In this document: positions 1 through 64,000 of the stretch, one piece after another
How positions within the stretch are numbered: the stretch's first letter is position 1
How the letters are laid out: every line of letters starts with the position of its first letter
Assembly: GCA_900155495.1 (NCBI GenBank)
Contig: FTLJ01000401.1
Span: forward strand, 1 to 64,000
Reading direction: 5' to 3'
Origin: Porogramme epimiltina
Taxonomy: Eukaryota > Basidiomycota > Agaricomycetes > Polyporales > Polyporaceae
DNA: 64,000 bases
Notes under the pieces: model-generated
What the model saw: only the letters and a program-made list of their open reading frames with translations
Databases searched by the model: none
What the model was told of the DNA's origin: nothing
Position numbers and translations under genes: made by a program

Positions 1-2845
1 GTTCAATGAACCCGCGCATGTGGCGCCACGCGAGGTCGCAGCGTCGGGGGAAGGGGGGGGGGGGCGTCGGAGATACCGCCTTGGGATTGGCGGCAAGAGG
101 CCGCGCCGCGGGCGGGAGGGCGGGCCCAGCAGCGGGGCGTGCACGCTGAGTTCTGACAAACGCGGGGCGGGGGCCTGGCGCGCGCCGTCGACGCGGGGGG
201 CGCGCCCCGGAGAAATTAGGCGCGGTCACAAGGCGCGCCGTGGGAAGGGCCTGCGAAGCGCGAAGCCCCCCGTCTTCGCAAGAGCGCGCGCCGTCCAGTA
301 GCAACGAGGCAGGCGTGGCCACGCGACGTGCTTCCGCCGGGGCGCGGCGCGGCGGGGGGCATGGCCGGGGAAGGCAGGGGCGCGACCCCGGGTCGGCGCG
401 ACAAAGGACGGGCCGCGGATGGGTATAGTGGGTGCCTTGCATGGGAGCGAAGTGCGAAGCGTTCGGGGCGGTATTGCGTCCGCGCGTTGGAGGATGAGAG
501 ATGAGGGGGTGGGGGGTCGGGAGGAAGGGGGTATTGAATGAGGAATGTCGAGGGGCAGCGGTTCGGGCGAGGGGCGGACGAGGGGCGGGATGGACGGGGG
601 CGGAACAATCGCGGCGAGGGCGCGCGTGCCGACGGCGGCACGAACGCGAAGTCTGTTCCCTCGAGAACGTCGATGCGCGTAGGGAGGCCTGAGGCGTCCA
701 TAACGACACGCTGGGGCTCTCATGCGCGGATCCTAACGGCGGGGGGTAGGCGGCCGGCGGCGAGCTGGTTTCGTCGACGTCGACATCGAGGAAGGGATCT
801 CGCTGACCGGGATTCGTTTAATTATGGCGGTCGGCAGCCTCCGCGTTGCCATTGAAAGGGAGGGACGCATTGCTACGTAGTTGGCCACAGAGATGGAGAC
901 TCGGCCCCGAGATGCTTCCCTAGACAACTCTGGTCCACATTCCGGGCGTGGGATGGATACGGGAGACCACGAGCGCACTCTTGGAAGTTCGGTCTGGAAC
1001 GTGGCCAAGAATTGGCCACATACGTAGTCTGCGTCGAACGAGTCGCCGAGACGACCGGTGCGTGCATCCCTTTGTCATGAGCTAGATGTATGCGACGTAG
1101 AAGCCACTCACGTCCTGGCCGAGACTTAGCTGGGTCTTCGATGATCTATAATTGCCGAGGAACTACTCTTTCTGCTCCCGAGATCGTGAGTTCGGCAGGG
1201 AAGAGAAGTGGGAGCGGGATGCCGACCTCATCCCCTACAGGCTACAGTTGGAGAGGTAGAGAATCACCCTACTAGAGTTTGAGATTTAGGAGAAATTCGA
1301 ACTCTGACTTCTCGAAGAATGGTGGGATCCGGTAACTCACCGTTAAATAGACGTTGAATTACATTGCATAGGAGGTCATTGACTTTATTGTAGGGTGTTA
1401 AGACATAGCGGATGTCGGGGGATATGGTATGTCTATAGTGCATGGTGGTAGTGACAAGAAGAGTTTGGCCGCGTCATCAGGCATGCTCAGTGACCCTCTT
1501 AGCGCCTCGCCCTGGTAGCCTCCACAGCTTGACATCAGTTGTCTCAAGTGGTTATAGGTGCCTCTGGGCATCCCGCCGTAAGTTGAAAGCCTCCCGAGCC
1601 GAAAGGAAAGAGCATCAAGGTAGAATACAATAGGGACAAGTATTCCTAACTCCAATAACCAAATTGCTCGGCGGTGCTTACACATGTGAAGTTCACGATG
1701 ATGAATTAGGAGAGGCTGCAGTTCGAACTACATTTAAGGCTTATACAGATGTGAATGCGAGTTTCTGCCCGACAACTTGTGCGTCACCTTAACCTGCCAG
1801 TCTGGCTAGCTGTCGGTGAGCAAGGCACTTGGTGCCCAAGCCTCGACTAGGCCATCCTACTGCAACTACTTCCGTGCCCCAGATTCAACGCCTTCCGGAA
1901 GGATGAAAATTTCTCGAGTCTCAGGCTGCAGCATCTATTGATTACTAATGGTGTTGTGACCTGGAGCAGGTGAGCATCGAAGTCGAGCCGAATGCCAAGG
2001 ATATACGCACACCGAGAGTAGGAGAGAGTGGACGACTTCGCGAGCGTCGACTTCTCTTTTCATTCCACCATATCCAGTGGATGACAGAACACGATTCTCG
2101 TGCGACGCTCGAAAGAACGGCGCCCGGAGAAAGTACTATATGTGCCGACCACACGATGGCTTGGGGGTCACCTCCTACTCGTGCCTTGTGGGGATATTGC
2201 ACGTAATCATCGCACCTGCGCTGGCCTGTCCGCTCCGGTCGGAGTATGAACGTTGCAGTGGATGGCTGAGTGGACTCTGGGTGGGGAACCGCCGATATGA
2301 AAGCCGATGTCCGGTTAAAGCCTCCGAGAAGGCGCCTAGAAACGAGAACGGCTTTTCGCGTGGCCAGCGTGTACCATCTAATGCTCAGTTCGGTTAGCAC
2401 GCACAGAAGGACGCTCTTCTTCGATTCTGTGCACTGATGGTGTTGGAGCGGATACACACGAGCGTCACGAGAGACACTCGCTATTTACGCAATTGGGTTA
2501 GTTCCACCAATCGGACGGTCAACCCGTAAATCCGAATGTCGAGGGATTTGAGGTGGGAACGAGGTCCGCATTTGCGCTGACTGCTGGGAAGAGTCACGGT
2601 CGTTCGGCCGAAGGACTCAGTTCGTCAAGAGGACCGTTGAATGTCCAGGACGTACCGTTGACATTAACCAAGGCCGCGGGCCTTGGTAACAGAGGCTAAC
2701 GGTCTCTCACGCAAACTTCTGCACAGGAAGGGAGAAGGGGGCTTCGAATTATGAATCGCGTGGGGACCACAATCTACATTAGACCCGAGTAATGTGGTTC
2801 CTCTAACCCTCAAGCGAAATGAGGAAGTGTGAAACGCTAGAGGAT
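1..2845. other. Gene-poor left end
   Basis: I recognise no gene here. The first 720 bases are extremely G-rich on the plus strand, so the minus strand carries two overlapping long reading frames (216-723) rich in Pro, Arg and Ser; this is what base composition alone produces. From about 900 to 2845 the composition is near 50% GC, and stops break every frame into short pieces. The longest, on the minus strand at 1945-2457, has no domain I know. The block may be intergenic DNA or decayed genes. Confidence 0.5.
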
Positions 2846-3483
2846 CTAGTACCGCGCAGCAGCCGCCTGGCACTGTGAGGAAAACGCCATGTCAGATGAC
2901 GGATGAATACACCGTGACGTGGGCAGCATTACTCACAGCCTTGAGCTGCTCGAGATACCAGGAGCAAGAGTTAATGTCCGCCGACTCCAGGCACTTCGTG
3001 AAGTCTGGGGCGCAAAGCTATGTCAGCACCGGCCTTACGCCCGTGTGACAGCGCACTCACCCTTGGCCTGAACATCACAGCTAATGCCCTGCGCCTGGTA
3101 CGACTGCTGCTGAACGGGTGCCGCGGGTGCTTCGGGTGCCGCAGGAGCGGAGTGGGAGCTCCCAAAGAGCATGTTCGAGAGACCGTGGCCGATGGTCGAG
3201 CCAACAGCGACCGAACCCGCTGTTGCGGCCATCTGTGCGAGCATGCCAGGGCCCTGAGATGCTGTCTGCGCCTGGGCTTGAGGAGGAACCGGGGGTGCGT
3301 GGTGAGCGGGTGGGGCGGCACTAGGATGAGGGGCCGCCGCGGTGTGTGCGCCACGGGTCTGCTGGGGAGCCGGCGCGGGGGCGGGGCGAGCAGCGGGTGC
3401 AGCACGAGAGCGAGACTGGCGCTGTGTACCCGGTGGTGTCAGAACAGGAGAAACAAAGCCTCTGAAAAATCACTCACAGCCAT
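2846..3483 (-). CDS. Twin-CX9C (CHCH) mitochondrial protein, MIX17/CHCHD2-like
   Basis: A small protein of the mitochondrial intermembrane space family that is imported and oxidised by the Mia40 disulfide relay; relatives (yeast Mix17, human CHCHD2/10) influence respiration. Four exons: 3483-3478 (only Met-Ala), 3421-3061, 3004-2937 and 2872-2846, giving 153 aa. The N-terminal half is rich in Ala, Pro and Gln. The centre holds a glycine-rich hydrophobic stretch (GSVAVGSTIGHGLSN) that matches the CHCHD2-type segment. The C-terminus carries two exact CX9C pairs, C117-C127 and C136-C146, the CHCH signature. The second pair is only visible after splicing because it spans the last intron. The gene is divergent from the mL45-like gene with 224 bp between start codons. 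Confidence 0.88.
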
Positions 3484-3707
3484 GGTGAACAGAGAAGACG
3501 AGCAGAAGAGCAAGAGGTGGTGGTGGTGAGCAAGCAAGTGTGCAGACGCGGCACTCCGGCGGCAGCGACGCGCACAAATTCAGGCCGTGGCCGAGCCGAG
3601 GGGACACATGCGCGTCCGCTGATTGGCTGGTGTACATCCGAGGTTAGGGTTTCCAGCACCGTCCGGAAAAGCCCGGCGCGCTCTGCCCGCTGCTCGACAC
3701 GGTGACC
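3484..3707. promoter_or_regulatory. Shared divergent promoter of two mitochondrial genes
   Basis: A 224-bp gap between the start codons of the CHCH gene (minus) and the mL45-like gene (plus). It must hold both promoters. No clear TATA box is visible. Shared control of two mitochondrial proteins is an inference from position. Confidence 0.5.
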
Positions 3708-4932
3708 ATGTCCCTCCACACGTCCCGGAGATGTCTCGACATCATCGGCCGCGCCGCCGGGAGCTCTAGTTCTCTCACTCGCACTTGGTCCTCTACTCTG
3801 GTCATACACCGGCGCCGCTACACTGCTCCTGCCGCCGCCCAGAAGACCAAGGAGAAGCCTGCTGTCAACTCCACCTCTCCTCCCTCGGCTTCAAGAAAAG
3901 CTGGCAAGGCGCAACCCGGTCCCAAAGCTACTCGGCAGGAAACCGCAGCGGAAAGGACGACGGAGGATGAAATTGCCAACCTCGAAGCGCTCCAGCGGAT
4001 GACGGAGACGAATGAAGTAGACATTTCTTCTGCTCCTCTAGAGCTCCTCGGTGAGTGACGGCCGTTTTATTGCCACGTCTTGTGTCTGACCCTCTTAAGA
4101 TGTGCACGTTCCCTCTTGGAGGTCAATGAAGAAGGGCGCGACTATTCTCGACCATTGGAGAGCCATTGTGCAGACCCAGCGGAATTGGATCTTCAATGTT
4201 CGGTCGTGCGTCACGCGTCTTCTGCTGTATGGTCACATTTTCTCACTAGATCTTATAGCCTGTACCGGATAGCAAGGGAACGTTCAGTGCCTGGCGTAAA
4301 CGTCAAGTCACCATGGTCCTTGCAGCTCTTCCGCACACAGTCCACAAGCTCGAATGCGTGGCTTGCCCCCTTCCGTCGGGCAGCTCTTGAGGCGTACAAG
4401 GAAGTGAATGAGGCTGTTGCTGCGTGAGTTTCAAGTGACTCGACGTTTCGAATTTGCGTTCACCATCCCCAGCCGAGATGAAAAGACCATTAAAACGCTC
4501 GCTGGCGGAGAGCAGCAACGCACGTACATTAAGCTCGTTCGCTCTCAAGATCCTCGCTATGTGAACGTCTGGAAGTTCCATGGAGAGCGCACACCTTGCC
4601 GCGTGGTGAGCATTCGGGCAATGGAGGCATACTATGGCGTGAAGGCACCGCGTATTGGCAGCCGCCTCGCGGTTCAAGCGGTAGTACGCTTCGACACTTT
4701 GCAGGTCAGTGGGTGCACCCCGCATCATACTTCCCCCTCTAATATGCCCTCTTTCCAGAGTGTTGAGACATACTCGAAAAAGACTGGAGCTCGCGTTGGC
4801 GAGACCGATCCTAAGGCCGTTGTCGAATACCTCGTGTTCCAGAAGCGCATGTGGTATGACTCTCCGTGGGTTATTAGGGACCGCCTTTACGAAGGCTTAG
4901 AGTCAAGATTTACCGTACCCAACGAATTATAA
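3708..4932 (+). CDS. mL45/MBA1-like mitochondrial ribosome protein (Tim44-like fold)
   Basis: Probable mitochondrial large-subunit protein mL45, or its membrane-anchoring relative MBA1, which attaches mitoribosomes to the inner membrane near the insertion machinery. Five exons: 3708-4050, 4100-4205, 4259-4423, 4473-4704 and 4759-4932, giving 339 aa. The N-terminus is basic and rich in Ser and Arg, as in mitochondrial targeting sequences, and is followed by a Lys/Pro/Ala-rich linker. The C-terminal half holds the family hallmarks: an ALEAYKEVNEAV helix, a YVNVWKFHGE segment, AVVRFDTLQSVETYSKKTG, and VVEYLVFQKRMWYDSPW near the end. The second intron donor (4206, gtgcgt) was chosen because it alone keeps frame. 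Assignment rests on remembered family features, so mL45 versus MBA1 is not settled. Confidence 0.75.
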
Positions 4933-5117
4933 TCATTCCCGCACCTTACGGTGCTTATTACCTCTCATTACCTTATTGGCGTCCGACAAGATCCAGGTTC
5001 CCCTGCAAATACAGCCGTGTGAAGGAGCTGACATGCCTGACGGACTTCACAATGTGAAGATATGAAGCACGGTCAGGTGATCTTGTTTGTTCAGAGAGGC
5101 TGACCGCGTCCCAGATC

Positions 5118-5192
5118 GCGTTGCCCGCCAAATAAAAGGTTCGCGTTGCCCGCCAAATAAAAGGTTCGCGTTGCCCGCCAAATAAAAGGTTC
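5118..5192. repeat. 25-bp tandem repeat, three perfect copies
   Basis: Three head-to-tail identical copies of a 25-bp unit that starts GCGTTGCCCGCC and continues AAATAAAAGGTTC, at 5118-5142, 5143-5167 and 5168-5192. A fourth partial copy follows (GCGTT then CCCCG). It sits downstream of the mL45-like gene in a region with no coding signal. The A-rich half of each unit looks like a polyadenylation or TATA-like element, so a role at a gene end or start is possible but unproven. Confidence 0.92.
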
Positions 5193-5956
5193 GCGTTCCC
5201 CGATCTACGTCTTCACCCTTCTCTCCCTCTTCCTCCCATGCACCCTCCGCCCTTCCGACAGGTGAGCCCCCTTTGACTTCTTTTCACGCCAAAGACTAAT
5301 CGATTCCAGACATCCCCCCTCCCCCCGCTGTCTATCTCGGTTCGAGTGCATCCTGGGTCAAACCAGGTGTCTCCTGGAGTCGTCCGTGAGCAGAACAGAG
5401 CAGGTCGTACGAGGACGCGCCAAGACAGAAAGGCCACCGGGGCGAGGCCACCGTGTGTGCCGGACTCGCGTCTATCGGCGGCTCCGCGACAGGCCAGGTC
5501 GGTGTCCTGTGCTCGCGGCTGGGCGTACGTTCTCGGAGAGGGTGGGAACGCTGGGGACAGGCAGGCGTCGGGCAAGCACGGGGGCGTCGTCCTCGCAGCA
5601 CCCGGCGTTTGCTATTGGCTCCACGACCCATCCTTCCGTGCTTAGCTGTTGGCGGCGGCAGCGGCGCGGCGATCTCCTGCGAGATGGGCAGCAGTCCGTC
5701 CGACTCTACCACTTGTGAGTTGAGCTGCTGGGTGCACATCCTTGATGATTCTTCAGCGAAGCTGATCGCGCCCTCCTTTCAGGACTTCTGACCGCGTTGT
5801 GAATCACCGCCAGCCCCCGTTATCGCCCTGTGCATGACGTGGGGAAAGGGAGCATCTCTTTTGGATTACGGCTCTCTTTCTTATTCTCCTCGCCTTCTTC
5901 CTTTCCAATGTTTTTACCTCGGCCCTGTCTCTTCAGCCATTTCTTTGCCCTTCACG

Positions 5957-6003
5957 TTCCACCTTTCAACAGAACGTCCAAGACGATCTGTTGAAAGGTG
6001 GAA
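5957..6003. repeat. Perfect 17-bp inverted repeat with 13-nt loop
   Basis: Left arm 5957-5973 and right arm 5987-6003 are exact reverse complements (TTCCACCTTTCAACAGA and its complement) with a 13-nt spacer. It lies in non-coding DNA about 400 bp upstream of the 525-aa protein gene. As RNA it would form a stable hairpin; as DNA it could be a paired protein-binding site. Confidence 0.9.
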
Positions 6004-6406
6004 TGGCGACGGTGGTCCCTGTCAATTGTATCTTCGAGCTTCCGGTCCTAACACAGGTGGCTGTGACGTTTGTTGATGAGGTCAGTGCACAGTGGGCGTT
6101 CCTTGTTTTCCAGATACGCCCAGCCGCTTGATGATGCAATCCACGCACTAAGCACCGTGAATACAAAAGCTGTCGCAAAGGCTCTCGCTTCGATTCTTCT
6201 TCGCGACGCGCTTCCTTTATGCACTGTATCCGAGTACCTAAGTTCAGGCGTCTAACGTGCACGACCTTCGCTACATAGCTTCTGACGACACGCGTCTGCA
6301 ACGCGTCCTTCCTCCCCACTGCGCACACACCTCGTCAAAACCCAAGCGTCGGCGTCCAACTCACCTGTCACCCATCCACTTCCTCGCCCACTTCGACGCG
6401 GTCCCG

Positions 6407-8150
6407 ATGTCACTCGTCGGCTCCTACGCTGTGCTCCAGATCAATCCGAAGGCTATGGTGGCGGGATATGCGGACGGACCTATACACGCTCTGGCGGGTG
6501 CACTCGGTGCAAACCAGTACGCCGCCCTCATCGAAAAGGTGCGCATGGAGTCTCCTACGCGTCGGCGGGAGGTTGAACAGGGTCTTGTAGGAGGTCCAAG
6601 TGCCCTTCGGAGCGTCCTCGCTGGGATGGCGCGCATACCGCGTGTCCTTCGTCGGCCGCCACCACCACTCCGCGTCCTCCGGCCCGAGCGCCTGCGTCCC
6701 CATTCAGCCCGCCGCGTCCCGCGCACATCAAAACGCGCCAGTCACCCTCCGGCCAGCCCGCCCGTTCCCGTTCACCGACTGCTGCCACCGCTCCTCGCTG
6801 GAGGCCTTCGTCCGCATCCGCACGCCCTCACCGCCTCGCGACTACCACCGCACATACCCCGCCGCCCGCTCTGGGGCGGGCCCCGGCCCCAGCGGCCCAC
6901 CGCCCATGTGGTCCCTCGCGAGCGCCGAGATGGGCAAGCTCGCCATCGCGCGGCGCGCGGAGCAAGATCGCGCGACGCTGCGCGCCGCGACTCCTCCGCC
7001 CGCACATACGCCACAGGCACAACACCCCGCGCACCTGCCGTTCCCCAGCAAGGAGTTCGGGTACCTCTCGGACTACTTCGACCGCGACGTCGGCCGCCGC
7101 GGGACGCACGCCGCGCTCGCGGACCTCGCGCTCTCGACCTTCCCCCTGTACGCCGCGGCGGCGCAGGTGCAGACGCTCGCGCCGCCCGTGCCCGCTCCTG
7201 GGGGGAGCGCGTGGCCGGGGCCGCCGCGCGGGATGAGCCCCGCGTCGCACTCGTCGGCGCAGCCGTCGGAGCTCTTCGAGCGCGTCCCGGGCCGGCACGA
7301 CACCCTCGACTCAGCGAGCGTGTATTCGGCGGAGAGCGTGGCGACGTCGGTGCCGCCCGTGCCTGGGGAGAAGGTGGGATCCAAGTACCAGGTGTATATG
7401 GAACCCGAGAGCAGCGCTAGCGCGAGCGTGATCGCTTTCCCATTGGGCACGCACTGGGATGAGGTGCCCGTTGTGGAGATTTCCTTCGACTTGGGGGCTC
7501 TGGAGGACGTTCCAGACTCGAGCGGGTTCTTTGAAGAGCGGGATGTTGTCGTGAAGTGCGTGCGCTCGTTCTTTGCACGAGGATAGCTGACCGACTGATG
7601 CGTCGCGCAGGCTCGTCGAGAAAGCGAGGGAGCGCCAGCGCAACGACGCGACCGCGGGCTCAGTGACCCTCTCCATGACCACGGACGGGCGGTCCGTTGG
7701 AGGCCGCGAGCGCAACCGTCTCATGAAGCGTACCAGGCCCGGAGCTGGGCTCGCGGTCGGTATAGGAGTCGGCGTAGGGAGCGCAATTGGGAGCGCAGCG
7801 ACTTCCGTGAAGAGCGCTCCCACCCTCAAGCGGCGGCATAGCGTGCACGCGTATGTGGAAGAGGCACTGCCTACTCCGCCACTGCAGGGCGAGATCAGAA
7901 GGAGACGTAAGTTCCTCCTCCCACTTATGTCCGCAATCTGGCTAAATGCGCGGTGCCTCGTACAGCCTCGATGTGTGTGGGAAGGGCGAAGGAGCCTTCA
8001 GGAAAACCTGTGCTTTCCTTGCGAAAACAACTCCGCGCCGTGGGCCGCTCCGTGCGCGCTATGGCGGTGGGACTGGTTGCTCGGTTTGGCGCGAAGCAGA
8101 AGCGGCGAAGGCGGAAGGGCCGCCGACCAAACGATGGTTCTCCTGCTTGA
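6407..8150 (+). CDS. Unknown 525-aa protein with basic C-terminus
   Basis: I do not recognise this protein. Four exons fit well: 6407-6538, 6591-7555, 7611-7906 and 7966-8150, with introns of 52, 55 and 59 nt, giving 525 aa. The start is the first in-frame ATG and begins MSLVGSYAVLQINPK. Residues about 50-130 form the most ordered-looking part (GWRAYRVSFVGRHHHS and FPFTDCCHRSSLEAFVRIRT). The middle is low complexity and rich in Ala, Pro and Ser. A glycine-alternating stretch (GLAVGIGVGVGSAIGSA) lies in exon 3, and the C-terminus is very basic (KQKRRRRKGRR), a possible nuclear localisation signal. It ends tail-to-tail with the Zn2Cys6 gene. A multi-exon open frame with consistent phases argues for a real gene. 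Confidence 0.65.
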
Positions 8151-8488
8151 TAGATGCTTGCGGACTGCTGTACTCGGTGGATAGAACATATATACGATTC
8201 GTTCGAGACCATATTGATGATACTTGTGGCATGTGTGGTCGTAAATAGAAGGAACCCTCGCGTGTATAGAAGTTCCAGGGTATTTGGCATGCCGAGATGG
8301 TAGGCACAGGTGGCCGGGAAAAGGATGACGGAGTGGGGATGTGGTGAAAATGTCGCCGAATGGGCGAAGAGCCCGGGAAAAGCCCAAGGGAAGTGCGGCG
8401 GAGTGGCATGGCCCAACCTTCATCAATCATATGCCGCTTGTGTAGATGTCCGCCGATTTTCCCGAGCTGAGCCTCCGGTGGCGCTGGC

Positions 8489-9157
8489 CTAATGGTGGTA
8501 TCTCTCGATCATCGAGGAGTCCTGATACGAGAAAGGCAGCGGAGGAGTGAACCCTTGGAAGCTGGACTGAGCTTGAGGGGGGAAGGGCATTCCGTGCGAG
8601 ACGGCAGATGCCTGAGTTGTACTGGGCCACGAAGCGGGTGGAAAGGATGCAAGGTTCAAGGCATCCATAGTTTGATAGAGTTGCGGATCGGCAGAGCTCC
8701 CTGAGGCAAATGAAATGGGGGCGGAGGGCGATTGGAACGCCTGGTTCATGAGAGAGGGATGTCCTCCGGAATTTCCGGGGTGCTGAGCCGTGTTCGACGG
8801 CATTCGAGCCGGGACGGCCGGCTGAATGTTTGCCACTGGCCCGTGCATGCGCCCAGTGCCTGCAGAACACGCCATGATCCTCAGCATTTTGCTCCTGAAG
8901 ATTCCATGCATCGTGGCCATACCTCCGCAAGTCGGACAGAGTGGGGGCTCTGGTACCTCTGGTTCGGTCGGCGTTACTGCCTCCTTTTTTCTTGTTCTCA
9001 TGGGCTTGCGAAGAGAATAGCTGCATGTGCCGCGCTTTTCAGTGCGGATGCATTGGCCGCACGGTCGTTTGCGGTCGCATCTCCTTCGAGCTTCGTGACA
9101 ATTGCTGCACTGGGGGGTGTTGTGAACCTCCTGTACCCCATACAGGGTACCCGTCAT
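8489..9157 (-). CDS. Small Zn2Cys6 (Gal4-type) transcription regulator
   Basis: A 222-aa protein with the fungal binuclear zinc cluster that binds DNA through six cysteines around two zinc ions. The cysteines are C17, C20, C27, C33, C36 and C45 (CSNCHEARRRCDRKRPC then GQC), followed by a basic linker RKPMRTRKK. A second CPTCGG pair follows the linker. The rest is rich in Pro, Ser, Gln and Phe, like an activation region. No fungal-specific middle homology region is visible, so the protein is much shorter than most members. The start is placed at the ATG at 9157, 16 residues before the cluster. A longer upstream frame exists but has no ATG. The start codon lies inside an inverted repeat (9122-9175). 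Confidence 0.72.
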   Translation of the reverse strand: MTGTLYGVQEVHNTPQCSNCHEARRRCDRKRPCGQCIRTEKRGTCSYSLRKPMRTRKKEAVTPTEPEVPEPPLCPTCGGMATMHGIFRSKMLRIMACSAGTGRMHGPVANIQPAVPARMPSNTAQHPGNSGGHPSLMNQAFQSPSAPISFASGSSADPQLYQTMDALNLASFPPASWPSTTQASAVSHGMPFPPQAQSSFQGFTPPLPFSYQDSSMIERYHH

Positions 9158-9175
9158 CACGTACAGCAGGTTCAC
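9122..9175. repeat. Inverted repeat flanking the Zn2Cys6 start codon
   Basis: Arms at 9122-9136 and 9161-9175 are 15 nt each and match at 14 of 15 positions (GTGAACCTCCTGTAC against the complement of GTACAGCAGGTTCAC). The loop of 24 nt contains the proposed start ATG of the zinc-cluster gene. In the transcript this would be a hairpin over the start codon. Confidence 0.8.
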
Positions 9176-11871
9176 GACGGGAGATGGTGATATCAGGTTC
9201 CTTGGCCTTAGCCTTGCTGTCGTTTTCTCCACTTCTAAAGTCGCTGGACCCTATTGTTTCGCCGATTAGCACTAGAAGTGACTCCGACTGTGCTGATAAA
9301 CTTACAGTCGGAGCCAGGAGAATGACTAACGGGGCTCCGCTCTACCGAAGGGGTGCGGGACGCCGTACGTGTACCTTACAGGGCTATGGTCAGCAATGGA
9401 AAGGGATCTGTAGAAGGTTTGAGCGTGTGTTCACCTAGTCCGGAACTGGGTGCGCGGTCGCCTCCGGGTGACCAGCTTGGAGAAAGGTATTCGGTTTGAC
9501 TCGGGACACTCAAGTTGCCGCCAGTATTCGGCGGAAAGGCTATTAAAAGGACGAATAGCGCCATTGAAGGATATGACTAATGGTGAGTCGAAAGAAGGCG
9601 TACCGGATGTATTCAGCCTTCCTAGCTCCGGTGGTAGCAACGACAACGGGGACGACGGCTGACGAAGGGCGTTGGGGGCAGTGGCGGACACTGGCGAAAG
9701 GACTGGAGGCAAAGGTGGAGCGGGGAAACCGAAGCTCCGGGTTTGTTGAGATGACCTAAGAATGGGACGATCAGCATCCGCACGATGGCTCATAACAGAG
9801 CTCAAGTAAAAGGAAAGCCGAAAATCAGGGGGACCAAACACCGACCACCCTCACACCTCTAGGAGCACCCCGAGATACCACACCTCCCAGGCGAGCATAG
9901 GCCAACGCTGACAGGGCACTCTGCTCGCACCTATCTCGCAACAACCCACCTTGGACGCCACTTAAGAGCGTGCCAAGGCGTCTCGCAACCCAATACACCC
10001 CTACTGGTGAGGCTGAGAGCGATTGACTTTCGACTTAATTCCGAGGGAGCACACGCCAGGATCTGTAACATGCGGACAAGCTCCAGGCAAATCAACTCCC
10101 CGATGCCGAAGAGTTCAAGGATCCGATCAGGTTACGAGCTCTGGCCTGCAGGGCTTCATGGGAATTCCAGTGCCGAGCGGGATACGCCCCCCAAGTGCGT
10201 GTCCAACTTCGAAGTAGGCTGGAGTCTGGTGGGAGCACAACTAACCTATTCGGTGGACCCGTTTGCCTCACGGACCGCGGACCAGGAATGTACGCCGTGG
10301 GACGGGTCGTACCCCTGTGATGTGATCCCGAAGACGACATGGATGCAAAACCCCAAGTTTTGACTACTACAGGGCGCTGGAGGTAATTGTGAAGTTATAA
10401 TTGGGCTGTTAGACAACGAAGGCGTGGCAGCCAGGGGGATAGAACAGGTTGTATGCAGCCTTGAGGGTTTGTATGTAACGCTGGATGCGGAGCGAACTGA
10501 AGGGGGTACGAGAAGAGAGGACAAAACGCTGGGGGGGCGAAGCACGGAACTTGAAACTTATTCCGATGCAGTTGCGGTACCGTTCCTTTTAACCGCCTTC
10601 GAGCGCCCTCGTATATGGACTGCGAGCGATGACTCCGAAAAACGTGTGCATATATGGGAGATCCTCCTATCCGGCAGCCCCAGGTGACCCACGCGACGGT
10701 TATTGCGCCTTCAGAATAGTAGGCTGTGGCAGGGCGGTGCTGTTTCCGAGGACAGCCTACGAAATCGGATGTTCTGATTCAAAATTTTCACTAGACGTTT
10801 ATTATGATGTAAGAACAGCGGCCGCACCAGCAGCCCAGGAGTCCAAAACGGTCGGGGCCGTGTCCTAGTCTCGACCAGCACAGTGCATTCGGTTGAGCTT
10901 CAAGAAAGATTTCGACTGAACAACGGTCAAAGGAGACGCCTCATTGTGCGGCGAGGTGTTATTTGGGGGTTCCTAGGAGGCACTGCCCCTCCGCTCCTGT
11001 TATTGGTTTCACCTTAGAACTCTCAGAAAGCTCCTCGGAACCTGTCCCACGTCCCATATCTTTTTGTTTGACCCCCTTCGCTTCGTCTTCTATGCACCGA
11101 TAGTTGTCAATATAATACGCCCTTCCGTATGATTTGGTCCCTGACACTACGTGCCCCTTGCCGTCCCACGAAGATCGACAAGGGGTACGTACAATCAAAG
11201 ATACTGATACCTTCACTGGCCGTGAAGACCCGCAGCCCTGAAGAGCGTGCACGACAGCATTGTCGGGAGTCGAGGAGTTCTGAAAACGTACCTACGGGCC
11301 CCGTGGTATGGAAGTCATGGGGGCTGACGAAGTTCACGTCCGCCTCCGCGCCTCGCGCGCCGCGCGCATCGTGGGCCGAGGTGCCCGCGCAGCGCGTCCA
11401 CGGCGCCACCGCATTCAAGCGACTTGTGCCGGCGTTTAGACGTGCCCGTGACAGGACTGGACGCGCACCGGGCGCAGTGGGACGCGCAGTCGCGCGTGTG
11501 AGGATAGGGAGGCAGGATGGGAGTGGACGAGGGAGCGTCTCGCTCGTACGACACCCAGATTTAGCGGCCCCATCGCGTTTCGGGGCTTGCCGACGCCTCC
11601 CGACGCGGGAGCCTGACGTCGGTGCGGGACGCCGCCGCGCGACAGGCCTACGTTTTGGCTACGTCCCCGTCTCACTTCCCACAACGCTCCCTCAAATACC
11701 ACCCCGCCGCGAGAGTAGCTGGCCTCTCTCGCCTCTCGTCGACAACCGCATACCCTACTATCTGGCTATTCCGGAATCCAGAAAGACCGCCCTGCCCTTG
11801 AGCGACACCCAGGAACGCCGGACTACTTCAGAGGCGCACCCTTGTTACGGAACTGAACACAAACAAACACC
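9158..11871. other. 2.7-kb stretch without a recognisable gene
   Basis: Frames here are short and I match none to a family. A 10-bp perfect inverted repeat sits at 9282-9313 (CTCCGACTGT, 12-nt loop, ACAGTCGGAG). A frame at 10007-10363 on the plus strand ends in a Trp- and Cys-containing tail that looks protein-like but has no partner exons I can defend. From 11.3 kb on, GC content rises into the upstream region of the DUF1769 gene; the long plus frame there has no domain features. Confidence 0.4.
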
Positions 11872-13191
11872 ATGCCTCGTCTATGCGTCCTCGCAGGCCC
11901 GTCGGTGGACGACCTCACACCCATATCCGTCAACTCCGGGGTTCCGGTGAGGATCTCGACCGACGCGTTCGAGGGCGAAGTGGCCGTCTTCATCAAAGGG
12001 CTCGAGGACCCCGAGACCGGCGTGGCCAGGGACACGGACTACTTTCGCAAACGCAGCGGGGTGACATGGAGCATACAGGTACAAGGTGCGTACTCGTCGT
12101 ATTTCTCTTCTCTTCCCTACCCTCTCTTCCCCTTCCCCTCCGCGGCGGGCCGGATTGGGGGGGGGGGGGGGGCCNNGGGGGCGGGGGGGGGGGGGGGGGG
12201 GGGGCTGCGACACCGGACTGACCATCCCCGCATGGCAGGCCGCTTCCTGCGCGAGTACAGCGCGGACGACCTCCTCTTCGGCAACGTCTTCGACCGCCCG
12301 TTCAAGCTTCCCTGGGGCTTCAGCGCCGCGCTCAAATTCATGCAGTGCGTCCCGTCACCGTGTCTTCCCACCGGTTACACTGACCGTCCCGCGCCCGCGC
12401 CGCCGCGGCGTCTCTCTCTTCCCCTCCCCCCTCCCCCCATTTCCACTCTCCGCAGCTTCATCGACCCGACACTCGAGCACGACCTCGCGTCGCGCACGAA
12501 GCCGTGGGCGCTCTCTCCGCTCATCGCGACGATGCCGTACTTCCAGCACCGCCGCGCGGACCCCACCACCGGCGCGGCGGCGCTGCCGCCGTTCCCGCCG
12601 CGGGAGCCGCTGCTCGACGACGTCTCGCAGCTGCGCGCGGCGCCGGGCGCGAGCGTGCGCAGCGCGCGCCCGAGGGAGAACCCGTCGAAGCGCCGCGGGC
12701 ACTACGCGAACGCGCTGCGCAGGCAGGAGGTCGTGTTCGGTCCGGAGGTGCGTGCGCCCCTCCGCCTTCGTTTCGTATCGTGTCGCCTCCGCGCGCGGCG
12801 AAGGCAGGAACGTAGGAACGCTGAACGCTCACCCGCGCCCGTGCTCCCCGCGCGCACACGCACACGCACACAGGACGTGGTCACGACGGACTTCTGCTAC
12901 GACTTCCTCCAGTTCCGGCACGAGGGCGTGACGCTGCGGCTGCCGGGCGGGCTGAGCATCGACCTGATGAAGTACTGGGACGGGCAGCCCGTGCGCTTCG
13001 TGTGCTGCGAGCGCCTGCCCAAGGGCGCGCGCACCGCGGAGCGGCCGTGGGGCCGCGTGCTGTGGTGCGTCGTCATCGAGCCCGCGGAGGATGGCGCGGA
13101 CGGGGCGTCGGCGTCGGCATCGTCGTCGAGCTCGTCGGTGCGCGAGAAGGGGCGCTCGAGGGAGAGCTTTGGGAAGGCGGAGGTGGACTGA
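11872..13191 (+). CDS. DUF1769 family protein
   Basis: A fungal protein of the DUF1769 type; its biochemical role is not established. Four exons: 11872-12085, 12239-12344, 12456-12747 and 12874-13191, giving 309 aa. Visible hallmarks in order: PRLCVLAGPSVDDL at the N-terminus, EGEVAVFIKGLEDP, GVTWSIQVQGRFLREYSADD across the first splice, LPWGFSAALKF, LEHDLASRTKPWALSPLIA, TTDFCYDFLQF, LRLPGGLSIDLMKYWDGQP, RFVCCERLPKG and WGRVLWCVVIEP. The C-terminal tail is Ser- and acid-rich. Introns are longer than the local norm (153, 111 and 126 nt). The first contains a long G homopolymer with two undetermined bases, so its length is uncertain. Confidence 0.85.
   Translation: MPRLCVLAGPSVDDLTPISVNSGVPVRISTDAFEGEVAVFIKGLEDPETGVARDTDYFRKRSGVTWSIQVQGAYSSYFSSLPYPLFPFPSAAGRIGGGGGAXGAGGGGGGGLRHRTDHPRMAGRFLREYSADDLLFGNVFDRPFKLPWGFSAALKFMQCVPSPCLPTGYTDRPAPAPPRRLSLPLPPPPISTLRSFIDPTLEHDLASRTKPWALSPLIATMPYFQHRRADPTTGAAALPPFPPREPLLDDVSQLRAAPGASVRSARPRENPSKRRGHYANALRRQEVVFGPEVRAPLRLRFVSCRLRARRRQERRNAERSPAPVLPARTRTRTQDVVTTDFCYDFLQFRHEGVTLRLPGGLSIDLMKYWDGQPVRFVCCERLPKGARTAERPWGRVLWCVVIEPAEDGADGASASASSSSSSVREKGRSRESFGKAEVD
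12157..12204. repeat. Poly-G tract with two undetermined bases
   Basis: A nearly pure run of G interrupted by CCNN at 12173-12176, lying in the first intron of the DUF1769 gene. The Ns mark sequencing or assembly failure in a homopolymer; the true length may differ. Confidence 0.95.
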
Positions 13192-13651
13192 GCGGTGCTC
13201 GGCCGCGGGTGTCGAGGGTGGGGGGAATCTAGAGCGGTATGGGGGCGGGAGGGCGGGGAAAAGAGCTTGGACGGACTGCTGGACGTGGGTTTATGTACGC
13301 TGTACGCCAGGGCAGGGCGTCGGTCTTTGTCGGATTCTGTAGCATACGAGTACGTGTTCGCCATTCAGTCATTCGGAGCGCACTCGGCGCAGACGACCAC
13401 GGGCGATCTCCTCCGGCGGGGGCGCTCACAGCCCGCGCCGGCGCGCGGTCCCGAGAGCGCGGCGGGCCCGTCACGTGCTTGGCCGCCGCGTGAACGTGTG
13501 GGGGCGCGCCCGCCGGGCCGTAATGCGCACGGTTCTCCTCGGGGCCTCGCCTGACTCAACTGGTACTGAACTGCTAGGATCGCACACTCGAGATAGCCTG
13601 CATACGCCGCCGATCCGTGCCAGATCCTTTGGCCACATCGCCACGCCGTCT

Positions 13652-15069
13652 ATGCTGCACCTCGGGTACGAAGTCTGGGTCGAGGACGAGGGCGGGCGGC
13701 GGATACCGGAGTACAAGGTCCAGACGGAGGGCGAGGACGGGACGACGATCGCGGCGTACATCCCGAGCGAGAGCGGCAAGGTGTGTTTTCTTCGACTGCT
13801 AAACCGTGCTGTACTGGGCCTTGGGACACATACGGGCCCCCCACCCCTATCCCGAGGATCCGAGAACCCGCGAACGCGGCGCGCTGACCCGTTCCCCACC
13901 CCTCTTGCCACAGCGGTTCGTCATCCGGTGGAAGGACCACCACGGGCCCACGAGCCACTACACGAGCATGCGGGTGTCCGTCGACGGCGCGCCCGCGGGG
14001 AAGACGCACATGTCGCCCGGCGGCGCGGGGAAGCGGGTCGGCGTGAGCACCGAGTCCGCGAGCAGCTACCGGCCGTTCCAGTTCGCGGATCTGCAGACCA
14101 CTGGTGCGTCATCGTTCCTCACTCCTCCCCTTCTGTGGCTAGCGCGCCCCTGTTCCCGTCCCCGGAGGTTGTGTCTTACGAGTGTGCGATTTGGCCGGGC
14201 AGACGACGACGGGGCGTCGTGGGGCAGCGGCGACGCGCTGGGCACGATCTCGCTGCGCGTGGTGCCCGTCCAGGCTGCGGCGAAGAAGGCGAAATTCCGA
14301 CCGACGTCGTTCGCGGGCGTCGGCGCGGTCCACGAGCGCAGCAAGAAGGCGGGCGCACATTGTGTGTCGTGAGTGGTCGTTCCTCCTCTCCCCCTGCCCC
14401 TCATCCTCCCACCCTCCCTTTCCGCCCGTCCGCGCCTCCGGACTGCCTGCTGACGATTGGGCATGCAGGCTGGGCGAGGCGAAGAGCTACTCGCGCGAGC
14501 ATCATCGCGTCCGATCCATCCCGCTGACGAAGGGCGCCCTTCCGTGCGCGGTGTTCGTGTTCAGATACAGGCCGCCAGGTGCGTACCGGCCGCTCCGTGG
14601 CGCCTCTCCTTGTGTGTACCTGCTTTCCGACTAACGGCGGACGGAATGCGGGCGTACGCACGCGTATACAGCAATCCTCCAAGCGCAGGACATCATGCCC
14701 GCGAACGTCGCGGGCCCCAGCTCGAGTACCCCCAGAGCAAGGCCGAGTGGCGCGGGCGTTAAGAAGGAGCGGCGCGCGGGGCCCAGCAGCGCGAAGCCAG
14801 AGCCTGCCCCGGGCCGCGTTAAAAGCGAGCCGAAGGCCGCCGCTGCTGCTGCGCCTGCTGCCGCCACTTTGGGGGGCGGAGACGTCATCGACTTGTCGGA
14901 TTCAGAGGACGAGAGGGACCCGAACGTGAGCGCCCCCGCTTTCCTTGTTTTGTTGTGTTCTGCTTCGCGGAGGCTGACGCAACGCTGCTGGCAGGACATC
15001 GTCCCACGACGGGCGGTCAAGCGCGAGTACGATCCGGGGGATGTGATTGATTTGACGGTGGATGAGTAG
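13652..15069 (+). CDS. DUF7918 protein with two SUMO-interaction-like motifs
   Basis: A basidiomycete protein whose N-terminal two thirds match the DUF7918 pattern (LGYEVWVEDEGGRRIPEYKV, then TTIAAYIPSESGKRFVIRWK). Six exons: 13652-13780, 13914-14103, 14203-14368, 14469-14578, 14672-14925 and 14995-15069, giving 307 aa. After the domain comes an Ala/Pro/Lys-rich disordered tail with KKERR and VKREYDPG, which resemble nuclear localisation and sumoylation contexts. Two acidic hydrophobic motifs, VIDLSDSEDE (270-279) and VIDLTVDE at the extreme C-terminus, fit SUMO-interacting motifs. The second lies in a separate last exon. I infer a nuclear adaptor role; the domain itself has no known function. 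The start matches the usual position just before the first beta-strand. Confidence 0.82.
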
Positions 15070-15696
15070 TGCGTTCTCTATCTTGGGTTGCGGAGTGCCG
15101 TTATGCTTTTATAGTCTTTGCTTTCATTCGTCCTGATATGCTGTCGTTTCGCCCACGCTCTGAATCTATGCTTTCTTTGCACCTTTGCGGTGCGCGTTGT
15201 ACCCATTGTGATCGCGCCGTGTGGTAATGATGTCGTGTGTGTGCCCCTTCCAAGACATGGAGGTCGGGTCCGAGCAAGAGGTGAGCGTCGTCCCGCGCGC
15301 GAGAGCTCCCCACATCAACTAACGCGCACGTTTTCGAAGGAGATTCCGACGAGTGGCAGGTGGCGGCTTCCGTGCCTCCCCGGCCGCTCAGCACATCACA
15401 TTCGTGACATGACTGCCCGTTTGTGGATCCACGGGGGATACCTCACGTCATCCCCCGCGCCAATGTTTGCCTCTCTGGGTGGCACTCTGTCCAAATTGCC
15501 TCTGCCTCTGCCATTTGAGCGGGCGATGCGCCAAGAACCTGATGTGCACGCGGGCGTAGATGGTCCCAAAGAAGCCCGCGGGCTCGGCGTACTCCCCATT
15601 CCGAAGGGCTTGAATAGAGTGGACGTTGGCCCCGCGTTGTGCGCGGCCCCCAGGCGTTCTTCCTCCGCTACCACCACCACCACCGCACTGTCGGCC

Positions 15697-17053
15697 ATGG
15701 CCCTCTCCAACGACACCGCAGCCCTCCTTGGGTTCGCGTGCGAGGCCATCTTCTGGGGTATGTCTACCTAAGCTTGTTGTGTCGGCGCGATGTATGCTGA
15801 CCCTTGCGCGCGCCGCAAGGTGTCTACGTCGTCCTATTCCTCGCGTCGACCTCGCTTCTCCTCCGCCGCCCCCGGAGCATGAACGGCCCCATTTTCGCCG
15901 CCAACTGCGCTCTCTTTGCCTCCTGCACGGCCCACTTCTTCATCGAGTTCGTGCACTACTACACCACGCTGGTGAGCGGATTCCACCGCCTCGCTGCGAC
16001 TGCTAGGTTCGCTGAATGTATGCGCGGCAGACTACCATTGGCGTCCAAGGCTACGCGAACGAGACCACGTCGCTCCTTGCCGCGGACCTCCTCATATCGT
16101 TCAGCGACCTTCTGGGCGGACTCGTTCTTCTGTACCGCTGCTGGATTATATGGGGCAAGTGGTATCTTGTGGTCATCCCGCCCCTCCTCAGCGCACTTGG
16201 GGGTTTCGGTAAGTCAATATCCTCATGCATTCAAACCCTTTACCTGACAAAGGCTCGTAGCATGCATCCTCGTAGTCGTCTACTACGTCGCAACCGCGGA
16301 CCCGACCTCGCCCACACCGCCGCCCGCAATCGTCCCGCTCGGGCTCGCCGGCTACATCCTCCCACTCGCGACGAACGCGGCCGCGACCGGCCTCATTGTG
16401 GCGCGGCTCCTCGTCACCGCGCGCCGCGTCAAGCGCTACGGCGACGACGAGCACGGGAAGGCCGCGACTACCGCGCGCCGCGCGGTCGCGATCATCGTCG
16501 AGAGTGGCGCACTATACCTCGCTACGCAGCTCGCCTTCGTCGTGCTCTTCGCGCTCGACCACCCCGCGCAGGCGATCGTCGCCGTCATCGCCGTGCAAAT
16601 ATACGTGAGCCCCCTCCTCCGACCCTTCCCCCACCCCTAGCACACCCTTACACACTGTCCCGACAGGGCATCGCGCCGACGCTCATGGTCATGCAAGTCG
16701 CGCTCGGCTTCTCCACCTCCGACCGCCACGGGCGCCCCCGCTCGGGCTCGGGCCTCAGCACGAGCGCGAGCGTGCACTTTGGCGGCGCGTCGAGAGGCAG
16801 CGGCGGCGGCGGCGGCATGGGCGCGTCCACGACGCACCTCGCGGTGTCGGAGCCCGCGCTCGTGCTCTGCGGCCGCCTCCCGCGCGCGGCGTTCATGTCC
16901 GGGGTCTCGGCCGTGACCGTCGCGCAGACGGTCGACAGCGGGCACACCCTCGCGGACATCGCAGGCGCGGGTGTGGGGGACGACTCGGGGTATTTTGGTG
17001 AGAAGTATTTGGACTTGGAGAGGTTCGAGGAGGGGCTGGGGATGGCGCTGTGA
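15697..17053 (+). CDS. Seven-TM basidiomycete membrane protein, copy 1
   Basis: First of six intact members of a membrane-protein family in this window. Five exons: 15697-15757, 15820-15971, 16031-16208, 16261-16604 and 16667-17053, giving 373 aa. Seven hydrophobic helices are visible: after FACEAIFWG, at CTAHFFIEFVHYY, at ADLLISFSDLLGGLVLLYRCW, after WYLVVIPPLL, at VPLGLAGYILPLATNAAATG, at AIIVESGALYLATQLAFVVLF, and at AIVAVIAVQIYGIAPTLMV. The tail is longer than in the other copies and rich in Ser and Gly (GGGGGM), ending with an acidic segment. Unlike copies 2-6 it is on the plus strand, with no peptide gene beside it. The topology suggests a receptor-like or channel-like protein, but I know no function for the family and it is not STE3. 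Confidence 0.83.
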
Positions 17054-17666
17054 CTTGGACTGCTGTCTGGTGGAGAGAAAAGGTGGATGGAATATGACTG
17101 CTTGTTCTTGGGGTGCGCACCCCCATGCTGATATCCCGCGCTCGTTTGCCGCTGTGTCTTGTGCTGCTCGTGTCTGTGCTCCTGCTGGGCGTGTAGGTGC
17201 CGAACGCCACGCTCCTTTATACCCTCCTTGGACGGACTGTCCCTCACTAGTGTACTTTGCAGAATAGTGCTCGTGTGTAAGCAACTTGTCGCTCGTTTGA
17301 TACCTAACCTGTAGTAGTGTAATAGTAGCTGAGAAGTAAATCACTTGGAAGGATAGGACCGATACGCCAACCGAATGGCATAGACCAAGTCCTGCGCCCG
17401 TCCCGCCGGCGCCACCGGCCTTTGCCTCTGACGTCCATCATGTCTTCTGACCATCGCAATCGTGCCTGCTGTAACACTACGGCAATGATCACGTCTTCTA
17501 TACCGCACTCCCACACCCATGTCTGCCCTTGGTTGTTTCCCCCACCCATCATCCCTCCAGTCGAAGCAGCATACACTAGGACAGGACTCCAGTCTGAAGG
17601 CAAGTGCGCCCTCTGAGTGCATTGTACCTGCTCTTATCACTAATGAGACACCATTACAGACTCGCC
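17054..17666. other. Intergenic region with 5'-UTR GC-AG intron
   Basis: Non-coding except for the likely 5' leader of the next F-box gene. A candidate leader intron runs 17600-17659 with donor gcaagt and acceptor ttacag, placing the ATG 7 nt into the following exon. The same intron exists in the duplicated copy with a normal gtaagt donor (19857-19920). Confidence 0.5.
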
Positions 17667-19127
17667 ATGCTTCCCACACTTCCCGTAGAGCTAACGGACT
17701 CCATCATTGCATGCGTTGACGACGGTCCCAGGACACAACCAGTGAACGTCCTACAGCAAACCCTCTGCAACTGTGCGTTGGTCTGCAGGGACTGGCTCCC
17801 CGCGAGTCGCCACCACCTCTTCAAGTCCGTGTTCATACTCTCCGACGTCCAATACACCCTCTTCGTGGCCCGCGTCGTCCACTCAGACCGCATGCGGCCC
17901 TGGCTGTCGTCGACGGAACACCTCACACTAGGCAACTTGACGAACCCGCCCCCCTCGTCATCCCCCACCGGCGGCGCGGCCCCGCAGCCCTCCCCCTGGC
18001 AGCAGCTCCCGCACGAGCTCGCCGCGCAGTTCCCGAACCTCCGCGCGCTCAGCATCCGCGGCAGCTCCCCGCGGGACGCGGACGACCTCGCGCCGCAGCA
18101 CACGCGCGCCCTCGCGCTCTTCCTCTCCTCCCACCCCCGCCTCCGCGCGCTCTCGCTCAAGGGCTGGGACTTTCCCTCGTTCAGCGCGTTCTGCCGCGCC
18201 GTCGCCGCGCTCCCCGCGCTCGCGGACCTCACGCTCGTCCACGTCGGGTGGGTCACCGACCCCGCCAGGACCGACGCGTTCATCGCCGCCTGGCCCGCGC
18301 GGGCGGGCGGGGGCCTCGCCGCGCTCGCGTCCGTCACGCTCTTCTACCACCGCATCTGGCCCCGCGCCGCGCCCTGCGCGAAGGCGCTCCTCGCGTGGCT
18401 CGCGGTCGCGACGCCGCCGGGGGCGAGCGTCCGCGCGCTCGACGCGCCCGCGTGGTGCCTGTCGGTGGCGGCGCCGTTCTGGGAGCGTGTGGGGCCGGGG
18501 CTCACGAAGCTCGCGCTGGACCTGCGCCCGGCGGGCCTGTGGGTCGAGCCCACCAACGGCCTGGCGCACGCGCGGAACCGCGGGAGGGGAGGGCGGCCGG
18601 GATATGAGCCCCCGTGGCGGGCTAGGTCGCTCGGTGTGTGAACTGTTGGTTTTGGTGTCTTGAGTGGTGGACGTGCTGACGGTTTGCGGGGTCACCGCTT
18701 AGATGCTATCGCCCATCTGACTTCCCTGCGCTCGCTGGAGTGCACTATCTCTGCTTTCCGCAGGGAAGACCAGTGGGAGGAACTCGCGGACGCGCTGTCC
18801 GCGGTGCGATCGCGCCCAGAGGAGATTGTCATTCGGATGCAGCTGAACGTCCGCGAGACCGACGAGGGGCTGCAAGGCGGGTTCAGGCAGGCGCTCAGAG
18901 ACATGCCGGCGCAGCTGCTCGACGCGTCACTGGAGCGGGAGGCCTTTGGCGACCTCGGCGCGTTGGTGTTCATTGCGTTCGGCCGCTTCCCGTGGGGTCC
19001 GTGGCTCTGGCCGTCCGTCGAGAACCCGGAACCGTATGCCTCGACGGACCTTCTCCGTGCACTGCAGGCAATGTTTCCCAAGGCTTGCTCGAGATACGAT
19101 GTTACTGCATCGGCAGAACTTGAGTAG
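17667..19127 (+). CDS. F-box-like protein, copy 1
   Basis: Probable F-box protein, the substrate-recognition part of an SCF ubiquitin ligase. Two exons, 17667-18633 and 18703-19127, give 463 aa. The N-terminus MLPTLPVELTDSIIACVDD followed by LCNCALVCRDWLPASRHHLF fits the F-box helix pattern used across agaricomycetes. The rest has irregular leucine-rich repeats (LRALSIRGSS, LRALSLKGWDF, LADLTLVHVGW). The C-terminal exon is acidic and ends near FPKACSRYDV. It is the left member of a tandem duplicate pair with identical exon lengths. The leader intron before the ATG has an unusual GC donor in this copy. Confidence 0.8.
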
Positions 19128-19323
19128 GTCTCCGCCTCCTCACCGCCGTACTTCTGACTGACGTTTACATCTAGTATATATAATCCCGATACCAATACAA
19201 GACAGACGAGACCAAGGCTGGAGCACCCAAGGCTACTCCCTACCGAAACCGGCACCCCCGCGCGCCAACGCTGACCTCGACCCCCACTCGCCCCGCCCAT
19301 CCCCGCGCCCTCGGCCCTCACGC

Positions 19324-19439
19324 ATATTCCGATTTCACTACGACGGGCCCAGGCGGGTGCGCCTCCATCCAGTCCCGAAGCGTGCGCCAGTTGCGGCAGC
19401 GGTGCCGACGCCGCTCACCGCGTGCTCCCAGCGCCCGTC
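19324..19439 (-). pseudogene. Truncated UstYa/DUF3328 gene relic
   Basis: About 115 bases that match the 3' end of the intact UstYa-type gene at 21591. The match covers DGRWEHA through the WMEAHPPGP stretch of that protein. Relative to it there is a 7-nt deletion after the GVG codons, which shifts the frame. Everything upstream, including both HxxHC motifs, is absent. It lies on the minus strand directly after F-box copy 1, exactly where the intact gene lies after F-box copy 2, so it is a decayed duplicate. Confidence 0.85.
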
Positions 19440-19846
19440 TTGAGGCAGGGTATTATCATGGGAACGACTCGAAGGCGAACCGGAGAATCGAAGGATATCT
19501 GGAGGTATAAGATACTATAAGCTCAGGGAGAGAGGACATCGCGCGAGCATACGAAGGTCCTGCGCTTTCTGAAAATGTGGTTGAAGAATTAGGAGTGGTG
19601 CGCCAATGAATCAAGTCTTGCACGGCCGCCCACACCAAATTCCGGCCGGCTGGCGCCCTCCCCTGGCGTAGATCATTGTACATCTTGTTACAGCACCATG
19701 ACAATGATCATGTCTGCTTGGCACACTCCAGTAAATACCCTCTCACACCCTGGTCTCCCCTTGGTCGTTGTCCTACCCCATCATCCCTCTACTCGAAGCA
19801 CCATACAGACAGCCGGAATCCACCCTCAACGATTAACTTATTAGAA

Positions 19847-21720
19847 GCTTCTGAAGGTAAGTGCACCCTTATACACGTGCACTCCATCCACATTTCACGC
19901 TAAACCGACTTGTCCTGTAGACTAACCATGCTTCCCGTCCTCCCTGTAGAGCTCACTGATTTCATCATTGCATGCATTGACTCCGATCATCTCAACCTGC
20001 GAAAGGCGGAGCCGGTGAGCACTCTGCAGCAGACTCTTTGCAACTGTGCACTGGTTTGCCGCGAATGGTTCCATGCCAGTCGCCACCACCTCTTCAAGCG
20101 GGTGTTTATACTCTCCGATGGCCAATACACCCTGTTCGTGGATCTCGTCATCCACTCGGACCGCATGCGACCTTGGCTCTCCTCGACCGAGCAGCTCACG
20201 CTGGGCAACTTGACGAACCCACCCTCCACGTCGTCTCCCATCGCGGCCCCGTCTTCCCCCTGGCGGGTACTCCCCTACGAGCTCGCGGGGCAGTTCCCAA
20301 ACCTAAGGTCCATCTACATCCGCGGGAGCTCGGCCAGGGAGGCGGATGACGTCGAGCCTCAGCACACGCGCAGCCTTCTCATCCTCCTCTCCTCCTTCCC
20401 CCACCTCCGCGCGCTCACGCTAAAGTGGTGGGACTTCCCATCCTTCGGCGCGTTCTGCCGCACCGTCACTGCACCCCCTGCGCTCGCGGACCTCACGCTG
20501 AACCACGTCTGCTGGTTCAACCACCCCACGAAGGACGGGGCGTTCATCGCGGCCTGGCGCCCCGGCGGGCGACGCCACGCCACGCTCTCCACCATCACGC
20601 TCTTCTACCGCCGCATCTGGCCCCGCTCCGCGGTGTGCGCGAAGACGCTCCTCGCATGGCTTGCGGTCGCGGCGTCGCCGGGGGCGACCATCCGCGTGCT
20701 CGACGTGCCCGCCTGGTGCCTCTCTATCTCTGCGCCATTTTGGGCGCGCGTCGGATCGCGGCTCGTGCGGCTTGCGCTGGACTTCCGCCCGGTGGGCCTG
20801 TGGCTCGAGCCCACCAACGGCATGGTACACGCGCGGAACCGCGGGACCGGGGGCAAGCCGAGATACGCGCCCTCGTGGCGAGCTATGTCGCTCGGTGCGT
20901 CGACCTGTTGCTTTGGTGTCTTAGGTGGCGGTCGTGCTGATGGTTCGCGGGGTGCTTAGATGCGATTGCTCATCTGACGTCCCTGCTCTCGCTGGAGTGC
21001 ACCATCTCTGCTTTCCGCAGGGAAGACCAATGGGAGGAGCTCGCGGACGCATTGTCCTCGGTGCGATCGCACCCAGAGGAGGTCGTCATCCGGATGCAGC
21101 TGAACGTCCGCGAGTCCGACGAGGGGTTGCGAGGCGGTTTCGGGCGAGCACTGGGAGACATGCCCGCGCAGCTGCTCGACGCTTCGTTGGAGCGGGAGGC
21201 CTTCGGTGACCTCGGCGCGCTGGTGTTCGTTGCTTTCGGCCGCTTTCCGTGGGGTCCGTGGCTTCTACCATCCGTCGAGATCCCGGAGCCGTACTCCTCA
21301 ATGGACCTTATTCGAGCGCTGCGGGAAATGCTCCCCAAGGCTTGCTCGAGATACAACGTCACCGCATCTGCAGAACTCGAGTAGGTCCTGTGGCACCTCC
21401 TCGTAGCCCCGCTCCTGATTGTCGTCTGCATCTAGCATATACAACCCCGATACGAGTACAAGACAGACGAGAACAAGGCTCAAGCGCCCAAGCCTGCTCC
21501 CTACCGAAACCAGCACCCCCGCGCGCCAGCGCTGACCTCGACCCCCACTCGCCCCGCTCGTCCCCGCGGCCTTTCCTGCTCCCTCATCCCTCACGCCTCT
21601 TCGGAGTTCACCACGACCGGCCCAGGCGGGTGCGCCTCCATCCAGTCCCAGAGCGCGCGCCAGTCGCGGCAGCGGTGCGCCGCGCCGACGCCGCTCGCCG
21701 CGTGCTCCCAGCGCCCGTCG
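19847..21720. repeat. Segmental duplication, right unit (F-box + UstYa)
   Basis: Right unit of the direct duplication whose left unit is 17590-19439. This copy keeps a canonical leader intron and an intact UstYa gene that extends beyond the duplicated end to 22416, so the left unit lost most of the UstYa gene, or the duplication endpoint lay inside it. Confidence 0.82.
19928..21384 (+). CDS. F-box-like protein, copy 2
   Basis: Tandem duplicate of the F-box gene at 17667. Two exons, 19928-20894 and 20960-21384, have exactly the same lengths as copy 1 and give 463 aa. The F-box region reads LPVLPVELTDFIIACIDSD, then LCNCALVCREWFHASRHHLF. Differences from copy 1 are spread through the protein and leave the frame open, so both copies seem to be under coding constraint. 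A leader intron (19857-19920, gtaagt donor) ends 7 nt before the ATG. It ends tail-to-tail with the UstYa-type gene. Its SCF role is inferred from the domain only. Confidence 0.8.
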
Positions 21721-22416
21721 CGCACGCCGGGCTCGTCGCGCTCGAGCGTCGCGTCCGCGTGGCAGAGCGCGAGCTGGAGCAGGTACCGCAGGCAGTGCTC
21801 CGCGTGCGTCGCCGCGTGCGCCCCGCGCCCGCCCGCGTCGGTGCGCGCGCGCGTGGCGACGGCGACGCGGAGGGTGTCGAGGCAGTGGAGCTGGTGCACG
21901 ACCGAGACGAGGAAGGTGCGGCCGTGGGGGTCGGGGGTGCCTGTGGCATTGGACGCGTTCCGGGGTGTTCCGCTGCGGTCGGGGTCGGACGGGGTGGTGG
22001 GACCGAGGGTGACGAAGCCGTCGTTGGAGGGGAAGAGCGCGCCCCATTCGAGGTCCGCGTAGAGGCCGTGATGGGGCTCGCCGGTGGTGAGGATGTGTGT
22101 CGTTCTAGAGAGCGTCACGGGAGCCTGCGTCGGGAAGTCATCGCCGATGTATGCTGTAGTCCAAGGTAGACTTCCGTTGGTTAAAATGGCTGATGAGCGT
22201 GCGGATGAGGGACTTACTGTACTCTCGGTCTTGTGTTACCGTGGTGCACAACGCTGTGATGCTAGGACCGCCCGTAGGCATCACGTAGGGAAGGAGGAAC
22301 ACGTTGATGACGGTGACAATTACAGATGTGTACACCGCACACCGGATAAGATCCTTGACGGATTTCTCGTCGTTGTATATGGCTGACGCCAACCCTCGTC
22401 CTTGGCGAGGAACCAT
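21591..22416 (-). CDS. UstYa-type oxidase (DUF3328), copy 1
   Basis: A UstYa-family protein. Members are membrane-anchored oxidases that catalyse oxidative cyclisation or related steps on peptides and other metabolites in fungal biosynthetic clusters. Two exons, 22416-22218 and 22153-21591, give 253 aa. A single TM helix near residues 25-50 (CAVYTSVIVTVINVFLLPYV) is followed by YIGDDFPTQAPV, then GEPHHGLYADLEWGALFPSNDGF (shown in part). The family's two HxxHC motifs are present: HQLHC at 153-157 and HAEHC at 183-187, with RYLLQLALCHAD between the second motif and the conserved DGRWEHA near the end. The start ATG at 22416 is the first in frame before the TM helix. It converges on F-box copy 2. 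Confidence 0.85.
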
Positions 22417-24050
22417 GGGCTGAGAGGGACGTAGTGTGAGTACGGGGGTGTGGCGTAGACAACCATGATCGCATAATAAGGACCAGCAATTCACCAGGTG
22501 CCGTAGCTACTCAATCCCAACTCTCATCTTTCATGCGGACGCGGCGAACCCATTACCTGGGATGGATGTGGTCCGGCGGGCATCGCGGGGCTCCAGGTGG
22601 TGCGACGCCGCCGAGCACGAGCGCTGCCCGTCGTCGAAACGACACGAGGTGCTGCGCTACGAAGGCCTGGCCGTTTGTGGTCTGCGCGCGCCCGAGCTGG
22701 GGCGCGAGAGATACGCATTGCCCATCAGGTGGTGGATCTTCTTCGCTACCAGCTCCGACCGTCGAGCAGGACGTGGGTAGCCAGCTCAAGGAACAAGAAG
22801 ACACTTGGCCTATTCTAGACAGAGTTTAGTAAATCAACACTAGCACGATTGGTTTAGGCTTGTACTTACTATTTATACTACCGCGCACACAAACTATGTA
22901 AGCATCGGCGGAGAGAAGTTGAGAAAGGCATGCCCCCTTTGTTGCATAAGTACTACGAGTACCGAGACCAGCCTCCCCGGTGCGTCCGGCCTTACGGCAG
23001 GTGCATCTGTACCTCAAGCCCTGTCAGTCTCCGAATCAGGCGGTAATTGATCAAGCTCTTGGCAAGAATACAAGGAACTCACCGCGCGCATATACCACCA
23101 CACTTTGGTAACACATTTGTACATACTACAAGCGTACGTAAGGGCATTCTGCTAGGCTGGTGGGGACATCATCGCATAGGCTCGGTCCAGGAGCCGCTGC
23201 CAGCACGGTGTGCGCTGGACTCAGCCGGGTCACATGCTAAATTTTGAGCGCTCGTCGCGGTCGTGGCCTCCCCGGCTGATGGAGCCGTGACTACTAACTT
23301 CAACACTGACACCTCTATACGGAAACTTAAATGGAGCGTCGGCTGGTATCCCAACCGGATGAGCGGCCACTCCGAGTCGTTCTAACCCATATTGCCGTGC
23401 TGTCACACCAGGTGCTGTCTTCTTTCGAAGTGTCCCTTTGTTGGATCTGAGCTCTGACATTTCAATAGGCTAGAAGTTGTGCGAAACGGCTCGGACCTAC
23501 ACTGCTCACGCGCAGAACGATCCGCTACCGACGTAGCGAGTCAAACCCAGCTACCTCCTGCGACCTGGGGGCACCGATATGACTGGTGTGAGCTGGGCTG
23601 ACCTGCAAAATTGCCGGGCCTTCAAGTTCGCGTTCTGCCCTGTGCCGGTCACAAGACGGACTACGTTGATCTCACGGACCCGACGTCTTCGGAGCTCGAG
23701 TGTAGAAACAAACAAGTCCGACTGGGCGATGAGAGCATAAGTCCTTCGCACCCCTGAAACACCGCGCTCGGTTTTCTGGGTAAACGAAGGTACGGAGACC
23801 CGCGCCCCGGACAGGCCGGCGACTTGAGCAAACGAAAAGACACTTATAGAACATATCCTCTCCGATCGAAGGTGGAGTTCGAGTGATGATAAGGAAATAC
23901 CGCACTGTTCTCTCTAGTTTTGATCGCCGGTCTCACCGGGACGTCATCAGTACTCACTTGTCACCAGCCTATTTGAAAGCCGCGTTGGAGTATTTAAGGC
24001 CGACAGGGAACGCACAAGGAGAACGCCCCCACCAACGAATCCCCTTTGCC
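22417..24050. other. Decayed stretch before the first peptide gene
   Basis: No intact gene. It holds a possible P450 fragment near 23230-23460 (listed separately). Frames at 22533-22829 are GC-rich and unsupported. A TATA-like box (tatttaagg, 23991) lies about 55 bp before the start of the first secreted-peptide gene. Confidence 0.4.
23230..23460 (-). pseudogene. Possible P450 fragment
   Basis: The minus-strand frame contains GIPADAPFKFPYRGVSVEVS, which resembles the segment before the heme loop of agaricomycete P450s (PVEFPLRN then EEVRSVRVP in the intact gene here). The reading breaks just after, where VPAGT and SILGANR would be expected. No heme motif follows. Its position at the left edge of the cassette array fits a worn-out P450 of an earlier cassette. 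Similarity is short, so this could be chance. Confidence 0.35.
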
Positions 24051-24395
24051 ATGCGACTCATCTTCCTACTATCCCTCCTCTTTCCTTTTGGAAGCCAAGT
24101 AAATGGGATGCCCGTCCCAGGTAGTGTCGCGGTTCTGGCGGTGTCCAGCACGAGGCCAGTCTGTTCCCCAACGAGCGTCGCCGCAGCCGACGCTCCCCAT
24201 GCCATGAACACTCCAGGTAGGTATGATTTCCCGAGATCCCCAGGGATAGGTCTCTACATCGTTGTCTCCTTGCTTGTTCTAGCTTCATCACTCTCTTCAG
24301 CGCCGCGGACATATGATGCTTTTCATTATCTGAAGATCAAAAAACCCCGAAATCCTTCAGACGACTCGATCTGGCACGGCACCGATCGGCGGTAA
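24051..24395 (+). CDS. Small secreted peptide precursor, copy a
   Basis: First of five small secreted proteins in the array; I know no family name. Two exons, 24051-24216 and 24283-24395, give 92 aa. A clean signal peptide (MRLIFLLSLLFPFGSQVNG) is followed by MPVPGS, matching the G-x-P-[V/T/I] junction found in all five genes. The first intron is in phase 1, as in the others, but is 66 nt, so the unspliced frame is also open. A nearby acceptor (24300) gives a slightly shorter product. Exon 2 is basic and contains SIWHGTDRR. A gtaagc donor overlaps the stop, so a third exon is possible. The gene converges on seven-TM copy 2. A TATA-like box lies 55 bp upstream of the ATG. Confidence 0.6.
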   Translation: MRLIFLLSLLFPFGSQVNGMPVPGSVAVLAVSSTRPVCSPTSVAAADAPHAMNTPGRYDFPRSPGIGLYIVVSLLVLASSLSSAPRTYDAFHYLKIKKPRNPSDDSIWHGTDRR

Positions 24396-24727
24396 GCGAA
24401 GATACGGAAGGTTTGTTCTTATTGTGAACTCCCCCATTGAAACATCTAATGACTAGACGGTACGATGTACAGCATCGCCATCGGAGCAGACTTCGCAATA
24501 CCAACGTCCGGAGCGCTCAAATATGAGGGACTACTGCTCGATGGGGAAGTACTACGTAGGTGATGTTTGATGATGGCACTCAAGAAGCGCGCAGAGCATT
24601 TTTTTGTATTCTAGTGATCCTGACAAAGAGTGGAGTCTAAACCTCCAGTGTACATCAGACCCAAACGTATTTTTATGTATTGAGAAAAACAGACTTTGTG
24701 CATGGCACAATGAACAAGATGCGTCTA

Positions 24728-25859
24728 CTACACAAGAGCGGCCCCCAGCCCAGGCCCATCGGTCGGGTCATAAAGAGGCGGGCCCTCACGGAATCGTATG
24801 GTATCTACGAAGGAATTCCTGGTTGCGCCAGTAGACTCCACCGAGAGGCCGAGGCCGACCCGAATGACGATGAGCGTCGGTGTTATTCCCTGTGTGAATA
24901 CGATGAGTAAAAAGTTAGGCATGCCTGACACTGAACAGTAAAAATAAGGGAGCTACGTACGTAAATCTGTAGGGCAATGGGCGCAACGACATCCTGTGCC
25001 GGATGGTCAAGAGAAATGAGGACGACGAGGACGAGCTGGACGGCGAGGTACAGCATTCCACTCTCGACGATGATCACCACGGCGGCCTGAGAGATCCGCG
25101 TTGTGCTTGGAAGGTTTGACAGTGAGCTCCCTCCCAACATGGTGATGTTCCTTATAGCATATAGAATGAGACTGGTCGACATTACGTTGGTGCATAGAGG
25201 GAGTACATAGCCCGCTATTTGGAGCGGAACAAACGCTGCTGGCTCATCCGGATTCTCAGGGGAGAGTGTGAGGGCGATATGCACGACTCCGCCGATGCAT
25301 GCTACGAAGGGACATTAGGAACTAGGGCTTGTCGTGAACATGAAACGTTTACCTAGGCCACCGAAAGCTGTGAGAGCGGGGAGTAGAGCGATCCAATGGT
25401 TTCTTTCCCATATAACCCAGCAACGGTATACCAAGATGACGTCACCCAATAGATCGCAAACTGAGAGCATGATATTCGCCCCGATAACGATGTTTGTCGT
25501 ATCGCCGAAGCCTTCTATGTTACCGACAGCCTGGAAGGTTTGCTTTGAGCGTTAGGATAAATTGACGCGATGAATGCTGCGGGTGAACTCACTATTTGCA
25601 TATAGAAGTGATAGAACTCCAGCACAAAATGAGCGGTGCAGGTCGCGAATAGAATACAGCTGACGACATTGATAGGTACATTGACGGTACCTCTCTTCTC
25701 GCGGCGGGAAAGTACCCAGATGGAAAGGCTGAACAACACGACATATGAACCTATGTGAGCGTGTTAGATACACGATAGGCAAGAGTAAGGGAGCAACATA
25801 CCCCAGAGTATGGCTTCACAGAGGAATCCTATTAGTGTCGATAAGTGATCTGTGAGCAT
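24728..25859 (-). CDS. Seven-TM membrane protein, copy 2
   Basis: Five exons: 25859-25802, 25750-25593, 25530-25353, 25301-24961 and 24889-24728, giving 298 aa. The family pattern is complete: LIGFLCEAILWG, FATCTAHFVLEFYHFY, MLSVCDLLGDVILVYRCWV, VPLQIAGYVLPLCTNVMST, VVIIVESGMLYLAVQLVLVV, HPAQDVV and YGITPTLIVIRVGLGLSVES. The loop after TM3 reads WERNHWIALLPAL. Seven hydrophobic helices and a short cytosolic-looking tail suggest a plasma- or endomembrane protein. A TATA-like box (25931-25936, read on the minus strand) lies about 70 bp upstream of the start. The peptide gene a lies convergently 332 bp past its end. Confidence 0.83.
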
Positions 25860-26539
25860 CGTGCATAGGGCTTAAGCGTGTTGTCGGGAGGAGTGGATTT
25901 GATAGTCGGGGTATGTGTCGAGGTGTCAGTTATATACGAGGAACCCCAGGGTGCGATGCATCGTACTACGAAAGACTCGTCCACAGCTCCTCTCGGACAT
26001 TAAATCGGGATGTCGTGCCGACTATGAGCAGAGGAAATCGTGTCTGTTTGAATGGTTAAACGGACACAATCAAAAGAAGCCTTGAATGGACGCCCCTCAG
26101 GCATTGCATCCAATTTTCACCAAACTGCGGGGGAAATGGTTTCAGACCACTCTTCTCTCGGACTGATGGGACGACATCGTATATGACGTCAAACCATCAT
26201 GCACTAGTATAAGGTACGGCGTTAGCCACATGACCACCTTCGACGTTGGTTAAACATTGAACCATCACTGGGGTCGTGTTTGTCGTGCTATGAGATATTG
26301 CGGAAACTGCAGTAGCTGGTAATTCCGCAGAGGCGGGACATAGTCAACCTCGACAACATGACAAACCACATCTCACCTGAGATAGACGCAGTCTCAGAAG
26401 AGCCTGCGTGAAACAATGCCATCGTGAACGGTAGCTCCGGGTGTGGTTGCATCCAAGAGCGACCACTGCCAGTGGGACTATCCTTAGAAAATAATGCATT
26501 GGTCGACGGTACACATGCCCCATGCAGTAAAGAGAGCTT
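25860..26539. other. Spacer between seven-TM copy 2 and a P450 relic
   Basis: Promoter side of seven-TM copy 2, including its TATA-like box at 25931, then about 550 bases in which I see no gene. Confidence 0.4.
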
Positions 26540-27150
26540 CATTCCAATAGATCCTTCGTAGGTAAACAGACTACTGTAAGTGTTTGCTTACAAGTGCTCT
26601 CCCGACACGACTTGTGGAGTCTTGGGGTCCCCGTGCAACTCGCGCGAACAACCAGAACCCGAAGGCTGTCGACTTGCCAATATACCTCCTTTCGTATGCC
26701 GTTCCGGTGGACCGCGGAGTTGGGAGTAAACCGCAAACAATGCAGACGACACTTGCAGATCTCCGCCTCCGCAAACTTGAAGCCGATGCATGCACGGGCC
26801 ACTCCCAAAAGACATCGATCCTGTGGAACCACATGTCAGCCCCGGCGTTCGCGGCCCTGAGCCGGAAATCCTCACGCATGCATGGACGTCAGGATGCTTT
26901 ACCTTGTCTACCTGCTGGCCTACTTTGCCCCTGCCGCTAGCGCGACGTCGAGGCTTTAACCAATTGCGACCCGCCCGATGCGCCTGCAGGAAGGAGTAAA
27001 CATTCGGAACGCTATACCTTCACTCCGACCTTGTGCGGTTCGCGCCGACGATGAAGGCCACGACGCTGGCGTACGCAGGGGCGCGCACCGCAAGGGCCTT
27101 CCTGCCCGTAGCATTCTGAAGCGGAGGAAACTATATCCTTCATAACCCTG
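26540..27150 (-). pseudogene. P450 pseudogene (heme-domain end)
   Basis: A broken copy of the last exons of the P450 at 37804. Three pieces match in order on the minus strand: VVAFIVGANRTRSE (intact: VVISILGANRNKAV) near 27050, RACIGFKFAEAEI including the heme cysteine near 26800, and RKEVYWQVDSLRVLVVRA near 26670 (intact: RKEIYWRIDGLQVPVVRE). The glycines before RACIG are lost (CLLGVARACIG) and frames change between pieces. Upstream exons with the I-helix and ExxR are not found. Confidence 0.82.
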
Positions 27151-28761
27151 CGAGCGCAGGGGAGGCGTCATCACCGTGTATGAACCAACTCACGAAAGTG
27201 AGAGAGGGAGTGTGTGTGCGTGTGACTGAGCAGCATGTATATAGGCGGACACGTGCAGAACCGTGTAGTCGGGGGAGGGGCAACGCATTCTGGCACACTT
27301 TACGTGTAGCTTGTACAGTACGGAGATGTGTTGCGGGAAGATTGTGGGAGAGAGCGAAAACAACATGCGTGTGCCGCAGTGAAGAAGGAGAGCGAGGGGG
27401 GTAGTGGCTGTTCGAGGGCCACAAAACGCAAATCATACCGAATGGGTTATGATACTCTCACCTATAGACCCACTCATCTCCTCCGCTGAGTTTCCAAGCC
27501 CTGTATACCGTCCCCGGTCATACCAGCCCGTGAAGATGTTGTTAAGCGCGAGTCACTAGGGGGTGTCTTGGATGTGAGGTTTCTTGCGTTCTAAATGATG
27601 TGGGCGCCATGTTGTTGAGTTAAGTGTGCTGGCCGAGTTTGCGTTGACGTTATGGCGGCGGAGGTACGAGAACAATGGAGCAGAGAGGAGAGAATAGTGG
27701 CCGTCACCAAGCGCCCTCACCCTCACCCTGCAGATCCTCATGCACTTATACGGCGCCTATAGCACCTGATGCGATTTGCATGGACAACGCTGAGGTACGA
27801 CAGGCTAACTACTTAGTATGTGGCAATGCAGGCTGACTTCCTCTTAGTTAACTCCTGGAGTTCTAACTTCTGAGTAGCAGCGTACGGCACGAAGGTGATG
27901 CTCAGCTGTGCCGGGCGCTATACCCCAGTCTTCGGCTCACTGCACTGCCTGGCAGCGCCCCCTCTCACACTTCGAGCCTACCACCAGCTCCCGGCTGCGA
28001 ACTTGTGGCTCACGCCCTCAAACAGTCCACCTCATGTGTAAAACGCCACGGCACACGACATGCTTCTCAAGTTTGTGCCCCTTCTCCTTTGCGGATATCC
28101 AGTAGGTCTCCGTGTACGCCCACGATCTGAGGACGCATCAATTGACAGAAGAGGCAACTTGGAGCGGCTGACAGAGGTTCGGATTTGAGCCCGTGCCGCA
28201 CCGTGCGAAGCCATAACGGAGCACAGCACGTACGCGATTGAGATCTCGTCACCTACCGAAATCGAAGGCATAGGATACAGCCATACGCAGCGCGAACTTC
28301 TCAATGTGCTGTGAACGTGACGTTCCCAGCATCTGCGCGCGAACTTGGAAGGTCGACTAGTCAAGTTCCAGATATATTCGCTGCGGGGTTTAAATTAGAA
28401 CTGAGAACTTGATAGACGTCGAGAACTCCGCATTGCTCTCTACTGAGACGATTGAAGCGGTTATAAGTATCCTATTTTACCTCTATGATACCATAATGCA
28501 ATTGGATGTCGGAGAGGGATGATAAACCGTCTGGGTGAGATCCCGTCTTTGTACCGCAGACGCTGAACTCATAGCCCTTTCATAGCTTGCCTACACAAAT
28601 AGCCGCTGCACTTTGATTCCGCCTGCGTCATTGAACTGGAATAGTAACTATATCCATCCGTCTCACTAGGTTTCTGATCTGATTTATCTGTGGACGTTAG
28701 CGTTATAAAATATCTCCTGCATGTCTTCGAGCTGCTCACACCTCCCCAGTACCACTTCAGC
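27151..28761. other. Spacer before peptide gene b
   Basis: No gene recognised. A GT-rich microsatellite-like run lies at about 27206-27225 (gtgtgtgtgcgtgtg). A TATA box (tataaaa, 28704-28710) lies about 55 bp before the next peptide gene. Confidence 0.4.
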
Positions 28762-29226
28762 ATGTTACACCTTCAAGTTCTCCTATCGTTCCTGTCTCTT
28801 GTCCCAATCTTTTGCGCTTTTGGAATGCCTACCGGCCTACCTTCGGCTGTAGACGCAACGTTAACGGCAGGAGCTGCGTCCAATGAAGTGCCAGCACCTG
28901 GCATGCTGCTCCCCACTAGTAAGTGAAAGTTCTTCTGAGTGCCGTCATACGATACCCACGACGAATGTTGTAATTGAGGGATGCGAGTGTATAATCACCA
29001 CACAAGCACTGCGTACTCCACCAGCACTCCGAGTCCCGAGCCCAGTGTCAGAGTAGACACCACCGCATGGATCTGGCGCTCTGGCAACTACGACTATCAG
29101 CACTCGGAACCTCAAAGCACTGGCCCCGAGCGTCTCCGATCTCAAGAGATTTCCTCTTCGATGAAGTGCGTACGGTGTTTTAATACTGTTGTTGAGAGCC
29201 TGATTTTCAACGACAGTCACAGATAA
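28762..29226 (+). CDS. Small secreted peptide precursor, copy b
   Basis: Best model has three exons: 28762-28918, 29057-29165 and 29223-29226, giving 89 aa. The signal peptide MLHLQVLLSFLSLVPIFCAFG is followed by MPTGLP, the shared G-x-P junction. Intron 1 is phase 1 as in the sister genes. Exon 2 starts at a tag acceptor (others nearby hit a stop) and contains TTAWIWRSGNYDYQHSEP. Exon 3 would hold only the last base of a Lys codon and TAA, the same arrangement as in copies d and e. The gene converges on seven-TM copy 3. A strong TATA box lies upstream. Exon 2's acceptor is the least certain point. Confidence 0.5.
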
Positions 29227-29765
29227 TCCTGCCATTACCCTATAGTATAGATGCCGCTGCCTATTTTTCTTCTGACTTGTGTTGTACTCGAATGAGAAAG
29301 TGTATCTATTTAAACAGAGCATGATAAATCGTGACTCGAGCACGGACCGATGGCATCTGATAGATCAGGAGCAGTTCTTCTTGAGCGCAAACTGCTCGTA
29401 TATGACCACCAAAGGCAAGACGAGTAGTATGACTACGGAGTTGCTATTTTACTGAGCCTCAAGAAGTGGGGATGTAGTAATATCATGTAATTTGAACATT
29501 TGCAGGAATACAAGGTCTTGAACGGCTCTACGTGTTAAATAAGATCTCAAGTACTGGGAAATTTATCTGAACGGGGACGGCGGAGAAGGTCAAGCGGAAT
29601 ATTGAAGAGGGTGGGGCTCGTGCTATGTATTCAAACTCTAGAGGTTGAGCTCTGGAGGGAGCGCCTAGCGGAATTAGTGCCGCCACTCAACCCCGTAGAT
29701 CTATCATAATCATTTATGTATGTCAAATTCCGCTTTAGTAAATACTAAACATGCATGTCTATTGC
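29227..29765. other. Convergent spacer b / seven-TM 3
   Basis: About 540 bases between the ends of the two convergent genes. AT-richer than the genes, no open frame of note. Confidence 0.4.
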
Positions 29766-30901
29766 TTACTTTTCTGTAGCATTCTCATCCAGAGAAAACG
29801 CGGGCGATGCATCGGGGAGCCGCGAGTTGCGGCGAGGAGAAGCGACCACAAGAGTGGACTCTACGGCGACGCCAAGGCCGACTCGAATGATGATAAGGGT
29901 CGGCGCAATGCCCTAATACACGATGAACAAGTTTGTCAGCGTACGTACTAGAGTGATGCTCAAGGGGTAGGAGAGCGCTACCCACATATATCTGGACTGC
30001 TATCACAGCAATTATGCCTTGTGCGGGGTGACCGAGGGCAATGAGGATGACGAAGATGAGCTGTACGGCCAGGTACAATGACCCGCTCTCGACGACCATA
30101 GCCATGGCAGCCCGTGTGGCACGCGATGTGTACTGGAAAGTCTTCGTCGAGTTGTCGCTTGAAGCGGTCATCCTCCAGATGCCGTACAGAATGATTCCTG
30201 TCGCCATGATATTGGAACACAACGGAAGGACATATCCTGCTGTTTGGAGGGGAATGAATGCAGCAGGTGCGGCGCTCTCCGGAGAGAGAGATAAGGCAAT
30301 GTGGGCAACTATAATAATGCATCCTAAGATCATATTTCAGTGTCAACATGCGGCGGAGAGTAAAAAAGAAACTTACCGAATCCTGCAGCCGCCGAAAGGC
30401 CAGGTAAGACCACGACCCAGTAGTTTCTACCCCACATTACCCAACAGCGGTATACGAGGATAAAGTCTCCAAGGAGGTCGCATACGGAAATCATGAGGTC
30501 TGCTCCCAGTAACAGATTTGTCTCGAAGGCAAATCCATAGACATCACCCGCTTCCTAGAGCGATAATCTCATGATTAATTCAAAGGATCGAGACCATCTG
30601 AGAAACTCTCACCATTGCCACGTAGAAGTGGACAAATTGTAGAACGAAATGAGCTGTGCAAGAGGCGAAAAGAATACAGCTAGCGATGGCGATAGTGATG
30701 TTGGCATATCCCTTTTGTCGCGCACGGAATAGCAGCCGGAGAGAAAGAAAGAACAGTATAACGTATGCGCCTATTAAGTCAGATTGACATCGTTAAGTTC
30801 CAATTAGTGACACCTTTTGGTACAGTTGTTAAGTACTTACCCCAAAGGACGGCCTCACAGGCGAAGCCCATAAGTCCCGCGATGTGACCAGTAAGTTGCA
30901 T
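29766..30901 (-). CDS. Seven-TM membrane protein, copy 3
   Basis: Five exons: 30901-30841, 30770-30613, 30554-30377, 30323-29986 and 29912-29766, giving 293 aa. Motifs in order: LMGFACEAVLWG, FASCTAHFVLQFVHFY, LMISVCDLLGDFILVYRCW, IPLQTAGYVLPLCSNIMATG, AMVVESGSLYLAVQLIFVI, HPAQGIIAVIAVQIY and GIAPTLIIIRVGLGVAVES. Exons 2 and 3 have the family's fixed lengths of 158 and 178 nt. The minus strand carries CTATAAAATAG about 65 bp upstream of the start, a TATA box. Reading without the last splice gives a wrong, longer tail; the spliced tail is short and ends in FSLDENATEK. Function unknown. Confidence 0.83.
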
Positions 30902-32809
30902 GATAAGTATGGTGGAGAAGCTCGAAGTACGTGGGGTAGCTACCGGTCTGATCTCATAGAGAACTATTTTATAGCTGGGTATGGGGTTGGTTCTCAACAC
31001 CACGCACGCCTAGTTCTGTTGGTAGTCGTTGTGAAGTGAGGTCTGTGTATGCCTGAACAGCAATGAGAGACCGCAGTTCTCGTGGATGGGCTCATCTGAG
31101 ATACCCCCCTAAGCGGGACATGAATTATCTCGCCGACAATAAAGAGAGAGGCTATTTAAAGAGCGAGCTGGGCAGAAAGTTACGAAATGTCAGTCTAGAC
31201 TTGACAGCGGACAGCGGGGAACTTACTTCTAACCAACTCCGCAGACCTGAAGCCAATTCACACAGCCGCCACATACTGAGCCGCGATACGTAAGGCAAGC
31301 GTTCGCAGTCATGAACATTGTACATAGGAACCTACTTGGTGCGCGCATATCGGACGCCACGATACTACCTTGAATCCCGGCGCGCCCTCACTACCGGGCA
31401 CCGCCTTTTCTACAGCTACATCACATTCTCCGAACGCAAAGTTAAAATTTCAACGCTTGCCCACAAACCTAATGCCGGAAGGGGTAAGTCAGTGCTTAGG
31501 GCACCACAAATAGCCCTGTCAGTACAGCTTCGGATCCGCCAAAGATAGAGATCACGATAAACACGCCTTAGGTCGGACGAGTCCCGCATACACCTCGCTC
31601 GCGGCAAGACCTTGGCGGGAAAGAGCTTTATTCTTCATCGCACTGCGGGTTTGCGTTAGTGACATGCCCTAGCAAGCTATGAGGAGACAGGAGAACGAAT
31701 CGATGGAGATGTAGTAGTATACGTGTGCGGCGTCTTGTCTGATTGAATGCCTACTTAATTTTGCAGAATATGCTGTATGGCATGCCTTGCCGAGCTCCAA
31801 AATTTGAATCTCTAGCGAATCGGACGACGAAAGACGATGATTCAAATTCGGAGTAGGCTATGTGCGCGAACTGTTTCTCCCTCTTTCGCGGCAGGTAGTA
31901 TCCCTTTGGCTAGCTAAGAAGACAGAAACCGGGAACCATGTTAAGACTACTATCAATGCATGACGATAATTGGGGCCACTTACTGATAAACATCGAGGGA
32001 AGTTGCAACCGAAAAGCCTGCACCTGCCCTGAACTTCTCATCCAGCGCGCCTGGCCACGCCGATGGACACTATCTTGGCGCCGAGTGGGCCAATAACGTC
32101 ACTTGATCTAATCGCTATCTGCGGCATTTCTACCAAAGTAGTCTCACCGTCCTAATGGGATGTGTGGGCTTTCTCGCCGCGTTCGAAGTGGAATTGGATG
32201 TCTTACTACCTCGCATGACCTACGCCGCGAGCTGACCTGTTTTCCGGTCTCTCTATCAGCAGTGATGACTGGAGCTGTACAGCAACGGTCCTAACAGCCT
32301 CAGTCTGGTTGCTACAACACGCTAATACATACTATGCTCGGGCCGGGCTTGTCTAGCGCCCACACTGATGGGCTTCCATGGGGCAGCATTGTGGGTCCTA
32401 GACATTAGATCAACGTCACGGACGAACATAAAAGTGTTACGTGTGAAAAACTGTAGTAGTATGTCTCCTCGCTACTTCAGCATGCTGTACCGTCGCTCCA
32501 GACATCTAATAGTTAGTCGAGCTTAATCATTATATCCTTGTGTGAGGTCTCGCTGTAATGGCCGCCAGGCCTTACGCACCTCACGGGCTCTCTAGATTAG
32601 ATTTGTCCGCGGGTTGGCATGGGGGTTTTTGTTTAATGACGATGGTGACCACATGTAACGTAGGGTGTTAAACTGGTGAACTACTCGTGTACATTGCCGG
32701 AAAAGACAGTCGTCATGTATGCAATGATTTCGGACGACCCCTCCCATCGCACTCGCAACACGCAGGAGGCTGGGAGTACTGAGTGGAGCACTACGACCAA
32801 TTAATGCCT
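30902..32809. other. Decayed DNA after seven-TM copy 3
   Basis: TATA box of seven-TM copy 3 at 30964-30974, then no intact gene. A short P450-like piece near 31490-31610 is listed separately. From 31.65 to 32.8 kb all frames are broken. Confidence 0.4.
31490..31610 (-). pseudogene. Faint P450 relic
   Basis: On the minus strand GVFIVISIFGGSEAVLTG aligns with GTNVVISILGANRNKAVWG of the intact P450, preceded by a weakly matching arginine/valine-rich stretch and a stop. Nothing else of the gene is visible. Its place, just behind seven-TM copy 3, is where the cassette pattern predicts a P450. Alone the match is thin. Confidence 0.4.
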
Positions 32810-33065
32810 AAGTAGGGTCATGACAAGGAAGAACTGGACAACGGTGTACAAAAGACTGCTCTCGCAAACTATGACCCTCGCGAGCTGAGGCATGCGCCAC
32901 GTTGATGGAATGGCTGTCGCGCGGATCCACCATCCTCCAGTAGCATATACCACTTCCACAGCTGCTTTGAAGGGAAGTAGGCATGGCGACCCGCTCGGCT
33001 CCAGGAGCGAACAAAATGGCGACTGAGGGGATACTCACTGGCATGAAAGGTTAGAATGAGCATAC
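32810..33065 (-). pseudogene. Seven-TM family relic (exon 4 region)
   Basis: The minus strand encodes QLARVIVCESSLLYTVVQFF, which aligns with RISQAAVVIIVESGMLYLAV and its continuation in copy 2. In the same frame upstream, LLPFKAAVEVVYATG corresponds to the VPLQIAGYVLPL segment. The loop between them is degraded, and the flanking exons 1-3 and 5 are not found. The stop ctta follows soon after. This is a sixth minus-strand member of the family, now dead, and it lies directly beside another P450 relic. Confidence 0.6.
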
Positions 33066-33168
33066 TGCGGGGCCAAGCAAAGGGCTTTCACCACATCCGC
33101 CAATTGCAATGAGTGACTTCTTCAAACGCGAGGCCACCCGCGATAACGTGATCATCAGAAAGATTAGA

Positions 33169-33360
33169 CTAGTTAAAGCTCGCACCTAAGCCCTTGCCAT
33201 TTCGGCCGATGATGGAGATCACGACGATCGTCACAACCCTGGGGCGGACGTGCACCACACGCCTTTCCTCGTCTGCGGTATTCCGGAGCGGAGATATCAC
33301 AAGTAAGACCATATCCCTTACAGGACTGCGTGGAAATAATGTCAGCGACGCGTGAGGGCT
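33169..33360 (-). pseudogene. P450 relic (exon 9 region)
   Basis: The minus strand reads VRDMVLLVISPLRNTADEE followed by RRVVHVRPRVVTIVVISIIG. The intact P450 has TKDAVLPVEFPLRNAAGEE and RSVRVPAGTNVVISILG in the same order and spacing. The segment stops after RNGKGLG where NRNKAVWGDD should follow. No heme motif is present downstream. This is clearly a decayed P450 of the same subfamily. Confidence 0.78.
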
Positions 33361-34827
33361 AGCTAGAGGGGAGACAAAAACCAAAGGAGTGCTCGCAGCT
33401 GACTGACCATGTACGTCGGTAGGCGTATAAAAAGCCGTGTGGCTGAGAGAAGGAACGATAAACCCTAGTGTGTTTTGCATGTGGCTATAACTGTGTGGAA
33501 TCTGGCGCAGGGAGATGGAAAATCGCGGAAATGACACTTACGTGTCGTGATAAAATTGAAGAAGAGAGTGAAGAGGACAACACCTCTTTAAGGGCGACGA
33601 AGCTGCACCGAGTAGACAATAACATACTCACCCATGAAGCACCTCCTCCTTAACATCACTTTTCGGTCGTAGAGGCCAACGTAGTGGGGTTTGGCCGCAT
33701 GAATCATCTTGGAAGAGCGTTTTCTTGGTCTTGGGCGCGGGTTCACATGAATTTTGCGTTCCGTATCGCCGACGTTGGGGTACAAATTTGGGAGTATGTC
33801 GATGGTACAGCAGTGGGAGCACGATGGCACTGGTAGTGGTGAGTAGGGAACTTTGTTTAATGAATATGATAGATATGTATGTAGGGCCCCGGCGCCAGGC
33901 TTTACGCGGCAAACTATGTAGCCAGAGCCTGGTCACGGGACGCGTACCTCAGCTATGCGCACAGCTGCGGCGGCCTGCCCCAGGGGACTGCCTTACTGAC
34001 TCCCTCAGTGTCGTCAGTATCCTCAATGTGGTTGCAATTCTATCGACGGCGTTTCGCGCACGGAGGTATTGTGTTCGGTGAGTATGTCGTTGGCTGACTT
34101 CTTCTACTTGCCTTCGGATGGTCTACCAGTGGCCTAGCTGGGACTTGTAATTGTGAATCTCCGAATTCGTCCATAGAACAACGCTAGTGACCTCGTATTT
34201 AGAACCTTTACACCAGGAGACTAAGAGCTATATGCTCTAGCACACCAATAGTAGGTATGTAGCTATGCTCACCACTTACCACCTCTTCTAAATCCCCCGC
34301 CGGGGCCGCCTCAACTTTCTCTGGCAGATCCGATATCGCCAGAGATCGCGCCCACGCCGCCCATGCCGCATGAATGATCGCAATATGCAAGCTGACAGGT
34401 TTGAACAGTACGATCGTCCGTCCCATATGACCGTAGGCAAGAGGAACGAGCTTCCGGATCGTGTGCCCACCCAGCTCACCCCACTTCCACTGATTGTGGA
34501 GATAAACAGGATACACAGTGTACGTTTGTGGTACCCTTTTGAAACTATATCAACCACAGAACACGGTATGGCAGTTAATCTCCTCCTGTGAACAGATTCC
34601 AGACTGTGATATTCGTCGGGGAACTGCTTCCCCCGAAGATCTCAGAAGTGGCGAGTGTTCGAACGTGGCCCTACATCTGTTCGTAGTAATCATTGTCCAA
34701 ATTAATTGGGATGGATAAGCAGAGAGGTCCAGAAACTCCGCAGGTGGATATATACATATATATGTACCACCCCATGTACGTCCGATTGTTTTTAGATTTC
34801 CCTCACTTACCATACGGCCTTTTGAAT
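33361..34827. other. Spacer before peptide gene c
   Basis: No gene I can name. A minus-strand frame at 34208-34516 is partly hydrophobic but lacks recognisable neighbours or splice partners. An alternating AT run (tatatacatatatatg, about 34748-34763) precedes peptide gene c by about 65 bp. Confidence 0.4.
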
Positions 34828-35219
34828 ATGCACTACCGCCTCCTAATCTTCTACTTTGCATCTACCCTAGCCGGCTGTTCATTTGGAGGTCCTGTCGACA
34901 CAGCAGCCTCCCCAGTGGCGACATCAACGGCCAAGACCACGCCAGAGGTTGGCCCGGTGCCAACGAGTGCTGCGTTGTTGCCTATCAGTGAGCGAAGCTT
35001 CTTTCGCAGATCTCAAAGCACAACCAATACTCAAGCGCACTATCCCATTATCTCCAATTAGACGTCATACCCCCCGCGGCCGACAGCGCCATCGGAAACA
35101 TACTCTCGCCGGTCAACAGCGCCGTTGAAGGCATATTCTCGCCGATCGAGGAACTTTGGCATGGGCCGAAGGGCTCACCCAAGACCAAGGGTCACCACAC
35201 GACTGCGACTCATCATTAG
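34828..35219 (+). CDS. Small secreted peptide precursor, copy c
   Basis: Two exons, 34828-34987 and 35062-35219, with a phase-1 intron of 74 nt, give 105 aa. The signal peptide MHYRLLIFYFASTLAGCSFG leads into GPVDTA, the shared G-x-P junction. A Thr/Pro/Ala-rich spacer follows. Exon 2 contains an internal imperfect repeat, SAIGNILSPVN then SAVEGIFSPIE, and then ELWHGPKG; the WHG tripeptide recurs in copy a. The C-terminus is Lys- and His-rich (KGHHTTATHH). No CaaX box. The gene converges on seven-TM copy 4. The presence of both parts of the repeat in one exon suggests it is part of the mature product. Confidence 0.68.
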
Positions 35220-35750
35220 CCGAGACTTCGGTGGATGCCTCGACTAGGCATGGTGCGTCCCACTTCACATCTGTGGTATTGCACTGTGGATGCAGAACAC
35301 TTAAGCAACATATTCTCAAAGGGCGACGGCGTGTGTTTAGCCTGTTTTCTTGCGTTTTATTTATGCGACTTTATGCTAGACTTCACGGGGAGAGCTATAG
35401 CAACTTCGATGCCGGGCATCGTTTTGTCTCGCCTCGGCTCGGATTGTAGAGGGGGAAGGGGAGGTGAAGGAGTTGCCAACATATGCCCTGTCGGCTCTTT
35501 GTATAGTAGTCACCAGCCCAGCCGGCAAGGAAAACACACTCCTTTAACAGCAAACGCCTTGGGAACAAATGAACTGAGCATTAGATGGTGCTATGGCCCA
35601 TCATATATGCTAATGGAGTACATCAAGAATGGAAATCCTCAAGAGTAGAAGCCCATGTCAAACACTCAAACTTTCGAAAGCGGACCCACAATACCGTAAC
35701 CTAGGACGTCGGGGTCACACTTATGCAGAGAACTGCCACGAAATCAGTGC
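35220..35750. other. Convergent spacer c / seven-TM 4
   Basis: About 530 bases between two convergent genes; only short open frames. Confidence 0.4.
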
Positions 35751-36899
35751 CTAGTGGTAGTACCATTGGTATGTCACGCACCTTTCAGCATCTCGGTTTC
35801 GAGAATGCACTGAAGTTGCAATGTAGGGCCATGGCGCAAGCCTAATGGCGTCGATAAAAGGCCTCGATCTTGCGGAGGCGCCTAGACCAACACGAATAAT
35901 GATGAGGGTCGGTGCGATACCCTAATACCGAGCGGAATGGTCAGCAAGAATATTAGCATCGCGCTTTGAACGTAGATGGCCGCGACGCACATATATCTGA
36001 ACCGCCATCACACCGATAATGCTTTGTGCAGGATGGTCGAGAGCGGTGAGGACAACAAGCACAAGCTGGACGACAAGGTACAAGGCACCGCTCTCCACCA
36101 CCATGACCATGATGGCCCTGGAGAGATGCTGTGTCTGCGGGATAATACTCGTGGGGCTATCATGCGAGGGAGTCGTCCTTCGGATGCCGTACAAGATAAT
36201 CGCCGTAGCCATTGCATTCGTGCACAGGGGAAGCACGTATCCTGCTGTCTGTAGTTGAAAGAATGCGGTAGGTAGCTCGTCGCTGGAGGAGAGTGTGAGG
36301 GCGATGTGGGCAACTACGGTGATGCATCCTAATTTAGAAAGGTGAGTATTCATGTCATAGAGAGGACGATAAAACCTCACCAAATCCTGCAATTGCGGAA
36401 AGACTAGGTAGCAATATAACCCAGTAGTTCCTGTCCCATATGGCCCAACAGCGGAATATAAGGATGACATGTCCAAGAAGGTCGCATACTGAAATCATCA
36501 GGTCCGCTCCTAGCAGTAAATTGTCTTCGTAGGCGTAACCATCGATATCTTCCGCTACCTAAATCGACGGTTTGGTCAGCCGGAGGGATCGACGTCGTCT
36601 GAGAGTGTTCTTACCGTTTCTAGGAAGAAGTGGACAAACTCTAAGACAAAATGTGTCGTGCAAGCAGCAAAGAGCACACAGCTAGTAACAGCGATAGGGA
36701 TGTTGGTATATCCCCTTCGCCGGGCGCGAAAAAGGACCACGAGAGAAAGGAGGAACAGTGTCCCGTATACACCTAGAAATACAATAGTCGCACATTCCGT
36801 TCAGCGATTGTTCTACAATACAACTGATGAGTACTTGCCCCAGAGGATAGCCTCACAGGGGAACCCCACAAGCGCAGCCACTGGGGATGTTAGTTGCAT
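35751..36899 (-). CDS. Seven-TM membrane protein, copy 4
   Basis: Five exons: 36899-36839, 36772-36615, 36558-36381, 36328-35991 and 35921-35751, giving 301 aa. Exons 1-4 have exactly the lengths of copy 3 (61, 158, 178, 338). Motifs: LVGFPCEAILWG, FAACTTHFVLEFVHFF, LMISVCDLLGHVILIFRCW, LQLQTAGYVLPLCTNAMATA (start of helix 5), VMVVESGALYLVVQLVLVV, HPAQSIIGVMAVQIY and GIAPTLIIIRVGLGASA. Intron 1 starts with gcaagt, a GC donor, where copy 3 has gtaagt. A TATA box (CTATAAAG on the minus strand, 36954-36961) lies 55-60 bp upstream. The C-terminal tail differs from other copies; a gtgcgt donor inside it leaves open another splice form. Confidence 0.8.
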
Positions 36900-37803
36900 G
36901 ACGAGGATGGCAGAGGCATGAGCTGGGGGCCAGTCCCATGTCATTGTGAGCCACTTTATAGGAGAGAAAAACTTGGTCAAACCTGCTTTCGTTGCGCTCT
37001 AGTTGTAACGATTGTTGGTCGAGATCTGTCCGTGTCCCGATCGAAGTCGTCGGGACGACAGCGTTCGAGGATCGTCACACCATGTCCTGGTCAGTATATA
37101 GTGACTGATCTTCCCGCTAGGCGAAACGAAGCCATTGCAAACGGGGACCTGTCAGTAGAAGTGTGGACATCAGTGGAGAAGTGGCGACAATAATCAGGTA
37201 ACCCTTACAAGGGCTAAACTCTCCCTACTAGGACGCCCGTAATCAACTTCTTCCTGGGCCATACAGTCACCCTGGTGACGGATAGTTGCGTGTGTGGCAT
37301 GAACGTTCAGTAGCACTGTCTGTGAATGGATTAGTGTATGCCAGACCCGTGAATGTGTACTTTGCCATCTTCTCCTTATCATCATGTCTCTAAGGGAACC
37401 TTCCTTGTACCGCCTCCAACATTGGAAGCGGACGGCAACAGCACCAATGAGTACCCTTTCTCGCATCTAACACGATACGTCACCACGATGAAAAGACCTC
37501 AACCGTCGATCTAGTCACACGGGTACCTCGGCCGCCACCCTCTCCTCGTGGTCGAGTGGCTGCCGCATGACGATCTTTAAGGCACGACATAGCCTAAAGC
37601 GTCACGTTCGTAGTCGGCCAATGACACGCGGTATATCAACAAGAAGATCTGTTGTATACAGTAAACACTTCAGCAGGATCTAATGTGCGAAGATACAAAT
37701 GGCACTGCACCGCATTCATTATACTACATACCGGGCCGTAAGTCGTAACACCCTGTGGTTGGCCATATATCGGGTGGCAGCGCCGTTTCTAAACTACACC
37801 TGC
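36900..37803. other. Spacer between seven-TM 4 and the intact P450
   Basis: Upstream side of seven-TM copy 4 (TATA box at 36954-36961), then about 800 bases to the P450 stop codon. I see no gene. Confidence 0.4.
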
Positions 37804-40305
37804 TCATGAAAAGTCGCCCTCCGTCACTAGTCTCACGACTAACGGGACTTGGGGCGTCTTGAAGTCGCCATGGGGCTCACGGACAACTGGAACCTGAAGG
37901 CCATCAATCCGCCAGTATATCTCCTTGCGCACACCATCTCCGTTTACTGCCGTAGGGAGAGCGAGATGCAGGTGGGACAACAGTGTGGACAACACTTGCT
38001 CTAAAGAACAATCAGTGGAAAGAAAGATCTGGCTCAGGATGAGCCACTCACTGATCTCCATCTCCGCAAACTTGAAACCGATGCAGGCACGACCGCCACC
38101 GAGGAAGGTCATCCTGTCAAACAACATCACATCAGCTTCAAGTCCGCAACCCCAAAACACATTTCGGAAGCTTACATGGTCGCATACACGCCAGGGTACT
38201 TCACCCCAGCCTTGTACCCCGGCGTGCCCTCCCCGCCAGGCGCCGTCTGCTCGCTCGCCTCGTCCCCCTCTCCGAACGCGAGGTCGAGGCTCCGCCCGCC
38301 TGCGAGCCCAACGCGCTCGCCGGAGGGGGTGAGCCAGCGCTCAGGGCGCCACTCGTCCGCGTCATCCCCCCAGACGGCCTTATTGCGATTCGCGCCGAGG
38401 ATGGAGATGACGACGTTCGTCCCTGCAGGGACGCGGACTGAGCGCACTTCCTCGCCGGCGGCATTCCGGAGTGGGAACTCGACGGGCAAAACGGCATCCT
38501 TCGTCGCGCTGCAGGGAAGTGTGCGTCAGCTACGTGCACAGGCGGACCACGAGGGAGAGAGGTGGTGGTGGAAGAGTGATGATACGCACGTGCGGTTGAT
38601 CATGTTCGTTGGCGGGTGCATGCGGAATGTTTCACGCACGACGGCGTCGAGATACGGCAGGCCGACGAGTATGTCGTAAGGTAGGCTGACGTCCTCCCAG
38701 TTTCCCTCGTCGCCTTGAGTGGCGGCGTATGCGCTCTTGGCCTTGCGAATGTCGGCGCGTAGACGTGCTTGTGCTTGGGGCTCGCGCGCGAGAATGTAAA
38801 GGATGCGACCAAGCGCAGATGTAGTTGTCTCTTGGCCGCCGAGGAGCATAGTGCTATGAACGACAGATTAACATGCTTGAAATGAGGGCGTTAAGTGGCA
38901 GTACATACTTGATCTGACCGGTGAGTTCAATGTCACTGAGACGCTCCTTCTCGGATGTCGACGAGTTGGCCTCCACTACCCAGCTAGGAGTGAGCGAGAC
39001 TGGGGGACCTTTTGCGAGAAGAAAATGCGTACGCATGATGGTCATCAAATCCCGCCTGCCATTTTTCGCAGAGTCCGTGGTACCTTGCTGCAGGGCGGTC
39101 CGTTTTTCAACGAGAATCTCCCGAGAGTACTTTTCCATGACGTATGACATTTCGCGGACTTCTCGTGCGGCGGGGAATGGGAGCCAGTCGATCATCTTGT
39201 TCCTCCAGTAAGAGGAGAAGTTGCGGACCGCCCACGGTACAAACGGACGAAGGAAGAAAATCTTGAGCCCCGTGTGACTGCCCATCTCTGGTTAGTCCCG
39301 AGGGGGCCAAGGCATGCGAACGAATGTACTCACGAGATATTGCGGATGACATGAACGTACTCGTGAGTTTTGTTGGGGTCCAATACGCCAAAGGAAACTC
39401 CAAGCACGGCCTGGCCGACGTACTCTATCGTCCCGCGTGCCATCCAAGGGAGGACGTCTATCTCCTTCGCGCCTGGTTCTCTCGTTCATCAAGGCGACTT
39501 GCGACTAGGAATAGCTGACTCACTTCCGTCTGTAGGTATCTCGGCTTTGATCCCTCGGAGCAGCTCGTTCGCAATTGGCTGGATCACAGGTAGGAGTTGG
39601 CGCATGTTTGCCAAGGAGAACACAGGGTTGAGCATCTTCCTTTGTTTGCGATGTTGTTCTCCTACGACGTCAATAGAGACATTAAAACGCGATGAGAGAG
39701 AAGTAGATGGGGAAACACACCGTCCGTTGAGATTAGGCCCTCGCCAAAGAGCAACTGGTTGGTTCTAATGCGCGATCATAAGAAGGCCGGTGAGAGCCCC
39801 GCGCTGTATGCCACTCACTTAAGAAACATCTCAGTCTCGTGGTAGACATCTTGGTCCTTTACAACAACGTGGTGCAGGGCGCGGGGGTCTGAAACGAAAA
39901 GCTGCTCAGACTAGACATCCCACAGTTAGGCAGTGTCATCCAGGAGGTCAAGGTTGACGTACCCCGAGCACACCATAGATCTTGATGACGCCTCCATATT
40001 CTCCAATTATCTTGAATGTGTAGTCGAACGAGTCCTTGAACAGCCTATGGAGGTTGCCTGTGGATAGGGAGATGCGCGTGAGGACGTCGAAGCCAGAAGA
40101 GAGGACTGCACGGAACAAGCGCCCACACTACCGCCACCACCTCCCCCACCCGTCGCCGAACGCTGCTAAACTCACCAGTCAACCAATGCTCCTTCTCTGG
40201 CCCCCTCACACTCGACAGCCTACTCGGAGTAGCGCGTCGCGACGTAAATTTCCACAAGGCGTACGCAACACCAAGAGTCCCGACCAACACCGAGAGCGAA
40301 GTCAT
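37804..40305 (-). CDS. Cytochrome P450 monooxygenase (intact)
   Basis: A membrane-bound heme monooxygenase that oxidises a small molecule or peptide; the substrate is unknown. Eleven exons keep frame: 40305-40176, 40057-39963, 39910-39819, 39764-39721, 39661-39524, 39472-39334, 39277-38909, 38853-38590, 38508-38176, 38113-38052 and 38000-37804, giving 620 aa. Visible landmarks are a short N-terminal hydrophobic anchor (VLVGTLGVAYALW), HRKQRKMLNPVFS (C helix), GGQETTT in the I-helix (341-347), ETFR as the ExxR motif (410-413), ERW in the PERF region, and the heme loop FLGGGRACIG with Cys545. All catalytic landmarks are present. Two tight choices were the acceptors at 39910 and 39277, set by homology of the joined text. 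It closes the cassette array on the right; four relics of the same subfamily lie to the left. Confidence 0.9.
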
Positions 40306-40727
40306 AGCCGTCCTCGGAATACGGAGATGCGGATTGGGTCCGGAGCGTGAGGGGCGCCGTGGGGGAGGATAGGAGGGGTCGACGGACCGGGGTAAAGTGA
40401 GTGTTCTCCTCTTTACACGGCCCGGGATTTAGGCGTGGAGAAGAGATACCCAGGTCCCGCTCGGAGAATAGCCCATGGGCATGCAGCTCATGGTGTCCAT
40501 CAAGCGACCGTCTTGATCAGCATAATAACGTCCTCCGGACCTCCGTTTTGGGCGGTCTGAGCATGCATGTCGAGGAATCGCTCCGGCTGCAAGAACTTGC
40601 CCATCAATATACCCCAGAGGCTGAAAGAGCCGCGCCCCGCCGCGTCCGCCATGTCGCCCCTTATGTTTAGCGACATAAGCGTCACTCGTTACGGTATACA
40701 AGTACACAAGATCCCCGAATGGCGTCG
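40306..40727. other. Upstream region of the P450
   Basis: Holds the P450 promoter and the 3' side of the next minus-strand gene. A frame at 40429-40700 on the minus strand (RYYADQDGRLMDT) may be 3' UTR or an unjoined exon; I could not connect it. Confidence 0.35.
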
Positions 40728-41033
40728 TTACCGCCTCTCCCCAGCTGCTTGAGCTAACAGCACCTCCAACCCATTCCCCGTGTCTGGTCTCGGGAGCGAG
40801 CGCGTGTCTACAATGTCGAGGCTCTCCTGGATGGCATGGTATATTCCTTTCAACCGTACCGACGCGAAGACCCAAGCAAGGACGTTCACGACGAGGAGTG
40901 CAACTATGCCACATACCAGGGCCGTGTGGCCCCGTTGCCGAGGCGGCTTCGCGGTGGGACCATCGCGTAGATGAGGGTCGTGCTCGTCCAAGTCGTAATC
41001 CTCATCTTTTGCGAGTGGGGTATATTCTGACAT
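40728..41033 (-). CDS. Small single-TM protein with DTR-LPRPD motif
   Basis: A single-exon 101-aa protein. The N-terminus is acidic and charged (SEYTPLAKDEDYDLDEHDP), then a basic PRQRGHT leads into one TM helix (ALVCGIVALLVVNVLAWVFA). After it come a short amphipathic stretch and DTRSLPRPD. A DTR-x-LPRPD ending is, as far as I recall, common in short agaricomycete membrane proteins of unknown role. The N-terminal arrangement also resembles the membrane anchor of UstYa proteins, but both HxxHC motifs are missing. It lies between the intact P450 (same strand) and a UstYa gene. The C-terminus could be altered by splicing to downstream frames. Confidence 0.55.
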   Translation of the reverse strand: MSEYTPLAKDEDYDLDEHDPHLRDGPTAKPPRQRGHTALVCGIVALLVVNVLAWVFASVRLKGIYHAIQESLDIVDTRSLPRPDTGNGLEVLLAQAAGERR

Positions 41034-42112
41034 GGCCCTTTCTAGCTCCTTTAGTCAGGTATTATCTCGAAGCTTCATACACGGACGGTAACATACCCAG
41101 TGTTGGCTGTGGCTATATTATCGGTGGAATGAACGGGGTGGGGGTCGTCCTTGGATAGCAGGGAGGCTGGACCGGTTTACATGACGTGAGTAAATCACCA
41201 CCTAGCCGCTCCCATATCTGACATACCTTGAAGCGCTACCGCGACTTTTGTGGAGGCTTCCCGTGGCGTCCCAAGCTTCCCTGGATGCCGTTTCACCGGC
41301 ACAGCGGCAGGGGGCCAAATGATGCTTTGATGTCTAGATCGCGCTGTCCCGTGCCACACGCGCATGCGCCCTCCCACCTGGCCCCAACGCCGCGCGGTGT
41401 TATCGCCCTTATCTGCCTCGCAGTGTTGCGTACGTCACACCGCCACCTGCGACAGCGGCTAAGACTAGTCGGTGGCTTCGTGGCGGCCAGGAGGCTTGCA
41501 AACCGTCCATGACGGAATACCTGTACTCGCTACTCCGGCTCTCCTTGTATTGCGCAGTTTTTACGGCTTCTTGGCCACAGCTACCCAATATATAAAACCG
41601 CCCTGTCCATCGCCTTCCTGATCATCACCGAGCAACAGGGCTAGGGTGAGGGCGTAGCCTACCTTCTTCCGAGCCCCGCCCACGATTTTCGCCGGAGGCG
41701 CCCGTCGGAACAACCGGTCTCGCGGGGCTAGAGGAAAGGGAAAGCGCGCCGAAACGGGTCTTCCTGATTGCGTTCTGACGCGAAGGGTCCTGCTCCGTGG
41801 ACCCGTCGGGCGGGCGTCGAGGCGGGTCCGGCGTGTGTCTCGGTGCGAGAAGGAAGCAATACATTGTGAGAAGGCCAGCGCGCACGCAGGCGGAGTGACA
41901 GCGCGCGAGCATACCTGTCCTCGACCGAGTTGAGCCGTCACCGCCCTCGCGCAATACGCCGTGGCTCAAGCGGAACGCCCGGCACTGCGACTCCCACATC
42001 CACCACCACCTCCAGGCGTGTGCGGGGTCCACACCCACCCCACCCCGCGCGGGCCTCCGCCCCGACGACAGCCCTCCCCTTCGCTGCTTCCGCCCCCTCC
42101 TCCCCCATCGCG
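41034..42112. other. Intergenic, divergent promoter of UstYa copy 2
   Basis: About 1.1 kb between divergent genes. GC-rich open frames at 41561-42128 on the minus strand look compositional. Nothing else is supported. Confidence 0.4.
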
Positions 42113-42759
42113 ATGCACAAAACGACAATATTGCAATACCTCCTCTACGTACTCGCGCTCTTCACTGTGGCCAACATCGCGTTCATTGGGTTCCTCATAC
42201 ATACAATTGGCAAGCTCGTGCCACCGGAACGCACATACAGTACGTGCGCACACGAGTCTTCCATTCGCCCGCAGCTGACGTTTCCCCTCGCGCGCCGCCA
42301 GGCTACGTGGGCGACGACTTTCCCGCGCAGCTCCCGCTCAAGGTGCCTTCAGTCGGCCTCGCGCTCGGGACGGGCGAGCCGTACTTCGGGCTGCGCGCGG
42401 ACGACGACTGGGGCTCGCAGTTCCCGCCCTCGGACGGCTTCACCGACCTCGGCGCGCAGAACCGCACGTTCCTCGTCTCAATGGTCCACCAGCTACACTG
42501 TCTGGACGTCATGCGCGTCGGGTTCGCGACGAACCGGACGGGGTTCGCGCACCACTTCGAGCACTGCCTGCGCTACATGCGCCAGGTCATCCTGTGCAAC
42601 GCGGACACGACCCTGGAGCCGGACCATCCTGGGATCAGGGACGGGCAATGGACACACGCGGCGGGAGGGGTGGGGAGCATCCATAGGTGCAAGGACTGGA
42701 CGGCGGTGAGGAAGTATCTGGAGGAGAACCCGGCGCACGACCTCGGGCCCGCACGATGA
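42113..42759 (+). CDS. UstYa-type oxidase (DUF3328), copy 2
   Basis: Two exons, 42113-42239 and 42302-42759, with a phase-1 intron at the same place as in copy 1, give 194 aa. The N-terminal anchor helix is LQYLLYVLALFTVANIAFIG, followed by YVGDDFPAQLPLKVPS, then GEPYFGLRADDDWGSQFPPS. Both signature motifs are present: HQLHC at 105-109 and HFEHC at 127-131, with RYMRQVILCNADTT and DGQWTHAAGG downstream. It is more compact than copy 1 because it lacks the insert between WGALFP and the first motif. UstYa-type enzymes act with P450s or alone in fungal peptide and metabolite clusters; the P450, the small TM protein and the secreted peptides nearby make such a role plausible. It converges on seven-TM copy 5. 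Confidence 0.87.
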
Positions 42760-42970
42760 GTTATTCGCATTGTTTTTGTACCTTCTCCGCGCTTGTAGTA
42801 TATATGACTGTATAATCCCTACGCACTCGTCCGCACGTATTTTAAAGAGAAACGACAGTCGAATTCGAGAAAAGAAACTACTAAAGGTATACTAATAGTA
42901 CATGGCTCACACTCTGCCACAACCCCACAATTCATCGAAGGTCCACCTGCGCGAGCACCGAAAAGAAACG

Positions 42971-44379
42971 TCATGCCGCTTTCCCTACATGCGAATTCGA
43001 CTCTAGGCCTTTCAACTCGACCGCAGATCCATTCTCTGCTTTAGTCGCGGTCGTCCCTGACGCGCCAGTGCCATCGGTATAATGCCCTGTAGTGAGCATC
43101 TCACTGCGCGTAGCCCACGCGAGCGGACCTGTCGAGACAGGCGCTTGCGTAGTCTCAATCGCGAGACCGAGACCAACCCGAATGACGATGAGCGTCGGCG
43201 CAATGCCCTGCGCGGGGAGAAAAGGCGGTGGTTAGCATCGTTCACAGGGGTCGTGGGGCGCCTGCGCCAAAAATGGAGGTAGGGTTGCCAACAACGAGAA
43301 GGAAGCCGCGCCCGGCGGCATGCGGCGGGGGTGGGAGCGGGAAGCGAAGGGAAGCGAAAGGATCGGCGTCATGAACTTACATAGATCTGCACGGCCATGA
43401 CGGCGACAATGGCCTGCGCGGGATGCTTGATGTTGACGAGGACGACGAAGACGAGCTGTGCGGCGAGGTAGAGCACGCCGCTCTCGACGATGATGGACAT
43501 CGCGGAGCGCGCGACGCGTGACGTGCTCTGCAGCACCTCGCCCGAGGGCCCGAGGCCGAAGTGCGTCGCGCGCCAGATCTTGTAGACGATGAGGCCCGTC
43601 GCCATTACGTTCGTACAGAGCGGAAGAGCATAGCCCGCAGTGGTCAAGGGGACGATCGCCTCCGGTGGAACGGGGGAACTTGGGCTGAGTTCGAGGATGA
43701 AATGCGCGACTTCGGCGATACAAACTGGTAGAAGAAGCACGGCATGTCGGGGATAGGTGGGAAGTGTGGAGAGCGGTCAGCGATAGGTACCTGGCGCAGC
43801 AGACGATTACTCACTAAAGCCCGCAAGAGCCGTAAGTGACGGAAGTAGGACGATCCAGTAGTTTTTACCCCACAAAATCCAGCATCGGTACACCAAAATA
43901 AAGTCTCCAAATAGGTCGCATAGGGAGATGAGGAGGTCGGCGCCGACCAGAGGTTTAGTCTCGTTGGCGAACCCGTCGACGCCGGTAGCCCACTGAATGA
44001 GAACAGCGCCGTCAATGTTGTGTTCTCGTGACAGTTACCGAACGATGACGCACCAGGGTTGTATAGAAATGGTTGAATTCCAAGCCAAAATGTGCCGTGC
44101 ACGCGCCAAATAGAACCAAACTTGCGATCGTGATAGTTAAGCTTGTTGATGCACCTTTTCTTCTGTGGAAGAGCAGGAGAATGGACACGCCAAAGAGAAT
44201 GGTATACGCCCCTAGAGGTGGAGAGCAGAGGTCAGACGCGACGGAGATTATTTGCTAGTGAGATCGGACGCGGCGAGGGCGACGTCGCTTGGCAGGATAA
44301 TCGACATACCCCAAAGGACCGCCTCACAGGCAAAGCCTATCAGGGCCGCTATGTCGTTTGGGAGGGCCGCATCCGCCAT
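42971..44379 (-). CDS. Seven-TM membrane protein, copy 5
   Basis: Five exons: 44379-44310, 44211-44054, 43992-43815, 43724-43381 and 43207-42971, giving 328 aa. Motifs: DIAALIGFACEAVLWG, FGACTAHFGLEFNHFY, VDGFANETKPLVGADLLIS, LCDLFGDFILVYRCWILWGK, VPLTTAGYALPLCTNVMATG, IIVESGVLYLAAQLVFVVL, HPAQAIVAVMAVQIY and GIAPTLIVIRVGLGLAIE. Copies 5 and 6 form a subgroup with the VDGFANETKPLVGAD loop and a longer hydrophilic tail (here ending GLESNSHVGKAA). Its convergent partner is a UstYa gene, not a peptide gene. Upstream lies a 12-bp palindrome and then peptide gene d. Confidence 0.84.
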
Positions 44380-45342
44380 GCCTCAAGGCGGGATCCGGAT
44401 GGGAGGGGAGGAGGTGATGTCGTGGAGGACGTGAAGGTGGCTCAGCTCGTCGCAGTCGAGTGCATGCCGCCGTTGCGCGCCCGGCCGTGGACGTTGCCCC
44501 ACTCAGCCAGAATCCCGCGTGGCCCATGCTGAACCCTGATGGGAAAGCGGATGCGACGTTGTCTTGTTTCCGCGGAAACCTTCCGCGAGGAGCAACTGGT
44601 CCGCTTCGGGCCGCAGACCAATGGGGGATCCCGGGTCCGGCTGGATCCTAGGGCGCCCAGGCCCGTCCTCGCTTGCAAATGAGTATGGAAGAGCGGGGAA
44701 CGGCTGCGGAATGAGCTCGGCTAAGGTCATGAGGTTGGTACATCCGCACCATGTTGTTTGACGGTTGACCTGATATCTTGCAGATGCGGCTCGCAGGAGC
44801 GCTGATTCAAGAAGCTGCTCGGGCGAGCACAGTGACGCAGAATGCGTCACTGTGAGAGACCGGAGCTGTACCCCAAAGGTAACATTTTCCGGCCGACCAA
44901 CCTTCGCCTGCCTGATTATTGATCACGGCGCCCTGTAGGAAAAAAAGAAGGTTGGCAATGATGATGCTGAGAACCACGGATACCTGTCCGACCCACCGGG
45001 TCCACTTATCGCACGGCGCATGCCAGCGTGCACAGGGATCGAGACTGATCGAGATCTACGATGGTCGCCTGAGCGCGCGCGTGCGCCCCTTTCGGACGCG
45101 TCCTGGTGGCGCAGCGCGGCCGTGAGGCTCTGGTGTCGCGACGCGAGGGAGAAAATTACCCGTCATTTCCTCTCTCGTTCACGCTCTGTCATTGTACCGG
45201 GCGCTGCACAGGGAACCACAGCCAGCGGTGTACCATAAATACCTGCCAGCGCACCTCTCACCTGCGGCGACCCTTCTCTATCCGCACCTCGACAAGTACA
45301 CCTGGGCCTCTCGTCTACTAGTACCTGCTCTGTTTCTTCGTC
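44380..45342. promoter_or_regulatory. Divergent promoter between seven-TM 5 and peptide d
   Basis: A 963-bp gap between divergent start codons. It contains the perfect palindrome at 44828-44854 and a TATA-like box (cataaata, 45234-45241) about 100 bp before peptide gene d. Confidence 0.5.
44828..44854. repeat. Perfect 12-bp palindrome containing TGACGCA
   Basis: CACAGTGACGCA, loop GAA, then TGCGTCACTGTG, an exact inverted repeat. The half-site TGACGCA resembles bZIP/CREB-type binding sites. It lies centrally in the divergent promoter region between seven-TM copy 5 and peptide gene d, so it may control both. Confidence 0.88.
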
Positions 45343-45594
45343 ATGCGCTTCTTCGTCGCGTTCATCCAACTCGGACTTGTCCTGGCGGCATGGGGCATGC
45401 CCATCGCTTCCCCTGAAGCAGATGTCGACCCTGGTAAGCAAATATATCTCATCACATTTCCTCGGCACGGCCTGACACTTCCGTTAGCTCCAGGTGCACT
45501 CTGGGAAGGCAGCGCCCATGTCGCAGTCAGCAGTGCGTGAAACATTGCCAGTAGAGTAACGTATTGTTCGCTTACGTTTTAACCTGCAGAGTAA
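45343..45594 (+). CDS. Small secreted peptide precursor, copy d
   Basis: Three exons: 45343-45433, 45488-45532 and 45590-45594, giving 46 aa. The signal peptide MRFFVAFIQLGLVLAAWG is followed by MPIASPEADVDP. After the phase-1 intron exon 2 encodes APGALWEGSAHVAVS, and exon 3 contributes two bases of a Lys codon plus TAA. If the last intron is retained, the protein ends a few residues later at TGA, so the micro-exon is supported mainly by its recurrence in copies b and e. Copies d and e are close paralogs (shared PG-x-LW and AHV). Without the signal peptide the product is about 28 residues. No Cys, no CaaX, no dibasic site. Confidence 0.66.
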
Positions 45595-47338
45595 TACATA
45601 AGGGAAATTCTCCCTACTCCCTTCTGAGTATGCACCATCTTGTCGGCCGTCAAATAGCGGTGCCATGATACTAATTTCCGGGCGGTAGTGCGTTATGGAC
45701 AATTATCGAGTGTTGGCATTCGATCTATCACCTACTTTTCCAACGTACCTTTGTATTACACCAGTATCTTGTAGCCTTGTTATCTAAACTCTATATGGAT
45801 CCTCCGACAACATCCCCTCCATCATATGGGGTGACCAACGATCACGCTGAGAGAGGGGGCAATGCTGACCATGAATGATATTCCTCGGTTATGCTCACAT
45901 TAACTACCCACCGTATTGATATGGTCACACTTCTTGAAAACTGGTCACACCTCCGAAATCGACGTTAAAAGGAGCAGGGATAGATCTGGGAGAATGAGCG
46001 GCGATGCGCTTCAATATGAGAAGATCATGGGGGAGCGCCGGTCGTAGCTGCTTCAAACTGAGCGCTTCTTCTTGTCCTGGAACTTCGACCACCATCTCTT
46101 TCGTCTTCGTGAACACCTCCCGACCTTCATATGCCCATCACGCCTCCATTTACCCTGTCGAATAACCCACACGGTGGCAATGACAAGAGGCCTGCCCACG
46201 GCGTCAAAAGCTGCACCCAAGTATTCGTCGTGGATCCAGAAAATAGTATCAATTACAATCCAGCAACTACGGACATTCTATCAGATCACCGACTCCCCAA
46301 TTTCGTCCTTTTCCGGGTGTTGAAATAGCGAGGTGTTGAATGGAGATCGCGACAACAGGCCGGCGCCGCGGACCTTAGCGTCGGAGAATGTACTGTGCGG
46401 ATAGCCATCCGGTGCGCGCTGACGTTAGGTTTGACCTGCCGCCCAATATCACCGGTTAGTACCTGGTGCATACTCCTTTGAAACGCTTCTAGACCCCCAA
46501 ACCCCCTCATCTGTATCTATTCCGTCCTCCTTGCCAACTACAATGCGCACGCAGACCAATGTATTCCTTCAGGCCTCAGAGTTCTGTCGCATAAGGCAGT
46601 GCTGCGGCCAACGACAACGTATGATACATCAAGAGAACCGCGATCCTCCTCATACCTCTTTCCATTCCTGCATCGTTTTCTCTCAGCCGCATCGGTCCCG
46701 CGCCCCTGCGATCCCACAAGTGGCCGCATTCGACAAACCCACTGTCAATGACGCGTCCTCGCATCCATGTGGAGCCAGCACATCAGGCCTTGACGCCGTG
46801 CACACGACCTCGCTGCCTCAAGGCCTCACGCGCACGGTTCCATCCCGCACCTCAGAAGCTACCGAAGGAATCCGGTGCTCCATCACGAGAGAACGCGGCG
46901 CGCGGATCTCCTCTCCCGGGATACCCGGGGCGCGCGGTATCCTTCCGGTGCGATTAGTCCCCGCCTCGAGCCTTACCACATCCGCGGGGCCCTGCGCCCA
47001 CCTAGAAGCTCTCCTTGAAGGTTCTCGATGCGCCGACGGGAACGCGAGAATGTCTCGCACTGGCGTCGACAGCGCTGGGACCGCATTGTACTGCATGCGC
47101 GCCGACGTACGTGGGCGGTGACAGTGCTGCACCCCGGCTTCTTTTGTGCTCCAGAACAGGGATCCGAGGACGATCGCAGCGGGATGGCTCACAGCCCCGT
47201 GCGTGTTGCAATTGCTCGATACGCATGTATCGCATATAAATCCGCTCCCCGGGGCTCGTTGAGCGCTCCGCCTCTCACCAATCACCTCCCTGCAGGGCGC
47301 CGTTACCTCCTCCCTCTTCCCGTTGTCAAAGGGTCAAG
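45595..47338. other. Gap between peptide genes d and e
   Basis: By the cassette pattern a seven-TM gene would be expected here, but I find none. The plus frame at 46531-47121 starts with an ATG but has no features I know; a short frame at 46131-46328 is also unassigned. A TATA box (tataaa, 47235-47240) lies about 100 bp before peptide gene e. Confidence 0.45.
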
Positions 47339-47653
47339 ATGCGCTTCTTCCTCGCTCTCATCCAGCTCGGCCTAGCCCTTGTAGTCATGGGATCGCCTGT
47401 CAAGAACACTCGAGCGGTTGCGAATCCCAATGCCGGTAAGTACCCAAACTCGCCTTTCATGCTTAGGCTTGGGCCAAGATCCTGTCATTGATACTGATAT
47501 GCGTTCCTTCTCTCAGTAAGCCCCGAGCCAGGCAAGTTGTGGGCTAACGCTGCTCACGTTAAGGTCAACCAAGGTAGGTCTCATCTCACAGCTGATAGCT
47601 TGGGAACACCCTTCTATCCCTCTAAATTTGCTCACCTGCCCTTCGCAGACTAG
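47339..47653 (+). CDS. Small secreted peptide precursor, copy e
   Basis: Three exons: 47339-47435, 47517-47573 and 47649-47653, giving 52 aa. The signal peptide MRFFLALIQLGLALVVMG is followed by SPVKNTRAVANP, the shared G-x-P junction. Exon 2 encodes VSPEPGKLWANAAHVKVNQ and exon 3 only the rest of an Asp codon and TAG. Here all three splices are needed to reach a sensible stop, and the phases (1, 1) equal those of copy d. Mature product about 34 residues, without cysteines. The gene converges on seven-TM copy 6. Its upstream region has a tataaa box. Confidence 0.72.
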
Positions 47654-48086
47654 CGCGGACGTAAATGCACGCGAGACCGCATGTGAGGTCGCCGCGCCTT
47701 CGAAAGCGCGCTCGCCTAACCAGACGATGTCTCATACGCGCGAACGGGGGGACTCTTGTTCGGACACTAATTTATTCTCGATGAGATGATGTGAAGCTGC
47801 AGCGTGCCCGCCGTGATGTATATCGACGCTGCAGAGGTCCCGGATGACCGCACCTGGATGTATCCCTCTTCAAGTTGTAGCACTTTCACCCCATGTGACC
47901 CCTTAATAACCTCGTATGCATGATTAAAAGTAATACTACAACATGATGTCCCCATGCCACATGTCGGCGTTACGCCGAACCTCATACCAAGCTCAGTATC
48001 CCGAACATGTGCAAGGTGGAAAACCGAACGCAACTCCGGTGAACAACAATGCGGGCCAGCCACGCAGAGCAAGCCTCTCAACAAGT

Positions 48087-49347
48087 CTACACTGCGCTAT
48101 GCCGCGTGCTGCCTTGTGAACGGAAACTCTTTAGCTCCAGAGACTGGTTGTCGAGCTTGGTTGTCGATTGGCCGACGGCGTTGCTGCCGTGGACGGTGCG
48201 CGAGTACGCATCTGTGGAGACAATTCCCTCGCTCGTTCTGGCCCACGTGATGGGTTCTGTGAGCGGAGCATGCGTCGACTCGACCGCAATGCCGAGCCCG
48301 ACGCGGATGATGATGAGCGTCGGGGCGATGCCCTGTGGGTGACAAATAGCGGAGTCAGCACAATGGGGTGGGAAGACTGCATATCCGAGTCGCAGAATGA
48401 TCATGCATGCGGTGGGCGGACGGCTACTCACGTATATCTGCACGGCCATGACGGCGACGATGGCCTGCGCGGGGTGCTTGATGTTGACGAGGACGACGAA
48501 GACGATCTGGGTGGCAAGGTAGAGCATGCCGCTCTCAATGATGATCATCGCCGCGCTCCGCGCGATCCGCGACGTGTGAGGAAGCGCAGAGTCGGTGCCT
48601 AGCATGGGTCGCGTCGAACGCCAGATCTTGTACACGATGAGCAAGGTGCAAATGCCATTTGTGCAGAGGGGGAGCGCATATCCCGCAGTAGTGAGCGGTA
48701 CGATTGACGCCGGGGGGACGGGCGAGGATGGAGTGAGCGCGAGGACGAACCGCGCGACCTCGGCGATGCACCCTGTGAGGGCGACAGTAAGAAAGTGGGG
48801 GTAAGGGGGGGCATACGAGGCAAGCTCACCGAAACCTCCGATCGCACAGAGTGTTGGAAGGATAATGACCCAGTAGTTCTTTCCCCACAGTATCCAGCAC
48901 CGATAGATGAGGATGAAATCGCCGAAGAGGTCGCACAGAGAGATCAAAATGTCTGCGCCTACTAGAGGTTTGGTCTCGTTCGCAAAGCCGTCAACGCCGA
49001 GGTGCCACTGGTGACGGTGACGACATGAGCACCAATATTGACCTAGATGAGTGAAGTATGACTCACTAGCGTGATGTAAAAGTGGTTGAACTCGAGCGCG
49101 AAGTGTGCTGTGCACGCAGCGAACAAGACACAACTGGCCGTGGCAATAGGGACATTCAGCAGCCCTCCTTTTCTTCTGCGTAGAAGCAGAACCAAAGAAG
49201 TGCCGAAGAGGATCGAATATGCCCCTGTGAGAAGACTGCGTGTGAGCTACAACGGGACATCGAAGACGTGAAGAAGCAAACCGTACCCCAAAGAACCGCC
49301 TCGCAGGCGAACCCAATCAGGGCCGCGATGTCGTTTGGGAGGGGCAT
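48087..49347 (-). CDS. Seven-TM membrane protein, copy 6
   Basis: Five exons: 49347-49287, 49224-49067, 49007-48830, 48772-48432 and 48332-48087, giving 327 aa. Several introns stay open when unspliced, which makes a misleading 409-codon frame. Motifs: PNDIAALIGFACEAVLWG, FAACTAHFALEFNHFY, VDGFANETKPLVGADILIS, LCDLFGDFILIYRCWILWGK, VPLTTAGYALPLCTNGICTL, MIIIESGMLYLATQIVFVV, HPAQAIVAVMAVQIY and GIAPTLIIIRVGLGIAVE. Closest to copy 5. The hydrophilic tail is rich in Ser and Thr and ends RSQGSTRHSAV. Peptide gene e converges on it 433 bp away. This is the last member of the array. Confidence 0.84.
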
Positions 49348-50876
49348 TTTCGACCGTTGACAAGGAAGACGGGGTGCAGCTCCTCACAAGAAACGCTTGT
49401 TTTATTGCGCCCACCACTCGATAGCGTTTCCAATGTCCGAAATCCGCTTTCTGGACGAGATCAGGCACCGGAGACATCGCTGGGAACATTGGTGCTTCGA
49501 GTTGATGGCATCGCATATCCTCGGCGACATCATCCTCACAGGAGCGCCAATGAGCAGTAATTTGTGCCCCGACTTGATCTTCATCCGGTCGACAGCGGCA
49601 ATATGCTCCGACGGCGAAACGGGGATGGTGTGGGCCGCGTTCACATGGGAAGGTCACATTGCATTGGTGCTAAACGTTCGACGATAAGGCGATCATCCTA
49701 TGATTTACACAATCGCCGCCTCTCACCTTGGTGCCACACTTGACTCAAAATGACGTTCTAGATGTATAATCGGCTGTGACCGCTGGCTAGAAATCGCAAG
49801 GGCGGAGAGACCTCAGTACAGCGTATGCGTTGGAAGTCGACAGGCTTACCTTATGGCGCTGCTGCGCGTGTTCGTGTGCATGAGAATGCAAGTGGGCCTT
49901 CTGGCTGCTGATGTCAAAAGGCCATCAAGATGCCTTCCGGATCAAAAACAGACGCAAGTCCACTGCGGAGTCTTCTGAGCTACGCAGGGTTCCTAGACCT
50001 TCGTGGCGCTCTCAGAAGCACCGCAGTCACATTTCGCCGACCTCTTATGAGGATAGAGAACCTACATGGGGGGAATATGAAATTTTGGTTGACTGCCGTT
50101 CGTACAAGTGATGATATTGCTGCCGCCCGAATGGTGTTGGAGCAGTCTCGTTTGCTTGACCGGACAACCGTGGACGGTGAGACGTGCTCAGTCTAGACAG
50201 CCGTGAGCACAGATGCGTCTATCTAGGAACCATTGAGGAATTGGTGATCAGGAACAGCTTGCGGCACCGGGAATGTTCTCACCTAATGATGAAGGAACAC
50301 ATAGGAGTTATTTCACACTCCCTCTGGCATTCCGTGAGTGGCGTTGGGAACACCGACCATGAGCTTTACACATAATTCGTACTCATGTAGAAATGCATGG
50401 CATTCGTGTGAGCGAGGGGAGACATGCCGGGTCGTGACTATAGCAACTGTTGGCTGTGACACCCATATTCATCACGCCAACTCGCCTTCAAGACCTCCCC
50501 ACCCTCTTATACCCTCTCTGCATTGCAAGTCCCGAGACCAAGTCTTGTCATGTTCACTACCATCACCTTGGCTTGCTGAGTCGGGTGCGGACCGAACCCG
50601 CGAAGTCGACTACCTTGAGGTCTTGGGAGATATTCAGCCTTGACAATAGCTCATAAAAAGGAGTAGGGAGCATCGAATATTCGTAGAAGAAGCCAGCAGT
50701 GCAAGACGAGTAAAAGCAGAGCCCAGGCTAGAAAGCGATGACTCAGCCCAAGTAACAACCACAATGATTACATAATCATATACGCTCTATTTGTCGATAT
50801 CATAGTGCACCACCTTCTTCACTACTGCTGCTGGACGTCATCGGAATCTTCGCCTCAGTTCTACTCAGTGCCGAGG
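49348..50876. other. Spacer between the array and the HET gene
   Basis: Several frames of 60-100 codons (49397-49687, 49930-50196, 50338-50643) but no family I recognise and no consistent splicing. May contain eroded genes. Confidence 0.4.
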
Positions 50877-53141
50877 ATGTGTTTGAAGCCCCTTCTAGTT
50901 TCTCTTCGCAATCAACGCTACCTCCGGCATGCTAAGCAGCGGCCTAGCAATACCCAACCCGTTACTTCTCCCCTCTCCGACACTCTGCAAAGCTCGTGTA
51001 ATCAGGGAGTCCGCTGCACCGAACAGTCTGCTCCCCCCGGTGGTCGTTTTCACGAAGAACCTATCGCAGATGCGATCACTTACGGGGATTTTTATACATC
51101 CGAAATCGTGGAAGAGCATGTCCTATGTCTGCAATGCAAGGAGTCGGTTGCCACGTCGTCATCCTTTCAAGAAAATAGTCACCTTTCCCGAGGATCGTCA
51201 AATGTCCTTCACTATGCGGATCGCAAGTTTCTTGAGGACTCCGCTGGCGGTATGACTGTGCCTCCTCGTTTACCGTGTCATCTTTGCTCCCTCGTTCTCG
51301 GTAGTGTCATACAAAGAGAACGACAGCAGCCAGACTTAGCTGCTCCAGCTGGCCCCATACAGGTTACCTTGGATGTCTCGCGTTCGGGTGGAGTCACGCT
51401 CGTCGTTCAGATAGGGGAACCAAACACGCTCGGTAAAATGGGCGAACTTGTCGTAGTGCCTGCTGACACAGAAAACTCTACGTTGGCGACGAATCCCAGT
51501 AATCCACCCTTCAGGTTCATCGAGGCTACCGCACACATTTACCGAACCGCCCAACTCGTAAAGTCGCTCGAATCCGAGGCATCTTTCTCTCTGGGGATAG
51601 AGTGGCTGGACCAATGCTTGAGAGACCACCCCAGATGTACCGAAGCGGCGCAATTAGCGTCTGGTCGTCCCTTCAGACTCGTCGATGTTGGACACAACAA
51701 CGGGACGGATCCAAGGGTCGTGGTGATGGACGTGTCAAAACCTATACCCTCATATCTTACGCTAAGTCATTGCTGGGGTGGCGCCATTATCCTCCGCCTC
51801 CTTCTAGAGAACGTCGACCGACTGACAAGAGGAGTACCTATGCACGAGTTGCCGAAGACATTCCGTGATGCGGTGATCATAACTCGACGACTAGGGTGAG
51901 CTTTATGCCCCCCTATTTGTACATTATTAACATAATGTAACCCTGCTAGATACCGGTACATCTGGATTGACTCCCTCTGCATCATCCAGGACTCTCCACC
52001 GGACTGGCGCACCAATGCTGCCGTCATGGGTGAGATCTACGCGGGCTCCGTTTGCACTATCGCGGCGCTCACCGCACGCAACGCGCACGATGGCGGGTGC
52101 TTCTTTGAGCATGCGCGCAACCCTCTCTTCTTCCGTCCGTGCCGCCTCAACCCTCGCTGGTCAGTCGAAGGAAATCCCTACGTCGGGACAGACCTGAGGC
52201 TCGGACCGCCGTGGTTAGGACCGTTCCCACTGCATACGCGTGCGTGGGTTGTCCAGGAGCGTCTGCTTGCTCCACGCACACTCTATTACGGCTATAATGG
52301 GCTCGCATGGGAGTGCGCGACATGTTCTGCGACGGAGGGCGTCCCAGAAGGTGAACAATCGAGGTTCTCTCCCAAGGCATCCTTCTTCGAGATTATGCGT
52401 CAGCTTCCCGGAGAAGATAGAAGCCAGGGGCAAGTCGCGGACCCGGAGCTCCTGGAGAAGATATATGACCTCTGGACGGACATTCAGATAGCGTACAGCC
52501 GTTGTCTCCTGACGCATTTCGACGACAGACTAGTAGCCATCTCAGGTGTCGTCAAGCGCATCGAGGCAGCGACTGGATGGCGAAGCATGTGGGGGATGTG
52601 GAGAGAGCGCATCTTGGCCGACATCCTGTGGTTCACGGAAGAGCCGAGTGCGAGGCCGAAGACATCAGAATACCTCGCACCGACGTGGTCATGGGCGGGA
52701 TTGGAAGGTCGAGTAATGACGGCTATCGGCGGGGGAGGAAGGGGGTGTGAATGGACTGCTGAGGTGCTCTCCGACGGAAAGCTTACAGACGGTCGTGGTT
52801 ATCTCCACCTGAAAGCGATGGTGAAGCCGGTCATCCTCACTGCGGGAGGGAGGCTCAACCCGGGTATCACATCCCCGGCGCAGAGCTGGGAGGAGATCGA
52901 CTGGAATCCCGACGAGATGCTAGAGGACACTGACGTGGGTTGCGAATTGCAATGCGTTTCTGTTGTGAGGATCCCAGATTACTTGGGGCCGGGAACCTTC
53001 GCTTTTGAAATCGGACTAGTCACCAAGAAGACTTCACAGGATGAAAGTTGGCTGAGAATAGGTGTATTCAGGCAACTGCGCAATGGGACGGCACTCTTTG
53101 GAGAGTCTTTGGAAAACGCTACGGAGTTGACTCTTCTTTAA
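50877..53141 (+). CDS. HET-domain protein
   Basis: A heterokaryon-incompatibility (HET) domain protein; such proteins trigger cell death or related responses when unlike fungal individuals fuse, and many have unknown triggers. Two exons, 50877-51895 and 51950-53141, give 736 aa. The HET domain begins near residue 293 with YLTLSHCWGG, continues through ELPKTFRDAVIITRRLG, then across the splice YRYIWIDSLCIIQDSPPDW and GEIYAGSVCTIAALTA. Further on come AWVVQERLLAPRTLYYG and PTWSWAGLEGRV, typical of the family. The N-terminal 290 residues contain CLQC and CHLC pairs (LCLQCKES, LPCHLCSLVLG), which could be a small metal-binding fold. The start is the first ATG of the open frame; a longer model is possible. 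Confidence 0.87.
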
Positions 53142-54010
53142 CGTAGCATTTACTAAGGCAACCTTTGTACACTGCATGAACAGTATTAATCGAGATGTTA
53201 CACGGAGTCTTCCCAAGATGTAGGCTTGAACCGCGTCCACTGCCTCCCCTTCTTGTCTGCCAATGAAACACCGAGGTCTCTTAGTTGGCTTGCGATCCTT
53301 GCGTTTCCCTTCCGGGAAGATATAAGCTCATTCCTGTCAACGTCTGGGGTCAGCAGTCATTCACAATATCGAGAAAACGGTTCGAGGAGCGGCTTACTGA
53401 TTCGTGGGCCACGCCAGAGTGGCTACCCGAACTTCACAGAGAGCCGGGAGCTTCGGCCTGTTGTTTTCAACGAAGCTGACGAGGTTATGCCACATTGGCT
53501 CCCAGTAGTAAGCATAGGGGACTATCCCACTGTTACACTGTGAGTGAATAGATGAGAATTACAGGTACCAGCGGATATTGAGACGTACATCTCACGCGGG
53601 GGCTAGAAAACTACCCGTTTGAGAGCTGCATGGGGACGAGACGCAGGGATTGGCACGATTATGAGAGGCTACGAGAACAGTTAATGACAGCAAGTATTCC
53701 GGAGGAGTTGTCTGCGCTTACGGAATCTTCCGGGAAAACTGTCTTCACCTTTAGTTCTATTGCATCTGGGCATAAATCAAGGGCCTGCGGCTCTTCGGCA
53801 TCTCGCTGCTTTGTTGGAGAGGATTGAACGTCAACAAACGTGGTTAGTTTGGCACTGCAAGAAAGCAATCATGTCTAGACTGTCTTCTGCGCCGAACTCT
53901 CGTAGAGCCGGTAAGCTATGGGAAAAATGTAAGGTCAGAGATCAAGTATGGAGTGAGAGGATCACATACCTCGTCGTACGTAGCACCCTGAGCAGAGAAG
54001 CGTCGCAATT
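53142..54010. other. Spacer with unassigned short frames
   Basis: Two plus-strand frames (53226-53543 and 53630-53827) look protein-like in parts (DEVMPHWLPVVSIGDYP) but have no recognised domain. Possibly remains of a gene. Confidence 0.35.
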
Positions 54011-54691
54011 TCATAAGTAGAGTACCTCAAGTTTGTCTAGTGCACCTGCGGGAATTTCACCATCAAATACCTTGCCGCCCCACAGAACTAACGAATGAAG
54101 GTTTGATGTCTTGTGAAAAATCGATGGAGGGAATGGTGGAAGCTCCGACAAGTTTTGTTCCATGTACTTCAGTGGGAGAACGATCCCGTCCGGCCCTTGT
54201 TCCACGATAGTACCGAAAACTCCAAACATTCGGTTGACGTGTATGAGGTTGGGCAAGACGGTAGGAATGATCACTAGCGCAGAGAGGCCGAAGAGTCCAT
54301 AAATTATCGGGTAGTAGAGCGACCGCACGGCTTCGGCTGCGTTGGGCAGAGCTTTGAGGTTGTTCACGAATGCGTTCGCTGCCGCCGAACTGGGTATCAG
54401 GGGTACGGAGCACATAAACGGCAGACCAAGGTGCTAGAAGAAACGCAATTAATGGGTATATGGGCGAAAGACACTAAGAGAGAATATCCTGACGTAGAAG
54501 CGCTTCGACACTAGCATGATAGCATTGCGCGTATGCTTGAGAGGATTATTCCGATCGGTCGACCACGCGAACCGCTCTCCATCCATCCGCAAGTCTTCTG
54601 GATCCCCTACATGTGTTGCGAGGCCAATAATGCGTCTCCATATGTCGTCTGGCAGATCTGCCGGTTGCGGATGTTCTTTGATGACATCTGT
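54011..54691 (-). CDS. F-box-like protein, N-terminus unresolved
   Basis: Two exons can be read: about 54691-54473 and 54433-54011. The first contains LPDDIWRRIIGLATHVGDP then TRNAIMLVSKRFY, an F-box-like helix pattern, and joins HLGLPFMCSVPLIPSSAAAN in the second. The continuation (LHSLVLWGGKVF) looks like degenerate leucine-rich repeats. I find no in-frame ATG; the frame runs upstream into the last exon of the neighbouring F-box gene. It may be a truncated gene, a fusion product or a pseudogene. The protein is also short for the family. Confidence 0.45.
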
Positions 54692-54693
54692 CA

Positions 54694-55615
54694 CTATAGG
54701 CACTTCCAAGATTGAGAAACAACTAACACACAACGACTGACATAAGAAATGGGAACGAGGAACAGCAAGGCATGAGCACGTACTTTTCTTCGCCCACGTA
54801 TAGCTTCTCTAAGAGGGCGTGGGGAAGGGAATGCCATACGAGAAGACGTAGCTGTACGAACTGCACACTCGGGTGGCCCCCGAGTATGGCAGACAATTTT
54901 GGGCTCATGCGGGCGCACAAACCATTCTTCCCACCGCAGGGTCTATCGTAAAAGCTAACATGCTTCAAGGTTGTCGAAATCGGCACTATCTCTTCCGCGG
55001 ATAGAACCATATTCGAACCAAGATCCAGACGATTCTAGAGGGTAACAACGAGTCAGTAATCAGAAACCAGTTACACCCTCTTCGCCTACGCACCAGCCTC
55101 GTCCAGCATTTCACGCCGGCTCGGATCGCGTTGAAGAGGTCCCCCCCGGGCCATACACACTCCAGGACGAGCCGCACCGGGCTGATGCCCCTCAGTGCCC
55201 TCGTGAGCCCACGTACCGACTCCTGCCACGGGGGTTCCCCGCTAAGGAATAGCACCTCAACGCCCCACGCAGCACGGAGCACGCGGGCGAGTCTGCTGTA
55301 CCCGCCATGCACGCGCAGACGGCGGAGGTACCGCCCACGCCAGACATCCCCGGCGCCACCGTGAGGCCCTGCGGAACCCAGTGCACGGAGGTAGCCGTCG
55401 CACTGCACGCCTGTGTTGAACACGGCGGCCTCGTAGAGCGCGGGCACGCCGAGTGCGTACCAGCGCGACGAGACGCACAGGATGGACGGTGCTGTGGACG
55501 GTGGGGTGGCGGCGAATGTGTATGGCGTGGACCACGCTTCGAAGACCGCAGCGGGGATGGTGAGAGCGTGGAACAGGATCTCACTGAGGATTTCGTTCGG
55601 GATTCCTTCTGTCAT
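54694..55615 (-). CDS. F-box-like protein
   Basis: Best model has three exons: 55615-55094, 55034-54784 and 54736-54694, giving 271 aa. The N-terminus GIPNEILSEILFHALTI, then SILCVSSRWYALGVPALYE, fits an F-box; a C-terminal leucine-rich part follows (LRRLRVHGGYSRLARVLRAA, VEVLFLSG). The start ATG at 55615 lies a few codons into the open frame, with a possible leader intron acceptor just before it. The last 14 codons depend on a 47-nt intron; without it the protein ends at 54723. It is probably a substrate adaptor for ubiquitination by analogy with the fold. It lies directly upstream of the second F-box-like frame. Confidence 0.6.
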
Positions 55616-56232
55616 ATCTGTTGTGGATGAATGCACTGCAACTTGAAAGAAGCTGTTAGTGGGTTCCTATGGTTTTAGACACTGTGGTATGAGACGAGAA
55701 TGAGCGGCGCAGTATCAACAACAGTGCGATCGATAGTATCCCACAGTTAGCGCTCACTGTCGTTCCGTGCCTTTGAAGATTCGAGAGTCTTGCTATCCCC
55801 ATTTGGTTCAGGGTCGTGATGCACCCTTGAGCTACTCAGACACCTTCGTTGTGCAGGTGACTCCCCTGACGGTAGACATAAGAGTGCTATATGCCGCATT
55901 AGGATAGTTCATTGTGCAAGCAATCAGGGACGTCAGCAAGAAGTTCGTCGGAGAGGCACACGGGACGCACAATAGCCTTGCGGTAGGTAGCCGGCACCTC
56001 ACACATGAACGCATGTCAGATCAGGCACGACGATCGTTCCGTAAGATACCTTAATAGTCTGTATCATATGCATCTACGAATAAAGAAGTCCGGATGTACA
56101 CAACAACGCAAACACTACGATATACCTCGAAAATCCAAGAGCCATCATGCGGCCGTCGACCGGATCGAGCATCTCTGTAAATCAAAGCCCATGCTCCGAG
56201 CACAAGCCAAACGCGCGAGGGGTCGTGCGTGT
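55616..56232. other. Intergenic between F-box and transporter genes
   Basis: Promoter side of the F-box gene and 3' side of the transporter gene. No gene seen. Confidence 0.45.
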
Positions 56233-57992
56233 TTACTTGCTGCCTGCGGTCTTGTACAGGATAAGGCCGACGAGGGCGATCGAGTACCCTGCGCATCATA
56301 AACCAATTTAGGTTTACACGCGCAATGATCGACGCAATGAACTCACCGATAACCTGCAACGGCGTGATCTGCGCGCCGAAGATGAGCACAGAGCCGGTGA
56401 TGAGCAGGATGTCCTTGAACACGCCCGCAAGCGTGAGGACAAGGCCGCTTCCTGCGCTGACGAGGAAGACGGCGGCGATGTTTAGCAGGAACGCGACCAT
56501 AGCGTTCGTGATCAGGATAAGGGGGCTATAGTGCGAAAGTTAGATGCGCGCATCGGCGAAAGGGGTACTGGGTGAACGTACCCGACACGCATAATCTCGT
56601 AGAACGGCGCGAGACCCTCGGTGAAGGGGAGCACAGCGAGGTTGATGAGGGCGCATACAGGCGCGTAGTAGTGCAGAGACACGAGGGGGTTCATCTTCAG
56701 GCCGTGCAGGAGGATTTCGATCATCACCAAACGCGATGCTTCAAACTATTCGCAGCTCGTGAGCTGACCACCCGGGATGGATAATAATATAGCGTTACTC
56801 ACAGCGACTGCCGCGGCCTGAACGAGGAAACCGAGTAGGTTAAAGCGGAGCTCGCCGCGCGATGCCAGCGCGACTCCGGAGGAGATCATGAAGACAATCA
56901 CAGCCAGCCGCTGGTTGGGGTCCTTGATGCGGAACGTCCACGAGATGAGGAGAATTGCTACTGGCGTAAACGCCTAGAAGGCAACAACGCATTCTCAGCA
57001 CAACGGCCAGCACTCGGATAAACATCGGAACGCACCTTGAGCATTTGGATGTACGCCACGGAGAGATACAAGTATGCCGTGTTACTGAGGATGAGAGAGG
57101 CGCTGAAGAGGAGGCCGATGGGAAGGATACTCCGGAGGAACATGTCTTTCGACATGTTCACATCCTTCACTCCGTCAACGAGGTTTGTTGTTCGTTGCAA
57201 AACTCGAGTGCCGATCGCCTGCACCGTAGGACACCGTCAGCACCTCACTCGAACGTCCCTCCAAAAACCGCAAGCGTCTACACCCGGCCTCTCGTCATCC
57301 TGGTTGCGAGCGACTGAGGCCCCGATCATCCGCGACCGAGCCCAGTGCGCAGGAGCCGCGCGGTGGAGCGGTGTCGCCGCCCAACCCACCACCGCAGGCA
57401 GTCCACTAACAGATTTGGGCCCCCCTGTCCTTCTACAGCCGCCTGTTCGCCACCGCCCATGCGAGAACCCTCGTCATGGGCGACAGTCTCCAGCGCGCTC
57501 GCGCCGGATACCAACGAACCCTTGCTGACGTCCCGCCGCCTCCGGCCATCGCGCGTGTCGGTGCTGCGAGCGCCACGGACCTCGAACGAGGTCGGCTTAT
57601 CTCGGCACGCGCAGCCCCGCCGATACGCGCTAGCAGGAGGCGCGCATCGCGCCGCCAACGCAACGGAGGAGAGACAGGGGCGGGGGTGGAGCTGAGAGGA
57701 AAATGAGACTCACGGCGAAGGTCAGGTGCCAGGTGACGAGGAAGACGGGGAAGCGGAATTGGAGGGTGTTGTACAGGTAGTTGTTGTAGATGATGACGGA
57801 GGAGGAGAGGACGATCCAGACTGGGATGATCATCGTCGCAGAGAGCTTGGGCTGCTGCTTGCTGCCTGATCCTGCGCGCGGCGTGGTGGCGGAGACAGGG
57901 GAGGGGAGGAGCTCGCCCTGGTCCTTCTCGTGAGCCTCGAGCATCTGCACATGCTCCTCTGCAGTTCCTGTCGGCTTCTCGTCGTGGGGCAT
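56233..57992 (-). CDS. TPT/DUF250-family membrane transporter
   Basis: A drug/metabolite-type transporter of the triose-phosphate or nucleotide-sugar group (Sly41-like), probably in the Golgi or ER membrane; substrate unknown. Six exons: 57992-57714, 57218-57036, 56973-56803, 56745-56582, 56525-56347 and 56288-56233, giving 343 aa. Landmarks: WIVLSSSVIIYNNYLYNTLQ (first helix), PVFLVTWHLTFAAIGTRVLQ, LSNTAYLYLSVAYIQMLKAF, FTPVAILLISW, FEASRLVMIEILLHGLKMNP, LVSLHYYAPVCALINLAVLP, LTLAGVFKDILLITGSVLIF and the final YSIALVGLILYK. The first intron is 495 nt, about ten times the local norm, with GC-rich frames on the opposite strand that I take as non-coding. Confidence 0.9.
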
Positions 57993-58932
57993 GTCTGGAG
58001 GGTGTGCTGGAGTCGGCGCGGGGAGGGGGAGGGCGGTTCGTGAGAGATAAGAGCCGGGGAGGAGATCGAGGGGGATAGGAGGGAGAAGAAAAGACAGACA
58101 AGGGTCGGAGAACTGGAGTACAGGCAGGGGTCGGAGGTGTTGCACTTCAGCTGACGCTCTTCTCGTCCGCTTTCAAGCCCCCGCCACGCTCCCACGCCCG
58201 CCCCGCCCGACCGCCCCGCCGCACCGGCATATCCCGTGACGCCAAGCCGCTAAACGTCGCCCAACACTGCGTGGTATTCAACGTCAACAATCTTTGATTG
58301 AAACCTCTTTCTTCGCGTACTACGCTACGATAACAGTTGGCCTGTTCACAACAGCAACGCTGCGTCGTCGGAAGAGCGGCGAAGCCACACGCCTAGGCCC
58401 CTTCTTCGGCCAGCTCAGAACTAGACGCGTTCAATTTATCCCACTCAAGCTCGCCCCTCGACAGTGGATCGGGTGCACTCTCGGCCTGCTGATCAACGGA
58501 GATTATGTCTGCTAGCACCTATTCTCGAGCCTACCGAGTATTCTATAGGGACACGTCGTTTCTTCACTAACGCCGGCGAAACGCCTGGTTACGCCGGAGC
58601 CGTCTAGACTAACGTCATAGTAGGCGTTTTCCGACCGCGAATGGGCCACTTCGTGGTTTCACCCCGCAGCCGCGCAGGAGAGGTGTCTGAAATAAATGCA
58701 ATTGATGTCTACGTATCTGTATGCTTGCGAGGATGTTCCAGTGGAGTCTATCACGAGGTCGGGATGCGGAGGTGCTGAGTACGTATGTGCGATCCACGCG
58801 AGGTTGGAGGAATTACTGCCCCGGTTCTATGTGCGTATGTAGTCCGAAGGGAGATTATAACATACCGGTATCTACGTGCCACTCCTATACAACGCGGAAG
58901 CACGCGAAAGCCATCTCAGCGCAGCTCCCTCG
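57993..58932. other. Intergenic between transporter and glycosyltransferase genes
   Basis: Upstream region of the transporter gene (the first 150 bases are pyrimidine-rich on the minus strand, as in many fungal leaders) and the 3' side of the glycosyltransferase gene. No gene recognised. Confidence 0.45.
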
Positions 58933-61275
58933 TCACGCCGTTCTCCGTGGCGCCTCTTCACGGATGGTACGCAGGACGGCGTCAACGTCGAGCGGCACAG
59001 TGCGATCGCTTCGTGGCGAGGAAGACTGGGAGATGACGGCGGGGAGGTTGTCTACCGAGAATTTTCTGACGTGCAACATGTCAGCGCTTCTAGGGTCCAC
59101 CTCGCGGTGATCAAACTGACCTCTCGTCCCACCACGCCATGTAGTCGATGCCCAAAGCCTGCATAGCGTACTGCTGGTCCCGCACGAAGATCCCAGGGGG
59201 GAAGAATTCCATAAGAAGCGGCGGCGTAGGCCGAGGCGCCTCGTCCTTCGCCGTATGCGTGTCGCCGTCGGGTGTCTCCTGCGCTATCGGGGAGCGCATG
59301 AAGATGCTGTCCGCAAGCTGGTGGCCGTAAGGGCCAAGCACAATCTGCCACCATGTCTGTCAGCAGTGCGTCCCGCAGCCACCGCTCAAGACACACCAGC
59401 CACTCACCGATGACCGCGCAAACGCGCCCATCCTCTCCGTCCACTCCAACGCCTCCGCGCGGCGCCGCTCCTCCCACCCCAATGCCGGCACGCTCCCATT
59501 CCCCTTCACGACGTGCACCGCGCCCAGCAAGCCGTCGCGCTCCATCCGCCTCAGCCCGTCCACCAGCCTCTGCTCGTCCTCCGCAGACAAGCGCGCCCCA
59601 GCACCCTCCGGCTCGCCCAGCATCGACACATAGGTCACCTCCGCCTTCTTTGCGTCCTTCCTGCCCCAGAAACCGCCACTCGCCTGTGCCGTGGCGTCGT
59701 CCGGGATGCGCAGGTACCGCAGGAGCGCCGCGCGCGCCGGCGCCCACCACCCCTTCGGCGCCTGGAGTCGCTCGAAGGGCGCAGCCCACGCGGGCGCCCC
59801 ATCCTGCGCCTCACCGCGCCCCCGGAGCGCCGCGCCGCGGTCGGCGACGACGACGCGCTCGAGGAGGAACGGGACGTGCATCTCGGCGAGGTCCGCCCAG
59901 TCCTCCTCGAACCACATGCCCGTGGCGGGGAGGATCGCCTTGGGCGTGAGCGGGTTCAGGCCGACGTGCGCGCGCTCGCGGGGCGGCGGGTGCGTTTTGT
60001 CGTCCTCGCCTGGGCCGGGTGGGATGTGTGGAGTGGAGAAGGTCGGGATGTGGGGAAAGATGATACGTAGGGGGGCGGGGATCGCGCTCGCTGGTAGCGA
60101 GGAAGAGGAGGAGCCGTGTTGCCCATGCGCGGTCTTGAGCAGCGACGAAGAGGTGGATGGGGAGGAAAGGGCGGCGTGTGTCCGGAAGAGGGAGAAGAGG
60201 TTGTACGGGTCTTGCGCGTCGGCCTTATCGAGCGCGAGCCAAGACGTGCCGTGGATCCTGCGTGGTGTCAGCCCGCTCCGCAAATGGCATGGTGAACGGG
60301 GAGACATACTTGGCTGCGTACGGACCGAACCACGAACTAGCATCCCTCGTGGTGAGGGTGTGCCAGTCTTGTGTGCGGGGCTGCTTGGACGGGTCAAGGG
60401 AGGACGAGGCAATGTCGCCCAACTTGGGAATCTTCGTCCAGTCATTCGCAACGATGAAGAGCGTGCCGTTCGCGACAATCACATTGTCCAGTATTGTGAA
60501 GCCTTGATCCGCGGATTTCAGCCGTCACCCGCCCATACCTGAGTCAAGGGACGTACCAGGCGTGTGCGCGACGAACTTGGTCTGCGGAATCTCCTTTCCC
60601 CACTTGATGAACTGGTCCTTCACTGTCACACCCGCGCTGAGACTGACACCCCTGTCCTCCAAGTGTTGCGATGCCCGCCCGACCCTCCTGTTCGTGCCAA
60701 AGTCGTAAATCATCCCATACCGGCCGCTGCCTGACGTCGTGGGACGTCCGCGTGGAACCCCTGAGACCTCGCCCTCGCGCCAATCCCAATCTCCTACAAT
60801 CAAATCTTCAAGCTTGTCTCTCCACTGTGGTGGCCGGCGACCGTCGGCGTCGAATCCAGGGTCTTTTGTGCCGAGGCCTAGAAGACACATGGCAGTGAGT
60901 TACAGGTAGCGTTCACAAGAGAGAGATGAAGAAAGTATATGACGCCGCTCGCACACGCAACTCGCCGCCTCGGGGTGCACGAGCACGTAGTCGCGGTCAG
61001 GGTCATTGGCGGAGAAGACGAATCCTAAGCCTCCGCTACTACACTCGCCTTCCTCCCTAACGCTCATCCCGGCAATGTCCTCTATAGATATCACAATGTG
61101 TGTAGGACTCACCGACAGCGGATAAATATGACGACGAGAGCCTTTGCGGGTGCACACCCACGAGCCCTAATGACGCCTCGAGGTTGTAGGAAAGGACGAA
61201 GATGGTGAGGGAGAAGAGGACAAGGGTGAACTCGCGGCGCGTCGGGGGCGCGCTCCATGTTCGCTTTTGCGGCAT
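58933..61275 (-). CDS. GT61-like (EOGT/DUF563-type) glycosyltransferase
   Basis: A probable type II membrane glycosyltransferase of the secretory pathway. Exon 1 is 61275-61113 (start MPQKRTWSAPPTRREFTLVL with an N-terminal anchor helix), exon 2 starts at 61024 (acceptor cttag), then 60877-60557, 60502-60310, 60257-59408, 59344-59121 and 59065-58933. The 3' end of exon 2 (about 60.95 kb) is uncertain. GT61-type features: VSLSAGVTVKDQFIKWGK, GFTILDNVIVANGTLFIV, WLALDK near the middle, VLGPYGHQLADSIFM (the late acceptor-side motif), FPPGIFVRDQQYAMQALG and GIDYMAWWDER. The protein is about 640 aa, with a disordered Ser/Pro insert in the middle. Donor and acceptor sugars cannot be read from sequence. 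Confidence 0.75.
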
Positions 61276-61903
61276 GGCCGAGAGAGAGGGATAGGAGTAG
61301 CGTGCGACACGTCCTTAGGAAGATACGGGGTCGTAGTGAGAGCTACCCGGAAGCGAGTCTTGCGGCGGCTTGATAATATTTATCGCGTGGCAGGTGTGGG
61401 GCGGGCGGGTATAAAGGGATCTAGGGTAGACGTCGTTCGGCCGCTTTAACTAAGCGGAGAAGAGAATTAGAGCCCTCTGGGCGCGGCGAAGGTAAGCAGG
61501 CCCGAAAGAGTGACAGTAGGGGGGAGATGGAGGGGACAAGAAGAGATGGGGAAGCCGGCGTCCCTCCTTTGGAGGACGGTGACGGTATGACCGAAAGCCA
61601 CTGTCGCGGCGCTTCCCGACCCCGTCTGTTCCATTTTCGATCCCGGTTCCGCGCTGTGCGCATCTCGATCATGCAATATTTCTGGATAAGAGTTGGGATC
61701 TCCGCGGTCTGTTGCTTTCACTCGCACGTACCGTATTCTCCGTCAATACATCAATCATAACAGCAAGACGGTGAGTAGCAATGGTGAACATTCAACGCGG
61801 CAATCTACACAGGAAGATGGCGCGGAGGCCGAGGTAGAAGTAGCGGGTGTAGTAGGTGGGGTACGTAGTGTATGCAGATATCCGGGGCCAAGTACCGGGG
61901 GAA
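61276..61903. other. Intergenic between GT61 and ATP10 genes
   Basis: About 630 bases with the glycosyltransferase promoter and ATP10 3' side. No gene seen. Confidence 0.5.
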
Positions 61904-63097
61904 CTACGAGGAAGACTTGGGCTTAGCATCCGATGTGCTCTCTGTACCCGACTGTTCCCGCTTTGACAGCCTGTCTAGCAGGACAGTCGTGCACGTTTGC
62001 AGCGCCGAAATCTCTTCCGACTTCGGGTCTGCACAGCCAGCCCAGCGGACTTTCAGATTCGGGTCCACGAGGTACACGTACCCGACGTGCTTGTTCGCGA
62101 TACCCAAGGGTTCACGCAAGTACCTGGATGCATGGAAGGTGTCAGTCTTAGAACGGCGTTGGCATGGGGTGGGGAACACACTCCATATTCTGGCTCGATA
62201 TCATGTATGTGGGCCATAAAGGCTCGGGCAGTGTTTTCCGAATGCCAGACGCAAAGAGGGAGACGAGGAATGACTTTAGGACACTGTCCTGCAAGTTGAT
62301 CTGCACGAACTGAAAGAGGGGATGCGAAGCAAATTCTTGCTTAGTTGGCTTCACAAAGGACATGACTTGTAGCTGGTAAAGGTAAGCATCCGATGTGCCG
62401 GCCAGAGCGGTGATGCATACCTCGGATATCCGTGTTGTGAGGAGGGCCACAAGTGACACCTTGCCTGCTAGTAGATTTGTTGTGTGCGTCTTCTCTTGAC
62501 TGGTTGCTAGCGACGTCCCATGTATGTCGGGGAAATACAATGCCCTCTAAATGAGGGTGCTCAGCCGTGTCCGTGCGCACATAGTCATTTCACCTACGTC
62601 TTCTCTAATCATGACCTTGGGTGCAATCCAGGACTTGCCGCCATGTCTTCGCGTCGCGTTCAAGTCCGAGAAATATCCTCTCGTTGCTTCTCTCGCTCTA
62701 GTAAGCTCAATAAGATAGCTTTATATAGAAGTGACTGTGCTACATACAGATGATGCCTCTCTTCAAGTCGTTTATCCTGGTCTAAGAATTTCTCCTTGGT
62801 GTCCGACCATGTCTTCACCCTCGCACTCGGTTTTTCCTTCACTCCCAGAGGCCGATTCAAGAGGGGAAGCGGTTTTGCATCGGCTGCGGCTTCTGATAAT
62901 TCAGCGGACTGCGCTGTGGCCTTCTCCTTGCCCTTAACATCCGCGGTAGGGGTAGTGGGTGCGTCCGAAGCAGAAGCTTGTTCGGAGTGCCTTTGTGGGG
63001 TGCCCGAGACAAACCGGCGTTGAGATAAGGGATGCCGTGCACTTGAATTTAGCCGGACATGAGGTCTGAGTCGAAGAGAGGCGAGAGAGGGGCGCAT
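61904..63097 (-). CDS. ATP10: ATP10 mitochondrial F1Fo-ATP synthase assembly factor
   Basis: Atp10 is an inner-membrane chaperone needed to assemble subunit 6 into the Fo sector of ATP synthase. Five exons: 63097-62748, 62697-62598, 62546-62421, 62372-62182 and 62123-61904, giving 328 aa. The start is the second in-frame ATG (MRPSLASLRLRPHVRLN), which begins a basic Ser/Arg-rich targeting sequence (RRFVSGTP follows); a longer frame with an ATG at 63232 exists. Family landmarks: LDQDKRLEERHHL, REATRGYFSDLN across the first splice, GKSWIAPKVMI, LYFPDIHG, GKVSLVALLTTRISE and the C-terminal NKHVGYVYLVDPNLKVRWAG. The C-terminal block is the most diagnostic part. The flanking 5' side is shared with plus-strand DNA of unclear content. 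Confidence 0.88.
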
Positions 63098-63716
63098 GCC
63101 GTTGAGTAAGGGAGGCGGGGTGGCCGCAAGGCTCAGGGAGAGGCAAGCATGAGCTGGTGTCTTTTGGCGCCCGTGTGAATTGGCGGTCACGTGGACTGGG
63201 ACGCGTCGCGTTTCGGCCGCCCGAAAACTCATGACGCGTTTAGTTTTGTAACTCTATCTTCCTTCGTGAACACAGACCACACCACCGCCTTGTCCTTCAC
63301 AATTAAGCTTCCACATGCGCTATGCTACAGCGGCTGACGAGGACGCACACATTCACGGAAGAAACTGCGTTCGCGAAGGGGCTGAATTGTTGTACTACTG
63401 TCGACCTCTCTCAACTTTGTCTGTGTGCGTCTCATGGAGCATAGAGGAGGGGAGCGAAGAAGGTGAAGCGCACTCAAACGTTTCCCTGCGTAATCTATCA
63501 TACTGACCCTATACTCGATGGTCTAGGTGACCCCCCGAATTCACATGCCCTCCTCGTTTCTTCTCCACCTCGCACGAACCAGCCTGCCCATAGACTAAGA
63601 CTGCCGACAAACGTTTCATAGCCTCAATACATGCGCAAGTGTGTGGTCTACGGCGCCGTATCAATGCTTACTCGTGCGTATCGCATTCAATCCAGTCCCC
63701 CCAACCCGAGTTGCCG
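63098..63716. promoter_or_regulatory. Upstream region of ATP10
   Basis: Non-coding DNA upstream of the ATP10 gene, possibly shared with a plus-strand gene at the right edge. No TATA box apparent. Confidence 0.4.
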
Positions 63717-64000
63717 ATGCACGCGCTGTCGGCGCGCTGCATGCTGCACAGCGCGGCGTGGAGGGCGCACGGCGGGGCGCGACTGGCGTGGTTCGCCGTG
63801 CGCCCTTCCCTGAAATCACGCCTACCCGCCCCTCCGCTGACGAAGCCCGCAGGAATGACCTTGCGCACGCGTCCGGCACCCGCGGTGCGTGTTTTGCACG
63901 CTGCGATGGATGGAGTGGAAGCGCCTGCGGCCTCGTTGCCGCGCCATCCCACACGCACCCACCGAAGGGTCAATGTGAATGTTCTGCCTCCGTCCGTCTC
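63717..64000 (+). CDS. Possible 5' part of a gene cut by the window edge
   Basis: An open frame from an ATG at 63717 to the end of the window without a stop (starts MHALSARCMLHSAAWRAHGG). It is basic and rich in Ala, Arg and Pro, like a mitochondrial targeting sequence. The region is GC-rich, so an open frame may be by chance, and the opposite strand is also open. No family match. Confidence 0.3.
   Translation, partial: MHALSARCMLHSAAWRAHGGARLAWFAVRPSLKSRLPAPPLTKPAGMTLRTRPAPAVRVLHAAMDGVEAPAASLPRHPTRTHRRVNVNVLPPSV

What the first reader, a model, noticed from the sequence alone, without database searches (positions are those of the whole stretch)
23230..40305. Repeated cassette: secreted peptide gene (+), seven-TM gene (-), P450 gene (-)
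The order recurs: peptide a / seven-TM 2 / P450 relic (26.5 kb); peptide b / seven-TM 3 / faint P450 relic (31.5 kb); seven-TM relic (32.8 kb) / P450 relic (33.2 kb); peptide c / seven-TM 4 / intact P450. A further P450-like scrap lies left of peptide a. The sequence shows the order and homology; that the three parts work together is inference. If so, this would be a peptide-signalling or peptide-tailoring system spreading by tandem duplication, with the P450 dispensable and the peptide/seven-TM pair kept.
Basis: partly seen in the sequence, partly recalled or inferred. Interest (0 to 1): 0.92.

Follow-up and report, generated by a model that had tools for sequence, protein, structure and literature searches.

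The report
Mushroom peptide genes paired with receptor-like genes
A mushroom genome carries repeated pairs of a small secreted-peptide gene and a seven-helix membrane-protein gene beside enzymes of a family known to close peptides into rings, and the enzyme and membrane-protein genes also share a stretch of DNA in many other mushrooms, which points to an undescribed peptide-making and perhaps peptide-sensing system.

Summary
Peptides a-c and 7TM2-4 have complete gene models. P450 relics at 26.6, 31.4 and 33.2 kb are confirmed; the 7TM relic is marginal; the P450 scrap left of peptide a was not found.
The 7TM family is linked to UstYa. Outside the window's contig, 7 of 30 7TM matches lie within 5 kb of UstYa, 0.1 expected; 0 of 33 matches of another 7TM family, DUF6534, lie on a UstYa contig. 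Among named genomes, 28 of 43 UstYa2 homologues share a contig with a 7TM homologue, 1.4 expected.
Two predicted 7TM models match the yeast peptide-pheromone receptor Ste2 best. Best reading: a UstYa-type modified-peptide cluster whose 7TM protein acts with the peptide, most likely as its receptor. The receptor step is inferred; conserved outward loops also allow a maturation partner.

The parts
15697..17053 (+). 7TM1, 373 aa, five exons; outlying clade with 7TM7 (C326:76.6-77.9 kb); no peptide candidate beside it
21591..22416 (-). UstYa1 (DUF3328) gene, exons 22416-22218 and 22153-21591, N-terminal anchor, two HXXHC motifs intact
24051..24395 (+). peptide a, 92 aa, signal-like exon, phase-1 intron, C-terminus ..KKPRNPSDDSIWHGTDRR
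   Evidence: exon-1 orthologue in a relative P0212, 53 of 55 residues
24728..25859 (-). 7TM2, 298 aa, convergent with peptide a
26644..27849 (-). P450 relic (pieces at 26.64-27.24 and 27.78-27.85 kb)
28762..29226 (+). peptide b, about 108 aa, exon 2 uncertain
29766..30901 (-). 7TM3, 293 aa, convergent with peptide b
31221..31624 (-). faint P450 relic
32819..32917 (-). marginal 7TM relic (33 aa, 48%, E 5e-4)
33194..33350 (-). P450 relic
34828..35219 (+). peptide c, 105 aa, ..EELWHGPKGSPKTKGHH..
   Evidence: exon-1 orthologue in a relative P0211, 45 of 53 residues
35751..36899 (-). 7TM4, 301 aa, convergent with peptide c; first intron GC-AG
37806..40305 (-). apparently intact cytochrome P450 gene, many exons, I-helix GGQETT, K-helix ETFR, heme FLGGGRACIG
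40764..41033 (-). first exon of a small single-TM protein with motif VDTRSLPRPDTGNGL; homologue in the C223 cluster and at C198
42113..42759 (+). UstYa2 gene, exons 42113-42239 and 42302-42759, two HXXHC motifs; homologues across Agaricomycetes
42971..44379 (-). 7TM5, 328 aa, convergent with UstYa2
48087..49347 (-). 7TM6, 327 aa, convergent with peptide e

Best explanation
This is a modified-peptide (RiPP-type) gene cluster of an Agaricomycete. Small secreted precursors, each with a signal peptide and one Trp-containing core near the C-terminus, enter the secretory pathway. There UstYa oxidases, and in one module a P450, oxidise or cyclise the core. The product leaves the cell and is recognised by the co-encoded seven-TM protein, a GPCR-like receptor whose closest known fold is the alpha-factor receptor Ste2. 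Tandem duplication of peptide/7TM/P450 units then produced divergent peptide-receptor pairs, the P450 being lost from most units. Shown here: the genes, their intactness, the duplication, the UstYa-7TM linkage within this genome and (by shared contigs) across species, and the predicted fold. Inferred: the enzymatic modification, the peptide being its substrate, and the 7TM being a receptor.
Against: Across the family the extracytosolic loops are more conserved than cytosolic loops 1 and 3 (entropy 1.08, 1.15, 1.47 v 2.73, 2.96; cytosolic loop 2 is 1.17), the reverse of what ligand-diversified receptors usually show (recalled). In one search the C223 7TM, whose peptide has the same core motif as d and e, shows ratios of 0.90 and 0.98 with 7TM5 and 7TM6, so the low ratio does not follow core similarity in every pair; and 7TM5 is paired with d only by being next to it head to head. 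No recognisable GPCR family: STE2 in 1 of 61 members at E 0.17; Foldseek alone gives no E below 0.01. Three of nine strong 7TM family members show no convincing peptide beside them. The blind signal-ORF scan does not by itself enrich at UstYa loci: 10 candidates in 64 kb, 4 of them UstYa anchors, against 4 in 57 kb of control. Precursors lack repeated KEX2-flanked cores. No shared promoter word. No expression or product data.
Confidence: 0.46

Rival explanations
1. Same UstYa peptide cluster, but the 7TM protein works in maturation or trafficking: an ER/Golgi membrane partner that holds the precursor or the UstYa oxidase on the luminal side, not a receptor.
For: Linkage is shown more widely with UstYa than with peptides (7TM5 and the C99 7TM each lie convergent with a UstYa gene). 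Luminal-side loops and outer helix halves are the conserved part, with invariant or nearly invariant polar residues E16, H61, E65, H68, E84, D92, S96, D99, E211, Q220.
Against: Best fold match is a peptide GPCR; on C326 seven 7TM genes stand against two UstYa genes, though at C316 the numbers are two and two; 7TM matches also occur without UstYa, e.g. four at C428.
Confidence: 0.31
2. The 7TM protein protects the producer from, or exports, the peptide product.
For: Self-protection or transport genes are usual in natural-product clusters (established knowledge); one copy per peptide unit fits.
Against: No transporter or resistance family passes a Pfam cut-off; the listed fold matches are receptors and rhodopsins, which does not exclude others.
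Confidence: 0.09
3. The peptides are not real genes, or not part of the system; only the UstYa-7TM linkage is meaningful and its substrate lies elsewhere.
For: Peptides a-c share no DNA similarity; the signal-ORF scan is weak alone; none convincing at C99; peptide exon-1 orthologues in relatives (P0211, P0212) come from close genomes whose upstream reading is alike too, so they say little about coding constraint.
Against: Peptides d, e and C223 share signal exon, phase-1 intron and core motif on two contigs; five convergent peptide/7TM pairs.
Confidence: 0.09
4. A B mating-type locus: STE3 receptors beside CaaX lipopeptide pheromone genes.
For: Receptor-like gene beside small peptide gene, in tandem, in a mushroom.
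Against: No STE3 match listed for 61 family members; none of the five peptide models ends in CaaX.
Confidence: 0.01

Closest known systems
Dikaritin RiPP clusters (ustiloxin, phomopsin, asperipin-2a; UstYa/DUF3328 oxidases)
   Same: Signal-peptide precursors encoded near UstYa genes, with a P450 in one unit; UstYa family assignment tested.
   Different: Precursors carry one core, no KEX2-flanked repeats; a seven-TM gene family is a recurrent partner and a small single-TM gene recurs in two clusters, neither described for dikaritins in the passages I read (PMC9769878, PMC7329392).
Ste2 (class D / class I fungal GPCR, alpha-factor receptor)
   Same: Best structural match of two predicted 7TM models; presumed partner is a secreted peptide; N-out topology by charge.
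   Different: No sequence-level membership (PF02116 in 1 of 61 at E 0.17); STE2 is reported only from Ascomycota (PMC12842992 passages); family genes lie near UstYa genes.
DUF6534 seven-TM proteins, proposed as new Agaricomycete GPCRs (PMC12842992, passages)
   Same: Agaricomycete orphan 7TM family; weak profile similarity in 4 of 61 members.
   Different: Best E 0.026; the 33 DUF6534 matches of this genome are on none of the UstYa contigs.
Pth11-like and class 12 GPCRs found in fungal PKS/NRPS clusters (PMC12842992, passages)
   Same: Orphan 7TM receptors inside biosynthetic clusters, with the metabolite proposed as ligand.
   Different: Other receptor families; about 4% of those receptors, whereas here all nine strong members of the close family lie on contigs that bear UstYa genes.

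Membership tests
UstYa (PF11807) | profile match above curated cut-off | tested here: met
   84.0 and 67.1 bits against a cut-off of 25
UstYa (PF11807) | two HXXHC motifs (recalled as defining) | tested here: met
   HQLHC and HAEHC in UstYa1, HQLHC and HFEHC in UstYa2
Dikaritin | precursor with N-terminal signal peptide | tested here: met
   hydrophobic N-terminus with a cleavage-like site in peptides a, b, d, e by a home-made rule; c scores 1.86 against its threshold of 2.3 and was not picked up
Dikaritin | multiple core repeats flanked by KEX2 dibasic sites (PMC9769878) | tested here: not met
   no such repeats in the models of a-e by inspection; peptide a has a single stretch between KK and a terminal RR, peptide c two loosely alike stretches without dibasic sites
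Dikaritin | UstYa gene near the precursor gene | tested here: met
Dikaritin | oxidatively cyclised product | not testable with these tools
   no chemistry available
Ste2 / class D GPCR | STE2 profile PF02116 | tested here: not met
   1 of 61 members, E 0.17
Ste2 / class D GPCR | Ste2-like seven-helix fold | tested here: inconclusive
Ste2 / class D GPCR | couples to a G protein on peptide binding | not testable with these tools
   needs reporter assay
STE3/CaaX mating locus | STE3 profile PF02076 | tested here: not met
   not among the 22 families listed for 61 members at E <= 10
STE3/CaaX mating locus | precursor ends in CaaX | tested here: not met
   C-termini DRR, SHR, THH, SSA and NQD in the models
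DUF6534 | profile PF20152 match | tested here: not met
   4 of 61 members, best E 0.026
Cytochrome P450 (PF00067) | profile match and heme-binding motif in the 37.8-40.3 kb gene | tested here: met
   56.8 and 30.4 bits in two of four ORFs tested (cut-off 22.8), 13.1 in a third, none in the fourth; FLGGGRACIG

The most novel reading that the evidence does not exclude
Mushroom-forming fungi run a second, non-mating peptide-receptor system: UstYa-modified, signal-peptide-borne single-core peptides sensed by a Ste2-like receptor family, encoded together and diversified as ligand-receptor pairs by tandem duplication, in a phylum from which Ste2 receptors are reported absent.
Probability: 0.34. Interest if true: 0.93.

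Novelty: new variant of a known kind. Interest (0 to 1): 0.8.

Why it matters
Umemura 2020 (PMC7329392, passages) found DUF3328 (UstYa-type) genes near 30% of ascomycete but only 6% of basidiomycete KEX2-repeat precursors and asked whether cyclisation hardly occurs there. Single-core precursors like those here would escape a repeat-based survey, so they offer a testable answer. The 7TM partners give orphan Agaricomycete receptors a concrete ligand hypothesis, one neighbour gene per receptor, that can be tested in yeast or Coprinopsis. If the 7TM proves to be a maturation factor instead, it is a new component of UstYa chemistry. Either way, 7TM-UstYa linkage gives a genome-mining handle for undescribed fungal peptides.

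Tried and rejected
Mating locus (STE3/CaaX): rejected on both features tested. Shared promoter words among 14 genes of the region: none beyond random windows. Blind scan for signal-peptide ORFs with a phase-1 donor: not enriched enough to count as evidence alone, and it missed peptide c and the C223 peptide (C223 was seen). Peptide at C99: only an implausible candidate. At C782 no 7TM match was found on the contig and no peptide was recognised in the DNA held, but the UstYa there lies about 3 kb from the contig end. P450 left of peptide a: not found. Peptide c as a query had no other place in the genome. PDB sequence search with the 7TM profile: no match to E 10. Rfam: nothing at gathering thresholds. 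Literature, judged from listings and abstract starts only: UstYa with G protein-coupled receptor gave 15 papers, by title none on fungal peptides; DUF3328 with GPCR gave one Colletotrichum paper; UstYa with Agaricomycetes gave one; the rows shown (20 of 388; 15 of 4,224) showed no 7TM-UstYa report. Only the open library was searched.

Weak points of my counts: the 7TM list holds 37 hand-entered midpoints with E up to 0.01, so some may not be 7TM genes (this dilutes the effect), and genome searches score only the best candidates. One search uses the 43 named rows of 90 UstYa hits (47 rows without a species name dropped) against the 120 listed of 229 7TM hits, identifies contigs by length and assumes 40 Mb genomes; 11 of the 43 have no listed 7TM from the same genome. 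Consecutive JGI-type tag numbers do not prove adjacency. The contrast was chosen. The 7TM1 row in the tree carries one extra residue from a splice junction that was set right.
Full report
What was checked first. The window is bases 1-64000 of contig C326 (93,056 bases) of an unnamed 41.9 Mb genome in 926 contigs. The named protein relatives of its 7TM and UstYa genes are Agaricomycetes, Polyporales prominent among them (orders recalled). Spliced models for the three seven-TM genes in the given range are complete, with the same five-exon plan. Three further members of the same family lie in the window: 7TM1 at 15.7-17.1 kb, 7TM5 at 43.0-44.4 kb and 7TM6 at 48.1-49.3 kb. A seventh lies at C326:76.6-77.9 kb. 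Substitution patterns indicate purifying selection: 7TM3-7TM4 dN 0.21 and dS 1.23, 7TM5-7TM6 dN 0.18 and dS 1.44. Peptides a, b and c each have a hydrophobic signal-like exon and a phase-1 intron. The P450 relics at 26.6, 31.4 and 33.2 kb are real, the 7TM relic at 32.8 kb is marginal, and the P450 scrap left of peptide a was not found. The P450 at 37.8-40.3 kb keeps its I-helix, K-helix and heme motifs and passes the Pfam cut-off in two of four ORFs tested.

Pfam finds UstYa (DUF3328) genes at 21.6-22.4 kb (-) and 42.1-42.8 kb (+), one on either side of peptides a-c. Both have complete models with two HXXHC motifs. Two more peptide genes lie at 45.3 and 47.3 kb, d and e, with alike signal exons (79% identical over 53 bases) and cores GALWEGSAHVAVSSA and GKLWANAAHVKVNQ. 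Peptide e is convergent with 7TM6; d stands head to head with 7TM5. A small single-TM gene lies at 40.8-41.0 kb (-).

An independent copy. Contig C223 carries, within 5 kb, a 7TM gene (+), a convergent small secreted peptide (-) with core GPWNLANHVVVDRA, a homologue of the small TM gene (-) and a close relative of UstYa2 (+). The loose pattern [LIVPM]W-x(3-5)-H[VI]-x-[VI] in the window and held loci returns these three peptides and three other matches, in L002, L007 and L019. The tight form [LP]W-x4-HVxV occurs twice in the window, at d and e, where shuffled windows average 0.035, once at C223, and once in the P450 locus L002, which I take for chance. Peptides d, e and C223 are therefore a family; a, b and c share with it the position, the signal-like exon, the phase-1 intron and an [LI]W pair in exon 2, but no DNA similarity.

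Linkage inside the genome. UstYa has only 19 matches in 41.9 Mb. The close 7TM family has nine strong members: seven on C326, one at C99 beside a UstYa gene, one at C223 beside a UstYa gene. A wider 7TM search, whose query is related to the close family by profile comparison (98% probability), adds places at C226, C293, C223:12.7 kb, C26 and C113 and strengthens C316. In all, 14 UstYa places were grouped; 10 have a 7TM match within 8 kb and 4 do not (C782, near a contig end, and three on C403). Leaving out the window's contig, 7 of 30 7TM matches are within 5 kb of UstYa where 0.1 is expected, and 5 of 21 7TM clusters. As a control, DUF6534, another 7TM family, has 33 matches, none on any UstYa contig.

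Linkage across species. No genomic context could be fetched for other fungi. The protein database gives contig lengths and names, and I used these as a substitute. Of 90 UstYa2 homologues, 43 come from named genomes; 28 of these share a contig with one of the 120 listed 7TM homologues, against 1.4 expected and at most 8 in 200,000 simulations; 32 of the 43 are in genomes with a listed 7TM. Tags are consecutive or nearly so in Ganoderma sinense (GSI_14644 7TM, GSI_14645 UstYa), Lanmaoa (12284, 12285), Neolentinus (1135376, 1135377), Hygrophoropsis (1081397, 1081399) and Taiwanofungus (002873, 002871). The linkage thus spans at least Polyporales, Boletales and Gloeophyllales (orders recalled).

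Receptor or maturation partner. Two observations pull apart. Over 61 homologues the outward loops are conserved (mean entropy 1.08, 1.15, 1.47) while cytosolic loops 1 and 3 are not (2.73, 2.96; loop 2 is 1.17), and many invariant or nearly invariant polar residues sit in the helices; that suits a protein with a conserved luminal task. Among the paralogues here, the outer half may follow the peptides: 7TM5 and 7TM6, beside peptides d and e with alike cores, differ at 15 of 125 outer and 34 of 115 inner positions, whereas 7TM3 and 7TM4, beside unlike peptides b and c, differ at 40 of 124 and 36 of 115 (Fisher p 0.017). The ratio 0.41 lies below the 5-95% range of homologue pairs at that distance (0.64-1.22); 1.03 lies within it (0.60-1.10). 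Against this, the C223 7TM, whose peptide has the same core motif, gives ratios of 0.90 and 0.98 with 7TM5 and 7TM6, and the contrast was noticed before it was tested. It is suggestive only. The fold favours a receptor; the linkage to UstYa and the loop conservation keep the maturation reading open.

Duplication history. The 7TM tree gives 7TM2,(7TM3,7TM4) as one clade (98/90) with an Epithele typhae protein as sister, 7TM5, 7TM6, C223 and C99 with another Epithele protein as a neighbouring group (92/91), and 7TM1 with 7TM7 apart. Together with the P450 relics in the same order and strand this supports tandem duplication of a peptide/7TM/P450 unit, with loss of the P450.

Comparison with what is known. 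Passages of PMC9769878 define dikaritin precursors by a signal peptide and multiple cores flanked by KEX2 sites; the second feature is not met here, although peptide a has one stretch between KK and a terminal RR. Passages of PMC7329392 report DUF3328 genes near 30% of ascomycete and 6% of basidiomycete KEX2-repeat precursors. Passages of PMC8893723 report 16 UstYa-like genes in Pleurotus, six developmentally expressed. Passages of PMC12842992 report STE2 receptors only in Ascomycota, propose DUF6534 proteins as new Agaricomycete GPCRs, and note GPCRs of other classes inside biosynthetic clusters. Passages of PMC13308352 repeat that class I receptors are only in Ascomycota. The searches listed under Tried and rejected showed no report of a 7TM family tied to UstYa.

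Verdict. The cluster is best filed as a new variant of UstYa-type peptide clusters, with a recurrent seven-TM partner. That the 7TM and the peptide belong to one system is likely. That the 7TM is the receptor of the finished peptide is my leading reading at just under even odds.

Noticed in passing
G000:C226:39.0-39.8 kb (-) and 49.8-50.6 kb (+): Two nearly identical 7TM genes (97% each to one query taken from the first) in inverted orientation, the first beside two UstYa genes: a recent duplication.
   Followed up: no
G000:C428:17-26 kb: Four 7TM matches in a row, one of them weak, with no UstYa match on that contig.
   Followed up: no
L062 (C316:29.5-37.5 kb): Two UstYa genes, two 7TM genes and a secreted peptide ORF (30816, -) with a phase-1 intron and an exon 2 rich in V and P with one W: another likely cluster with an unlike core.
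   Followed up: partly
C223:14/17 kb, C293:4/7.5 kb, C26:59/61 kb: UstYa genes in pairs of two unlike types, apart from the window's UstYa in the tree, like UstYa/UstYb pairs of ustiloxin (that comparison is recalled).
   Followed up: partly
window 17604-19127 and 19910-21384 (+): Two tandem F-box-like genes between 7TM1 and UstYa1, both just under the Pfam cut-off.
   Followed up: no
window 8489-9232 (-): Zn(2)-Cys(6) transcription-factor-like ORF near the left edge, just above the Pfam cut-off.
   Followed up: no
window 50805-53141 (+): HET-domain-like gene to the right of the cluster, below the cut-off.
   Followed up: no
G000:C198:26207-26488 (+): Second homologue (53%) of the small TM protein; C198 has no UstYa match.
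   Followed up: no
window 36773-36838 (-): First intron of 7TM4 starts with GC instead of GT.
   Followed up: no
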